From IMG/VR virus record IMGVR_UViG_3300042261_000529, positions 1-41,788 of that record: a stretch of DNA of 41,788 nucleotides; one strand, given 5' to 3'. The notes below the pieces were generated by a model. It was not told the origin of the DNA and did not search any database. It was given only the letters and a program-made list of their open reading frames with translations. Source of the stretch: a virus. Numbering within the stretch: position 1 is the stretch's first letter; the number at the start of each line of letters is the position of its first letter. Positions 1-41,788 of this stretch are shown here, in pieces. Made by a program: the position numbers and the translations under genes.

Positions 1-635
1 TTATCGTGATCAAATCCTTTGTGCATTGATCCCTTACGCCCATAGAGGTTGTCCTTAATATCGTAAGGAGGATCGAGATACATAAAAGCACCTTTGTTTC
101 CATCCATCAGATAATCATAGGAGTAATTAGTTATACGCCAGTTTGCGATTAACGCAGAATACGCAGGCAGTTTTTCGATCCCCCGCAAACTGAAGTTGGA
201 GATGGAGGCTTGTTGAGAAAATGATGAACTTTCTGTGAGACCACTGAAAGAACACTTATTGACAATGTAGAAAGCCACAGCACGATCAATGCTAGGCAAA
301 CTTTGGTCATTAATTTGCTCCTTTGCTTTAAGGAAAAGTTCTCTTGCCAACTCTGGCGTATTATTTGCCGTCTTAAGATCTACCAGTTTATCCTTTAGAT
401 CATTTCCAAAGATCTGGAGTTGCTGCCAGAAATTTACAAGAGGTTCATACAAATCATTCACCCAAATATCTAGGCTAGGATACTTCTTGGTGATATGAAT
501 TGCAACACTTCCGCCACCAAGAAATGGTTCTCGGAACTCATCATAGTCACGAAGGTCTGGAAAGTAAGGTCCCATCTTTTCACAGGCACGAGACTTACCT
601 CCAGGATATCTAAGCGGGGTTTTCAGAGACTTCAT
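1..635 (-). CDS. dam: DNA adenine methylase (Dam family), 3' end beyond window
   Basis: The frame begins at an ATG at 635 and runs open off the left edge, giving 211 codons of an incomplete protein. It should transfer a methyl group from S-adenosylmethionine to N6 of adenine in a short DNA target. The sequence shows the D12-class order: LRYPGGKSR at residues 8-16, the SAM-binding FREPFLGGGSV at about 35-44, and the catalytic DPPY at 188-191. The start lies two bases after the stop of the 67-aa gene, so it is the distal part of the clamp-loader operon. Phage Dam enzymes often protect DNA from restriction or alter expression; that role is inferred. The family call is firm. The target site and whether the C-terminus is intact cannot be seen. 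Confidence 0.93.
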   Translation of the reverse strand, partial: MKSLKTPLRYPGGKSRACEKMGPYFPDLRDYDEFREPFLGGGSVAIHITKKYPSLDIWVNDLYEPLVNFWQQLQIFGNDLKDKLVDLKTANNTPELARELFLKAKEQINDQSLPSIDRAVAFYIVNKCSFSGLTESSSFSQQASISNFSLRGIEKLPAYSALIANWRITNYSYDYLMDGNKGAFMYLDPPYDIKDNLYGRKGSMHKGFDHD

Positions 636-637
636 AA

Positions 638-841
638 TCATTCATAATCAGGTTGATTGTACTTAAGGTACTCAAAAAAAGTTAGTTTCATTTCTTTCTG
701 CGTCATACCACAATGCTTTGCGGCAGCAGGAAGAGTCATTTTAGCACGAAAGAGACCTTCATTTGCCTCTTGTACGTTTTGAGGAGTAGTTTTTACAGGG
801 ACCTCATAAAGAGATGCTTTATTAATCTTGAGAAGACTCAT
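638..841 (-). CDS. Hypothetical 67-aa protein with a helix-turn-helix-like segment
   Basis: A small protein of unknown function. Residues about 36-60 (LPAAAKHCGMTQKEMKLTF) read like a short helix-turn-helix: a helix, a CGMTQ turn and a second helix. DNA binding is therefore possible but not shown. Its ATG overlaps the end of the membrane protein gene by four bases (ATGA), and dam follows after two bases, so it is co-translated with its neighbours. T4 has the small clamp-loader subunit gp62 next to gp44, but this protein is much too short and does not resemble it. I recall similar short proteins in cyanophage genomes without an assigned role. Confidence 0.7.
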   Translation of the reverse strand: MSLLKINKASLYEVPVKTTPQNVQEANEGLFRAKMTLPAAAKHCGMTQKEMKLTFFEYLKYNQPDYE

Positions 842-1044
842 TCAAATTCCCTCCTCAAAGGATGTCTAATATCTGACGGTGTAATATATTGTGGTTCGCA
901 AGTTACCTGAATAGCAGTATTTTTAGTTGCTTCTGCCATCTCACGATAACCGAGACCAACATAAATTTGACCACCGACTACGGCAACGGCACAAGCACCC
1001 CAAAAGATATAATACCATTTTGATTTTACTTGATGTCGAATCAT
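838..1044 (-). CDS. Small single-pass membrane protein, unknown function
   Basis: A 68-aa hypothetical protein. After a basic N-terminus (MIRHQVKSK) there is one hydrophobic stretch, about residues 11-31 (WYYIFWGACAVAVVGGQIYVG), long enough to cross a membrane, followed by a polar tail with a single Cys. The positive-inside rule suggests the N-terminus is cytoplasmic. The ATG overlaps the gp44 stop by four bases and its own end overlaps the next start by four bases, which supports a real, translated gene. No family assignment is possible from the sequence. Confidence 0.7.
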   Translation of the reverse strand: MIRHQVKSKWYYIFWGACAVAVVGGQIYVGLGYREMAEATKNTAIQVTCEPQYITPSDIRHPLRREFE

Positions 1045-1985
1045 TTGAATTCACACTCCACCATAATTTCTGTAAGGGCAGCAAGAAGATTTATTTCTTG
1101 GTCAGCCACGAACGCACATTGGTATTGGTACTTAGCAATAACAAGAACGGCAGCAGGGATAGTTGCGGGTGAAAGACAATCATAACAGGCGTCATAAACC
1201 CTGCGAAGTAGATGAGCAGCGTCGTTGTCCAAGTTGGCGACCACCCACTTTCGGACCTCAGTAAAGTTCTTATCTTTGAGAGATTTAACCAGTTCATTTA
1301 CGGATACATCAGAGAAAGAAGCAAGAATCCCAGAATCAATTTTTCCACTTACGGCGTATCGTTGGCACTCGTTGAGGACTCGTCGCCAGTCTGGGAAGTG
1401 CTTGTTGATAAGTTCTGCAAGTACTCTTTGATCGAATTCGATGCCTTCCGCATCCAAGATGTTTTGTAAACGCTTGAAGAAGGATCCTGCCAATGCGGTT
1501 TTCTCTTTCCCTTTAGTGCTGAACTCAACGACTGCACATCGGGAATGTAGAGGTTCGATGATTTTATTTTTGTAGTTGCAGGTGAAGATGAAGCGGCAGT
1601 TACCAGCAAACTCCTCAATAAACGCCCGTAGTAGGAGTTGTACGTCGTTTCCTGTGTTATCTGCCTCATCAATGATGACGACTTTGTGTTTAGCATCTGA
1701 CGAAAGCGAAACGGTCGAAGCGAAGTTTTTCGCATTGTTTCGGACAGTATCGAGGAATCTACCCTCGTCGGATCCATTGATGACATAAACATCTACTCCC
1801 AATTCATTGCAGAGTGCTTTTGCAACTGTGGTCTTACCAATACCAGGAGGACCAGCAAGAAGCATATTTGGAATTTCACCCTTATTTAGAAAATCACTAA
1901 AAGTTTTCTTAATACTCTCAGGGAGAATACAGTCTTCAATTGTTTTTGGGCGATATTTTTCTACCCAAATAAAATCACTATTCAT
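1041..1985 (-). CDS. 44: Clamp loader large subunit gp44 (AAA+ ATPase)
   Basis: This is the T4 gp44-type clamp loader ATPase, which opens gp45 rings and places them on primer-template DNA for the phage polymerase. Visible motifs are the N-terminal WVEKYRPKTIEDCILPE of clamp loaders, Walker A GPPGIGKTT (about residues 45-53), Walker B VVIIDEADN and the SRC arginine-finger motif (HSRCAVVEF). The protein is about 314 aa, close to T4 gp44 (319). I chose the ATG at 1985 rather than an in-frame GTG 15 bases upstream, because NSDFIWVEKYRP matches the family start and the ATG overlaps the preceding stop (TATGAATAG). No gene for the partner gp62 is recognisable in the window. Confidence 0.96.
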   Translation of the reverse strand: MNSDFIWVEKYRPKTIEDCILPESIKKTFSDFLNKGEIPNMLLAGPPGIGKTTVAKALCNELGVDVYVINGSDEGRFLDTVRNNAKNFASTVSLSSDAKHKVVIIDEADNTGNDVQLLLRAFIEEFAGNCRFIFTCNYKNKIIEPLHSRCAVVEFSTKGKEKTALAGSFFKRLQNILDAEGIEFDQRVLAELINKHFPDWRRVLNECQRYAVSGKIDSGILASFSDVSVNELVKSLKDKNFTEVRKWVVANLDNDAAHLLRRVYDACYDCLSPATIPAAVLVIAKYQYQCAFVADQEINLLAALTEIMVECEFK

Positions 1986-2649
1986 AATCAAAAAATTCAC
2001 ACAAAGTTTGTTGTTCTGGTTTCAAAAAGAAATCAGGAAATGTTTTAAAAATTATTGGATCATATTTACTATACACTAATAGATCATTAAAATCAATCTC
2101 TGATTTTTTTCTCACCCAACTATCCCTATCTATTACTGGATTTTTTCCGTGTATAAAGGACCCATCTTCTCTTAGAGAAATTAAATTTACTGGAGTTTCC
2201 CAAATAAGTTGTCGATATGGTGTAAGAAGAACATGATAAAAGTAATCGAATGTCTCTGGACCCCTTTGCCTTCTACCATTCTTTAAATGTGAAGCAGTTT
2301 TACCACCACTTTGAAAATTAAAATTAAATCGAGAACGATAGCATTCTACCCCCCTCTGATTCATTCCATAGTCGAGTTTTAACTGATAAACGACTTTTTT
2401 TACTTGCCCCCTTACCCAACCTTCATTCGGTTTTTCTATAAGAATATCTACCCCATCATCAACATATGGTTCTGCTATATTAATATTATTAGAAAGAAAA
2501 TATGCTTTTACTATATTTTCACAAGCAGTTCCCCCAAAGTTTGTAGATCCATCTTCTCTAGAAAGAGGTTTCATTTCCTCTTCTATCAAAGGTGGCATAC
2601 AGGGTTTTATTCTTTGAGGAGGTTTTGTTCCTTTATGTGATCTTTTCAT
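1978..2649 (-). CDS. Putative PD-(D/E)XK endonuclease (possible free-standing homing nuclease)
   Basis: A 223-aa protein between the two clamp genes. Residues about 38-90 show a PD-(D/E)XK pattern: Glu44 in GGTACENIV, the acidic strand VDDGVDILIE with Asp68, then GQVKK with Gln82-x-Lys84. Residues 131-152 (ETFDYFYHV then LIWETP) resemble the later strand and helix region of intron-type endonucleases such as the I-Ssp6803I group. That family includes homing and restriction enzymes. No methylase or specificity partner lies beside it. It overlaps the gp44 start by eight bases and follows the previous stop by three, so it is embedded in the replication operon. The nuclease assignment rests on motif reading, and substrate and mobility are inference. 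Confidence 0.6.
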   Translation of the reverse strand: MKRSHKGTKPPQRIKPCMPPLIEEEMKPLSREDGSTNFGGTACENIVKAYFLSNNINIAEPYVDDGVDILIEKPNEGWVRGQVKKVVYQLKLDYGMNQRGVECYRSRFNFNFQSGGKTASHLKNGRRQRGPETFDYFYHVLLTPYRQLIWETPVNLISLREDGSFIHGKNPVIDRDSWVRKKSEIDFNDLLVYSKYDPIIFKTFPDFFLKPEQQTLCEFFDYE

Positions 2650-2652
2650 AAT

Positions 2653-3165
2653 TTAGACCCATTCAGGTTTTCGTTGCGGCATACGAAGATAATTAGATGC
2701 AACCCAAGATTTGGATGCGATATAACGCTTGTAAGCCGTAAAAGTATCAATGCTTGTGTCAAATTTAAACTCATCTGGCATAGCACGGGCAAATGGAGTT
2801 ACTTCTGTAATCTTTCCCTTTGGGAAGATATAATATGCATGTACAAGAGTATTATAACACGAATGGAACTTACCATACCGCAAATGATACTCATCACATA
2901 AGTTCATTCCCCACTTAATTAACCAATAGGCATTGTGGATACTATCCATTGCCCATTTGGTACAGGGATGATTACGAAACGCACCCTTTTCAGTTCTGTA
3001 GGGAGTGTTATCAGTCTTGTACAGAGGACCATAGTTATGACCCCATTTTTCAGATGCCACAATGGAAAGCATTTGGCAGCATTCCAGAGGCATCTTGACA
3101 ATATGTTTGTCGGGAAGACAGATAGCACTTTCAGCGGGCCAAGGAGAAGTTACGAAGATATTCAT
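2653..3165 (-). CDS. Conserved phage-type hypothetical protein (DKH motif family)
   Basis: A 170-aa protein. I use the ATG at 3165, which shares one base with the preceding stop (TGATG) and gives MNIFVTSPWP, instead of the in-frame start three codons upstream. Noticeable elements are LPDKHIVKMPLECCQML (residues 17-33), NHPCTKWAMDSIHNAYWL (65-82) and EYHLRYGKFH (92-101), rich in His, Trp and Tyr. I recognise this as a type of protein common in marine phages that starts MNIF and carries a DKHVVKM-like motif, but I know of no established function. The conserved His and Asp could form an active or metal site, which is speculation. It sits with replication genes. Confidence 0.7.
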   Translation of the reverse strand: MNIFVTSPWPAESAICLPDKHIVKMPLECCQMLSIVASEKWGHNYGPLYKTDNTPYRTEKGAFRNHPCTKWAMDSIHNAYWLIKWGMNLCDEYHLRYGKFHSCYNTLVHAYYIFPKGKITEVTPFARAMPDEFKFDTSIDTFTAYKRYIASKSWVASNYLRMPQRKPEWV

Positions 3166-3611
3166 CAGAAGCAATATTTTTTCACGTAGTTAATTACTTT
3201 TTGAGGTTTATTCTCCAAGTAATACGCTTCGTGTTCTCTGTCACGAGATCCGATGCCAAAAATTGATGCAGACTGTTCAATCTCATCTAATTTATCTGAA
3301 GATAAGGGCATTGATTTCTTAGAAATTCCAAGTGTAGGAGGAAAAAAGGCACTTAGAAATCCACCTTTACAAATTTGTGCGGCATGAACTGACTCGTGAT
3401 AAACAGTTTCATTCACATAATGTTTTAAAGACCAACCCCCTCGTTTAATATTTGATGTACAAATAACGAACTGCTTGGAGTTTTTTACATAACCAAATAC
3501 ATTTGGTTCATTTCTACACAATTGAGTATTTTCTTGAAACTTAAATTGTGCAGAAATGAGATCATTAACCAATTGTTGTCCTTGCGGACTCAAGTAAAGG
3601 AGGAATTCCAT
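3165..3611 (-). CDS. Small putative zinc metalloprotease-like protein (HExxH)
   Basis: A 148-aa protein with YHESVHAAQ (HExxH at residues 72-76), the zinc-binding and catalytic motif of zincin peptidases, and a downstream DREHEAYYLE (about 124-133) that could supply a third ligand. There is no signal peptide or transmembrane segment. Zincins of this short kind are often phage proteins without a known substrate, so the peptidase activity is inferred from the motif alone. Its start shares one base with the gp45 stop (TAATG), and the next gene starts inside its stop (TGATG), which points to translational coupling with the sliding clamp. Confidence 0.65.
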   Translation of the reverse strand: MEFLLYLSPQGQQLVNDLISAQFKFQENTQLCRNEPNVFGYVKNSKQFVICTSNIKRGGWSLKHYVNETVYHESVHAAQICKGGFLSAFFPPTLGISKKSMPLSSDKLDEIEQSASIFGIGSRDREHEAYYLENKPQKVINYVKKYCF

Positions 3612-4291
3612 TATGCAAAGGTAGAATCAGGTTCCAGAGCAATATAATAGCAGAGATTGTACTTGGTATTCGTGAACTGTGACAGAAGTTTTTGTGACAC
3701 AACCACGTCGTAAGCGCCAGGGATGATCTTGATGTTTTCCACCTTAAAGTTAAAGGTGAATTCCTTATCAGTCTCACCAACCACAATGGCATATTCGTTT
3801 GAGGTGTCATTCTTCTTGTCACGAACAACCAGTTTCACAACACCTGCTTCACCGATAGCAGAAAGATCGGGGAGTTGATAAACTGCCGCTGCCTTCACCA
3901 GTTTTTCTAGAGAAGTGCTATCCAGTTGAAAGCAAACATCTTGTGAGGGGAGATTAATCTCTTTCTCGGGTGGGGAAATAATCACATTCGGGTCGGCAAA
4001 AAAATACTTCACACGACGCTTGCCTTCCTTGATGCTTAAATACGACTCCTCAACAAAATCAAGATCAGGGTCTTGGTGAAGACTCAGACCATTCAGAAAT
4101 TGGTTGAGGTCATAAATCGCAAAGTCACGGGGAAAATGTTCAGTAATTTCTGCTTCGGCAAGAATGTTTTTGGCAACAGAAATAGTACGAAGACGATTGC
4201 CCTTCTTGACAAGAATCGAGTTGTTGATTCCAGCAAAGTTTTTGAGAAGGGCAAGAGTGTTGTCAGAAAGTTTCATAAGTTTAGTTGCCAT
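3611..4291 (-). CDS. 45: Sliding clamp gp45
   Basis: A 226-aa T4 gp45-type processivity clamp. The trimeric ring tethers the phage DNA polymerase and, in T4, also acts as the mobile enhancer of late transcription together with gp55 and gp33. The start MATKLMKLSDNTLALLKNFA and the segments KYFFADPNVI and VYQLPDLSAIG are typical of cyanophage gp45, and the length agrees with T4 (228). It begins two bases after the DUF3310 gene and heads a run of coupled genes leading to gp44. The presence of gp45 and gp55 here fits the TATAAATA-like late promoters found further right. Confidence 0.95.
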   Translation of the reverse strand: MATKLMKLSDNTLALLKNFAGINNSILVKKGNRLRTISVAKNILAEAEITEHFPRDFAIYDLNQFLNGLSLHQDPDLDFVEESYLSIKEGKRRVKYFFADPNVIISPPEKEINLPSQDVCFQLDSTSLEKLVKAAAVYQLPDLSAIGEAGVVKLVVRDKKNDTSNEYAIVVGETDKEFTFNFKVENIKIIPGAYDVVVSQKLLSQFTNTKYNLCYYIALEPDSTFA

Positions 4292-4293
4292 AA

Positions 4294-4764
4294 TCAGCGG
4301 AATTCAGTAAGACCATTATTTTGACGCGAATAGTGTCCGTCGAAGTGAAGCAGAAGCATAGCATAGTGAATGACTTTGAGGAGGTCACGCTTATTGCGTC
4401 CATCTTTATCACCATAGCGGCTACCATACTTGAGGATGTTTGCCTGACAGAAATGTGCTGCCAAGTCTTTTGCTGCCATCAGGTCAATGGTTTGAGTGCC
4501 TTTATACTCTTGATTGTGACCACAGTAGTGACTACCATAAGTGCTAGTCACATAGTCCTGAACATCTTTCAGGATTTTATCTTCGTTATATTTCCAGAGG
4601 TGATTAGTAGATTCGTTCATAACAGGGGTTTTAGTCAAATTAAGTGTTCCAGATCCACCATCAGTTAAGGTGAATTGATTCACGTAGTTTTGTTCGTCTT
4701 CAGGTCCGTACATAGTATCGTAAAGTAAACTCCAAGAATTAACCATAATAAAGGGAAGGCACAT
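4294..4764 (-). CDS. DUF3310-type protein (SaV-like)
   Basis: A 156-aa protein. The start is the ATG at 4764, preceded by an unusually strong Shine-Dalgarno (GGGGGAGGT with four A before the ATG); an in-frame TTG five codons upstream is rejected. The C-terminal half carries the DUF3310 pattern: IDLMAAKDLAAHFCQANILKYGSRYG (residues about 93-118) followed by a lysine-rich turn, then DLLKVIHYAMLLL (128-139). DUF3310 is widespread in phages. Proposals include links to nucleotide metabolism (the T7 gp1.7-related group), but the role is not settled. The N-terminal 60 residues are not recognised. It lies between cobS and gp45. Confidence 0.8.
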   Translation of the reverse strand: MCLPFIMVNSWSLLYDTMYGPEDEQNYVNQFTLTDGGSGTLNLTKTPVMNESTNHLWKYNEDKILKDVQDYVTSTYGSHYCGHNQEYKGTQTIDLMAAKDLAAHFCQANILKYGSRYGDKDGRNKRDLLKVIHYAMLLLHFDGHYSRQNNGLTEFR

Positions 4765-4784
4765 TTTTACCTCCCCCAATTATA

Positions 4785-5918
4785 TCAGAAAGGAGCAGGT
4801 TGGTCAACATATTCTACAGTCAGTTCAGGACCAACAGTAGGAAGTTGGAAATCAACATCCACCTTATCATAGAGTTCCAAGAAAGATTGCTTAGTCTCAT
4901 CATCAAAGCGGTTCACACACACTTGGATTGCCTTTGCCTTATCTTGGAAGATGCTGTAGGCACGGATGATGTGAACCAGACGGCGGGTGCTGATGATTTC
5001 CTCAATACCACCATCATAGAAGGTCTTGCGGATGATGTCTGCCCAGTCCACAAGGCGCTTACAGAAGTCACGGTCTTCTACACCCAAGTCCAGAGCGATG
5101 CCTTCGAGAATACGCTGCTCAACAGCAGGAGCAGGATAGGACTGCTCAAAGGTCACAGGAAACCGCTCAAGGAATGCTTCATTGAGAACATTGGTGCCGA
5201 TGAAGCGACCATCATCAGAACCCTTACCTTTGGTGTTGGCAGTGGCAAACACATTAAAACCAGCGGCAGGTTTCACAAAGCGACCAATCTTTTTCAGGAA
5301 GACACCCTTACCTTCCAACACGGATTGGAGACACAGAATCTTGTTAGAAGCAAGGTCAATCTCATCCAGCAGAAGGATTGCACCACGCTCCAGTGCCTCA
5401 ATCACGGGACCATTGTGCCACACAGTCTCACCATTCACCAGACGGAAACCGCCAATCAAATCATCCTCGTCAGTCTCGATGGTGATATTGACACGAATCA
5501 GTTCGCGCTTAAGTTGAGCACACGCTTGCTCCACAGAGAACGTTTTACCGTTACCCGACAGACCCGTAATGAACGTAGGATAAAAGATACGGGACTGAAT
5601 AATTTTCTTAATATCGTTAAAGTTACCAAACTTGACGAAGGTATCATCTTTATCAGGAATGAGGTTTTGTTCCACAGCAGGAAGGGCAGCAGGTGCTTGA
5701 TATGCCTGCTCCATTTTACCAACAACACTAGGAGTCACTTCCAGGTTCCAACGACCACGACCAGTCTTGTAATCTTCCAGGCGGCGGGTCACGGTCTGAT
5801 AGTTCAGACCACGAGAAGCACAAAAACCACGAAGGTCACCAGTGGTAATTTCAGAACCATACAGTTCTTTAAGGGACTCAATCAGTTGGGCGTCGTTCAC
5901 AGCAGACTTGCGAGGCAT
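4785..5918 (-). CDS. cobS: MoxR/CobS-type AAA+ ATPase (cyanophage cobS)
   Basis: A 377-aa AAA+ protein of the kind annotated in cyanomyoviruses as the cobaltochelatase subunit CobS. Visible are Walker A GLSGNGKT (119-126), Walker B ILLLDEID (181-188), the sensor-1 stretch FATANT (224-229) and an arginine-finger candidate FLERF (249-253). Residues 1-60 form an extra N-terminal helical domain (TTGDLRGFCASRGLNYQTV) resembling a helix-turn-helix. MoxR/CobS ATPases work with VWA-domain partners to remodel or metallate targets, and the VWA protein at 6235-8391 lies just upstream. Cobalt insertion is a name-based inference, as no CobN is visible here. A TATAAT box about 33 bases ahead of the start may drive it. 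Confidence 0.9.
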   Translation of the reverse strand: MPRKSAVNDAQLIESLKELYGSEITTGDLRGFCASRGLNYQTVTRRLEDYKTGRGRWNLEVTPSVVGKMEQAYQAPAALPAVEQNLIPDKDDTFVKFGNFNDIKKIIQSRIFYPTFITGLSGNGKTFSVEQACAQLKRELIRVNITIETDEDDLIGGFRLVNGETVWHNGPVIEALERGAILLLDEIDLASNKILCLQSVLEGKGVFLKKIGRFVKPAAGFNVFATANTKGKGSDDGRFIGTNVLNEAFLERFPVTFEQSYPAPAVEQRILEGIALDLGVEDRDFCKRLVDWADIIRKTFYDGGIEEIISTRRLVHIIRAYSIFQDKAKAIQVCVNRFDDETKQSFLELYDKVDVDFQLPTVGPELTVEYVDQPAPF

Positions 5919-5950
5919 AATGTAGTTAGGTGTGTTTGTTAACTGAGGTT

Positions 5951-5956
5951 ATTATA
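5951..5956 (-). promoter_or_regulatory. Sigma70-like -10 box ahead of cobS
   Basis: TATAAT reads on the minus strand just after the terminator of the preceding small gene and 33 bases before the cobS ATG. No good -35 hexamer is seen at the usual distance (CTCAAC is nearest), so it would be a weak or activator-dependent early/middle promoter. Its place between a terminator and the next gene is the main support. Confidence 0.4.
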
Positions 5957-5960
5957 CAAG

Positions 5961-5987
5961 AAAAAAGGGGGTGGTTGAGTGCCCCCT
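5961..5987 (-). terminator. Rho-independent terminator after the DGDG protein gene
   Basis: On the minus strand AGGGGG, a 10-base loop, then CCCCC followed by TTTTTT. The stem is short but all G-C and has a clean U-tract. It lies 26 bases after the stop of the 63-aa gene and before cobS, so it would end that transcript. Confidence 0.75.
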
Positions 5988-6012
5988 GTGACAGTTTGGA
6001 AAGTGGACCTTA

Positions 6013-6204
6013 TCAGTCCATTGTGAATCCTTTTTTCTTTTTGCTTGTAGTCGTAGGTGCAGGTCTTTCGAATGGAGTTCCATCCTGAACTAATCCATCT
6101 CCATCACGATCACTAGCATTTTCATTATATCCAACAGGAGTTGGATCTGAAGCTGGTGCTACAGGTTCCTGAACATCTCCTAAAAGACTGAGAAACTTGG
6201 ACAT
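6013..6204 (-). CDS. Small acidic protein with DxDxDG calcium-loop motif
   Basis: A 63-aa protein. After MSKFLSLLGDV and a Pro/Val/Ala-rich stretch comes NASDRDGDGLVQDGTPFERP (about residues 29-48), whose DRDGDGLVQD resembles EF-hand or dockerin calcium-binding loops (D-x-D-x-D-G). The tail is lysine-rich (KKKKG). The function is unknown; similar DGDG-containing small proteins occur in other cyanophages as far as I recall. It is flanked by a late-promoter-like GATAAATA upstream and an intrinsic terminator downstream, so it appears to be expressed on its own, between two genes (VWA protein and cobS) that probably function together. That suggests a virion or late function, which is inference. 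Confidence 0.7.
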   Translation of the reverse strand: MSKFLSLLGDVQEPVAPASDPTPVGYNENASDRDGDGLVQDGTPFERPAPTTTSKKKKGFTMD

Positions 6205-6228
6205 TTTTTGAGAAGCGTTATCTGAAAT

Positions 6229-6236
6229 TATTTATC
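6229..6236 (-). promoter_or_regulatory. Late-promoter-like GATAAATA ahead of the DGDG gene
   Basis: GATAAATA on the minus strand differs from the T4 late consensus TATAAATA only in the first base. It overlaps the TGA stop of the VWA gene (CTGATAAATA) and lies 25 bases ahead of the 63-aa start, the same arrangement as late motifs in the head and tail region. Confidence 0.5.
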
Positions 6237-8391
6237 AGGCAACAAGTTCCACAAACTCCCCAAGAATCTTTTTGTTCATCTTTTTAGATTTCAGACTCTT
6301 CACAAAAGCATTTTTGATTTGTGCTTTGGAAGCATCTTCGGCAACATCAAACTCACTGTCCTGAGACAAAGCATTTGCAGAAAGACCAAAATAAGCGTGA
6401 TATCCAGACTTTTTAAGAGTAAATGCCCGTTCTTTACGCCAGGTAGACATTACTTTATCGTGCTCGGGACCATAATATCCACAATAGCGGCGAATAAAGG
6501 TATTAGCGTCGCGTGATTCTAGAACACGAATACCAATAAAGTTTACGTCAGCAAACCGATCCCGCAGATTGCGAAGAAGAAGATCAGTAAACTCCCACCA
6601 ATCACAATCACACGAATAGGTATTACCAGTCTTGCGATCACGAAGAAAAGCATTTGCTCCGATAGTTCCAGTCCCAAGATAAGGATCTTCTTCCCAATTA
6701 CGCTTGACCTCACGATGATACTTAATCATACAAGCTTCACCATCAGTCAGAATCACACACTGAACTTTTTGGAGATTGTTTTCTTTCTTAAACTGAGGAA
6801 GAATTTGATGTAGAGAAATCAGTGCCTCATTCAGTGGAGTTCCCGAAAGAGAAAGACCAAGAGGAGTGCCATAAGGGCAATAATGATTACGACCAAAACC
6901 AGCGGCAAGGCGGAAAATATTCAGCATTTGTTGTTCCAAAGTTTTTCCATTCACTTTACTGGTCAAAAGGTTCATCATAGAAAACCATTCACCGACCTGA
7001 ACCAATCCAGGTTTCTTTTCATAGGAAAGTTCTCGAAGATTTGCTTTACCCCCTTCATCATATTTTACAAGCGGATAGTCAGTAGTGAAGGCATAAACCT
7101 CAAACGGAATACCAGTTTTTTTGCAGAACCAAACAAGATTAAAGAGTTGCTTGACGGTATCAAGCATCACATCACACATCGAACCAGACCAGTCCAAAAC
7201 AAACACTAGACCGTGATTTTTACCATTTGCAAGAGTTGTGACTTTACGAAAAAGGTCTTCATTGTATTTGTAAGTATGAAGTTTGGAGCAGTCGAGAACA
7301 CCAGTGCGGGCAGTCGAAGCACGGGCATAGGAGTCTGCTGCCTTACGACACTCAAACTCTTTCACCAGATAGTTGACTTCCTTTTGAGCAGAACGCTTAA
7401 ACTCAACAAACTGCTTATCAATGTTACCAAAAATAGTATCGTATGAATAATCAGTTCTTTCGAGAAAATCTCCCCAAGACTCTTTGCATCGAGAGTGAAT
7501 CTCTTCATTAGGTACAATAATTTTTTTCAGATCAAGTTTAGGAAGTTCGAGATAAACATTCTCATAACCAGTATCGTTGATAAGTTCTTTCAGTGCCTCT
7601 TCCAAAGACTCCATTGTCTTGACTTCGGGTTCTTCGTCCTTTTCACCACCCTGATTTTGTTGAGTAGGTTGTTGGGGAGTTTGTTGGGTAGTTTCGTCAG
7701 AAGCAGACCCTTCGGAAGCACCAGACTCTGGTTGGTCGTTTTCACCAGGTTGCTGGTCGTCAAACTCATTTGCAGGATGATCTGTTGCACCACTTTGTTG
7801 TGCTTCCAGATTATCCAGATTGGTTTTGACTTGTTCTTCTTGTGCTCGCTTGCAATACTTATAAAGTTCTTCTGCTGCGATCAGAACATCGGCAAAAGTT
7901 TCGGTGTCGGCAATGAGGTTGATAATATCCATTTCCTCACCACGCTCAATAGGCACAGTGGTGTAGTTACCGACCTTAAACCACAAGTTTGCACGGTCGG
8001 CAAGGTTATAAGTTTTCAGGTCATCGTCGCCCAGTTGGAAGAAGTCCTGGTCGGAAAGTTCTTTATAACCATTAAAGAAAGTCTTTGCAAGACCAGGATA
8101 GCGCCGCTTCATTAGTTTCTCGATACGCGCATCCTCAACCACATTCACAAACTGCGGAGGAATCTTGTGCTCCTGCAACCAGTCCTCATCAGGCGTATAA
8201 AGTGCGTGTCCGACTTCGTGACCCACCAGCAAGTCATACACAATATTGCTTGCCTTCTCCCACATCGGCAGAGTCAGCACACGAGTATGCACATTAAAGC
8301 AAGCAGTCTCCACTTTCTTGTGCTCAACCACAAGGTCTTCGGTGGCAAGAAGTTTGGCGAGTTGGGACTTGATTTCGTGGCGGACGGTCAT
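6235..8391 (-). CDS. VWA-domain / HExxH protein, CobT-like partner of the MoxR/CobS ATPase
   Basis: A 718-aa protein in two parts joined by a Gln/Pro/Glu/Ser-rich linker (about 199-256). The N-terminal part has a zincin motif HEVGH (58-62) followed by VVEDARIEKLMKRRYPG (84-100), where ED-x-R-x-E could give the third metal ligand. The C-terminal part is a von Willebrand A domain with MIDAS motif DWSGSM (400-405) and a later LTDGEA metal-site Thr-Asp. This layout matches CobT-like or MoxR-associated VWA proteins; cyanophage copies are often labelled peptidase. It probably acts with the AAA+ ATPase encoded next. Both the chaperone role and proteolysis are inferred. A TATAAT box lies 24 bases before the start. 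Confidence 0.88.
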   Translation of the reverse strand: MTVRHEIKSQLAKLLATEDLVVEHKKVETACFNVHTRVLTLPMWEKASNIVYDLLVGHEVGHALYTPDEDWLQEHKIPPQFVNVVEDARIEKLMKRRYPGLAKTFFNGYKELSDQDFFQLGDDDLKTYNLADRANLWFKVGNYTTVPIERGEEMDIINLIADTETFADVLIAAEELYKYCKRAQEEQVKTNLDNLEAQQSGATDHPANEFDDQQPGENDQPESGASEGSASDETTQQTPQQPTQQNQGGEKDEEPEVKTMESLEEALKELINDTGYENVYLELPKLDLKKIIVPNEEIHSRCKESWGDFLERTDYSYDTIFGNIDKQFVEFKRSAQKEVNYLVKEFECRKAADSYARASTARTGVLDCSKLHTYKYNEDLFRKVTTLANGKNHGLVFVLDWSGSMCDVMLDTVKQLFNLVWFCKKTGIPFEVYAFTTDYPLVKYDEGGKANLRELSYEKKPGLVQVGEWFSMMNLLTSKVNGKTLEQQMLNIFRLAAGFGRNHYCPYGTPLGLSLSGTPLNEALISLHQILPQFKKENNLQKVQCVILTDGEACMIKYHREVKRNWEEDPYLGTGTIGANAFLRDRKTGNTYSCDCDWWEFTDLLLRNLRDRFADVNFIGIRVLESRDANTFIRRYCGYYGPEHDKVMSTWRKERAFTLKKSGYHAYFGLSANALSQDSEFDVAEDASKAQIKNAFVKSLKSKKMNKKILGEFVELVA

Positions 8392-8414
8392 AGAGCGTTG
8401 TGCGTTATGGACCT

Positions 8415-8420
8415 ATTATA
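8415..8420 (-). promoter_or_regulatory. Sigma70-like -10 box ahead of the VWA gene
   Basis: TATAAT on the minus strand in the 46-base gap before the VWA protein start, in GCGTATAATAGG. A possible -35, TTGAGC at 8436-8441, sits 15 bases upstream, which is short of ideal. It could begin the VWA transcript independently of the deformylase gene. Confidence 0.45.
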
Positions 8421-8437
8421 CGCAAGAAATCTGCCGC

Positions 8438-8899
8438 TCAAACCACCGCTGGGACAGTTTCCAAAGTGTCCATTGTGATTCCGTCGAGGTGGTCTATCTC
8501 GTGTTGTATGATTCTTGCTGTAAGACCAGAATAAGTCTCAAAATGTGGTTTGCCTTTGAGATCTCTGTATTTGACCTTGATAGTTTCTGCTCTATTAATG
8601 GGTAAAAATGTTTCAGGAATACTCAAACACCCTTCTTCCATCATACACTTATTTTCTGAAAACTCAACGATCTCAGGGTTTATCATTTTAAGAATATTTC
8701 CTTCGTCGGAAACTATAATGATTCTTTTAAGGACACCGACTTGGTTTGCGGCAAGTCCAATACCCTCACTTTGGAGCATTGTATCCACCATCGAAGCACA
8801 AAAAGTGCGGAGCGTATCGTCGATATTCGCAACTCTTTTTGCCTTTTGTGTTAAGACCTTATCGCCTAGAGTTCTGATGGTAAGCATATCAGACACCAT
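8438..8899 (-). CDS. def: Peptide deformylase
   Basis: A 153-aa metal-dependent peptide deformylase, which removes the formyl group from the N-terminal Met of new proteins. All three catalytic motifs are present: GIGLAANQVG (46-55), EGCLS (89-93, with the metal-binding Cys91) and QHEIDHLDG (132-140, metal His133 and His137, catalytic Glu134). It is shorter than most bacterial forms (about 165-190) and ends soon after motif 3, as in other marine phage deformylases, where photosystem proteins such as D1 have been proposed as targets. The ATG comes two bases after the stop of the 50-aa gene. A second in-frame ATG four codons later (MLTIRTLG) could be the true start. Confidence 0.97.
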   Translation of the reverse strand: MVSDMLTIRTLGDKVLTQKAKRVANIDDTLRTFCASMVDTMLQSEGIGLAANQVGVLKRIIIVSDEGNILKMINPEIVEFSENKCMMEEGCLSIPETFLPINRAETIKVKYRDLKGKPHFETYSGLTARIIQHEIDHLDGITMDTLETVPAVV

Positions 8900-8901
8900 A
8901 T

Positions 8902-9054
8902 CTAGTATATTTTATATATCAAAAAGAAGAAGCGCCCTGAGAGGCGCTTCTTGAGTGCTTGGCGACGTGCCTTTGCTTGTCGGAGTGCTTGCGGTTTCAG
9001 TTTCCGCTTCTGCTCCTTTTTAGAGTGGTGCTGCCAGTTTGGAGTGTTTGCCAT
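8902..9054 (-). CDS. Small very basic 50-aa protein ending inside a terminator
   Basis: An ATG at 9054 opens a 50-codon frame: MANTPNWQHHSKKEQKRKLK at the start, then Ala/Arg/Lys/Gln-rich helix-forming sequence to about residue 38, then RFFFLIYKIY. The first 38 residues are strongly basic and likely helical, suggesting nucleic-acid binding, and I recall similar short basic proteins in cyanophages. The frame is odd because residues about 35-45 are encoded by the arms and U-tract of a strong terminator hairpin, so the stop codon lies 17 bases beyond the T run. The stop is two bases ahead of the deformylase ATG. Function unknown. Confidence 0.7.
   Translation of the reverse strand: MANTPNWQHHSKKEQKRKLKPQALRQAKARRQALKKRLSGRFFFLIYKIY
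8921..8952 (-). terminator. Rho-independent terminator within the end of the 50-aa frame
   Basis: On the minus strand AAGAAGCGCC, a six-base loop TCTCAG, then GGCGCTTCTT: a perfect 10-bp stem followed by C and TTTTT. It is one of the two best terminators in the window. It would end transcription before the stop codon of the small gene and before the deformylase gene. Confidence 0.8.
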
Positions 9055-9076
9055 CTTGGGCTCCGTATATACAAGT

Positions 9077-9103
9077 ATTATACCAGCAGGAGCACCAATT
9101 ATA
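9077..9103 (-). promoter_or_regulatory. Two TATAAT boxes ahead of the 50-aa gene
   Basis: TATAAT occurs twice on the minus strand, at 9098-9103 and 9077-9082, in the 65-base gap after the nucleotide-sugar dehydrogenase gene. Neither has a convincing -35. GCTCC and GGAGC flank the second box and could form a loose hairpin. A promoter for the small basic gene is plausible but weakly supported. Confidence 0.35.
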
Positions 9104-9119
9104 TCTGGCGTGTGCCACT

Positions 9120-9902
9120 TCAGAAACCGACCCCTGCTCGATGAATATCGTTGAGTTCACGAATGTATTTAACAAGTGGACTATCTGAAAACTGCTCTAG
9201 TTCATAATTGTCTTTGATAAAGCAGTGTCCACCCCAACCAAAACTACCATCCCAACCAGGAACTTGAGTGTGAGAGGTTCCAATACGCTCATCCATTCCT
9301 GCCATATTTCTAAAATCATCGAATGTAGATTCACACCCAAGATACTTGTGAATCCTATAAAGTTCATTATAAATGGTAACTTTAGTTGCTAGGAAGAAGT
9401 TTTCTGCATACTTAATTAAAGCAGCACTACGAATATCAGTAATCCCCACACGCTTTGTTTTAAGTTTAGGAAGTCTCTTAACGAAGATTCGAGCAACTTT
9501 CTTTGCTGCTTTTTCATTACCACCAATAATACAGAAGTCTTGATTCTGGAACTTCTCAATATTATGGCGAGAATCTAAGTATTCTGGACTGTGAAGAACG
9601 TGAATCTTTTTATACTTCTGCTGCGCCTCATAGTAGTAATTGGGATTTGCAGTTGACTTGCAGCAAACTGGAGTTTTAGATCCAATATGAGTATTAACTT
9701 GAGTTAGAATATTATCAAGCAATCCGTGATTATCTTCCTTTGGAGTGTCTACACAAACAAAGACTGCATCAAACTTTTCACCATCGTGATTAGCAATCAC
9801 ATCATCACTTAATTTAGGATCAATAACTACCTTTTCTTCATCGGTAAAAATAGAAGCAACGGCAGATCCTACATAACCGTGCCCAACAATCATTACTTTC
9901 AT
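9120..9902 (-). CDS. Short nucleotide-sugar dehydrogenase-like protein (UDP-glucose/GDP-mannose dehydrogenase family)
   Basis: A 260-aa protein with the NAD-binding start MKVMIVGHGYVGSA (Rossmann glycines 7-12), CVDTP (50-54), HSPEYLD (104-110, matching SPEFL of the family), IKYAENFFLATKVTIYNEL (163-181) and GGHCFIKD (224-231) with the catalytic Cys227. These are the hallmarks of enzymes that oxidise UDP-glucose or GDP-mannose to the uronate. Usual enzymes have 390-450 residues; this one ends just after the catalytic Cys region and lacks the C-terminal sugar-nucleotide domain. Activity on a normal substrate is therefore uncertain. Its start overlaps the gp46 stop by four bases. A role in phage or host glycan chemistry is inference. 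Confidence 0.85.
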   Translation of the reverse strand: MKVMIVGHGYVGSAVASIFTDEEKVVIDPKLSDDVIANHDGEKFDAVFVCVDTPKEDNHGLLDNILTQVNTHIGSKTPVCCKSTANPNYYYEAQQKYKKIHVLHSPEYLDSRHNIEKFQNQDFCIIGGNEKAAKKVARIFVKRLPKLKTKRVGITDIRSAALIKYAENFFLATKVTIYNELYRIHKYLGCESTFDDFRNMAGMDERIGTSHTQVPGWDGSFGWGGHCFIKDNYELEQFSDSPLVKYIRELNDIHRAGVGF

Positions 9903-11608
9903 ACTATCCTCGAAAAACCTTTTACTTTATCAAATTTTATCACATTCTCAAACTTATCGTGTAAGTCTGATTTATGGGAAATCACAAAGATATTAGCATC
10001 CTTAATGACATAACGAATAATCTTAAGAAACTCATCGGTGCCGAATCCATCAAGTGAGGAATCAAATACCTCATCCATAATCAGCAGATTGGTATTGACG
10101 GAATTTTTGACTCGGGCGACTTCTCTCCAAGTGAAGAGGAGGGCAAGGTCGATTCTCATTTTTTCACCCTCACTGAAAGAACTATAAGAAAAGTCTTCGT
10201 GAATGGGTGATTTGACCGTTTCGTTAAACTCTTCATCCAGATGGAAATTGATATAAAAATCCATCATCTGAAGATAACGATTCACCTGCTGATTTATGAA
10301 CGGAAGATACTTCTTAATGATCTTCGTTTTTACACCATCATCCCTAAGTAAGGAATGGGTAAAATCGTAATAAACGATTTCTTCTTTTTTCTTAGAAAGG
10401 TCTTCGAATGTTTTTTGGAGATTTTCTCTGAATTTTTCTAGCTTCTCATGCTCAGTATTTCGGTTTGCAAGGTTTTGGGTAATAGTTTGAATTTCAGATT
10501 CAAGGTCTCGGATTTGTCTCTGGTTGAGGGAAATCCTAGTATTGTTTTGAGAAATCTCATGGTTGAGTTTCGTAATCTCCTTAGATAGAACTGTGAATTG
10601 ACGCTCTCGTTCCTGTTCTAACTTTATAGTCTCCTCAAGTTCTTGAAAACCTTTCTGGAGTTCCTTTGCTTTATTTTGAGCGTCTGTAATTCTATTTAAC
10701 CGAAACTCTTCCTCTATAGTTTGAGTGCAGGTAGGGCAGACCGTATTTTCAGTAAAAAACTTATGCTCTTTAGTAATGACAGATACTTTCTGTGAGATTT
10801 TACCCTTAAGATTGTTAAGCTTTACTAACTTATCACCAGCACCAACGACTTCTTCTTGTTCTTTTGTATAAGAAAAAATTTGCTCTTCTGTTTTAGCATT
10901 TTCGGTCATATAAATGCCAACTTCAGAGTCTAAATTGGCAATCTTTTCTTTATTGGCATTGATATTGGCATTACCACGATTCTCAAGTTCTTCAATAAAC
11001 TCTTGCTGCATTTTAAGTTTTTCTTTAATGGAATCTTTTCTAAATTCCAGAGACTTAACTTGCTCTTTCTTTTCACGAATTTTATCTTTAATAAGATTAT
11101 TCATCGCAGAAAAAATACGAATATCAAGAAGATCCTCAATCACTTCTCGACGATTCGCAGTAGTTAATTGCATAAAAGGTACAAAAGTGCTACTACCCAA
11201 AATTACAATTTGAGTAAAAGACTTATAGTTGACCTTTAGAATATTTTCTTCCAGAATCCTTTGCATAGCACGATCATCTGCTTCTTTATGCAGAGGAGTT
11301 CCATTCACCTCAATATCAAAAACACTTGGTTTAATGCCACGACGAACAAGATAATTTCTATTGTTGAGAGAAAATTCAATCTCAACTAGACAATCTCTCT
11401 CATTAGTTGTATTAACTAATTGAGGTTTATTAATTTTACGAAATGGTTTGTTAAAAAGAACAAAGGTAAGTGCATCTAAAACAGTTGACTTACCTGCCCC
11501 ATTTGTTCCGATAATAAGGTTCGTATTATATTCTTGAAAATTAATTTCTGTGAACTGATTACCAGTGCTTAAAAAGTTTTTCCACTTAATTTTTTTAAAA
11601 ACAATCAT
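9899..11608 (-). CDS. 46: Recombination endonuclease subunit gp46 (Rad50-like)
   Basis: A 569-aa SMC/Rad50-type ATPase that works with gp47 to resect DNA ends for recombination-dependent replication and host DNA breakdown. Visible are Walker A GTNGAGKST (34-42), two long coiled-coil arms (about 170-290 and 300-415), a zinc hook CPTC (291-294) between them, the ABC signature FSEGE (478-482), Walker B LLIMDEVFD (508-516) and the H-loop FVISHKSD (541-548). The length agrees with T4 gp46 (560). The start overlaps the DUF3110-like gene by four bases, and gp47 lies one gene further upstream. Confidence 0.97.
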   Translation of the reverse strand: MIVFKKIKWKNFLSTGNQFTEINFQEYNTNLIIGTNGAGKSTVLDALTFVLFNKPFRKINKPQLVNTTNERDCLVEIEFSLNNRNYLVRRGIKPSVFDIEVNGTPLHKEADDRAMQRILEENILKVNYKSFTQIVILGSSTFVPFMQLTTANRREVIEDLLDIRIFSAMNNLIKDKIREKKEQVKSLEFRKDSIKEKLKMQQEFIEELENRGNANINANKEKIANLDSEVGIYMTENAKTEEQIFSYTKEQEEVVGAGDKLVKLNNLKGKISQKVSVITKEHKFFTENTVCPTCTQTIEEEFRLNRITDAQNKAKELQKGFQELEETIKLEQERERQFTVLSKEITKLNHEISQNNTRISLNQRQIRDLESEIQTITQNLANRNTEHEKLEKFRENLQKTFEDLSKKKEEIVYYDFTHSLLRDDGVKTKIIKKYLPFINQQVNRYLQMMDFYINFHLDEEFNETVKSPIHEDFSYSSFSEGEKMRIDLALLFTWREVARVKNSVNTNLLIMDEVFDSSLDGFGTDEFLKIIRYVIKDANIFVISHKSDLHDKFENVIKFDKVKGFSRIV

Positions 11609-11871
11609 TCTGAAAGACTCTTAGGAGGAATTACAATGTCGTTTGATGTAATCACAGCATATTTGTAATTATACACTCTACACGTATTAATTGCAAGGTC
11701 GGGATCGACCTCAATTACATCCATTTCAATATCTTCATTATCCTCTAACATTAATGCATATCGAACTGCATCATCCTCTTCCTGAAAAAGAAAAAGAACT
11801 TTATCTCCCTGTTCATCCTTTACAGCATAAGCACCTTCATCAGTTTTGCCTTGTACTGTGAGAATGAACAT
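11605..11871 (-). CDS. DUF3110-like small protein between gp47 and gp46
   Basis: An 88-aa protein starting MFILTVQGKTDEGAYAV at the ATG at 11871, which shares a base with the gp47 stop (TAATG) and has a GAGGT ribosome site inside the gp47 end. An in-frame TTG five codons upstream is unlikely. KVLFLFQEEDDAVRYALMLE (residues about 24-43) resembles the DUF3110 proteins of cyanobacteria, where this pattern is a two-strand and helix fold. Function is unknown. Its place inside the gp46/gp47 operon suggests co-expression with recombination proteins, not necessarily a shared task. Confidence 0.7.
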   Translation of the reverse strand: MFILTVQGKTDEGAYAVKDEQGDKVLFLFQEEDDAVRYALMLEDNEDIEMDVIEVDPDLAINTCRVYNYKYAVITSNDIVIPPKSLSE

Positions 11872-12911
11872 TATTCTACCTCGCAAGCTTGTCGATACAG
11901 TTCTTGTAATAGATTCTTAATCAAAGACTTATCAAACTCAATTTCAGACTCATCAATATACCTATTTAAAATAGATAAAGTATTTTCAGTTTCTTCAACT
12001 GCAAAATCTTCATTCTCAATGATATCAAAATTTTCTACAATTTTGAGTTCCTGTATTCCAGAAGAATACAATTTATCAATGAACTTTTCAAAAGATTTTG
12101 GATTTGTTTTTTTACGAACAATCACCTTAACAATTTTGTTTGCATACTCAGAGGCATCAAACATTTGATAAGGAGTATCATCATAATAAAGGTTATAAAA
12201 CAATTTATAAGGATTATTAACTGGAGTATGAGTAAGGGTATCCGTATCGAAGATGTGAAAACCACGAGTATCGTTTACATCATTCCAGAACATCTCATAA
12301 GGATTTCCTAGATAGAAGATTTTTCCATTATCCGATCGAGTGTGATAGTGTCCCGAGAAGACACGTTCAAACTTCTCAAATAATTCGCACCCCATACCAT
12401 CTTCCATGACGTGCCCTCTATGAGCTCTAAATCCGTTGAGCTCAAGGTGCCCCATCGCACACTTGCAAGATACTTTTTTAATAAGTTTGACAGTACTCTC
12501 ATAATTTTCTTGATTGATCCAGGGAACGAAAAGAACTTTAAGTTTATCCAATTTGACTTCCGTTGCTTCAGAATAAACAATTACATTTTTATATTCTGAA
12601 AGTAATAGATTAACTGAATTAACAGTGTTTGTATTTTTATAATAAGCAGTATGATTACCAACAATAGTGTGAACTGTTATGCCAAGATCCCTTAACTTAT
12701 TGTAGTAATTTTCTTTTGCCCACTCCAATGACCAAAGATCAATATTTCTACGGTTATCAAATGTATCTCCCATATCAATAACGACTTTAATGCCATTCTC
12801 TTCCAGATACGGGAAAAAAACATTTTCATAAAAAAGTTTAAAATGATCGTGCAAATACTTAGACCCTTTACGGGCGCCAAAATGCTGATCGGTTATGATT
12901 GCAACCTTCAT
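11871..12911 (-). CDS. 47: Recombination endonuclease subunit gp47 (Mre11-like)
   Basis: A 346-aa calcineurin-like phosphoesterase nuclease, partner of gp46. The metal-binding motifs are in order: DQHFG (8-12), DMGDTFD (46-52), VGNHTAYY (84-91), GHLELNGF and the SGHYHTRS motif that ends the active site. Length equals that of T4 gp47 (about 340). The ATG overlaps the end of the gp55 gene by four bases, giving an operon gp55, gp47, DUF3110-like, gp46. Confidence 0.97.
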   Translation of the reverse strand: MKVAIITDQHFGARKGSKYLHDHFKLFYENVFFPYLEENGIKVVIDMGDTFDNRRNIDLWSLEWAKENYYNKLRDLGITVHTIVGNHTAYYKNTNTVNSVNLLLSEYKNVIVYSEATEVKLDKLKVLFVPWINQENYESTVKLIKKVSCKCAMGHLELNGFRAHRGHVMEDGMGCELFEKFERVFSGHYHTRSDNGKIFYLGNPYEMFWNDVNDTRGFHIFDTDTLTHTPVNNPYKLFYNLYYDDTPYQMFDASEYANKIVKVIVRKKTNPKSFEKFIDKLYSSGIQELKIVENFDIIENEDFAVEETENTLSILNRYIDESEIEFDKSLIKNLLQELYRQACEVE

Positions 12912-13381
12912 CTACCGCGATACTGAATGTTATCTTTAATCGTATTATAGTCTGAACTACTGCCAGAAAGCAAGCTGTCGTCAATCATCATAACCTCATC
13001 AAAACCAGTTCGTTCGATAATCTTGGTCTTGATTTCCAGTTGCTTCTTCTCCTTCTGAATACGGCGGAGGAAAGCGTAATGGATGATTTGAGTAAAATAA
13101 GCAAATGGATTCTTAGACTTTTCAGGATCGAAGTTATGAATATATTGAATACAATTTTCGATACCATCAGAGATCATATCATCCCGAAACATATAATTTA
13201 CAAAGTTCGGTTTGTATGAAAGATGTGTAGCAATCTTCAAAAAGCATTCACCAAGATAATTGCTAATTCTTGGTTTTGGAAGTCCTTTTTCTTTTGCATC
13301 TAAAAGTTTGGTTCTATAAACAATGAGTGCTTCTAGCAACTCCTTGTTATTAACATAATGTTCTGGTTTTTTCTTTGGCAT
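12908..13381 (-). CDS. 55: Late transcription sigma factor gp55
   Basis: A 157-aa T4 gp55-type sigma factor that directs host RNA polymerase to late promoters of the TATAAATA kind, helped in T4 by gp33 and the gp45 clamp. The segment DMISDGIENCIQYIHNFD followed by AYFTQIIHYAFLRRIQKEKK (about 67-116) corresponds to sigma region 2, which contacts core polymerase and melts the -10. The length is near T4 gp55 (185) with a shorter C-terminus. It starts a new transcription unit: a 124-base gap upstream holds a sigma70-like promoter. Candidate target sites are present ahead of many morphogenesis genes in this window. Confidence 0.95.
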   Translation of the reverse strand: MPKKKPEHYVNNKELLEALIVYRTKLLDAKEKGLPKPRISNYLGECFLKIATHLSYKPNFVNYMFRDDMISDGIENCIQYIHNFDPEKSKNPFAYFTQIIHYAFLRRIQKEKKQLEIKTKIIERTGFDEVMMIDDSLLSGSSSDYNTIKDNIQYRGR

Positions 13382-13420
13382 AACATACTCTTATTAATAA
13401 ATTTAATATCAAGTATTAAG

Positions 13421-13450
13421 ATTATACCACATTATGTTAGGACTTGACAA
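13421..13450 (-). promoter_or_regulatory. Sigma70-like promoter for the gp55-gp47-gp46 operon
   Basis: On the minus strand TTGTCA (13445-13450), an 18-base spacer and a perfect TATAAT (13421-13426), 40 bases before the gp55 start. This is the best minus-strand host-type promoter in the window, and it is well placed to give early or middle expression of the late sigma factor and recombination genes. Confidence 0.65.
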
Positions 13451-13472
13451 CTAGTAAATATTTGAGTAGAAT
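13444..13472 (+). promoter_or_regulatory. Possible plus-strand (antisense) sigma70-like promoter
   Basis: On the plus strand TTGACA (13444-13449), exactly 17 bases, then TAGAAT (13467-13472). The -35 is perfect, the -10 matches five of six, and spacing is optimal. It shares its -35 bases with the divergent gp55 promoter. No plus-strand gene follows; a transcript would run antisense into the Sm-like and carbamoyltransferase genes. Confidence 0.45.
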
Positions 13473-13505
13473 CGCTTTGCTAGGGTTGATAGAGAGGAAG
13501 TAGCT

Positions 13506-13925
13506 TTAATTATCTTTAGTATTATAAAGATCTTCTAGTTTCTTTCTTGCATCATCAACGGATGCAATATATCCCATTTTATCAGAAACTTTAACTGGTT
13601 CTGATGTTTCCTCAAGATTTGGAAATGGTCTTTTTGTTGGATACTCTTCCAAATATTCTTGATAAAATTTAATCATATTCTTATCTTTAACTTCTGTCAT
13701 TGTGATTATTTTTTCAACGTTGACAACATAAAAATCATCATTAGAAAATTTGATCCAAGGTTCTAACTTTAAAAGTGTTCCTTTTGACTTTGGAATATAT
13801 TTTAATATTACGGGATTTTGCATTACAATTACAGCAATTTCTGTTGTATTGTCAATACAAACTAAAGAGAATACTTCTTCTCCTGAAACCATTTTCAGTA
13901 TTGCGTAAAACTCTTCTCCCATCAT
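13506..13925 (-). CDS. Hypothetical Sm/SH3-like beta protein
   Basis: A 139-aa protein (138 if the second of two adjacent ATGs is used). The first half, FYAILKMVSGEEVFSLVCID through NPVILKYIPKSKG, predicts as a small five-strand barrel of the Sm/SH3 type, seen in conserved proteins of cyanophages as far as I recall. The second half is charged and helical (PSKRPF-like linker, then DDARKKLEDLYNTKDN at the end). Its start overlaps the carbamoyltransferase stop, so the two are co-translated. RNA binding would fit an Sm fold but is not shown. The gene lies between the carbamoyltransferase and gp55. Confidence 0.65.
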   Translation of the reverse strand: MMGEEFYAILKMVSGEEVFSLVCIDNTTEIAVIVMQNPVILKYIPKSKGTLLKLEPWIKFSNDDFYVVNVEKIITMTEVKDKNMIKFYQEYLEEYPTKRPFPNLEETSEPVKVSDKMGYIASVDDARKKLEDLYNTKDN

Positions 13926-15589
13926 TTATTATTGATTAAATAGTTTCCGATGACAAGATAATCTATATTCATATTTAGAAACGCTTGGACCGCATCATCT
14001 GGGGTTTCTACAATTGGTTTTCCATTATCGTTAAAAGATGTATTTAATAGTACAGAAATTTTAGATATATTATTAAATTTTTCTAGCAACAAAGTTAATT
14101 TGGGATTATATTCATTATTTACCGTTTGAATTCTACAAGTGTTGTCTTCATGAGTTATTGCTGGAATTTCACTTCTTTTTTCTTCTTTTACTGTTTGTGA
14201 ATAGCACATATAAGGACTATCAAATCCTTCTTCAAAATAATCAGAAACAAATTCTTCTAATATAACACCAGCAAATGGTCTCCAATATTCTCTATGCTTT
14301 ACTTTCTCATTTAATATATCTTTGTTTTCTTTTTTATTTGGATTCATTAATATTGATCTTGATCCTAAAGATCTAGGTCCATATTCAGACCTTCCCTGAA
14401 ACCATCCGATAATTTTATTATCGTTTAATAAATTTGCAACTACTTCATATAGATCTTCATATGAAGAATACGCAATGTATTCAGTGTCTTTTATTGCTTC
14501 TTTAATTTCATTATTCGAATATTCTTTACCCAGTAGTGCAATATTTTTAGGTAACGATATGGTTTCTTTTTGTTTTGCTACTCCATAAGCAGCTGCTCCA
14601 AAATGTAATCCAGGATCACTAACAAATGGAGATATGTAAATATTTTTTTCTGGAAAATGTTTTCTAAGTAAAGTGTTTCCTAAAATATTTAAAAACACTC
14701 CTCCAGACAGACATATATTTTTTTCCAAATAACTTTTATCTTCCAATACTCTAAAATAATCCAGTAATGTATTTTCGAAAATAGTTTGTACATAAGATGC
14801 TTTGTCTTCTGCACTTAGATTGGCAATTCCAGTCGAAAACATTGTTTGGTCATCAACTGGAATAACTTTAAAATACATTGATGGGTATCCCAATTCTGTG
14901 ATTTCATAATGATGTAAAACATCAAATTTACTAATTTTTTTACCATATGCGGATAATCCCATTACTTTACCCGCAAAAGTTTCTACATATCGATGATCTA
15001 TTGGACTAATATTTTTATTAATTTTTTGGCAATAAATGTGATGGGCCCAAGATTGATAATATAGTCCTATAACATCTCTAGTTGCGAAATGTTTAAATAC
15101 GCGATTCTTTTTATCAAAATATCCAAAAGAAGAAGTTTCTAGATACAACTGTTTTGTTGTATCTGCTGTTATATTGCTTCCTCCACCATCAAAAATCACA
15201 TAACAACCATCATTAAAATCACAACTGTATATCGATGAATATGCGTGTGCTTCATGATGTGAAATTATTTTATACTTTGCATTTGGAAATTGTTGAGTAA
15301 GAAATCTATCAAGTTCTCCAAGACTGTGGCTGAAATGAAATTGTCTATCACCTAAAGAAGGTAATATGATTAGATCAATGTCCTTCTGAGATAAATTTGC
15401 TAAAGAAAGACAATAATCAATAGAATTTTTAGGCCAATTCCCTTCATATTTAAATTTTGTTAGTCTTTCTTCTTGTATACTGCAAATGTGTTTACCATCA
15501 ATGAATAGCGTTGCACCAGAATCATGAGTCCAGTTTGTATCATTGTGAGTATCCCAATCTAAAGCACCATATAATCCAAGTATTTTCAT
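13922..15589 (-). CDS. NodU/CmcH-type carbamoyltransferase
   Basis: A 555-aa carbamoyltransferase, expected to move a carbamoyl group from carbamoyl phosphate to a hydroxyl of a small molecule or sugar through a carbamoyl-adenylate. Visible are HDSGATLF (22-29), the metal-binding ISHHEAHAYSS (109-119), FDGGGS (133-138) with a DGGG ATP-binding turn, SGGVFLN in the middle, and the C-terminal GRSEYGPRSLGSRSIL and NTSFNDNGKPIVETPDDA that define the family. Full length for NodU-type enzymes. The gene looks more AT-rich than the flanking UvsW and capsid genes and sits between core genes, consistent with an acquired auxiliary gene. The substrate is unknown. Confidence 0.93.
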   Translation of the reverse strand: MKILGLYGALDWDTHNDTNWTHDSGATLFIDGKHICSIQEERLTKFKYEGNWPKNSIDYCLSLANLSQKDIDLIILPSLGDRQFHFSHSLGELDRFLTQQFPNAKYKIISHHEAHAYSSIYSCDFNDGCYVIFDGGGSNITADTTKQLYLETSSFGYFDKKNRVFKHFATRDVIGLYYQSWAHHIYCQKINKNISPIDHRYVETFAGKVMGLSAYGKKISKFDVLHHYEITELGYPSMYFKVIPVDDQTMFSTGIANLSAEDKASYVQTIFENTLLDYFRVLEDKSYLEKNICLSGGVFLNILGNTLLRKHFPEKNIYISPFVSDPGLHFGAAAYGVAKQKETISLPKNIALLGKEYSNNEIKEAIKDTEYIAYSSYEDLYEVVANLLNDNKIIGWFQGRSEYGPRSLGSRSILMNPNKKENKDILNEKVKHREYWRPFAGVILEEFVSDYFEEGFDSPYMCYSQTVKEEKRSEIPAITHEDNTCRIQTVNNEYNPKLTLLLEKFNNISKISVLLNTSFNDNGKPIVETPDDAVQAFLNMNIDYLVIGNYLINNK

Positions 15590-15593
15590 AGTA

Positions 15594-17057
15594 TCAATTT
15601 TTTAGGTTAATATTTACAATATCATAATTAAAGTTTTCTTCGTTATAAACTTTAATTCTTTCTATTAGATGGTTGAGTGTATAATTTTTTCTTGACTTAT
15701 AACTGATATCATCGGCAATGTCATATAGAGTTGCCTTTGTTTTGTTGTCTCCTTTTCTCAGGACTCTTCCGATTGATTGGAGATTTCTGATTCTTGATTT
15801 ACTAGGGGAAGCAAAGATAACGTTATGTAAATTTCTGATATTAATACCAGTAGAAAAAGTCCCGTAAGAAGCAACGATGATAGCATTGTTTTCCTTTTCA
15901 GTAATTTCTCTGACTTTTTCTCGATCTTCAGTATCTACACCACCGTGTACAAAAAACACGTGACGATTCTCTGCGATACTCTTATTTATGAGATCATATA
16001 AAGGTTGACCGTGACCTTCTACTCTGGAAAAAAGAATTAGAGTATTGCCTTTGAGATCTAGGGCAAGGTTCTTGATTAACTTATTGCGCTTTTCGTGATT
16101 GATAATATACTGAACCTCATCCTCAAAAGTCTCAAATTTATTTGGTGGGTGCTTGAGTAAAAGAATATTAATATCTAAAGTTGCAACATGACCCTTCTGC
16201 ATCAGTTCGTCAGTGCGAATGATTTTATAAGAAGGACCAAACAAACCCTCTAGAACCCACTTATGTGTCTGTGTACCATCAAGTGTTCCTGTAAAACCGT
16301 AACGATACTTTGCATCTGAAAGTTTTGTCATTATAGATACTAATGACTTAGATTTGAACTGGTGTGCTTCATCTCCTACAACCACATTAAATCGTGAGAA
16401 ATATTGTCGGGGAAGTTTGTAGATGGACTGCCAGGTTGTGATAATCACCTGAGAGTCCGTTTCTCTTTCTTTTCCAGCGTATATTTTGTGGCAAAATGAA
16501 CCCACGTCCCACCCATAATCTGCAAAGTCTTTATACATCTGCTCTACAAGGGATGTCGTTGGAACGACTATCAACGTATTTTGCCCTTTCTCAACGTAGT
16601 ATCTCACAATCGCATATATCATCAGAGACTTTCCAGAAGCAGTTGGAGATATCAGCAACTTGCGATTATGTCTTAAAGCGTCGTATACTCCCTCAACTTG
16701 ATATTCCCGAGGAGCGTACTTGCTAATTGATGTAATGTAATCTTTTACACCTTCTTTTGAGATGTTTTCATTAATCTCAAAAGGTAGTCCATAAAATTTA
16801 TTGTTTACAAACTCGTAAGTGTAATCGTGGTTCTCACAGAAACGAGTAAGTTTATCTAGAAGACCAACATAGATCTCACCAGTCTGTGTATTGAACAAAC
16901 GTATTTTTCCGTCCCAGTGTCTGTTGCGAAACTGGGGCATAAATTTAGCACCTGGTACGTCAAATGTGAACTGATCCGCAAGTTCATAATAGACGTGTGG
17001 TTCTGCTTTTACCTGAAGATATACCTCATTCTTTTTAGATATAACCAAGTGTGACAT
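15594..17057 (-). CDS. uvsW: Helicase UvsW
   Basis: A 487-aa superfamily 2 helicase of the UvsW type, which drives branch migration, unwinds R-loops and shuts off early origins late in infection. The N-terminal domain (1-110) has the VPGAKFMPQFRNRHWDGKIR segment of UvsW. Helicase motifs follow: Walker A SPTASGKS (137-144), VVGDEAH (226-232), FTGTLDG (motif III) and QSIGRVLRKG (motif VI). In T4 uvsW is a late gene; here AATAAATA lies 22 bases before the start, directly after the UvsY terminator. Confidence 0.95.
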   Translation of the reverse strand: MSHLVISKKNEVYLQVKAEPHVYYELADQFTFDVPGAKFMPQFRNRHWDGKIRLFNTQTGEIYVGLLDKLTRFCENHDYTYEFVNNKFYGLPFEINENISKEGVKDYITSISKYAPREYQVEGVYDALRHNRKLLISPTASGKSLMIYAIVRYYVEKGQNTLIVVPTTSLVEQMYKDFADYGWDVGSFCHKIYAGKERETDSQVIITTWQSIYKLPRQYFSRFNVVVGDEAHQFKSKSLVSIMTKLSDAKYRYGFTGTLDGTQTHKWVLEGLFGPSYKIIRTDELMQKGHVATLDINILLLKHPPNKFETFEDEVQYIINHEKRNKLIKNLALDLKGNTLILFSRVEGHGQPLYDLINKSIAENRHVFFVHGGVDTEDREKVREITEKENNAIIVASYGTFSTGINIRNLHNVIFASPSKSRIRNLQSIGRVLRKGDNKTKATLYDIADDISYKSRKNYTLNHLIERIKVYNEENFNYDIVNINLKN

Positions 17058-17078
17058 ACGTTCATATCAATACAAAAA

Positions 17079-17086
17079 TATTTATT
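17079..17086 (-). promoter_or_regulatory. Late-promoter-like AATAAATA ahead of uvsW
   Basis: AATAAATA on the minus strand matches seven of eight bases of the T4 late motif. It lies between the terminator after uvsY and the uvsW start. T4 uvsW is also under late control, which agrees. Confidence 0.6.
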
Positions 17087-17091
17087 GACAT

Positions 17092-17115
17092 AAAAAAGGG
17101 GGTCAATTAAACCCC
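17092..17115 (-). terminator. Rho-independent terminator at the end of uvsY
   Basis: On the minus strand GGGGT, a seven-base loop, ACCCC, one C and TTTTTT. The uvsY stop codon TGA lies in the loop and descending arm. Stem short but G-C rich with a clear T run; it separates the head/UvsY transcript from the uvsW late promoter. Confidence 0.65.
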
Positions 17116-17534
17116 GCTTGGAACCGATGCCACTCAATTGCGTTTTTGATTTGGTATGTTCTGTTAGAAACTGTTTTAATAATCTCTTCTAGAAACTTGA
17201 GCATAATATCATAATATCTGATCTTGAGATCTATCTTATTTAATCTCTCATCAGCGTCCATATGCCTCTGTATTGCTTCTTTATCACGAACTTTATACGG
17301 AAATGGTTCTTCTTCGTAGACCTCTATAGGTGCCTTTCCAGTGTAGTAATTGTAGCGTTCTAGTTTGACTCGGTTGTAAGTTTCTCTTGCCTTTTCGCGT
17401 AGCAAAGTGATTGTATTATAGATGGTATAATACTTTGAGTGAAGTTGTGGAATTTTTAAAGATTCATCGTGTAGGTTATCAGGATCTATAACAGAATCTT
17501 TCTGCCACATTTCCTGAATCTGATCAAGATTCAT
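17103..17534 (-). CDS. uvsY: Recombination mediator UvsY
   Basis: A 143-aa UvsY protein, which loads the UvsX recombinase on gp32-coated single-stranded DNA. The N-terminus MNLDQIQEMWQKDS followed by IDPDNLHDESLKIPQLHSKY (16-35) is characteristic of T4-like UvsY, with helical C-terminal half. T4 UvsY is 137 aa. It overlaps the preceding structural gene by 11 bases and ends in the terminator. Genes for UvsX and gp32 are not in this window. Confidence 0.92.
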   Translation of the reverse strand: MNLDQIQEMWQKDSVIDPDNLHDESLKIPQLHSKYYTIYNTITLLREKARETYNRVKLERYNYYTGKAPIEVYEEEPFPYKVRDKEAIQRHMDADERLNKIDLKIRYYDIMLKFLEEIIKTVSNRTYQIKNAIEWHRFQAGFN

Positions 17535-18075
17535 ATGTTGATCCGTCTGGTTTTAGGATATTATATACAGTATACTTGAATGTTGCCTCTGCTGTAAAGT
17601 AGTTGATATCCGTATCTTGTGCTTCAAATTCCAATGAATTTAGTGAAACTGGATAGAGATCCTTAAACTTAATAAGTGCAACGTCTCTATAATTGCTATT
17701 TAAAATTCTCAATGTTCCGTCACAAAAGGCATTTTTGGGATCTTTTACTTGATCTTGAGTAATAAAATCGCTGTATTGTGAGGTTACTTCTGGAAATCCC
17801 AAACCAATTAACCAGTTATGAATTGCCATATAATTTTCCATATTTTCATCAACTAAAAACCTTAGTGTAAAGTCACCATAGGTCAATTGATCACCAGGAA
17901 CATCTATCATTTTTAAATAGCTGTTCTGTTGTAAAGTTGATAAAGCAATTTCTGGTATTCTAGATCCTGTTGAAAAAAATGTTACTTTAGGAAATTTTGC
18001 TAAAGTAAATTTAAATCCAACAGCGGACAGAAAATTTCTATTCTGTATCTGATTTGCAAAGGGATTGGTAGCCAT
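17524..18075 (-). CDS. 3: Tail completion / sheath stabiliser protein, gp3-like (tube-fold protein)
   Basis: A 183-aa protein. Its pattern (NFLSAVGFKFTLAKFPKVTFF at the start, PEIALSTLQQNSYLKMIDVPG, YGDFTLRFLVDENMENYMAI, and a closing strand FTAEATFKYTVYNI) is that of the beta-rich tail-tube fold shared by T4 gp19, gp54 and gp3. Length fits gp3 (176), and in cyanomyoviruses I recall gp3 lying between gp23 and uvsY, exactly this place. gp3 caps the tube at the head end during assembly. A second tube-type protein (gp19) is encoded at 24607. The fold call is better supported than the choice of gp3. Confidence 0.65.
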   Translation of the reverse strand: MATNPFANQIQNRNFLSAVGFKFTLAKFPKVTFFSTGSRIPEIALSTLQQNSYLKMIDVPGDQLTYGDFTLRFLVDENMENYMAIHNWLIGLGFPEVTSQYSDFITQDQVKDPKNAFCDGTLRILNSNYRDVALIKFKDLYPVSLNSLEFEAQDTDINYFTAEATFKYTVYNILKPDGSTYES

Positions 18076-18686
18076 TATTTTTTCTTAGGTGATACTTTTG
18101 CATTTGTAACTTCTGGTGACGTTATGCGGGTATAAACTGTTCTTTTACCCCATTTTTCTGGTGTAATATTATTCCCAGCAATATCTTTAGTAATTTGTGG
18201 TGATACATCAAAAGAAACGTCTTTATTTACATTACCAGTTTTTCCAAAATCTCCAACATCATTAATTTTTGCAGTTGTTGACTTTGTTTTTTTTCCCATT
18301 GGTTTTGTAGTCAAATCTAAACGAGAACCATAAGGTATTGATGGTTTTCCTTCCTTACCCTTTGGTGCTTGTCCTTCTTTATATTTAAATGGAACAGCAG
18401 CATTTCTAGTTGTCCAATTATGAGGTTCACCAGTTGCTGTTACTTTATTTGGAGTAAATTTATCACCAGGTGCATAAACTGATGCCTTCACTGGTTTCCA
18501 TCCATATCTTTTTTCTTGTTCTGAGTTCCATTTTCCAGGTTTCCAATCTTTACCTTTTCCAAATCCTTGCTTATAATTTTTGTATGCAAGAACTGGTTGT
18601 GATTTGGATGGTGTTACTTTAGGTGCAAGTGAGTTCCAAAACTCTTGGATATTTGCATCCTCGCAGAATTTTTTATACGACTTCAT
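18075..18686 (-). CDS. Basic hypothetical protein with capsid-targeting-like N-terminus
   Basis: A 203-aa, lysine- and proline-rich protein without a recognisable enzyme motif. It begins MKSYKKFCEDANIQEF, which resembles the N-terminal capsid targeting sequence of T4 internal proteins (MKTYQEFIAEA). The rest is low in hydrophobics, with KPGKWNSEQEKRYGWKP (49-65) and a lysine-rich end, as expected for a DNA-associated head protein. It lies directly after gp23, with a TAAATA-type late motif in front and coupled translation into the gp3-like gene. An internal head role is inference; the lysine-rich composition and the N-terminal pattern are what is seen. Confidence 0.7.
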   Translation of the reverse strand: MKSYKKFCEDANIQEFWNSLAPKVTPSKSQPVLAYKNYKQGFGKGKDWKPGKWNSEQEKRYGWKPVKASVYAPGDKFTPNKVTATGEPHNWTTRNAAVPFKYKEGQAPKGKEGKPSIPYGSRLDLTTKPMGKKTKSTTAKINDVGDFGKTGNVNKDVSFDVSPQITKDIAGNNITPEKWGKRTVYTRITSPEVTNAKVSPKKK

Positions 18687-18701
18687 GAGTCTTTTTAATT
18701 G

Positions 18702-18709
18702 TATTTAGA
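18702..18709 (-). promoter_or_regulatory. Possible late promoter TCTAAATA after gp23 terminator
   Basis: TCTAAATA on the minus strand, six of eight bases of the late motif, sits 16 bases before the 203-aa gene and right behind the gp23 terminator. The position is logical, but the match and spacing are weaker than at other sites. Confidence 0.4.
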
Positions 18710-18710
18710 T

Positions 18711-18737
18711 AAAAAAAGAGGGTCCGAAGACCCTCTT
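18711..18737 (-). terminator. Rho-independent terminator after gp23 (TTCG loop)
   Basis: On the minus strand AAGAGGGTC, TTCG, GACCCTCTT running into seven T. The 9-bp stem with a UUCG tetraloop is very stable. A second small hairpin, GTGAG-TTAT-CTCAC, overlaps the gp23 stop codon just before it. This would end the highly expressed capsid transcript. Confidence 0.9.
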
Positions 18738-18756
18738 GATTGAGTTGTGAGATAAC

Positions 18757-20142
18757 TCACATAAGGTTTGCAACCTTGACTCTTCTGTAGTAACGGTTTG
18801 CGTTAACAGTAAGAGCACCAGCACCCTTGGTAAGACCCTCAGCGAATGGGTTTGCAACCATTCCGTAACGGGTCTTAAAGCCGATTTTTGGCTGGAAGGT
18901 GTTCTCGCCAACGGCACGTACCATTTGGAGAGGAACATATGGGCAATAGAAGAGACCAGCGTCATATGGGCTGGAACCCTTGTAACCAACAACGTAGTAC
19001 TGGTTAGCAGCAACGTTTGCAGCATAAGGATCGATATATACACGATACTTACCTTGCAGAACACCAGCGAAGGTGTTACCAGTGTCATCAACGTTAAGGT
19101 TAGCGTTGAGAGCAGGGGTGTAATCGAGAACACCTGCCATTGCAAGTGCTGAAGCAACGTCAGCAGAGCAGATGATGGTGTTGCCCTTTCCTCTACGAGT
19201 TCTTTGTGCGATTGCGTTAGCGTCGCGCTCGATTTGGAAGATCAGACCCTTAAACTTCTCAACCGACCAACGACCGTTGGAGTCAACGTCGAGGTCAAAA
19301 GTACCTGCGGTAGCGGTATTAACTTGAGCACCAGACTCAGCAACTCTGTAGATGGTTCTGATTACTTCGCGGTTGATCTCAGCAAGAATCTCAGTTGAGA
19401 GAATATTTGCGAGTTCAGCCTCAGCATTCAGACCGTGAATTGCCTTGAGGTCTTGAGCGAGCTCAAGTGAGTACTCAGCCTTGAGGGCACGTGACTTAGC
19501 AGTTACGGTTACCTTCTCGATGCTGAATGCCATCTGGTTGAAGTTATCACCAGTGGTTCCGAGATCTTCAGCATCATCGGTTCTCATACCCTGACCTACG
19601 CTGTAGGTAGTTGCAGTTTGACCTGCTTCAGGATTGAGAAGACCTGGGTTAGTACCAGTTTGACCAGTAGTACCCATACCAACGGAAGCACCAGTCATGC
19701 CGTTGGAAAGATCGAAACCTTCGTTTTGACCCGAGAATGCGGAATCAACTTCGTTGTAGAAGGTTTCTGGGCCACCCTGATCGGTGTAACGTGAGCGCAT
19801 TGCAAAGATCAGTCCAGTAGGACCGTTCATTGGCTGAACGCCAGCAACGTCATAAGCAATCAGGTTAGGCATCGAACGTCTGATCAGTGAGATCAGAACG
19901 GGGTCGAAACCTTGCATAGCACCAGTAGTAGCAGCGCCCAGACCTGGATCTGAACCCGAAGCAGTGCTATTGGTTGGACCTTCGAAAAGGAACTCACGCT
20001 CCTCACGAATTGCTTTTTCTTGGTTTTCGAGCAGGATAGCGGTCACCATTCTGCGATGTGAATCCTTGATTGGATCGAGACCCTGATAGTCAAGGAGTGG
20101 GGACCACTTCTCCTGCAGATGTTCGGAATGGAACATTTGCAT
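18757..20142 (-). CDS. 23: Major capsid protein gp23
   Basis: A 461-aa T4-type major head protein that forms the hexamers of the shell. The start (EHLQEKWSPLLDYQGLDPIKD, residues 8-28) and the internal stretches MPNLIAYDVAGVQPMNGPTG and GRWSVEKFKGLIFQIERDANA are diagnostic. A probable gp21 cleavage site LFE|G lies at residues 52-55, which would remove a 54-residue prepeptide during maturation (T4 removes 65). The ATG has a good ribosome site (AAAGAGGT, eight bases away). A late-like TATAGATT lies upstream and a strong terminator follows, consistent with very high late expression. Codon use appears richer in G and C than in the neighbours. Confidence 0.98.
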   Translation of the reverse strand: MQMFHSEHLQEKWSPLLDYQGLDPIKDSHRRMVTAILLENQEKAIREEREFLFEGPTNSTASGSDPGLGAATTGAMQGFDPVLISLIRRSMPNLIAYDVAGVQPMNGPTGLIFAMRSRYTDQGGPETFYNEVDSAFSGQNEGFDLSNGMTGASVGMGTTGQTGTNPGLLNPEAGQTATTYSVGQGMRTDDAEDLGTTGDNFNQMAFSIEKVTVTAKSRALKAEYSLELAQDLKAIHGLNAEAELANILSTEILAEINREVIRTIYRVAESGAQVNTATAGTFDLDVDSNGRWSVEKFKGLIFQIERDANAIAQRTRRGKGNTIICSADVASALAMAGVLDYTPALNANLNVDDTGNTFAGVLQGKYRVYIDPYAANVAANQYYVVGYKGSSPYDAGLFYCPYVPLQMVRAVGENTFQPKIGFKTRYGMVANPFAEGLTKGAGALTVNANRYYRRVKVANLM

Positions 20143-20180
20143 TGGATTTACCTCTTTAAAGTGTTAGGTTTGAATTTGAT

Positions 20181-20188
20181 AATCTATA
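20181..20188 (-). promoter_or_regulatory. Weak late-promoter-like TATAGATT ahead of gp23
   Basis: TATAGATT on the minus strand, 39 bases before the gp23 ATG and just behind the gp22 stop, agrees with the late motif at six of eight bases. The location is as expected for the most expressed late gene, but the sequence is imperfect. Confidence 0.35.
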
Positions 20189-20190
20189 AA

Positions 20191-21357
20191 TCACTTCTTA
20201 GCAACTTTGTCTAACAGTGAAAGATATGCACTCATTGATGGTGAATATGATTCTTCAATCATATCTCCTTGTGCTACTTCTTCTGAAAGATTCTCAGTTA
20301 CAACTTTTGGAGCACTAGTATTTGCTGGAAAATATGATTCTCTCAGAGTTACTAGTTTCTCACGATAGTCTGCTTCACTATCAAACTCAACATTTTCTGC
20401 TAGAGAAGCGAGTTTATCTCTCTGGGAAAGTGCTAGACCTTCAGAGACTTCTGCAAAGATCACATCAGCGACCGACTCTGCTAACCTCTTATTAAGAGCA
20501 ATATTCTTTTCGATTTGCTCGTTGAGTTTTTCTTCCATTTCATCAAGTTTGTCTACCATATTATAGACAACATCATATTTTTCTTCAGGGATTGATACAT
20601 AATGTTCTTCAAAAAGTCCTCTCAGACCTTGGATGAACGATTCAGTCATTTCTGACTGAAGTCCAGCCTCAACTGCGAGAGCGTTCTCATTGAACCACTC
20701 ATCAGCAACATACTCAAGATAAGCGTCAACACGCTCAGTTAATGCGAACTTAATATTTTGTAGTTCTTCGACCATTTGTTGAGCATAAACTTCTTGTAGA
20801 TGCTCTTTGATGGTAGCAACTTTAGATCTGATTGCTGCTTCGAAAATGGTTTTTGCCTTTTCTTGGAATTCTTCGGAGAGTTCTTCACCAGCGAGAAGTG
20901 CATTAACATCTTCCTCGATGTCAAATTCTTCTTCTACTACTTCTTCCTCTTCCTCTTCCTCTTCAGACTCTACATCTTCGAGATCCTCATCCTCTTCAGC
21001 TTCTTCTTTCATTTCCTCATGATCTTTCTTATGCTTTTTCTTAGAGGATTTTTCTTCCTTCTCATCTTCGTCTTCTTCAGACTCTTCCTTTTCAGCTTCT
21101 TCCTTAACAGCATCAGCTTTTGCAGCTTTAGCGTTAACAACATCTCTTACTTGAGCAAGAGTTGCTGAAGGATCTTTCAGCTTACCTGATTCGTCATCTG
21201 GACGATAATTTTCTGGAGTTGGGCCACCTAGATCCTCCCAAGCACCAGATTGACCAGGAGTTGCAACTGGAGTTGCACTCCCGCGAGGTGCTTCAGCTGG
21301 AGCAGCGCCTTTCGTTACTACGTTTTCCATTTCTTGTAAATTGCTACCAACGGACAT
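20191..21357 (-). CDS. 22: Prohead scaffold (core) protein gp22
   Basis: A 388-aa scaffold protein that fills the prohead and is degraded by gp21 during maturation. It has a Pro/Ala/Gly-rich N-terminus, a long highly charged Glu/Lys region (about 83-150, with a run of glutamates), and helical coiled-coil sequence to the end. TLRESYFP provides a likely L-x-E|S cleavage site. T4 gp22 is 269 aa; cyanophage versions are longer because of the acidic stretch. Located between gp21 and gp23 in the conserved order, with a perfect late promoter motif 33 bases upstream. Confidence 0.93.
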   Translation of the reverse strand: MSVGSNLQEMENVVTKGAAPAEAPRGSATPVATPGQSGAWEDLGGPTPENYRPDDESGKLKDPSATLAQVRDVVNAKAAKADAVKEEAEKEESEEDEDEKEEKSSKKKHKKDHEEMKEEAEEDEDLEDVESEEEEEEEEVVEEEFDIEEDVNALLAGEELSEEFQEKAKTIFEAAIRSKVATIKEHLQEVYAQQMVEELQNIKFALTERVDAYLEYVADEWFNENALAVEAGLQSEMTESFIQGLRGLFEEHYVSIPEEKYDVVYNMVDKLDEMEEKLNEQIEKNIALNKRLAESVADVIFAEVSEGLALSQRDKLASLAENVEFDSEADYREKLVTLRESYFPANTSAPKVVTENLSEEVAQGDMIEESYSPSMSAYLSLLDKVAKK

Positions 21358-21389
21358 TTTTGTTTAGATTTTTGTATTTAATCTATATT

Positions 21390-21397
21390 TATTTATA
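21390..21397 (-). promoter_or_regulatory. Late promoter TATAAATA ahead of gp22
   Basis: A perfect TATAAATA on the minus strand in the 42-base gap after the gp21 stop, 33 bases before the gp22 start. It matches the T4 late consensus in all eight bases. Confidence 0.8.
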
Positions 21398-21399
21398 AA

Positions 21400-22050
21400 T
21401 TAAAGATTTGATAGAAAATCCTGGAACAATTGTACCTTATGTTCCTGAAGAGTTCTCTCATCAACTAGTGTATTAATTCTACGCTTTGTTGATTCAGCGA
21501 GTTTTTCACGAAGGATTCCACCTTCCCAAACCCACTCTTTACCTTCCATAATTCCTGAAACAAAAGCATCAGGGGCAGAAGGATCAGCAACGATATCAGC
21601 AGCAGTTGCAAGCATAAAATCTTCGCCTACAATTTTATGACCTTCATTAGTCATCTTTAGTGAACCAACACCACGAGAAGAAACACCAAGCATTACGCCT
21701 TCGTCTAAAAGTGACTTAGCGATCTTACCCATTGGGGTCTCAAGAAGTTGTGCTTTACCTCTAAAATTATTTCCTTCTTGAGTAAGAGAAACAATTTTGT
21801 GAGAAACACGATCAAGGTTAACAGTTGGACCATCGGGGTGTCCAAGTTCACCTAGAGCACGACCTTTTGCAACAAAAGTTTCATTGTATCTACCAACTTC
21901 TCTTGCGAGAGTTTCCATAGGATACATTCTTCCGTTACGGTTACAAATGTTTCCTTGTAGGAATACACCTTCGATGTACATCTTTTTAGATGCACCTTTT
22001 CCTTCGGTGATAAATTTAACTTCCGATACTTCTTCTGTGATGAGTTTCAT
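21400..22050 (-). CDS. 21: Prohead protease gp21
   Basis: A 216-aa serine protease of the T4 prohead family (herpesvirus-like fold), which cleaves core and shell proteins at L/I-x-E sites. Visible are the N-terminal YIEGVFLQGNICNRNGRMYP, the catalytic His71 in GELGHPDGP and the catalytic Ser in LGVSSRGVGS (121-130). Length equals T4 gp21 (212). GGAG four codons upstream of the ATG gives a ribosome site at the end of the preceding gene. Confidence 0.96.
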   Translation of the reverse strand: MKLITEEVSEVKFITEGKGASKKMYIEGVFLQGNICNRNGRMYPMETLAREVGRYNETFVAKGRALGELGHPDGPTVNLDRVSHKIVSLTQEGNNFRGKAQLLETPMGKIAKSLLDEGVMLGVSSRGVGSLKMTNEGHKIVGEDFMLATAADIVADPSAPDAFVSGIMEGKEWVWEGGILREKLAESTKRRINTLVDERTLQEHKVQLFQDFLSNL

Positions 22051-22054
22051 TTTT

Positions 22055-22603
22055 TTATGCGTCTCCAGAAATTTGAACTTGTTGTAAATATACTTTTCCA
22101 GCAGACCCTGTTGTCATAGCAGACAATCTTAGGGATTTTCTAATATTGCCCGTTGATGTAAACGCTGTTATAATTCCAGTGGTATTTGTTCCAATTCCAA
22201 TTTTTGTGGAAAATGCTCCAGCAACTGAAGATGTATTAATTACTGATACAACTGGGCAGTGTGTAAACTGATAATAAGTTTGAGCATCAGTTGTAAGAGT
22301 TACATAATCACCAACTTCAAATGGCGATCCCGTTCCCTCAGGCAAAGTAATAGTAGTTGTCGATCCAGTTTGAATTCCAACTACTCTTTGTGAAGCAAGA
22401 GTTAATCCTAAAGTAGCAGAACTACCAGAAACAATTACATAATCTGAATGAGTTGCTGTTGGTTCGGTTCCAATCGCAACAAAAGTATCAGCGCCTGTTG
22501 CAGTAACTCTTAGAGTATTTGACTGAACAGAAAATGCTGTTGATTTTGCTGCGACAGCGCCAGTTACAAAAGATGTATTTAATCCAACTGGTCTATGTGT
22601 CAT
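22055..22603 (-). CDS. Unknown beta-rich protein in the gp68 position
   Basis: A 182-aa protein made of Thr/Ser/Gly/Val-rich alternating segments (TATGADTFVAIGTEPTATH, TTTITLPEGTGSPFEVGDYV, GKVYLQQVQISGDA at the end), which suggests an all-beta fold such as a decoration or adhesin-like domain. T4 has the small basic core protein gp68 at this place between gp67 and gp21; this protein has no resemblance to it. Its ATG shares a base with the gp67 stop (TAATG) and gp21 follows after four bases, so it belongs to the prohead operon. A virion surface or head role is inference. Confidence 0.65.
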   Translation of the reverse strand: MTHRPVGLNTSFVTGAVAAKSTAFSVQSNTLRVTATGADTFVAIGTEPTATHSDYVIVSGSSATLGLTLASQRVVGIQTGSTTTITLPEGTGSPFEVGDYVTLTTDAQTYYQFTHCPVVSVINTSSVAGAFSTKIGIGTNTTGIITAFTSTGNIRKSLRLSAMTTGSAGKVYLQQVQISGDA

Positions 22604-22821
22604 TATTCTTCATCCTCTTCTTCTGTGTATTCTTCATCATCCAGTTCTTCACCTTCTTCAAATTCAGAGTCTGCCTCTTGTTCACCAAACATATTTTGGG
22701 CAACGAGTGGACGTGCTAAATCAACTCTTTCTGCTGCTTTAGCATAGAGTGCATTTTGAATCGCATCTCTAATATCAGAAGCAGAAGAATCTTGTGCAAT
22801 CAAATCGATAATATCTTCCAT
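22603..22821 (-). CDS. 67: Prohead core protein gp67-like
   Basis: A 72-aa protein: an amphipathic helical N-terminal half (MEDIIDLIAQDSSASDIRDA, then RVDLARPLVAQNMFGE) and a highly acidic tail of Glu and Asp (about 48-72). T4 gp67 (80 aa) has the same architecture, including A/I-rich helices with IDL...IARNF-type spacing before an acidic tail, and lies at the same place after gp20. In T4 it is an essential prohead core component processed by gp21. A perfect TATAAATA lies 32 bases upstream, overlapping the end of gp20. Confidence 0.8.
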   Translation of the reverse strand: MEDIIDLIAQDSSASDIRDAIQNALYAKAAERVDLARPLVAQNMFGEQEADSEFEEGEELDDEEYTEEEDEE

Positions 22822-22852
22822 GAAATAATTTTTTAGATATAGGTCTATACTT

Positions 22853-22860
22853 TATTTATA
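22853..22860 (-). promoter_or_regulatory. Late promoter TATAAATA ahead of gp67
   Basis: A perfect TATAAATA on the minus strand that contains the gp20 stop codon (ATATAAATA) and lies 32 bases before the gp67 ATG. Confidence 0.8.
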
Positions 22861-24571
22861 TCTCTGCTTTTTTAGTATCTTTTGTCAAGTTTTTATCAAA
22901 CTCTGCTGCTTGCGCTTCCAAATCTGGTTCAGTTGGTACTTGTCCCATATCACTAGTTGGGTTTTGTCCCATATCACCCATTCCCATATCACCACCTTCT
23001 TGTGGTAAAGGTTCTCCCGTTATTGGATCAACAGCATTTGGATTTGGGATAATTCCTTTCTCAATTTCATCCTGAATTTGCATATCAATCTCAATGATTT
23101 CTGCATCAGTTTGACGTAGAATTCTCTTGCGAACATATTCTGTTGAGAAATACTTACCAATGTATGGTTCTATGGTCGCTAGTGTGCCAAGTCTATTATT
23201 AACAAGTTCAGTTTCTTTTAATTCTGCAAATTGATTATCATACAAGAAATCGTACTGAATGTGATCGGACATTACATCCCAATCTTCAGGACTTACAATG
23301 TTTTTGAGAATCAATTGCGTTCTCAAAATATCATTAAACAAATTAGCAAAACGCTTTCTAAGTCTGCCAACAAACTTAGCGAACTTAAGCTCATCTCTTA
23401 AAATTTCTGAAGATCTTCCAAGATTAAATCCACCATCAGCAGCAATTCTTGATTCTGGAACTCCGAGTGCTCTATACAGTTTCTTTTGGAAATACTCAAT
23501 GTCGGCAAGTTCACCAAGATTTTGACCGCCAGGGAGAGTGGTAATTTCTGTTCCTCTACCACCTTCTCTTCTTGGAAGCCAAAAATCTTCCATCATACTC
23601 ATAAACTTACGATCATCACGAACTTCACCAGTCGCAGCATCATAAACAAGTTTATTGCGATATCTCATCATCACATCCTTGAGATATTGCTCTGCTTTTA
23701 CCTTGGGAAGATTGCCTACATCAATGTAGAAAATTCTTCTTTCTGGAGCACGTGACAAACGATAGATAACCAGAGAATCCTCAATCATTCTAAGTTGATT
23801 GAGTGACTTAATTGCTTTGTGGAGATATGATAGAACTACGTTCTTATTTCTATCTAAAAGACCAGATGTGCAATAGGCAATAGAATCTTTTGCAATTTTA
23901 ACAGATCCTTTGTTACCACCCATTGATCCACCACCAAAGGTGCCACTTGCATAATTGTTTCCACCTTTGCTGTAGATAAAGAATTCTTCGATTTCTGGGG
24001 TATTAATATCTTCTTGTTTGTTATTATTTAATATTGCTGGACCGTTACGATTATCTTTTTTCTTTTCTTGTCTAATATACTTGATCTTTAAAGGATCGAC
24101 ATATCTTAGTTCTTGGATTCCTGATTTTGGATCTTTAACATCAATAACTTTTAGATAATAAAGTCTACCATCAACGTACCAATTTCTAAAAATCTCATGG
24201 CACTTTTTATCAAAGTCAAGCATTTCTTTAATATGCTTAAACTCTTCTCTAATTTTTTCTTTTAACTTATCACTTGCATTCAAGTTTGATAACTCAATCT
24301 CAACTGGGGAATCATAAAGATCGCTAACAAGTGCTTCATTTACAACGTCTTCGATGGCATTATCACATTCTGGATGCAATGCCATTTCACGGTAACGACG
24401 AATTAAATCATATTCTGTACGATAAACCCCCTCCAGGTCTACATACTGACCATAAAATCCACTCTGAATATAATAATCAACCCCGTCCGCATTATTTTCT
24501 GGGACGGGGGATATTATACTCTTGGATTTGTTTTGATTATTATCAATTGAAAAACCAAAGAGTTTTGCCAT
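22856..24571 (-). CDS. 20: Portal vertex protein gp20
   Basis: A 571-aa portal protein; twelve copies form the DNA entry ring at one capsid vertex, start head assembly and dock the terminase. Recognisable stretches are YIQSGFYGQYVDLEGVYRTE near the N-terminus, the LIRRYREMALHPECDNAIED region (the one used for cyanophage diversity studies), YRLSRAPERRIFYIDVGNLP and LPGGQNLGELADIEYFQKKL. The C-terminus is Gly/Met/Pro-rich (EGGDMGMGDMGQNPTS). Size is near T4 gp20 (524). An ACTAAATA motif lies 33 bases ahead of it. Confidence 0.97.
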   Translation of the reverse strand: MAKLFGFSIDNNQNKSKSIISPVPENNADGVDYYIQSGFYGQYVDLEGVYRTEYDLIRRYREMALHPECDNAIEDVVNEALVSDLYDSPVEIELSNLNASDKLKEKIREEFKHIKEMLDFDKKCHEIFRNWYVDGRLYYLKVIDVKDPKSGIQELRYVDPLKIKYIRQEKKKDNRNGPAILNNNKQEDINTPEIEEFFIYSKGGNNYASGTFGGGSMGGNKGSVKIAKDSIAYCTSGLLDRNKNVVLSYLHKAIKSLNQLRMIEDSLVIYRLSRAPERRIFYIDVGNLPKVKAEQYLKDVMMRYRNKLVYDAATGEVRDDRKFMSMMEDFWLPRREGGRGTEITTLPGGQNLGELADIEYFQKKLYRALGVPESRIAADGGFNLGRSSEILRDELKFAKFVGRLRKRFANLFNDILRTQLILKNIVSPEDWDVMSDHIQYDFLYDNQFAELKETELVNNRLGTLATIEPYIGKYFSTEYVRKRILRQTDAEIIEIDMQIQDEIEKGIIPNPNAVDPITGEPLPQEGGDMGMGDMGQNPTSDMGQVPTEPDLEAQAAEFDKNLTKDTKKAEI

Positions 24572-24603
24572 GTTATAAGTTTTTATTGACTATCCTATCA
24601 TAA

Positions 24604-24611
24604 TATTTAGT
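24604..24611 (-). promoter_or_regulatory. Probable late promoter ACTAAATA ahead of gp20
   Basis: ACTAAATA on the minus strand overlaps the gp19 stop codon and is 33 bases from the gp20 start, the same spacing as the perfect motifs ahead of gp22 and gp67. Six of eight consensus bases match. Confidence 0.5.
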
Positions 24612-25197
24612 TGATATCAATACCACCAGCATTAGGACTATTGCCTCTAATTGCTTCCCACCAAAGAACCTGAAACTCTACTTGGAATTCTTCAATATTT
24701 TCAGTATCATATGACATATCAATTGCACTAATATTCGTTGGAAAGAGATCATACATATGGTATGCTCTCAGAGTAGATCCATCACGATCTAACTGATAGA
24801 TAAAGGCATCTGCTTGATAAAGAGATGGATCTGTAACACCAGTGTTATCTGAAACACGATTAATCGTGTTCATCCAGTTCTCAAAAGCAGATCTGATAGA
24901 GAAATCAGTATCGTTGATAATTGTAACTGACCAACTCTCGAAACTTCTATCACCAGCAACGTTTAAAGTTCTTCCTCTAAATGAAACAGGAAGAGCTGCG
25001 ATTGTTGATGCGGGAAGTGCAGCAGCTTTACATAAAAATCTTGATTTATCAAGAACAACTGTATCTGCTGGTGCAATATCAGGGAAAGCGAGAACAACTT
25101 CGAAGAGGTTACTTCTAGCTCCACCACCTGTGAGCTTACTCTTGAAGTCTGTGATTTTCCTTAATGGAGGTGGATTTAATTGGTTTCTAGTTGCCAT
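24607..25197 (-). CDS. 19: Tail tube protein gp19
   Basis: A 196-aa major tail tube protein, which stacks as hexameric rings inside the sheath. Typical segments: PLRKITDFKSKLTGGGARSN, DKSRFLCKAAALPASTIAAL, VSFRGRTLNVAGDRSFESW and the closing DTENIEEFQVEFQVLWWE. T4 gp19 is 163 aa. A strong ribosome site AAGAGG precedes the ATG in the 22-base gap after gp18. It is presumably co-transcribed with gp18, as no promoter is seen between them. Confidence 0.93.
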   Translation of the reverse strand: MATRNQLNPPPLRKITDFKSKLTGGGARSNLFEVVLAFPDIAPADTVVLDKSRFLCKAAALPASTIAALPVSFRGRTLNVAGDRSFESWSVTIINDTDFSIRSAFENWMNTINRVSDNTGVTDPSLYQADAFIYQLDRDGSTLRAYHMYDLFPTNISAIDMSYDTENIEEFQVEFQVLWWEAIRGNSPNAGGIDIN

Positions 25198-25219
25198 TGT
25201 TTTTTAACCTCTTAAGTAA

Positions 25220-27403
25220 TTAAACGTTTCCAACTACTTCTTCAAACGCAACACCAGTTCTGGTGGCAACAAATGTAAGACCAATGAAGTTGATTGATCT
25301 TGTAGGTTTAATGTAAATATCAGCCACGAATTCATTATTATCTATGATAGCAGCGGTGTTGTTTGTTTCATCACAAACGACAACGTAGTCAAAAATTCCT
25401 CTCTTTGCCTGAATGTCACGGAGGAATGGCTCAATAATATTTACAAAGTTTGTTCTTGTAATCTCATCGTTAAATTCGAAAAGTTGATCTTTAGCAGCTT
25501 GAGAAATTGCATTCTCAAGATAAACAAACAATCTGCGAACATTAATGCGGTCAAATGCTGAAGATCTTGCAAGTCCAGTTTTGTCACCAAAGAGTACAAT
25601 ACCAGATCCAGGTAAGAATACAACTGGATTGATTCTATTTGTATAAAGTCTATCTCTTTGTGATTTTGATGGATTATATGCCAGTTTGACTGCGTTTAGA
25701 ATTGCACCTCTAGAAGTTCCAGCAGGTGAGAACCATGGGAAATTAGTGATGTCATTTCTTGCACAAGTTCCAGCAATATCACCATTTAGTGGAATGTATC
25801 TAAACGTGTTATTAAATCTATCAAACATATACTTGTAACCAGAATCAAATACCGCATAAGACGAAGAAGTTACAGGTGAATAGAAACTGATTACGTTATT
25901 TGTAATGTCCTCATCAGAGTTAACTGTTGTTGCAGTTTGTGATGATGTATCTGTAATTGCTGCGCCTCTATATGGTGAAATGAACGCTAGAGCATCCTTT
26001 CTAATTTCAGCAACCGCAATAATCTTATTCGCTAACGCTTGTGCATTTTCCTTGTCATAGGATGCAGATCCCATCAGCAAAAAGTCAATATCATAATTTT
26101 CAGTATTCTCAAATAATCCATACCCAGTTGTTAGATTGGTCAATCCAGCAGATAAAGCACCAGTGGTTGTTAATCCACTTTGACCATTATAATTTAATCC
26201 ACCAAGTAAAACTAAAGTGCTGTTTCCGTGAGCACCAAACTTAATTCCACTCGCATTTTGATCCCAAGAAACATCATTTTCTAATGCGAAGGTATTTCCA
26301 ACACTTACTGGTTCGAAAGAAGTTGTGGTAATACCACCAATTGCTTGATGTGGTTGAGAACCAGCAAATAAGTACTCAGAATTAACTTCTAAGTATTTTC
26401 TCCAGTATGAAGGACTGCCACTTGAGAACTCAGCATCTTTTGCTTTTGATATCGAAAGATGCTTCTCAAGAATAGTTCCTGCATTACCAGTAATTTCTCC
26501 ATTATCGTCGATAACAACAATGTGAAGTTCATCAAATCTACCACCTCTTGATGCTGAAAATTCGGAGGTTTGTGGGCGATCTGCAATTCCATTCCAAGAA
26601 ATGGAGGTTCCATTGGAAAGTGGGATAGTTTGAGAACCAAACCAATCTGTAACTGTTGGTGGAGTAGTTGATGCAACTCCAACTCCAGCAGATGTATTTA
26701 CTGTTACTTGTGTTCCTGAAGTAAATCTATAAACTCCAGATTCTTGATAATCTATTGCGGTTTCAGTTCCAGCAGCACTGACGTGTGATACCAGTTTTAC
26801 CCAATAAGTGTCAGAGGCGATCGCAGTAACTACACCTTTTAGATAACCGTCCAATACTGATGTTGTTCCTGCTCCAGGAAGAACTCTACCAACCACAGTT
26901 TGAGTAATTCCATAACCAACCTGAACAGATGCTGTGGTTACTCCCGTAAGAATCTGATCGGCAAGACCATCAATTACAGCAACTTTAAGATTATTTGCCC
27001 AAGAACCAGGGTTCTTAGCAGCAAGGAAAAAATTGCTGTTTGTATTCTCATCATATCCTAACTGGACATAATGCTCATTACTTTTAATTTTAACGTTTGC
27101 ACCTGCGCCAACAAAAGCATTTTTTAAGTCTGTATCATCAGATCTTACTACGCTAAGTTGACCACCATATGCAAGATATGAGGATGCAACCATCCAATGC
27201 TCATAATGCTTATCAGTTGAATAGGGCTTTCCAAAAGTATCAAGTAATGATTGTTCTGTTGTAACAATAGTTGGTAACTCAACAGGACCCTTTGCAAAAG
27301 GTGCGACAATTGCAGCAGTCTTATCAGTTACTGAGTCTACTCTACCTGCAGTTAAGTCAACTTCTCTAACAACGATTCCAGGAGATGCTAAATTGAGTGG
27401 CAT
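25220..27403 (-). CDS. 18: Tail sheath protein gp18
   Basis: A 727-aa contractile sheath protein. The N-terminus SPGIVVREVDLTAGRVDSVTDKTA and the C-terminal NIIEPFLRDIQAKRGIFDYVVVCDE plus NFIGLTFVATRTGVAFEE are conserved in T4-like sheaths and mediate inter-subunit strand exchange. Domains between (about 130-320) are beta-rich and variable, as expected for the outer protease-resistant regions. T4 gp18 is 659 aa. Ribosome site GGAG lies eight bases ahead, and AATAAATA is 35 bases upstream. Confidence 0.97.
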   Translation of the reverse strand: MPLNLASPGIVVREVDLTAGRVDSVTDKTAAIVAPFAKGPVELPTIVTTEQSLLDTFGKPYSTDKHYEHWMVASSYLAYGGQLSVVRSDDTDLKNAFVGAGANVKIKSNEHYVQLGYDENTNSNFFLAAKNPGSWANNLKVAVIDGLADQILTGVTTASVQVGYGITQTVVGRVLPGAGTTSVLDGYLKGVVTAIASDTYWVKLVSHVSAAGTETAIDYQESGVYRFTSGTQVTVNTSAGVGVASTTPPTVTDWFGSQTIPLSNGTSISWNGIADRPQTSEFSASRGGRFDELHIVVIDDNGEITGNAGTILEKHLSISKAKDAEFSSGSPSYWRKYLEVNSEYLFAGSQPHQAIGGITTTSFEPVSVGNTFALENDVSWDQNASGIKFGAHGNSTLVLLGGLNYNGQSGLTTTGALSAGLTNLTTGYGLFENTENYDIDFLLMGSASYDKENAQALANKIIAVAEIRKDALAFISPYRGAAITDTSSQTATTVNSDEDITNNVISFYSPVTSSSYAVFDSGYKYMFDRFNNTFRYIPLNGDIAGTCARNDITNFPWFSPAGTSRGAILNAVKLAYNPSKSQRDRLYTNRINPVVFLPGSGIVLFGDKTGLARSSAFDRINVRRLFVYLENAISQAAKDQLFEFNDEITRTNFVNIIEPFLRDIQAKRGIFDYVVVCDETNNTAAIIDNNEFVADIYIKPTRSINFIGLTFVATRTGVAFEEVVGNV

Positions 27404-27437
27404 CTTGACTTCTCCGAATCCAAATTTAATCTGAAAT

Positions 27438-27445
27438 TATTTATT
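27438..27445 (-). promoter_or_regulatory. Late-promoter-like AATAAATA ahead of gp18
   Basis: AATAAATA on the minus strand in the 81-base gap before gp18, 35 bases from its ATG, matching seven of eight bases of the T4 late motif. The other part of the gap holds an imperfect GGTGAGCG/CGCACC hairpin at the end of the zinc-ribbon gene. Confidence 0.6.
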
Positions 27446-27484
27446 AAAAAGGTTACTTTCATTGGGGAAACGGTGCGTGAACGC

Positions 27485-27721
27485 TCACCAATCTGGATAT
27501 TCCCACTGAATAGACTTTTTTTGATCTTTTCTACTTCTTTGTATTCTTTTTATTGTACAATCTTTACATTCATATGAGTATGCAGAAGGAAATACTCCTC
27601 TATTCTTACGAGTTAAATAAAAATCACTAGTTAAATTTTTTACCTTCTTACAAATTCTACATTTTCTGTCTGAAAATAATATGTGCTCTAATTCTATTTG
27701 ATCATCAAAGTCATATTCCAT
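27485..27721 (-). CDS. Small zinc-ribbon protein between gp17 and gp18
   Basis: A 78-aa protein starting at the ATG at 27721, which shares a base with the gp17 stop (TAATG). It has two Cys pairs, CRIC at about residues 22-25 and CKDC at 51-54, with FYLTRKNRG between and a basic tail (IKRIQRSRKDQKK). This spacing looks like the zinc-binding part of HNH-type endonucleases or recombination VII-like proteins, but the HNH catalytic residues themselves are not visible. It could be a remnant or a stand-alone zinc protein. No function can be assigned. It is the only gene between terminase and sheath. Confidence 0.7.
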   Translation of the reverse strand: MEYDFDDQIELEHILFSDRKCRICKKVKNLTSDFYLTRKNRGVFPSAYSYECKDCTIKRIQRSRKDQKKSIQWEYPDW

Positions 27722-29409
27722 TATCTGTAATCCCACATATAGGAGCGATCACCATATTCGTCTACATTCCAAACTTCTAGTTGATTATCATTTTTTCCAG
27801 CTCTCATCCATCTGTCACCTGTTGTTTTTTCTACAAATACTTCATCATCTAATCCATCAACAATAAATCCAAAGGGTGCCATATCTTGCTCAATTTGATT
27901 TTTTTGTTCCTCATAAATTCTTTTACGAACATCGTTGTCCGTCATCTCTTTAAAGTATTGCTGAGCAACTAACCAAGAGAAGATGACAAGACACATAGCA
28001 AGGTCATCATTGCAACCCTCTTCTGCCATAAAAGTGTTGTGACGTTGAGTAAACGTTGTTAATTCACTAATGATATCATAGTCATTAATAATTAGTTTGT
28101 CATCTTCGATAAGAGTTCTTAAATTGGAACATCCTAATTTTTTGACTGCAGAAGTCATTCGAACTCCGAGTTGAGACTTCTTACCACTAAATCCAGATCC
28201 AACGATTTGACCTGCTCTTCCTTTCATTGCACACATAAGAACATTATCATACTCAAGATCGAAATGCAGAATATTTGCCACTTGATCTCCAATATCATTA
28301 ACCTCGACTAAAACCCAAGAATCATTGTATGCCTTTGCTATTTGATTAATGATTGATGGAAAAAGCATCGGTTTAATTTCATTATTTTTATATTTTGCTA
28401 CTGCCCTGTATGGGAAGTTTGTAATATCAAAAACAATAAATGCTGAATAGTCGCTCCCAACACCGCGTGCAACGTCAACGGTTATTAGATAATTATGCTC
28501 TTCTATTGGATTTTGGTAAATATCTAATCCTTTATTTCTCTTTAATGGATCATCATAAACCAGAGTTCTCAGTTTAGATGGATTGATGAGAGTATCAACC
28601 GATCCTAAGAACTCACACTCAAACTCAACCTTAAACTGTTGTTCAGATGTGTTAGCAATCGTCTGTGCTTTCCATTTCTCATCTCTTCCTGGTACTTCCG
28701 ACCAGTGAACATCTGTTGGGATATATTCATTCTTACCTCTCTCAGCATCGTGCCACATACGGTAGAAATGATTCATACCGCGAGGAGTAGATACGATAAT
28801 TACTTTTGTGCTTTGACCTGAAGATATAGTAGGATAAACAGAGGCAAAGAAGTCATCAGCAATGTGATTTGGGATAAACGCGAACTCGTCCAAAAAGATG
28901 ATATTATACGATCCACCTCGAACAGCAGATGAAGATGTAGAGTTTGCTGAAATCTTGGATCCATTTTCTAACTCTAGAGAACCTTTATTCCAAGACAAGA
29001 TACCTTGTTGCATCCAACGTGGCAAGTTTTCATAAGCAAGTTGTAATCTTTGGAGAAGATCCCTCGCAGTAGATGCTTTGTTCGCCAATATAGCTATATT
29101 AACGTTATCATTAAAGATAGCATAATGTAACAAATATGAAACACAAGTCGTAGATTTACCCGTCTGGCGAGGCATTTTACAGATATTAAATCTATGTTCG
29201 TGGAAATTCTTAATTAATTTTTCTTGGAACGGATACATCTTAAATGGTTGTAGTCCGTGATCCAGTGTTACAATTTTAATATAGTTTCTAGCAAAGTAGA
29301 CAGGATCTTCCTTACATCTGACAAACTCAAGAATTTGATCTTGTGTAAATTGTATAGGCGTGTTTGCCCTCTTAAGGTTAGGGTTGCCTAAGTAAACATC
29401 TTCACTCAT
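27721..29409 (-). CDS. 17: Terminase large subunit gp17
   Basis: A 562-aa packaging motor and headful nuclease. The ATPase domain has Walker A RQTGKST (81-87) and Walker B IIFLDEFAF (170-178); the RNase H-like nuclease begins at TVDVARGVGSDYSAF (about 310-324), with further acidic residues in VEVNDIG and GCNDDLAMCL. The motor domain drives DNA into the gp20 portal and the nuclease cuts concatemers. T4 gp17 is 610 aa. AAGGAG seven bases before the ATG gives a good ribosome site. No intron or inserted nuclease is seen inside it. Confidence 0.97.
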   Translation of the reverse strand: MSEDVYLGNPNLKRANTPIQFTQDQILEFVRCKEDPVYFARNYIKIVTLDHGLQPFKMYPFQEKLIKNFHEHRFNICKMPRQTGKSTTCVSYLLHYAIFNDNVNIAILANKASTARDLLQRLQLAYENLPRWMQQGILSWNKGSLELENGSKISANSTSSSAVRGGSYNIIFLDEFAFIPNHIADDFFASVYPTISSGQSTKVIIVSTPRGMNHFYRMWHDAERGKNEYIPTDVHWSEVPGRDEKWKAQTIANTSEQQFKVEFECEFLGSVDTLINPSKLRTLVYDDPLKRNKGLDIYQNPIEEHNYLITVDVARGVGSDYSAFIVFDITNFPYRAVAKYKNNEIKPMLFPSIINQIAKAYNDSWVLVEVNDIGDQVANILHFDLEYDNVLMCAMKGRAGQIVGSGFSGKKSQLGVRMTSAVKKLGCSNLRTLIEDDKLIINDYDIISELTTFTQRHNTFMAEEGCNDDLAMCLVIFSWLVAQQYFKEMTDNDVRKRIYEEQKNQIEQDMAPFGFIVDGLDDEVFVEKTTGDRWMRAGKNDNQLEVWNVDEYGDRSYMWDYR

Positions 29410-29421
29410 ATCAATGCTCCT

Positions 29422-30726
29422 TTATGTTAAATCATAAAAACCTAAAGAACCTATGCAAAGAGCACTACCAGACACTGACCTTGCTGCTAGAGTATAAGTA
29501 TCACTGACTTTTGATTGAGTTCTTCCGAGTTGCAAATCAAAATTATATTCTTGATCTACACCTAGAGGAACATTTGCTTTGTTTGCGGAAGAAACATAAT
29601 CATTACGAACAATTTCTCCACCAGTCATTGATGTTGATGCAGTATCCATTTGAACATTTGGAGATCCATCCAATACCCAAGATGGTGTGGTAAGAGTTGC
29701 ATTTTTAATTAATGCAACTTCTATTGTTGCAGATTGACTTGATTCTGGAATAAAAGAAATTTGAGTTGGAAGAATTATTGCATCTTCTCTTCCTGGTGCA
29801 AGACGAATGCTTACAATTGGAGCAAACAAAGTTGATCCAACAGAAACTTGTGCGATTCTTCTTGCAATACCCTCTGCTTGTTTTTTCTCATATCCACCAT
29901 TGGACTGAATAGATACACAAATCTGTTTCATCGTTGACGAAGATGTTGTGATTCCTGTGTTTAGAATCTCATAACGAACTGGAAGATTTACAGTTGTCAT
30001 ATAAACACTATCAAGAGTGTTTGCGTGATTAAAAATATGTGCAGTATGAAACTTTCCGTTATCATTGATAAATCCAACTCTTACTGCACCAACACCTAAC
30101 CACTCATATTCACTCACAAAAATTTGTGCTTTGGATATATCTAAACGAATTCCACTTGGATTGGAATCATTTGGACCAGATCCATCTAAAGTATCACGAT
30201 TCCATTCTGATTGTGGAACAGTTACCGTAGTTCCAACTCCAGATATTGCAGTTCTTTTTATGATGTTTAGTTGAGAACCATTGAGTTCTAACATCACTCC
30301 ATTTTCTGATGATGCATATCCTGCTCTCTGAACCAGATTTTCCTTTGCAGGATTAAACACAAATGTTTGAAGAACTTGTAATGACTTGCCTGGTTGATAT
30401 GAGAATACCCTTTTACTTTCACGAATCAAAGAACATCCTGCAGTCGTTCCGATTCCTAATGTTGCAGTGCTTTGAGCGGTTATGAATCCTACTGTAGAAC
30501 CTGCACCAACAACTACATCATCAAAATCTCCGTCTTGTGAATATCTATGAGTAGAATCAAAAATTGTAAATGGATTAGATACTTTTACTCTACCAAATAG
30601 ATCACCATTAAATCCCTGTCCTACTGGATCAAATATTTCACCATAACGATCTGCCTGCATATACACTTCAAAGAGTGTACGCTCTTGATTCAAATAATCC
30701 TGCGTGTTCTTATTCCACTGAGCCAT
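29422..30726 (-). CDS. Virion structural protein between terminase subunits (434 aa)
   Basis: A 434-aa protein beginning MAQWNKNTQDYLNQERTLFE. It is rich in Ser, Thr, Gly and Val with many short beta-type segments (GAGSTVGFITAQSTATLGIG, AGSGVGTTVTVPQSEW-like parts), typical of fibre, whisker or head-surface proteins in cyanophages. I recall homologues in cyanomyoviruses annotated only as structural proteins. In T4 nothing corresponds to it between gp16 and gp17. It starts three bases after the 107-aa gene and gp17 begins 12 bases downstream, so it belongs to this late operon. Function not assigned. Confidence 0.7.
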   Translation of the reverse strand: MAQWNKNTQDYLNQERTLFEVYMQADRYGEIFDPVGQGFNGDLFGRVKVSNPFTIFDSTHRYSQDGDFDDVVVGAGSTVGFITAQSTATLGIGTTAGCSLIRESKRVFSYQPGKSLQVLQTFVFNPAKENLVQRAGYASSENGVMLELNGSQLNIIKRTAISGVGTTVTVPQSEWNRDTLDGSGPNDSNPSGIRLDISKAQIFVSEYEWLGVGAVRVGFINDNGKFHTAHIFNHANTLDSVYMTTVNLPVRYEILNTGITTSSSTMKQICVSIQSNGGYEKKQAEGIARRIAQVSVGSTLFAPIVSIRLAPGREDAIILPTQISFIPESSQSATIEVALIKNATLTTPSWVLDGSPNVQMDTASTSMTGGEIVRNDYVSSANKANVPLGVDQEYNFDLQLGRTQSKVSDTYTLAARSVSGSALCIGSLGFYDLT

Positions 30727-30729
30727 AAA

Positions 30730-31053
30730 TTAAACCCAATCTAACTTTGATGGATGATATCTCTTAGAGTCTTTTACTTTGTATAGATTGTTAGAAGAAT
30801 CTACAGAATAAATTGTCTGAACAATACAACCAGGATATTCATCTTGAAGATGTTCCGCTAGTTGTTGATTTGTTGGAATTCCTGATTTTGTGTTGAGGGA
30901 TAATCTATGAATGCTTCCTTGATATAAAATATCTGCCGCAAAATTTTCACCCACATCCTCTTGTTCTTGAGCAGCAGCATTCATATAGAGATTTCCATTA
31001 AAATCTCCTGCAATATTAACGCTTTCTGATAGAAATTGTTTAAAACTTTTCAT
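30730..31053 (-). CDS. 107-aa protein with capsid-targeting-like N-terminus
   Basis: Begins MKSFKQFLSESVNIAGDF. The first ten residues match the pattern of T4 internal head proteins (MKTYQEFIAEA), and LSE|S between residues 8 and 11 fits the gp21 cleavage rule (L/I-x-E before A, G or S). The rest (NAAAQEQEDVGENFAADILY, then QGSIHRLSLNTKSG, LAEHLQDEYPGCIVQTIY) predicts a small mixed fold. The prediction is that the protein is packaged into the prohead and cleaved. Its ATG overlaps the preceding gene's stop by four bases. The function of the mature part is unknown. Confidence 0.7.
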   Translation of the reverse strand: MKSFKQFLSESVNIAGDFNGNLYMNAAAQEQEDVGENFAADILYQGSIHRLSLNTKSGIPTNQQLAEHLQDEYPGCIVQTIYSVDSSNNLYKVKDSKRYHPSKLDWV

Positions 31054-31220
31054 TTTACCAGATCTACAATTGTTTCTTGAGTTTTAAAATATAATTTAAC
31101 GTAGCACTTTGATATATTTCTCAATTGCTCAATATCTTCACAAGCATCAATCTCACGAGAAATTTTTGCATACTCAAAATTCTTATTAAGATTCTCAAGG
31201 GTAATTTTATCGGGATCCAT
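31050..31220 (-). CDS. 56-aa hypothetical protein
   Basis: A small open frame filling most of the gap between the modular protein and the 107-aa protein. It encodes MDPDKITLENLNKNFEYAKI, then REIDACEDIEQLRNISKCY, and ends QETIVDLVK, an all-helical charged sequence with two Cys. The start is two bases after the preceding stop and its own stop overlaps the next ATG by four bases (ATGA), a layout that strongly supports translation. I recall similar short helical proteins (SREID.C.DI.QL) beside terminase genes of other cyanophages. No function is known. Confidence 0.72.
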   Translation of the reverse strand: MDPDKITLENLNKNFEYAKISREIDACEDIEQLRNISKCYVKLYFKTQETIVDLVK

Positions 31221-31222
31221 AA

Positions 31223-33010
31223 TCAATTACAATTCCAACGACGTAATGCTTTATTTATTCTGCTATCAGGGTCTCTCGCAGTTTCAGCAGATGTTAAACG
31301 TTTTTTCATTCCACTCATTCTACTACAAAAATTCTTTCTGCGTTGTGCTCTTTTACCCGTTGGTTTCTTTTCAGTTACTGCAGTTTGTAACTTGGAACCT
31401 GGATTTTCACGACGATAAGCATCCACTGCTTTTTGACTTAATCCATCAGTCTTATCTTTACGATTAACTTTTTGCCAATCTTCACCAAGTTCTGTTCTCC
31501 AATCAGAAAACTCATAAGAGTCTGCAAGTGGAAGTTCGATACCAGTTAGTTTCTTTTTGGCAATATCTGATCCCTGTTGACCAGACTGTGCTCTTTTTCT
31601 TATTTTATCATCTCTCTGCGCTTTTCTTGCATCTGCAGCAGTATGTCCAATTTCAAAACTTATCCCCTCACTTACAGATTTCCATCCACCACCTTTCGAT
31701 TTGTACCATTTTGATGCCCATCCATTTGCATAAGCACTTGGATAAACATCAAATTTTTTCCTTGCAAGAGATTTTGCTCTTGACCATAATGCTGGATTTG
31801 TTGGTTTATTTTCTTCTTCTATCGAAACTTCTTCGGGTACACAATTAGGAACATTTCTCTTTCCTTTCTTCTTCATACCAACTTGCTTATATCCAGTCCA
31901 ACACGCTTCATCTACCTTATGCTCTCCACTCTCAAGGTAATCTGCAGCGGTATCAATGTAGTCTGCTGCTTTGGTAATTTTTGATTGCACCCAAGCCTCA
32001 ATTTCACCCTCACCTTTCATTTTTTTCTGCAATCTCTTTGCTGCTTTAATGATTGTAGAAAGTTCGGATCTTGCCATTGAGTACTCATGATCCATTTCTT
32101 TTGATTCTGTCTTTATCGGAATAGTTGTTCCTTTTACTAAGTTGCGTATCTTTTCTTGTCTTCGAGCTTGTTTGGAACCTTGAGGACCAATATTAAAACT
32201 CATCTGTTCATTTGCAGGATGAACCTGAGCAATATCGAATTTCATTTGATTGGGTGTGAGCATTGATGGTGTGGAGTACATTGCCCAAAAACTTGGACCA
32301 TACTTACACTCAGATTGAGTTTCATTTTTTTGACACTTTGGACAATACCTAATCATCTCTGACTGCTCTCCTATGTTATTTGATACCATTTTAGGTTTAC
32401 CACCCTTACCTTTACGATTCGCTACTGGATCTGCTTTCCTCTTCCTTCTTACGGCACTGGCAATCGCCTTTGCACCCCCTTGAGAACGTAATTGGGATGC
32501 TTTCTTGTTTGATAGGCACTTGGGTTTCGACTCCCCCTCTTCTCTCGCACATGGTCCGATTGCCTCTCCTTTAGTGTTATAACGTTTCCAACCACCTTCT
32601 GGATGATTTGGATCAAACCAATTACGAAGGTCTTCATTAATATCTTTAAATTTTTTGCGATGCTCTTTTTTAGCATCTTTTTCCATTTTTAATAATCTAG
32701 TATAATAATCTGGAATTTCGTCCAAATGCTGAAGAGCAATTTCCATTGCTAATTTATGATTTTTAGTGTGCTCGTGTTCTATAGGTTCACCAATTTTTAA
32801 TTGCTTCTCAATAAAAGAAACCTCTAAACGATGCTTTTTAGCAATTTGTTCTGGTGTCTTATAAGGTTTCATCTGCTCATTAAATGGTGACTTTGATAGA
32901 GTGTTTTCACCCTTTTGTCTTTTTTTACGAGCAGCACAATGAGCACGTTGGGAAAATTCACGTGGATTATTACAGTCTATTGACTTTTTATAATCTTTAG
33001 ACCAACTCAT
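31223..33010 (-). CDS. Multi-module basic Cys-containing protein
   Basis: A 595-aa, Lys/Arg-rich protein that reads as a string of separate short modules: NPREFSQRAHCAARKKR (15-31); a helical EHEHTKNHKLAMEIALQHLD unit (78-97, DUF5661-like); WFDPNHPEGGWKRY with CAREEG and PKCLSNKK (131-170, DUF5872-like); CPKC...C (223-235); MARSELSTIIKAAKRL (312-327); CWTGYKQVG...VPNC (370-390); NPALWSRAK with YPSAYANGWASKWYKSKGGG (405-442); and FCSRMSGMKK...INKALRRWNC (561-594). Each resembles units I recall from other phages and large viruses. The overall role is unknown. Its basic nature and place between gp16 and gp17 fit DNA packaging or head interior, by inference. Confidence 0.75.
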   Translation of the reverse strand: MSWSKDYKKSIDCNNPREFSQRAHCAARKKRQKGENTLSKSPFNEQMKPYKTPEQIAKKHRLEVSFIEKQLKIGEPIEHEHTKNHKLAMEIALQHLDEIPDYYTRLLKMEKDAKKEHRKKFKDINEDLRNWFDPNHPEGGWKRYNTKGEAIGPCAREEGESKPKCLSNKKASQLRSQGGAKAIASAVRRKRKADPVANRKGKGGKPKMVSNNIGEQSEMIRYCPKCQKNETQSECKYGPSFWAMYSTPSMLTPNQMKFDIAQVHPANEQMSFNIGPQGSKQARRQEKIRNLVKGTTIPIKTESKEMDHEYSMARSELSTIIKAAKRLQKKMKGEGEIEAWVQSKITKAADYIDTAADYLESGEHKVDEACWTGYKQVGMKKKGKRNVPNCVPEEVSIEEENKPTNPALWSRAKSLARKKFDVYPSAYANGWASKWYKSKGGGWKSVSEGISFEIGHTAADARKAQRDDKIRKRAQSGQQGSDIAKKKLTGIELPLADSYEFSDWRTELGEDWQKVNRKDKTDGLSQKAVDAYRRENPGSKLQTAVTEKKPTGKRAQRRKNFCSRMSGMKKRLTSAETARDPDSRINKALRRWNCN

Positions 33011-33016
33011 TAAATA

Positions 33017-33451
33017 CTAAGACTCTTCTTTATTATTTAGAAAACCTTGTTTGAGTAGTTTTGATAATTCAGCAGTTGATCCAACAAATAAAGAATTATT
33101 TGTAACATTTGCTGTTACTTTTGTTGACTCATCCTCAACATCTTTTAGTTTCTTTTGCAAATCCATCAGTTTATCTGTCGTATCTGCAACACTCTTAATC
33201 AACTGTCCAGCAACTTCGTATGCTCTTGGACTTCCACCTTCACCTGCCAATTCTAAAATTCCATTAATTGCTTCTTGCCCCTTTTCAATCAAGGAATATA
33301 GATTTGCCCTTGTATAATCATAATCTTTTTTGATGTCTTGTTTTTGATCTGGATCTTTTATAACTTCTATCTCATTGACCTCAGTGTCAATCTCAACAAT
33401 ATTGCTTTCAGTTGAGAGAAGTTTATCTAGTTTGTCAAAAGAATTTGTCAT
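33017..33451 (-). CDS. 16: Terminase small subunit gp16
   Basis: A 144-aa protein of the T4 gp16 type, which recognises concatemeric DNA and regulates the gp17 ATPase and nuclease. Central DYDYTRANLYSLIEKGQEAI (43-62) followed by SPRAYEVAGQLIKSVADTTD (74-93) is the conserved core with two helices; the ends are acidic and basic. T4 gp16 is 164 aa. It lies just after gp15, as in T4, but four genes separate it from gp17. Confidence 0.9.
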   Translation of the reverse strand: MTNSFDKLDKLLSTESNIVEIDTEVNEIEVIKDPDQKQDIKKDYDYTRANLYSLIEKGQEAINGILELAGEGGSPRAYEVAGQLIKSVADTTDKLMDLQKKLKDVEDESTKVTANVTNNSLFVGSTAELSKLLKQGFLNNKEES

Positions 33452-33460
33452 AACTTAAAA

Positions 33461-34504
33461 TCAAATATCTAATTGGCGAGTAGGGCTATAGTTTCTAGAG
33501 TCATTAAAGTAATCAAAAGTCTCACTAAATCCAAAATCATCTTCAGGATCTATTCTGGCATTATCAGCAGCAGTAAGAACATTGATTGTACTATTATCAG
33601 AATGCTCTGCGGCAATAGTATCATCGTATCCTCTTTGGACAGTGATTGTATTAGATGAAATTGCGTTAATTAGCATAATTTCATTATCAATGACAATTCT
33701 GTTATTAACTGACAGAAGTACTCCATCATTGACAGTTAGAGTTTGAGTAGTTTTGTTTATAGGATTAGTAATAAATGTTGTTGCATCTCCGTCATAATCT
33801 TTAAGTGCTTTTGCCGTCACCGTATATCTCATCTCTCTCTTGGCAACAGATCTATCAAGAGATGTGTATTGATCAACCTGAACTTTCTTGATGAGACCGT
33901 CAGTAGACTCAGCGATTGGACCAAAGAGATATGTTTTAGCAGTAAACTGTAAAGTATAAATTAATGATCTTCTCGTAGAAAAATCTCCTTCATAATCATC
34001 TTGAAAATTAATAGATTCCAAAACAACAGGAATGTCTCTTTTTTCTCCAATCGAATCTATTAAATCAACAGTTATAACAAATGCTGGTTGAAAAAACGGT
34101 AAAATTTGCTCAACAATTTGTAAGGCATCATCATTTAGTTTTGTTAGAATGTTTAACTCAAATCCAATATTATAAGGAACGGGAAGATATACCTTTTTTA
34201 AGTTAGTTCCATCACTAGCTTTAAATGATTGTGTAACTCCTGCTTTTCTAGTCGCATCGTATTGCAAAGAATTCATCTCAAATGACATTCTTGGCAATGT
34301 AATCTGAACTGGTTTATTTAATTCTGCTTGTTGCTCAATTCTTGCAAGAAACTTTTGTCTTGGACCATATGCCAAAGGAACTCTCATATCACTAAGTGCC
34401 ACACCATTTTCATCTTTATGTTTGATATAGATCTGATTAAAGATTGTACCAAAAGATACTACAGTTTTTCTAATGATTTGATGATAAAAATAAGTTCCTA
34501 ACAT
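33461..34504 (-). CDS. 15: Tail sheath terminator gp15 with an inserted domain
   Basis: A 347-aa protein. Residues 1-205 follow T4 gp15 closely: YFYHQIIRKTVVSFGTIFNQ, IRVPLAYGPRQKF-type strand, FELNILTKLNDDALQIVEQI and LPFFQPAF, and the acid/aromatic tail IDPEDDFGFSETF is near residue 318. gp15 hexamers cap the tail and join it to the neck. Between these lies an extra unit (about 252-312, TLTVNDGVLLSVNNRIVIDN ... ITVQRGYDDTIAAEHSD) absent from T4 gp15 (272 aa), which explains the added length. Its start shares a base with the gp14 stop. Confidence 0.92.
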   Translation of the reverse strand: MLGTYFYHQIIRKTVVSFGTIFNQIYIKHKDENGVALSDMRVPLAYGPRQKFLARIEQQAELNKPVQITLPRMSFEMNSLQYDATRKAGVTQSFKASDGTNLKKVYLPVPYNIGFELNILTKLNDDALQIVEQILPFFQPAFVITVDLIDSIGEKRDIPVVLESINFQDDYEGDFSTRRSLIYTLQFTAKTYLFGPIAESTDGLIKKVQVDQYTSLDRSVAKREMRYTVTAKALKDYDGDATTFITNPINKTTQTLTVNDGVLLSVNNRIVIDNEIMLINAISSNTITVQRGYDDTIAAEHSDNSTINVLTAADNARIDPEDDFGFSETFDYFNDSRNYSPTRQLDI

Positions 34505-36168
34505 TAGTAATTACCAAAAGGATTTGATTCTGAAAAGTCTACGAGTTGATCTGCTATTGCTTCAATTTCATCATTTTGTGCATACGGATCATAAATGTCT
34601 TCTCTATCATAAGAAGAAATAGAATATATGGCGGATGTTGCAGCACCGACTAAATCTTCACCTTCATAGAAGGTTCCACTATTTATTCCAACTTTAAGAG
34701 TTCTTGTATCAACATCCCAAGACTTAACCCTTGCGGTTGTTCTTGATTGCTCACCAACAACAAGTTCATTATATTGATAGGTTCCAATTCCAGTAATTCT
34801 TGGTGGATCTGCAATTGTAACAGTTACTTGCCCAGAAATATATCCATTTCCAGGATCGACAATTCTCACACCAATAACTTGATCTGAACTGTTAACAACC
34901 GCTACTGCACGTGCTGTTGACAATCCAATCTTATCCGCAAAACTACTTCCAATGCTTATTGTTGGCGCTTCTGTGTATCCCACACCAGCGTTTGTAAGTA
35001 CAATAGAAGTTATTGTTCCTGCCGAACCAACTACAGCATATCCAGTTGCTGTTACAAATCCCACTGGTACTGGAGAAGGTGTTGAGAACGTTACCACAGG
35101 GTTCTTATTAGGGTCATAGAATGATCCACCATTAGAAATACTAATTGCGTTAACAACGCCTAAAGTCGAAATTCCAGCAGTTGCAACACCAGCAATTCCA
35201 GTTGGATTGGAAATTGTAACTATTGGTGATGTTGGATATCCAGATCCGTTTGATCCAACAGTAAGTTGAGATATTCCAAAATATGATTCTTCTATGCTAC
35301 AAGTAGCAGCTGCTCCAGTTCCACCGCCACCACTAATTGTTATTGTTGGTGCAACAGTGTGCCCACTTCCAGCATTAGTTATCAAAATTTCTGAAATAGA
35401 GTAAACTCCATTTTTACTTGTTGTGATCGCAACCGCAGTTGCCTGAGTTCCTCCAGGAGGTGCTGAAAATGTAATAGTTGGTGTTGACGTATAACCTGTT
35501 CCATCATCGTTTAAGAATATCTGTCTTACATAACCAGTATTAACAACAGGACTTGCAGTAGCTGTTACCCCCAACCCAGAAAGAATAAGTGTTGTGATAT
35601 AACCTTGATCCTCAATAGTTTTATCAATCTCTTCTATAGAAGTATCAAGAACCTCATCTTCATATTCAAAGAGTTCGCATTTTAATTCATAAACATAATT
35701 TTTTCCTAATTGGTAAAAGGGTTGTTCATGCTCAACAAATTTTACTTCGAATAATCTTCCACCTAGTGGAAAGTATATCAAATCACCTTCTTTAGGACGT
35801 TCACCAATTAAAATTTCATCGGCTGGTAGTCCAGTTATAAATGGTGCAATAAAATCTTCATATCTTTCTCTAGAAATAACTAAAGTAACTTCATCACGTA
35901 AAGACATACCAAATTTAGTTAAGATATCTCCCGACCCACTATATCCTTCATAATTTTGTACATATGCCTCAATTAAGAAATTATCATCAAAAGTTGATGA
36001 TGTTATTTCTCTTAAATCTATCTCACCAAATAAATCTGGTCGTGATACAACTTTTCTTGGAATATAAGTTACTTCTACTCCATAAATTTTAAGCTGCTCA
36101 TTAATTAACTCTTGAACGAGTCTTTGCTCACCAAAAGATCCTTGAAGAAAAAAGGGATTTAATGCCAT
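34504..36168 (-). CDS. 14: Neck protein gp14 with inserted GxGY repeats
   Basis: A 554-aa neck protein. The N-terminal 190 residues (NPFFLQGSFGEQRLVQELIN, PRKVVSRPDLFGEIDLREI, GDLIYFPLGGRLFEVKFVEH, YELKCELFEYEDE) and the C-terminal end (EIEAIADQLVDFSESNPFGN) match T4-type gp14 (256 aa). Between them lies a run of about six 40-residue beta repeats with GxGYxxxP signatures, which doubles the length. gp14 and gp13 form the neck connecting head and tail. The start shares one base with the gp13 stop. The repeats probably project from the neck as a surface or fibre-like element, by inference. Confidence 0.9.
   Translation of the reverse strand: MALNPFFLQGSFGEQRLVQELINEQLKIYGVEVTYIPRKVVSRPDLFGEIDLREITSSTFDDNFLIEAYVQNYEGYSGSGDILTKFGMSLRDEVTLVISRERYEDFIAPFITGLPADEILIGERPKEGDLIYFPLGGRLFEVKFVEHEQPFYQLGKNYVYELKCELFEYEDEVLDTSIEEIDKTIEDQGYITTLILSGLGVTATASPVVNTGYVRQIFLNDDGTGYTSTPTITFSAPPGGTQATAVAITTSKNGVYSISEILITNAGSGHTVAPTITISGGGGTGAAATCSIEESYFGISQLTVGSNGSGYPTSPIVTISNPTGIAGVATAGISTLGVVNAISISNGGSFYDPNKNPVVTFSTPSPVPVGFVTATGYAVVGSAGTITSIVLTNAGVGYTEAPTISIGSSFADKIGLSTARAVAVVNSSDQVIGVRIVDPGNGYISGQVTVTIADPPRITGIGTYQYNELVVGEQSRTTARVKSWDVDTRTLKVGINSGTFYEGEDLVGAATSAIYSISSYDREDIYDPYAQNDEIEAIADQLVDFSESNPFGNY
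34789..35529 (-). repeat. Six degenerate protein repeats (GxGYxxxPTITI) inside gp14
   Basis: Within gp14 residues about 214-460 the same pattern returns six times: DGTGYTSTPTITF, AGSGHTVAPTITI, NGSGYPTSPIVTI, NGGSFYDPNKNPVVTF, AGVGYTEAPTISI and PGNGYISGQVTVTI, each about 40 residues apart and followed by an A/V/T-rich strand. The repeats are clear in protein but diverged in DNA. A similar pair occurs in the large structural protein near 41271-41465. Confidence 0.8.
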
Positions 36169-37010
36169 TATCCAATAAAATCGTAAGGTGGTAATTCATA
36201 CTCTAGGGTCATTCTAGATTTAATATCTTCTAATTCTCTTTCCGCATCATCATATAATTGTCTACCATTTAACTCAATACCACCTGGCAACTTAACACCA
36301 TTAAATTTAATTAAATTCTGTCCCCATTGCCTCTTAATTAGGGCAGTAAGATATTTCTTTAAGAAAGAGTCATTATAAACTTGAGAGAATGATGATGGAT
36401 CAAGAGCTCTATAGCAATCAAGAATTAACCAATTATCTTTTGACTCTGCACCCCAATCAATATCTAAATATAACCTATCTTGACGCTTGTTAAATCTTAC
36501 TTGTTTATCTGTTGTAAGTAAAAAGTCAATATCTTCAAGATATGTTTTAGTCATTGCATAATGCAATAATTCTACTGAATTAAAATAATACAGATCATTT
36601 AAAAACAGTTGATATTTGATACTGAACATTCCACCAGAAATAGAACTAGTATCAAATTTAAATATCCTTTCTATACCAATGACTGAATCTGGAACTTGAA
36701 TGTAATTTGACGTTTCGTAAAAATTAAATGACGTTGTTCCATACCCTGGAATTGTAGAACTTGCCGTTGTCGTTACAATTCCAATTCCATCCGTATTTTT
36801 TGCCCTACCTCTATCAAGATCATCCTGAGTGATCTTGTACTTGAGGTACATTCTCTCAACCCCATCAAAATGTCTTTCTTGGAAATACTGAATAGCATCG
36901 TCAACTAGATCATCAATTTGATCGTCATCAACGTTAATTTCCAAAACAGGCGCACCAAGTCTTCTCAGACAATAATCAACTAATTCCTGCCTAGTACTTG
37001 GTTTTGCCAT
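36168..37010 (-). CDS. 13: Neck protein gp13
   Basis: A 280-aa head-completion protein of the T4 gp13 type, which joins the portal vertex and tail with gp14. Diagnostic parts: STRQELVDYCLRRLGAPVLE (5-24), VDDAIQYFQERHFDGVERMY (36-55), FNFYETSNYIQVPDSVIGIE, and the C-terminal KYLTALIKRQWGQNLIKFNG. T4 gp13 is 309 aa. A good ribosome site (GAGGT, six bases ahead) lies in the 10-base gap after the coiled-coil gene. Confidence 0.94.
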   Translation of the reverse strand: MAKPSTRQELVDYCLRRLGAPVLEINVDDDQIDDLVDDAIQYFQERHFDGVERMYLKYKITQDDLDRGRAKNTDGIGIVTTTASSTIPGYGTTSFNFYETSNYIQVPDSVIGIERIFKFDTSSISGGMFSIKYQLFLNDLYYFNSVELLHYAMTKTYLEDIDFLLTTDKQVRFNKRQDRLYLDIDWGAESKDNWLILDCYRALDPSSFSQVYNDSFLKKYLTALIKRQWGQNLIKFNGVKLPGGIELNGRQLYDDAERELEDIKSRMTLEYELPPYDFIG

Positions 37011-37020
37011 TTTTCACCTC

Positions 37021-37272
37021 TTATTCTTCGTAATCCGATGATTCTTCTTTAATTTTATCTTTTAATAATTTTTTAGAAGCAGGACTTTCACTTAAAACGT
37101 CAAGTTGTCTTTGTAACTCAAGATTTGACATCATTAATTTATTTTTTTCTTCAGTGTAGTCTCTAATTAAAGATTTTAGTCTTGCTTCTAAAAGTATATT
37201 TTGTGAATATAAGGAATTAATTCTTTCGTTGTAAACAGTAACCAAAAGATTCACATCAATTTCACTATTCAT
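37021..37272 (-). CDS. Coiled-coil hypothetical protein
   Basis: An 83-aa protein dominated by a heptad-like helix, about residues 10-60 (LLVTVYNERINSLYSQNILL, then YTEEKNKLMMSNLELQRQL), ending in an acidic tail (KEESSDYEE). Its ATG comes two bases after the fibre-like gene stop, and gp13 follows after 10 bases. It might be an assembly chaperone or trimerising structural piece, but this is a guess. No family is recognised. Confidence 0.7.
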   Translation of the reverse strand: MNSEIDVNLLVTVYNERINSLYSQNILLEARLKSLIRDYTEEKNKLMMSNLELQRQLDVLSESPASKKLLKDKIKEESSDYEE

Positions 37273-37274
37273 TT

Positions 37275-38933
37275 TTAGAACGTACCTCCATCGATTGCGT
37301 CAGTCCATACAGGAACATTACTTGCATTGGTTGTTAAAACAAAGTTAGAAGTAGATGCATATCCCGTTTCTGGTGAATTTGTGCTAATAATTTTACCATT
37401 AGCATCAAAATATAAAGCACCTCTTGTATGTATACCAGATACTGCCCAGTCCAGATAAATTGCACCAACATCTAAAGTTCCTTTTACTCCACTAATTACT
37501 TCATTAGTGTTAGTAGCATCGGGAACATATGTCCAATAACCAGTGCTATCATCATAACCAAAAAATCCTAATTTATTGTTACCAGATCCAATACCAGTAT
37601 TATATTGATAAGAAATACCACGATCAGTATTGGTGTCGTATCCAGTAGTAATAATTAATTGAGTTGTTGTAGAAATACCACCAGATTGAACTGTATCATT
37701 AATAGTAATAATTTTATTTCCAGTATCAATCGATGTAATAGTCGTAATACCTGAGGGTGATAATCTTGGTGACCCAGAAACTACGTCATTTGTGTTAAGT
37801 CCAACAACAGAATCTAAACGAATAGTGCTGACACCCGCAGCAGCATCACTCATTACAACTCTTTCAGTTGTTACATCACCAAGTCTAAGAATAGCATCAT
37901 TGATTGTAGTTGATGATGAATTTACAGTAACGGTAGTACCATCAACTTGTAAGTCTCCCTTGATGATAACCGTTCCTTCATTACTCTTACCATCAGGATA
38001 TGGGTCAATAAATAACTGATTTCCAGCACCTGGTTTTGTCGAAATGACATTAGAACTAATGCCAATATTATCAATTACAGCTCCACCTTCATTATAGAAT
38101 AAACCTGTTTGATTAATTCTACCAGTAAAAGATGTAATACCAACAAGGTACAGAGAACTCAAAACATTTAAATTTTGAGTAGTTGTTGTTTGAGCACTTA
38201 AAAGATTTTGTACAAAGAAATTACCTGGTCCACCAGCACCAGCAACAACGGTTCCAATACCAGTTGTGGTGGTAATTCCATTTACACCAACGGAAAATAC
38301 ATCTTGACTATTTGCTCTTAAGAGCAACAAACTAGATCCCGCAGCAGAGTCAAGATTTATTGCATTAAAAGTAATACCAGTAAATGCAACTCCAGGATTA
38401 TTCCAGGTTGCTCCAGATTCTAATGTCGGTTCGTTTCCAGTTAGTGTACCTTGATTAATAGTTGTTGATCCATTAATTGTATCAACAATAAATCTATCAA
38501 TTACACCATCGTTAATTCTATATTGTTGAGATGCTCCACCAGTAAAAATAAAGTCTCCCGTTCCATTTGGTGAAACGATTATATCTCCGTTTGTATTTTC
38601 ACTTGAAAATGTATTACCATCTAAACGAAGATTATCTACGTTCCACTGATCAACTTTCCTACTATTATCCATGATGGCAACTATGCCACCATCTGAGTTT
38701 CTAGTATTGACAACACCCTGGACTGTACCAGGTTGATGATCCATCATGGAGGTGTAGTAACGTCCACCAATTGATAAAACGTTAGATCCGTCGTCACCAA
38801 TAAAGACCCTATCTTTATATTGGTTTAGACCACCATAACTACCAATACCAGTGACATAGGCCATCTCACCCCATTGAAGGGATCCTGGTATATTAGTACC
38901 ACTAGATCTTTTGACCCTGATGATACTTGCCAT
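37275..38933 (-). CDS. Tail fibre-like structural protein
   Basis: A 552-aa Gly/Ser/Thr/Asn-rich protein. The N-terminus IIRVKRSSGTNIPGSLQWGE with MAYVTGIG and DRVFIGDDG (4-50) is the kind found at the start of cyanophage fibre-like and adhesin proteins, and the body is a series of short beta strands such as NGDIIVSPNGTGDFIFTGGA and GDLQVDGTTVTVNSSSTTIN. It lacks a recognised receptor-binding or chaperone domain at the C-terminus. It follows two small structural proteins by single-base or no gaps. A tail or neck-whisker fibre is likely; the exact particle position is unknown. Confidence 0.75.
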   Translation of the reverse strand: MASIIRVKRSSGTNIPGSLQWGEMAYVTGIGSYGGLNQYKDRVFIGDDGSNVLSIGGRYYTSMMDHQPGTVQGVVNTRNSDGGIVAIMDNSRKVDQWNVDNLRLDGNTFSSENTNGDIIVSPNGTGDFIFTGGASQQYRINDGVIDRFIVDTINGSTTINQGTLTGNEPTLESGATWNNPGVAFTGITFNAINLDSAAGSSLLLLRANSQDVFSVGVNGITTTTGIGTVVAGAGGPGNFFVQNLLSAQTTTTQNLNVLSSLYLVGITSFTGRINQTGLFYNEGGAVIDNIGISSNVISTKPGAGNQLFIDPYPDGKSNEGTVIIKGDLQVDGTTVTVNSSSTTINDAILRLGDVTTERVVMSDAAAGVSTIRLDSVVGLNTNDVVSGSPRLSPSGITTITSIDTGNKIITINDTVQSGGISTTTQLIITTGYDTNTDRGISYQYNTGIGSGNNKLGFFGYDDSTGYWTYVPDATNTNEVISGVKGTLDVGAIYLDWAVSGIHTRGALYFDANGKIISTNSPETGYASTSNFVLTTNASNVPVWTDAIDGGTF

Positions 38934-39160
38934 TAGAAGCTACCTCCGTTGATGTCTAAATTCTGAGTGACGCCTGGCGTCAATTCTAAAGTTGCGTCCC
39001 ATTTACCTGTTACGCCGTTATAAACAAGAACCATACCATTGGATAATGTAGATACATTAACGTCACTCAAATTTGCTAAAGTACCACTAACTTCACCAGC
39101 AAGGGACGATACAACTTTAATAGCGGGTTGTTGTCCAACTCTAACTCTGATGTCTGCCAT
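38933..39160 (-). CDS. Small fibre-like structural protein
   Basis: A 75-aa protein. It starts MADIRVRVGQQPAIKVVSSL, then ANLSDVNVSTLSNGMVLVYN and KWDATLELTPG, ending LDINGGSF. The LSDV..(L)..G..LVYN..TGKW segment is a unit seen repeatedly in phage fibre proteins, so this is probably one free copy of such a unit. Its end (INGGSF) resembles the end of the next protein (IDGGTF), which hints at shared origin. Coupled translation with both neighbours through one-base overlaps. Confidence 0.7.
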   Translation of the reverse strand: MADIRVRVGQQPAIKVVSSLAGEVSGTLANLSDVNVSTLSNGMVLVYNGVTGKWDATLELTPGVTQNLDINGGSF

Positions 39161-39501
39161 TAGCGAGTAACTCCTTCTCTAACAAGAGCCATTCCTTCCA
39201 CAACACGTGTTTTAGCACCACTTCCATTAATAATCACAACGTCATATACATATCTTCCTGGTTTTAAGGAGGATGTTATAGTAGATCCCAAAGCAATTCT
39301 AATAGTTCCAGCAATTGCATCAGTTACCTGCGCCGCAAAAACAGTAGCAGTGCTACTACCATGATGTTTTCTCATCATTGCAGAAACAGTATACGGTGAT
39401 AAATCAAGATTAGAGCTGGAAGTATTATTTTCTAAAGAAAAAACTTGACTATAATCCGTGCCAGCATTAATAACCAGATTACTAGTATAGACTGCTGCCA
39501 T
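39160..39501 (-). CDS. Small Ig-like structural protein
   Basis: A 113-aa protein with alternating strands (AAVYTSNLVINAGTDYSQVF, LDLSPYTVSAMMRKHHGSS, GRYVYDVVIINGSGAKTRVV, EGMALVREGVTR) typical of an Ig-like or upper-baseplate domain that binds other tail parts; the sequence resembles the first domain of some phage receptor-binding assemblies. It starts a transcription unit: a perfect TATAAATA lies 24 bases ahead. Function beyond structural is not known. Confidence 0.7.
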   Translation of the reverse strand: MAAVYTSNLVINAGTDYSQVFSLENNTSSSNLDLSPYTVSAMMRKHHGSSTATVFAAQVTDAIAGTIRIALGSTITSSLKPGRYVYDVVIINGSGAKTRVVEGMALVREGVTR

Positions 39502-39524
39502 TTACTAAAATCAAATTCTATATT

Positions 39525-39532
39525 TATTTATA
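39525..39532 (-). promoter_or_regulatory. Late promoter TATAAATA ahead of the fibre/neck operon
   Basis: A perfect TATAAATA on the minus strand in the 37-base gap between the 66-aa gene and the Ig-like gene, 24 bases before the ATG. It probably drives the run of coupled genes from here through gp13, gp14, gp15 and gp16. Confidence 0.78.
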
Positions 39533-39538
39533 TTTAAG

Positions 39539-39739
39539 CTAGTCCCTCTCTTTTAGAATTTGCTTTAACATTGACTTTATCTCATCCAACTCAGTTCTAA
39601 TACTATCAATTTCATCACGTTGTTTTTGTTTCATATTTCTTTTTTTAACATATTCATGATAACCAGCGGTGTCTAAATTCATAATAGCACCGCTTTCTTC
39701 ATCTCTAAAAAGATTAGTGTGTCCTTCTACTTTAATCAT
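39539..39739 (-). CDS. 66-aa coiled-coil hypothetical protein
   Basis: Begins MIKVEGHTNLFRDEESGAIM at the ATG at 39739, one base after the preceding stop (TGATATG); an in-frame upstream start is less likely. Residues 35-66 (MKQKQRDEIDSIRTELDEIK) form a charged coiled coil. The N-terminal motif VEGHTNL.RDE..GAI.N is one I recall from short conserved cyanophage proteins of unknown function. It may be a virion or assembly factor, given its neighbours. A late promoter follows it. Confidence 0.7.
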   Translation of the reverse strand: MIKVEGHTNLFRDEESGAIMNLDTAGYHEYVKKRNMKQKQRDEIDSIRTELDEIKSMLKQILKERD

Positions 39740-39740
39740 A

Positions 39741-41788
39741 TCAAGCAAGAGCAATTGTTCTAAGATCTTGGAACTCTGGTGGATTCGCTTCGTCAGTTGA
39801 TGCGAGAACTACTTTTATTTGATATCCAGTGAATGGACTCAAGTTTTCCACTGAGAATTGGTATTCTAAAAATTCACCATTTTTACTTGGTCTAACTTCA
39901 GCATCTGGTTTACCAGTATTTAAGGAGTCATTTACAATAGCATCTCCAAAACCATCACCATCAGTATCAACTAAATTATCAAATCCTGGGAATAACTCAA
40001 ATGCTGGTTCTACTTCACTCGAATCTGGGCGGAACAATCTATATAGAACTCTAAAGTCTGAAGAAGATGGTCTATTAGCAGCAATCAAAACTTTTAGTGA
40101 TGTTGCTGGTTGAGCAATATTTATTTTTTTAGAGACATAAACACAAGCGTGAGGATCATTGTTAATTTGGTTAACCCTACCATCTGTGACATAATCACTT
40201 ACTGGATTATTAATCATACTTCTACGAAGAACAACGTTCGTTGTGTTTAAGTCAATTACTGGTGATAGGTTTGGATCTTCTGTTTGAAGTCTAATTCCAA
40301 CGGTTAGAGATCTATTTTTTGGAAGATCAGTAAGGCGAGCAGCTTCATTAACTCTTGACGCAACCAATCTAGTCGTAGTTAAGAAATTGACTGCACCAAG
40401 TTGGACATTCTCATATCCTTGATCAACAAATGAAACTTCATTTCCACCAGCACTAGTCCCGCTTACAGTTCTAACCTGAGCTGAGATTGATGTGCTATCT
40501 CCAGGTGCAACTACTCTAATATCTGGAGTAATTGCAGAATATTGGAAATTGCGAGAAGCTTCTGCAAGAGATCCACCACCTTGGAATTCTCTATTGAAGT
40601 TCATTAAACTATCACCAGATGTACGACTTGCTGGTCTATCTATTTGTAAGTAATATTTGTGTAGATCATTTCTTGATTGTAGTGATGGATTTGTTGGGAA
40701 ATTATGTGTTTTATTAATTCTTGTGAGAGATGCTCCACCAAATTCATACTTATAAACTAATTCTCCACTTTCGTGAAGTATAATCGGTGTCCCATCTACG
40801 CCACGAGAAGAAATTCCAACACTATTAGAACCAATACTAGTGTAATATAGAATTTCAGATCCTATCTTCAGGTATCCACTGCTAGTTGATATCCCCTCAA
40901 AGTTATTAAACCCTGTTGTACTTGCAACAGATAATGTTCCATCCGAAATATTAAAATTACTTGCAACAACCGTTGGTAAAGTATCTGGCTCTATACCCTG
41001 AATCTGGACAAGATTATTTAATGAATGCATCGAATGTCCATATGAAGAGACCTCAAATACAGTTCCATCATAAAAATCACTTAGAACAGAAGAACTTAAG
41101 ATAGTAGTAAGTGCTAAAGATACTGATGAAGATCCATTATAATAAACTAATGGTTGAGCAGCAGTAAATGATTCTCCCTGGACATTTGTTAGATATAAGG
41201 TATCAATTCCATCGATAGCGGTTACTGTAATTTTTGCATTACGTCCCTTTCCTACAGAACTGGTAGTGACTCCTAGAACATCACCAACTGCGTATCCATT
41301 TCCAGCAGCATTAACAGTAATTCCAGTTAACACATTTCCACTAAATGTTAGGTTTGCTGTTGCTCCAGTTCCAGACCCTGTAATATTATAAAGAGGAACT
41401 GCTGTATAAGATGCACTAGAAGTATATCCTGTTCCAGCGTTTGTTATATTAACTGATGTGATTTTGCTACCTAGTTTTTCAATAAATCCATATGGACCAG
41501 GTTGAGTTCCTTCACTTACTTTAGTTCCTGGTATTAATACCGTTCCTAAAGCAGTAGCTGTTGTAATTCCGACTTTTAACTTTCTTGGGAATATCTTTAT
41601 TGGATCTGGCAATAAAGATGGAGTATTATTATCGTTAATACCCAAACTTGGATTATAAAAATATGCAGTACCATCAGTTGAGGTAAAGTTTGCTTTATAG
41701 AGCTTAAACTTCATATCCTCAAATTGGCTTGCTGTCCAAATAGAACCATTTTGGGATTTAAATAGAGATCCTCCAGTATATTGTTTAG
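39741..41788 (-). CDS. Large tail/baseplate-type structural protein, 5' end outside window
   Basis: The frame is open from the right edge (residues QYTGGSLFKSQNGSIWTASQ lead into MKFKLYKANF at 41714) to the stop at 39741, so at least 681 residues are visible and the true start lies outside. Contents in order from 41714: two GxGY repeats (84-148), an inserted beta unit LSVASTTGFN...ISSRGVDG (256-322) like that in gp15, a long body with SMNFNREFQGG-like and NDPHACVYVSKKINIA segments, and a calcium-loop motif DTDGDGFGD (583-591) before an Ig-like end. Similar very large proteins occur in cyanophage tail clusters, but the exact role is not known. Confidence 0.8.
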   Translation of the reverse strand, partial: KQYTGGSLFKSQNGSIWTASQFEDMKFKLYKANFTSTDGTAYFYNPSLGINDNNTPSLLPDPIKIFPRKLKVGITTATALGTVLIPGTKVSEGTQPGPYGFIEKLGSKITSVNITNAGTGYTSSASYTAVPLYNITGSGTGATANLTFSGNVLTGITVNAAGNGYAVGDVLGVTTSSVGKGRNAKITVTAIDGIDTLYLTNVQGESFTAAQPLVYYNGSSSVSLALTTILSSSVLSDFYDGTVFEVSSYGHSMHSLNNLVQIQGIEPDTLPTVVASNFNISDGTLSVASTTGFNNFEGISTSSGYLKIGSEILYYTSIGSNSVGISSRGVDGTPIILHESGELVYKYEFGGASLTRINKTHNFPTNPSLQSRNDLHKYYLQIDRPASRTSGDSLMNFNREFQGGGSLAEASRNFQYSAITPDIRVVAPGDSTSISAQVRTVSGTSAGGNEVSFVDQGYENVQLGAVNFLTTTRLVASRVNEAARLTDLPKNRSLTVGIRLQTEDPNLSPVIDLNTTNVVLRRSMINNPVSDYVTDGRVNQINNDPHACVYVSKKINIAQPATSLKVLIAANRPSSSDFRVLYRLFRPDSSEVEPAFELFPGFDNLVDTDGDGFGDAIVNDSLNTGKPDAEVRPSKNGEFLEYQFSVENLSPFTGYQIKVVLASTDEANPPEFQDLRTIALA

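Follow-up and report, generated by a model that had tools for sequence, protein, structure and literature searches.

The small open reading frame at positions 30730..31053 of this DNA raises the question of whether its product is addressed to the phage head by its first ten residues and carried with the genome into the next host. The window, that is, the whole stretch of DNA analysed (41,788 nucleotides), is a 41.8-kb IMG/VR fragment of a T4-like cyanophage with relatives in the Kyanoviridae, and almost all of its genes lie on the minus strand. The coordinates given in the first-pass annotation were correct, and the gene is encoded on the minus strand, with its ATG at 31053 and its stop at 30730. 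The encoded 107-aa protein belongs to PHROG_1742 (E 9.5e-33), matching the profile over nearly its full length (residues 1-101 versus profile positions 1-98 of 108). The gene is placed in the head/packaging operon, in the stretch flanked by gp16 (33017-33451) and gp17 (27721-29409), which has been described as a hot spot of Synechococcus-phage genes (PMC3037559). Only 3 bases separate it from the downstream gene for a virion structural protein, PHROG_1645 (29422..30726, minus strand; E 1e-103), whose same-position genes were detected by mass spectrometry (MS) in S-SCSM1 (_31) and S-SZBM1 (_190). As in the window, a PHROG_1742 homologue stands directly upstream of the virion/structural gene in S-SCSM1, Sf-FS3 and S-SZBM1, and in S-SRM01 it precedes an unannotated gene equal in size to that structural gene. 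On the other side, the TGA of a 56-aa ORF (31050..31220, minus strand) overlaps the ATG of the 107-aa ORF (ATGA), which suggests coupled translation of the two, and a 595-aa neighbour with DUF5661 and DUF6321 (31223..33010, minus strand) is a leaderless copy with a different N-terminus of a protein whose relatives in other phages (contigs L283, L251 and L265) carry the leader at their start. The window also encodes gp20, gp21, gp22 and gp23, including the gp21 prohead protease (21400..22050, minus strand; PF03420, E 5.1e-36) as presumed processing enzyme, the gp22 head scaffold/core protein (20191..21357, minus strand; PHROG_237, E 3.1e-101) as presumed docking partner of the leader, a role taken from T4 (PMC9026906), and the gp23 major capsid protein (18757..20142, minus strand; PF07068, E 4.4e-151). 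Scanning the window for the late promoter TATAAATA gave 3 matches versus 3.2 expected, i.e. chance level. Between uvsW and the gp55 region, a carbamoyltransferase-like ORF (13922-15589; NodU type by eye) is probably an auxiliary gene.

The model for such addressing is the capsid-targeting sequence (CTS) of T4, where residues 1-10 of IPIII are enough for packaging, positions 4 and 7 serve targeting and positions 8 and 10 processing, and gp21 cleaves following [L/I]xE (PMC9026906). The 107-aa protein opens with MKSFKQFLSESVNIAGDF, and its CTS-like leader MKSFKQFLSE|S (residues 1-10; 31024..31053, minus strand) agrees with T4 wherever a position has been tested there (aromatic 4, F7, L8, E10), gp21 being predicted to cut at the junction of codons 10 and 11 (31023/31024). 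The MKSFKQFLSES start was read properly at the outset; its L8-S9-E10 followed by S conforms to the gp21 rule published for T4, L/I-x-E (PMC9026906), and the proposed match to the leaders of T4 internal proteins is borne out at positions 4, 7, 8 and 10. With IPI, IPII and IPIII, PHROG_1742 shares a 10-residue leader in which positions 4 and 7 are aromatic, position 8 is I/L, position 10 is E and position 11 is A/S; common to both systems are also the placing of one leader before unrelated bodies and the encoding of gp21/gp22/gp23-type heads alongside. The T4 internal proteins are packaged, whereas packaging of PHROG_1742 is what we infer here; they are small anti-restriction proteins, inhibitors of GmrSD (PMC12373910), whereas cyanophage leader cargo comprises metabolic and nucleic-acid enzymes, with nicotinamide-nucleotide adenylyltransferase (NMNAT) nearly universal in cyanophages. 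T4 gp61.1 (NC_000866 19130..18966, minus strand, locus L163; 54 aa, hypothetical) also has a CTS-like start, MKTFKEFIKE; the literature searched does not list it with the T4 internal proteins.

Within PHROG_1742 the leader is strongly conserved. Homologues were found by tblastn in 135 deposited cyanophage records, the alignment starting at query residue 1 in 60/60 among the matches listed. When the window copy is counted with 80 IMG/VR homologues, F7 and E10 are invariant (81/81), position 4 is F or Y in all 81, position 8 is I or L in 76 and M in 5, and position 11 is S or A; this conservation is partly selected, because one of the two patterns used to gather the IMG/VR homologues sat inside the leader, a selection of which the tblastn set is free. 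The family was recovered again by leader-only scans (contigs L299, L470, L500 and others). Conservation extends past E10 into VNI.GDF.GN in all homologues, so this region may serve a further role, which speaks against a reading as a CTS only. With a strict leader defined as K/R2, F/Y/W4, F/Y/W7, I/L/V/M8 and E10, and chance calculated from the position-specific frequencies of S-CREM2, about 5.5e-5 matches are expected per protein start, or about 0.003 in the 46 genes of the window, where one was seen.

The first-pass annotation had proposed that a common tag is fused to different cargoes and that a scan of cyanophage proteomes would reveal more of them. Among 23 ORF starts chosen in 13 cyanophage genomes on positions 2, 4, 7 and 8 only, E10 occurred in 21 (background 6.6%), and A, G or S at position 11 in 16 of these 21 (background 23%); the binomial P values are inflated by relatedness, several different families being involved, however. 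The same scan on T4 retrieves IPII and IPIII. A leader-only DNA pattern matched at least 120 IMG/VR contigs, whereas controls gave 0 matches when the same bases were re-spaced and 1 match when E10 was changed to K. In 257 Gb of bacterial and archaeal genomes there were 3 matches, none a convincing gene start: one at the C-terminal end of a long ORF, one in a 43-codon ORF and one in a stretch internal to a gene, in our reading that for carbamoyl-phosphate synthase. The leader is therefore not a product of chance and is specific to phages. Its matches in IMG/VR are nearly always gene starts; for the pattern with F4 (n=179), all complete matches except one open an ORF of >40 aa, at a median of 6 codons from the upstream stop. 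UvsW N-termini (six matches to the Tyr-4 pattern) and a pair of very short ORFs were discounted as matching by chance. Once the first 12 residues had been cut away, 306 leader-bearing proteins fell into up to 80 unrelated BLAST clusters, an upper limit as distant relatives may split and one or more of the clusters (UvsW) reflect chance, and the proposal of one targeting tag on varied cargo is well supported by this diversity, by the phage specificity and by the several virion proteins that carry the leader. gp21 was present on 8/20 long leader contigs, about the expectation for fragments of 200-kb T4-like genomes.

The largest cargo cluster is the cytidylyltransferase/NMNAT, and other annotated cargo includes a GNAT acetyltransferase, adenylate kinase, glucosaminidase, a DPBB protein, SAM lyase, DUF6267 and DUF192. 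A 2H phosphoesterase (L486:9512-10042) with the leader MKKYLEFIKE|A and a sub-threshold match to Pfam Acb1 (anti-CBASS; E 3.2e-5) is a possible head-packaged anti-CBASS protein. ADP-ribosyltransferase-like motifs were seen by eye in four leader-bearing proteins (L546:676-1383, L266:3736-4152, L388:9845-10408 and L536:2794-3579), with weak PARP/DUF3990 matches for the first and none for the other three; T4 Alt is a head-packaged ADP-ribosyltransferase too. Leader genes also tend to occur in small groups (P-SSM2 99763 and 100269; S-CREM1 137282 and 138886; S-SZBM1_191 and _192), reminiscent of the variable loci for internal proteins in T-even phages. A large protein of S-SZBM1 (S-SZBM1_194; L012 5254-7377) contains TYREFIAE|G in mid-sequence, near-identical to the T4 IPIII leader.

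Published virion proteomes link the leader to the particle. In four cyanophage proteomes, 6/9 leader proteins were detected by MS versus 1.6 expected (P 0.0016), an association that the first-pass annotation had put forward as a check; the enrichment leans on NMNAT, because the pooled signal without this enzyme is 4/8 detected (P 0.057). The S-CREM2 virion proteome lists 52 proteins in Table 3 (PMC10665884). Relative to its 219 CDS, 5/6 proteins with a relaxed leader were detected versus 47/213 others (Fisher P 0.003), and 3/3 with the strict leader (Fisher P 0.013), so the leader is not equally common in non-virion proteins, the outcome named beforehand as damaging to the idea. The virion leaders are those of a SAM hydrolase (MKDFDSFLEE), a kinase (VKRFDAFLTE) and a cytidylyltransferase (MKNFSSFLTE), with close variants in the virion proteins ORF13 (MKDLHSFLTE) and ORF136 (MQTFSMFFSE). 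The MS-detected Cas9-like ORF12 (7704-10313) carries a displaced motif, RFASFMAE|A, at about residues 17-25, and its S-CRM01 homologue a displaced LSLDSFIKE|A. Leaders were also found on the detected NMNAT of S-SCSM1 (MKSFLQFLKE|A), the detected T4-GC190 protein of S-SM1 (MKKFSAFLNE|A) and, shorter by one residue, the detected cytidylyltransferase of S-SZBM1 (MRFRQFIIE|A). In 12/12 genomes with an intact gene, NMNAT bears the leader or a near variant of it, and the enzyme was MS-detected in virions of S-CREM2, S-SCSM1, S-SZBM1 and S-SM1; the S-PM2 gene is split and leaderless, and its product was undetected in virions. NMNAT/cytidylyltransferase T4-GC190, the SAM hydrolase and the APH/ChoK-like kinase thus share an N-terminal leader with PHROG_1742, whereas their bodies are unrelated to it. 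MS detection of NMNAT, SAM hydrolase and APH/ChoK-like kinase in virions has been reported (PMC9602691, PMC10665884, PMC9146016, PMC3037559), and packaging versus contamination was left open for the NMNAT, kinases and SAM hydrolase of purified particles (PMC9602691, PMC10665884).

It is quite likely that the first ten residues of the 107-aa protein form a capsid-targeting leader that functions as in T4, the protein being packaged, cut and ejected. By analogy with T4, the protein would be made late in infection alongside the head proteins, its leader (predicted to form a helix and carrying aromatic side chains at 4 and 7) would dock in the gp22 prohead core, and gp21 would cleave after E10. The remaining 97 residues, beginning SVNIAGDF, would stay in the head alongside the DNA and enter the next host on ejection. 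The claim that this particular protein is capsid-targeted stands as far as the leader rule goes and less well in the proteomes, since the homologues SSCSM1_30 and SSZBM1_191 are absent from the reported virion proteomes of S-SCSM1 and S-SZBM1, which counts against a packaged-and-injected protein. Poor tryptic peptides could account for non-detection of the window sequence and are ruled out as the reason for SSCSM1_30 and SSZBM1_191, each with at least two ordinary tryptic peptides predicted; their absence would be explained by a low copy number or by removal as the head matures.

The same absence from two virion proteomes would be expected if the leader brought the protein to the prohead as a transient, scaffold-like core component, destroyed or expelled at maturation and not injected. 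The constant location in the packaging region, next to a virion structural protein, and a second conserved L65-x-E67 within the body also point this way. We consider this unlikely, however: presence in only 4/13 whole cyanophage genomes is a patchy distribution that would be surprising in a core component, L65-x-E67 falls within a predicted helix with no A, G or S after it, and T4 core proteins are cut into multiple fragments (PMC9026906), whereas there is a single good site here. Distinctly less probable is docking of the leader to the neck, portal or tail, or its use as a virion tag in which neither gp22 nor gp21 plays a part; virion enrichment is silent on which part of the particle is involved and the docking partner is presumed from T4, but the identity with the T4 rule includes E10 and A/S11, residues tied to gp21 processing, and the E10-to-K pattern is almost absent. 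That an ordinary N-terminal helix happens by coincidence to resemble the T4 leader is scarcely credible, for although the motif is short and a chance family exists in the UvsW N-termini, the controls of 0 and 1 against at least 120 contigs and the three cellular matches in non-genes already contradict it.

Under the preferred reading of a T4-like leader, the body of the 107-aa protein would be the cargo. Its AlphaFold2 model, for which the input alignment was used without four rows from deposited phage records, predicts, within the putative mature protein, a beta-beta-alpha-beta domain over residues 37-83 (30805..30945, minus strand), with pLDDT about 80-90 over most of the domain, a low-confidence helix for the leader and a mean of 68. 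The PHROG_1742 entry annotates neither function nor leader; the family is described here as a leader plus this domain. Among the best structure matches outside the family is the MS-detected SSCSM1_29 of S-SCSM1 (BFVD, E 3.9e-4), in which profile comparison puts the matching domain at residues 364-420 of 517. SSCSM1_29 has a single [L/I]xE|[A/G/S] site, IEE|SVR, at the start of the shared domain, an odd echo of LSE|SVN in the 107-aa protein. Foldseek with the predicted body returned T7 Gp2 and the RNA polymerase epsilon subunit YkzG weakly (E about 0.6), and this fold likeness is kept as a low-probability lead. Similarity to the T7 RNA polymerase inhibitor Gp2 was not found at the sequence level, profile comparison being negative (hhalign probability 0.1%), and comparisons with Pfam, PDB-sequence and T7 Gp2 profiles gave no function for the body. 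The label 'effector' that PHROG_1742 had been given is putative.

T-even phages are known to have CTS-type leaders, and reviewers have suggested that T4-like phages load varied proteins by means of them (PMC9026906; PMC12373910); in the literature searched, which included few subscription papers, there was no paper extending the CTS to cyanophages or their virion enzymes. We lean towards the view that T4-like marine phages share one loading code, in which a cleavable 10-residue leader, a common tag fused to many unrelated proteins, would deliver dozens of them at infection. With the same leaning, and jointly with the code itself, its cargo would include the NAD-synthesis enzyme, SAM hydrolases, ADP-ribosyltransferase-like proteins, adenylate kinase, the Acb1-like phosphoesterase, the Cas9-like nuclease with its displaced leader and PHROG_1742. 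Since the tag stands on dozens of unrelated proteins of T4-like phages from metagenomes, enzymes known from purified cyanophage particles included, these phages probably inject a ready-made protein set together with their DNA. MuF-fused and polyvalent head-packaged effectors are likewise virion-borne and thought to be delivered with the DNA, but load via fusion to a head-protein domain and not via a cleavable 10-residue leader (PMC9503650). If the loading code holds, the leader would predict the injected proteome of uncultured T4-like phages, whose injected proteins could be listed from sequence only, and metabolic take-over of marine cyanobacteria would start at time zero, ahead of phage gene expression. 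A recognisable leader also makes packaging versus contamination directly testable for virion enzymes, and the leader proteins provide a starting list for new anti-defence proteins.

A variant of the leader occurs in the other candidate of the window, the 203-aa protein MKSYKKFCEDANIQE (18075..18686, minus strand). The two had been described as sharing their leader pattern and no other visible similarity. BLASTP indeed aligns them meaningfully only in the leader (8/14, E 0.067), and aromatic 4 and F7 are kept in MKSYKKFCED; the processing part of the pattern is not, as C8 and D10 replace [L/I]xE. Deposited homologues were found in S-PRM1 and DSL-LC03 only; they adjoin gp23 and begin VKTFNQFREE and MKSFNQFCKD, respectively, so that the family has either C8/D10 or R8/E10 while the targeting aromatics persist. 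Because aspartate at position 10 of the T4 CTS blocks processing and leaves targeting intact (PMC9026906), this family could be targeted to the head and left uncleaved.
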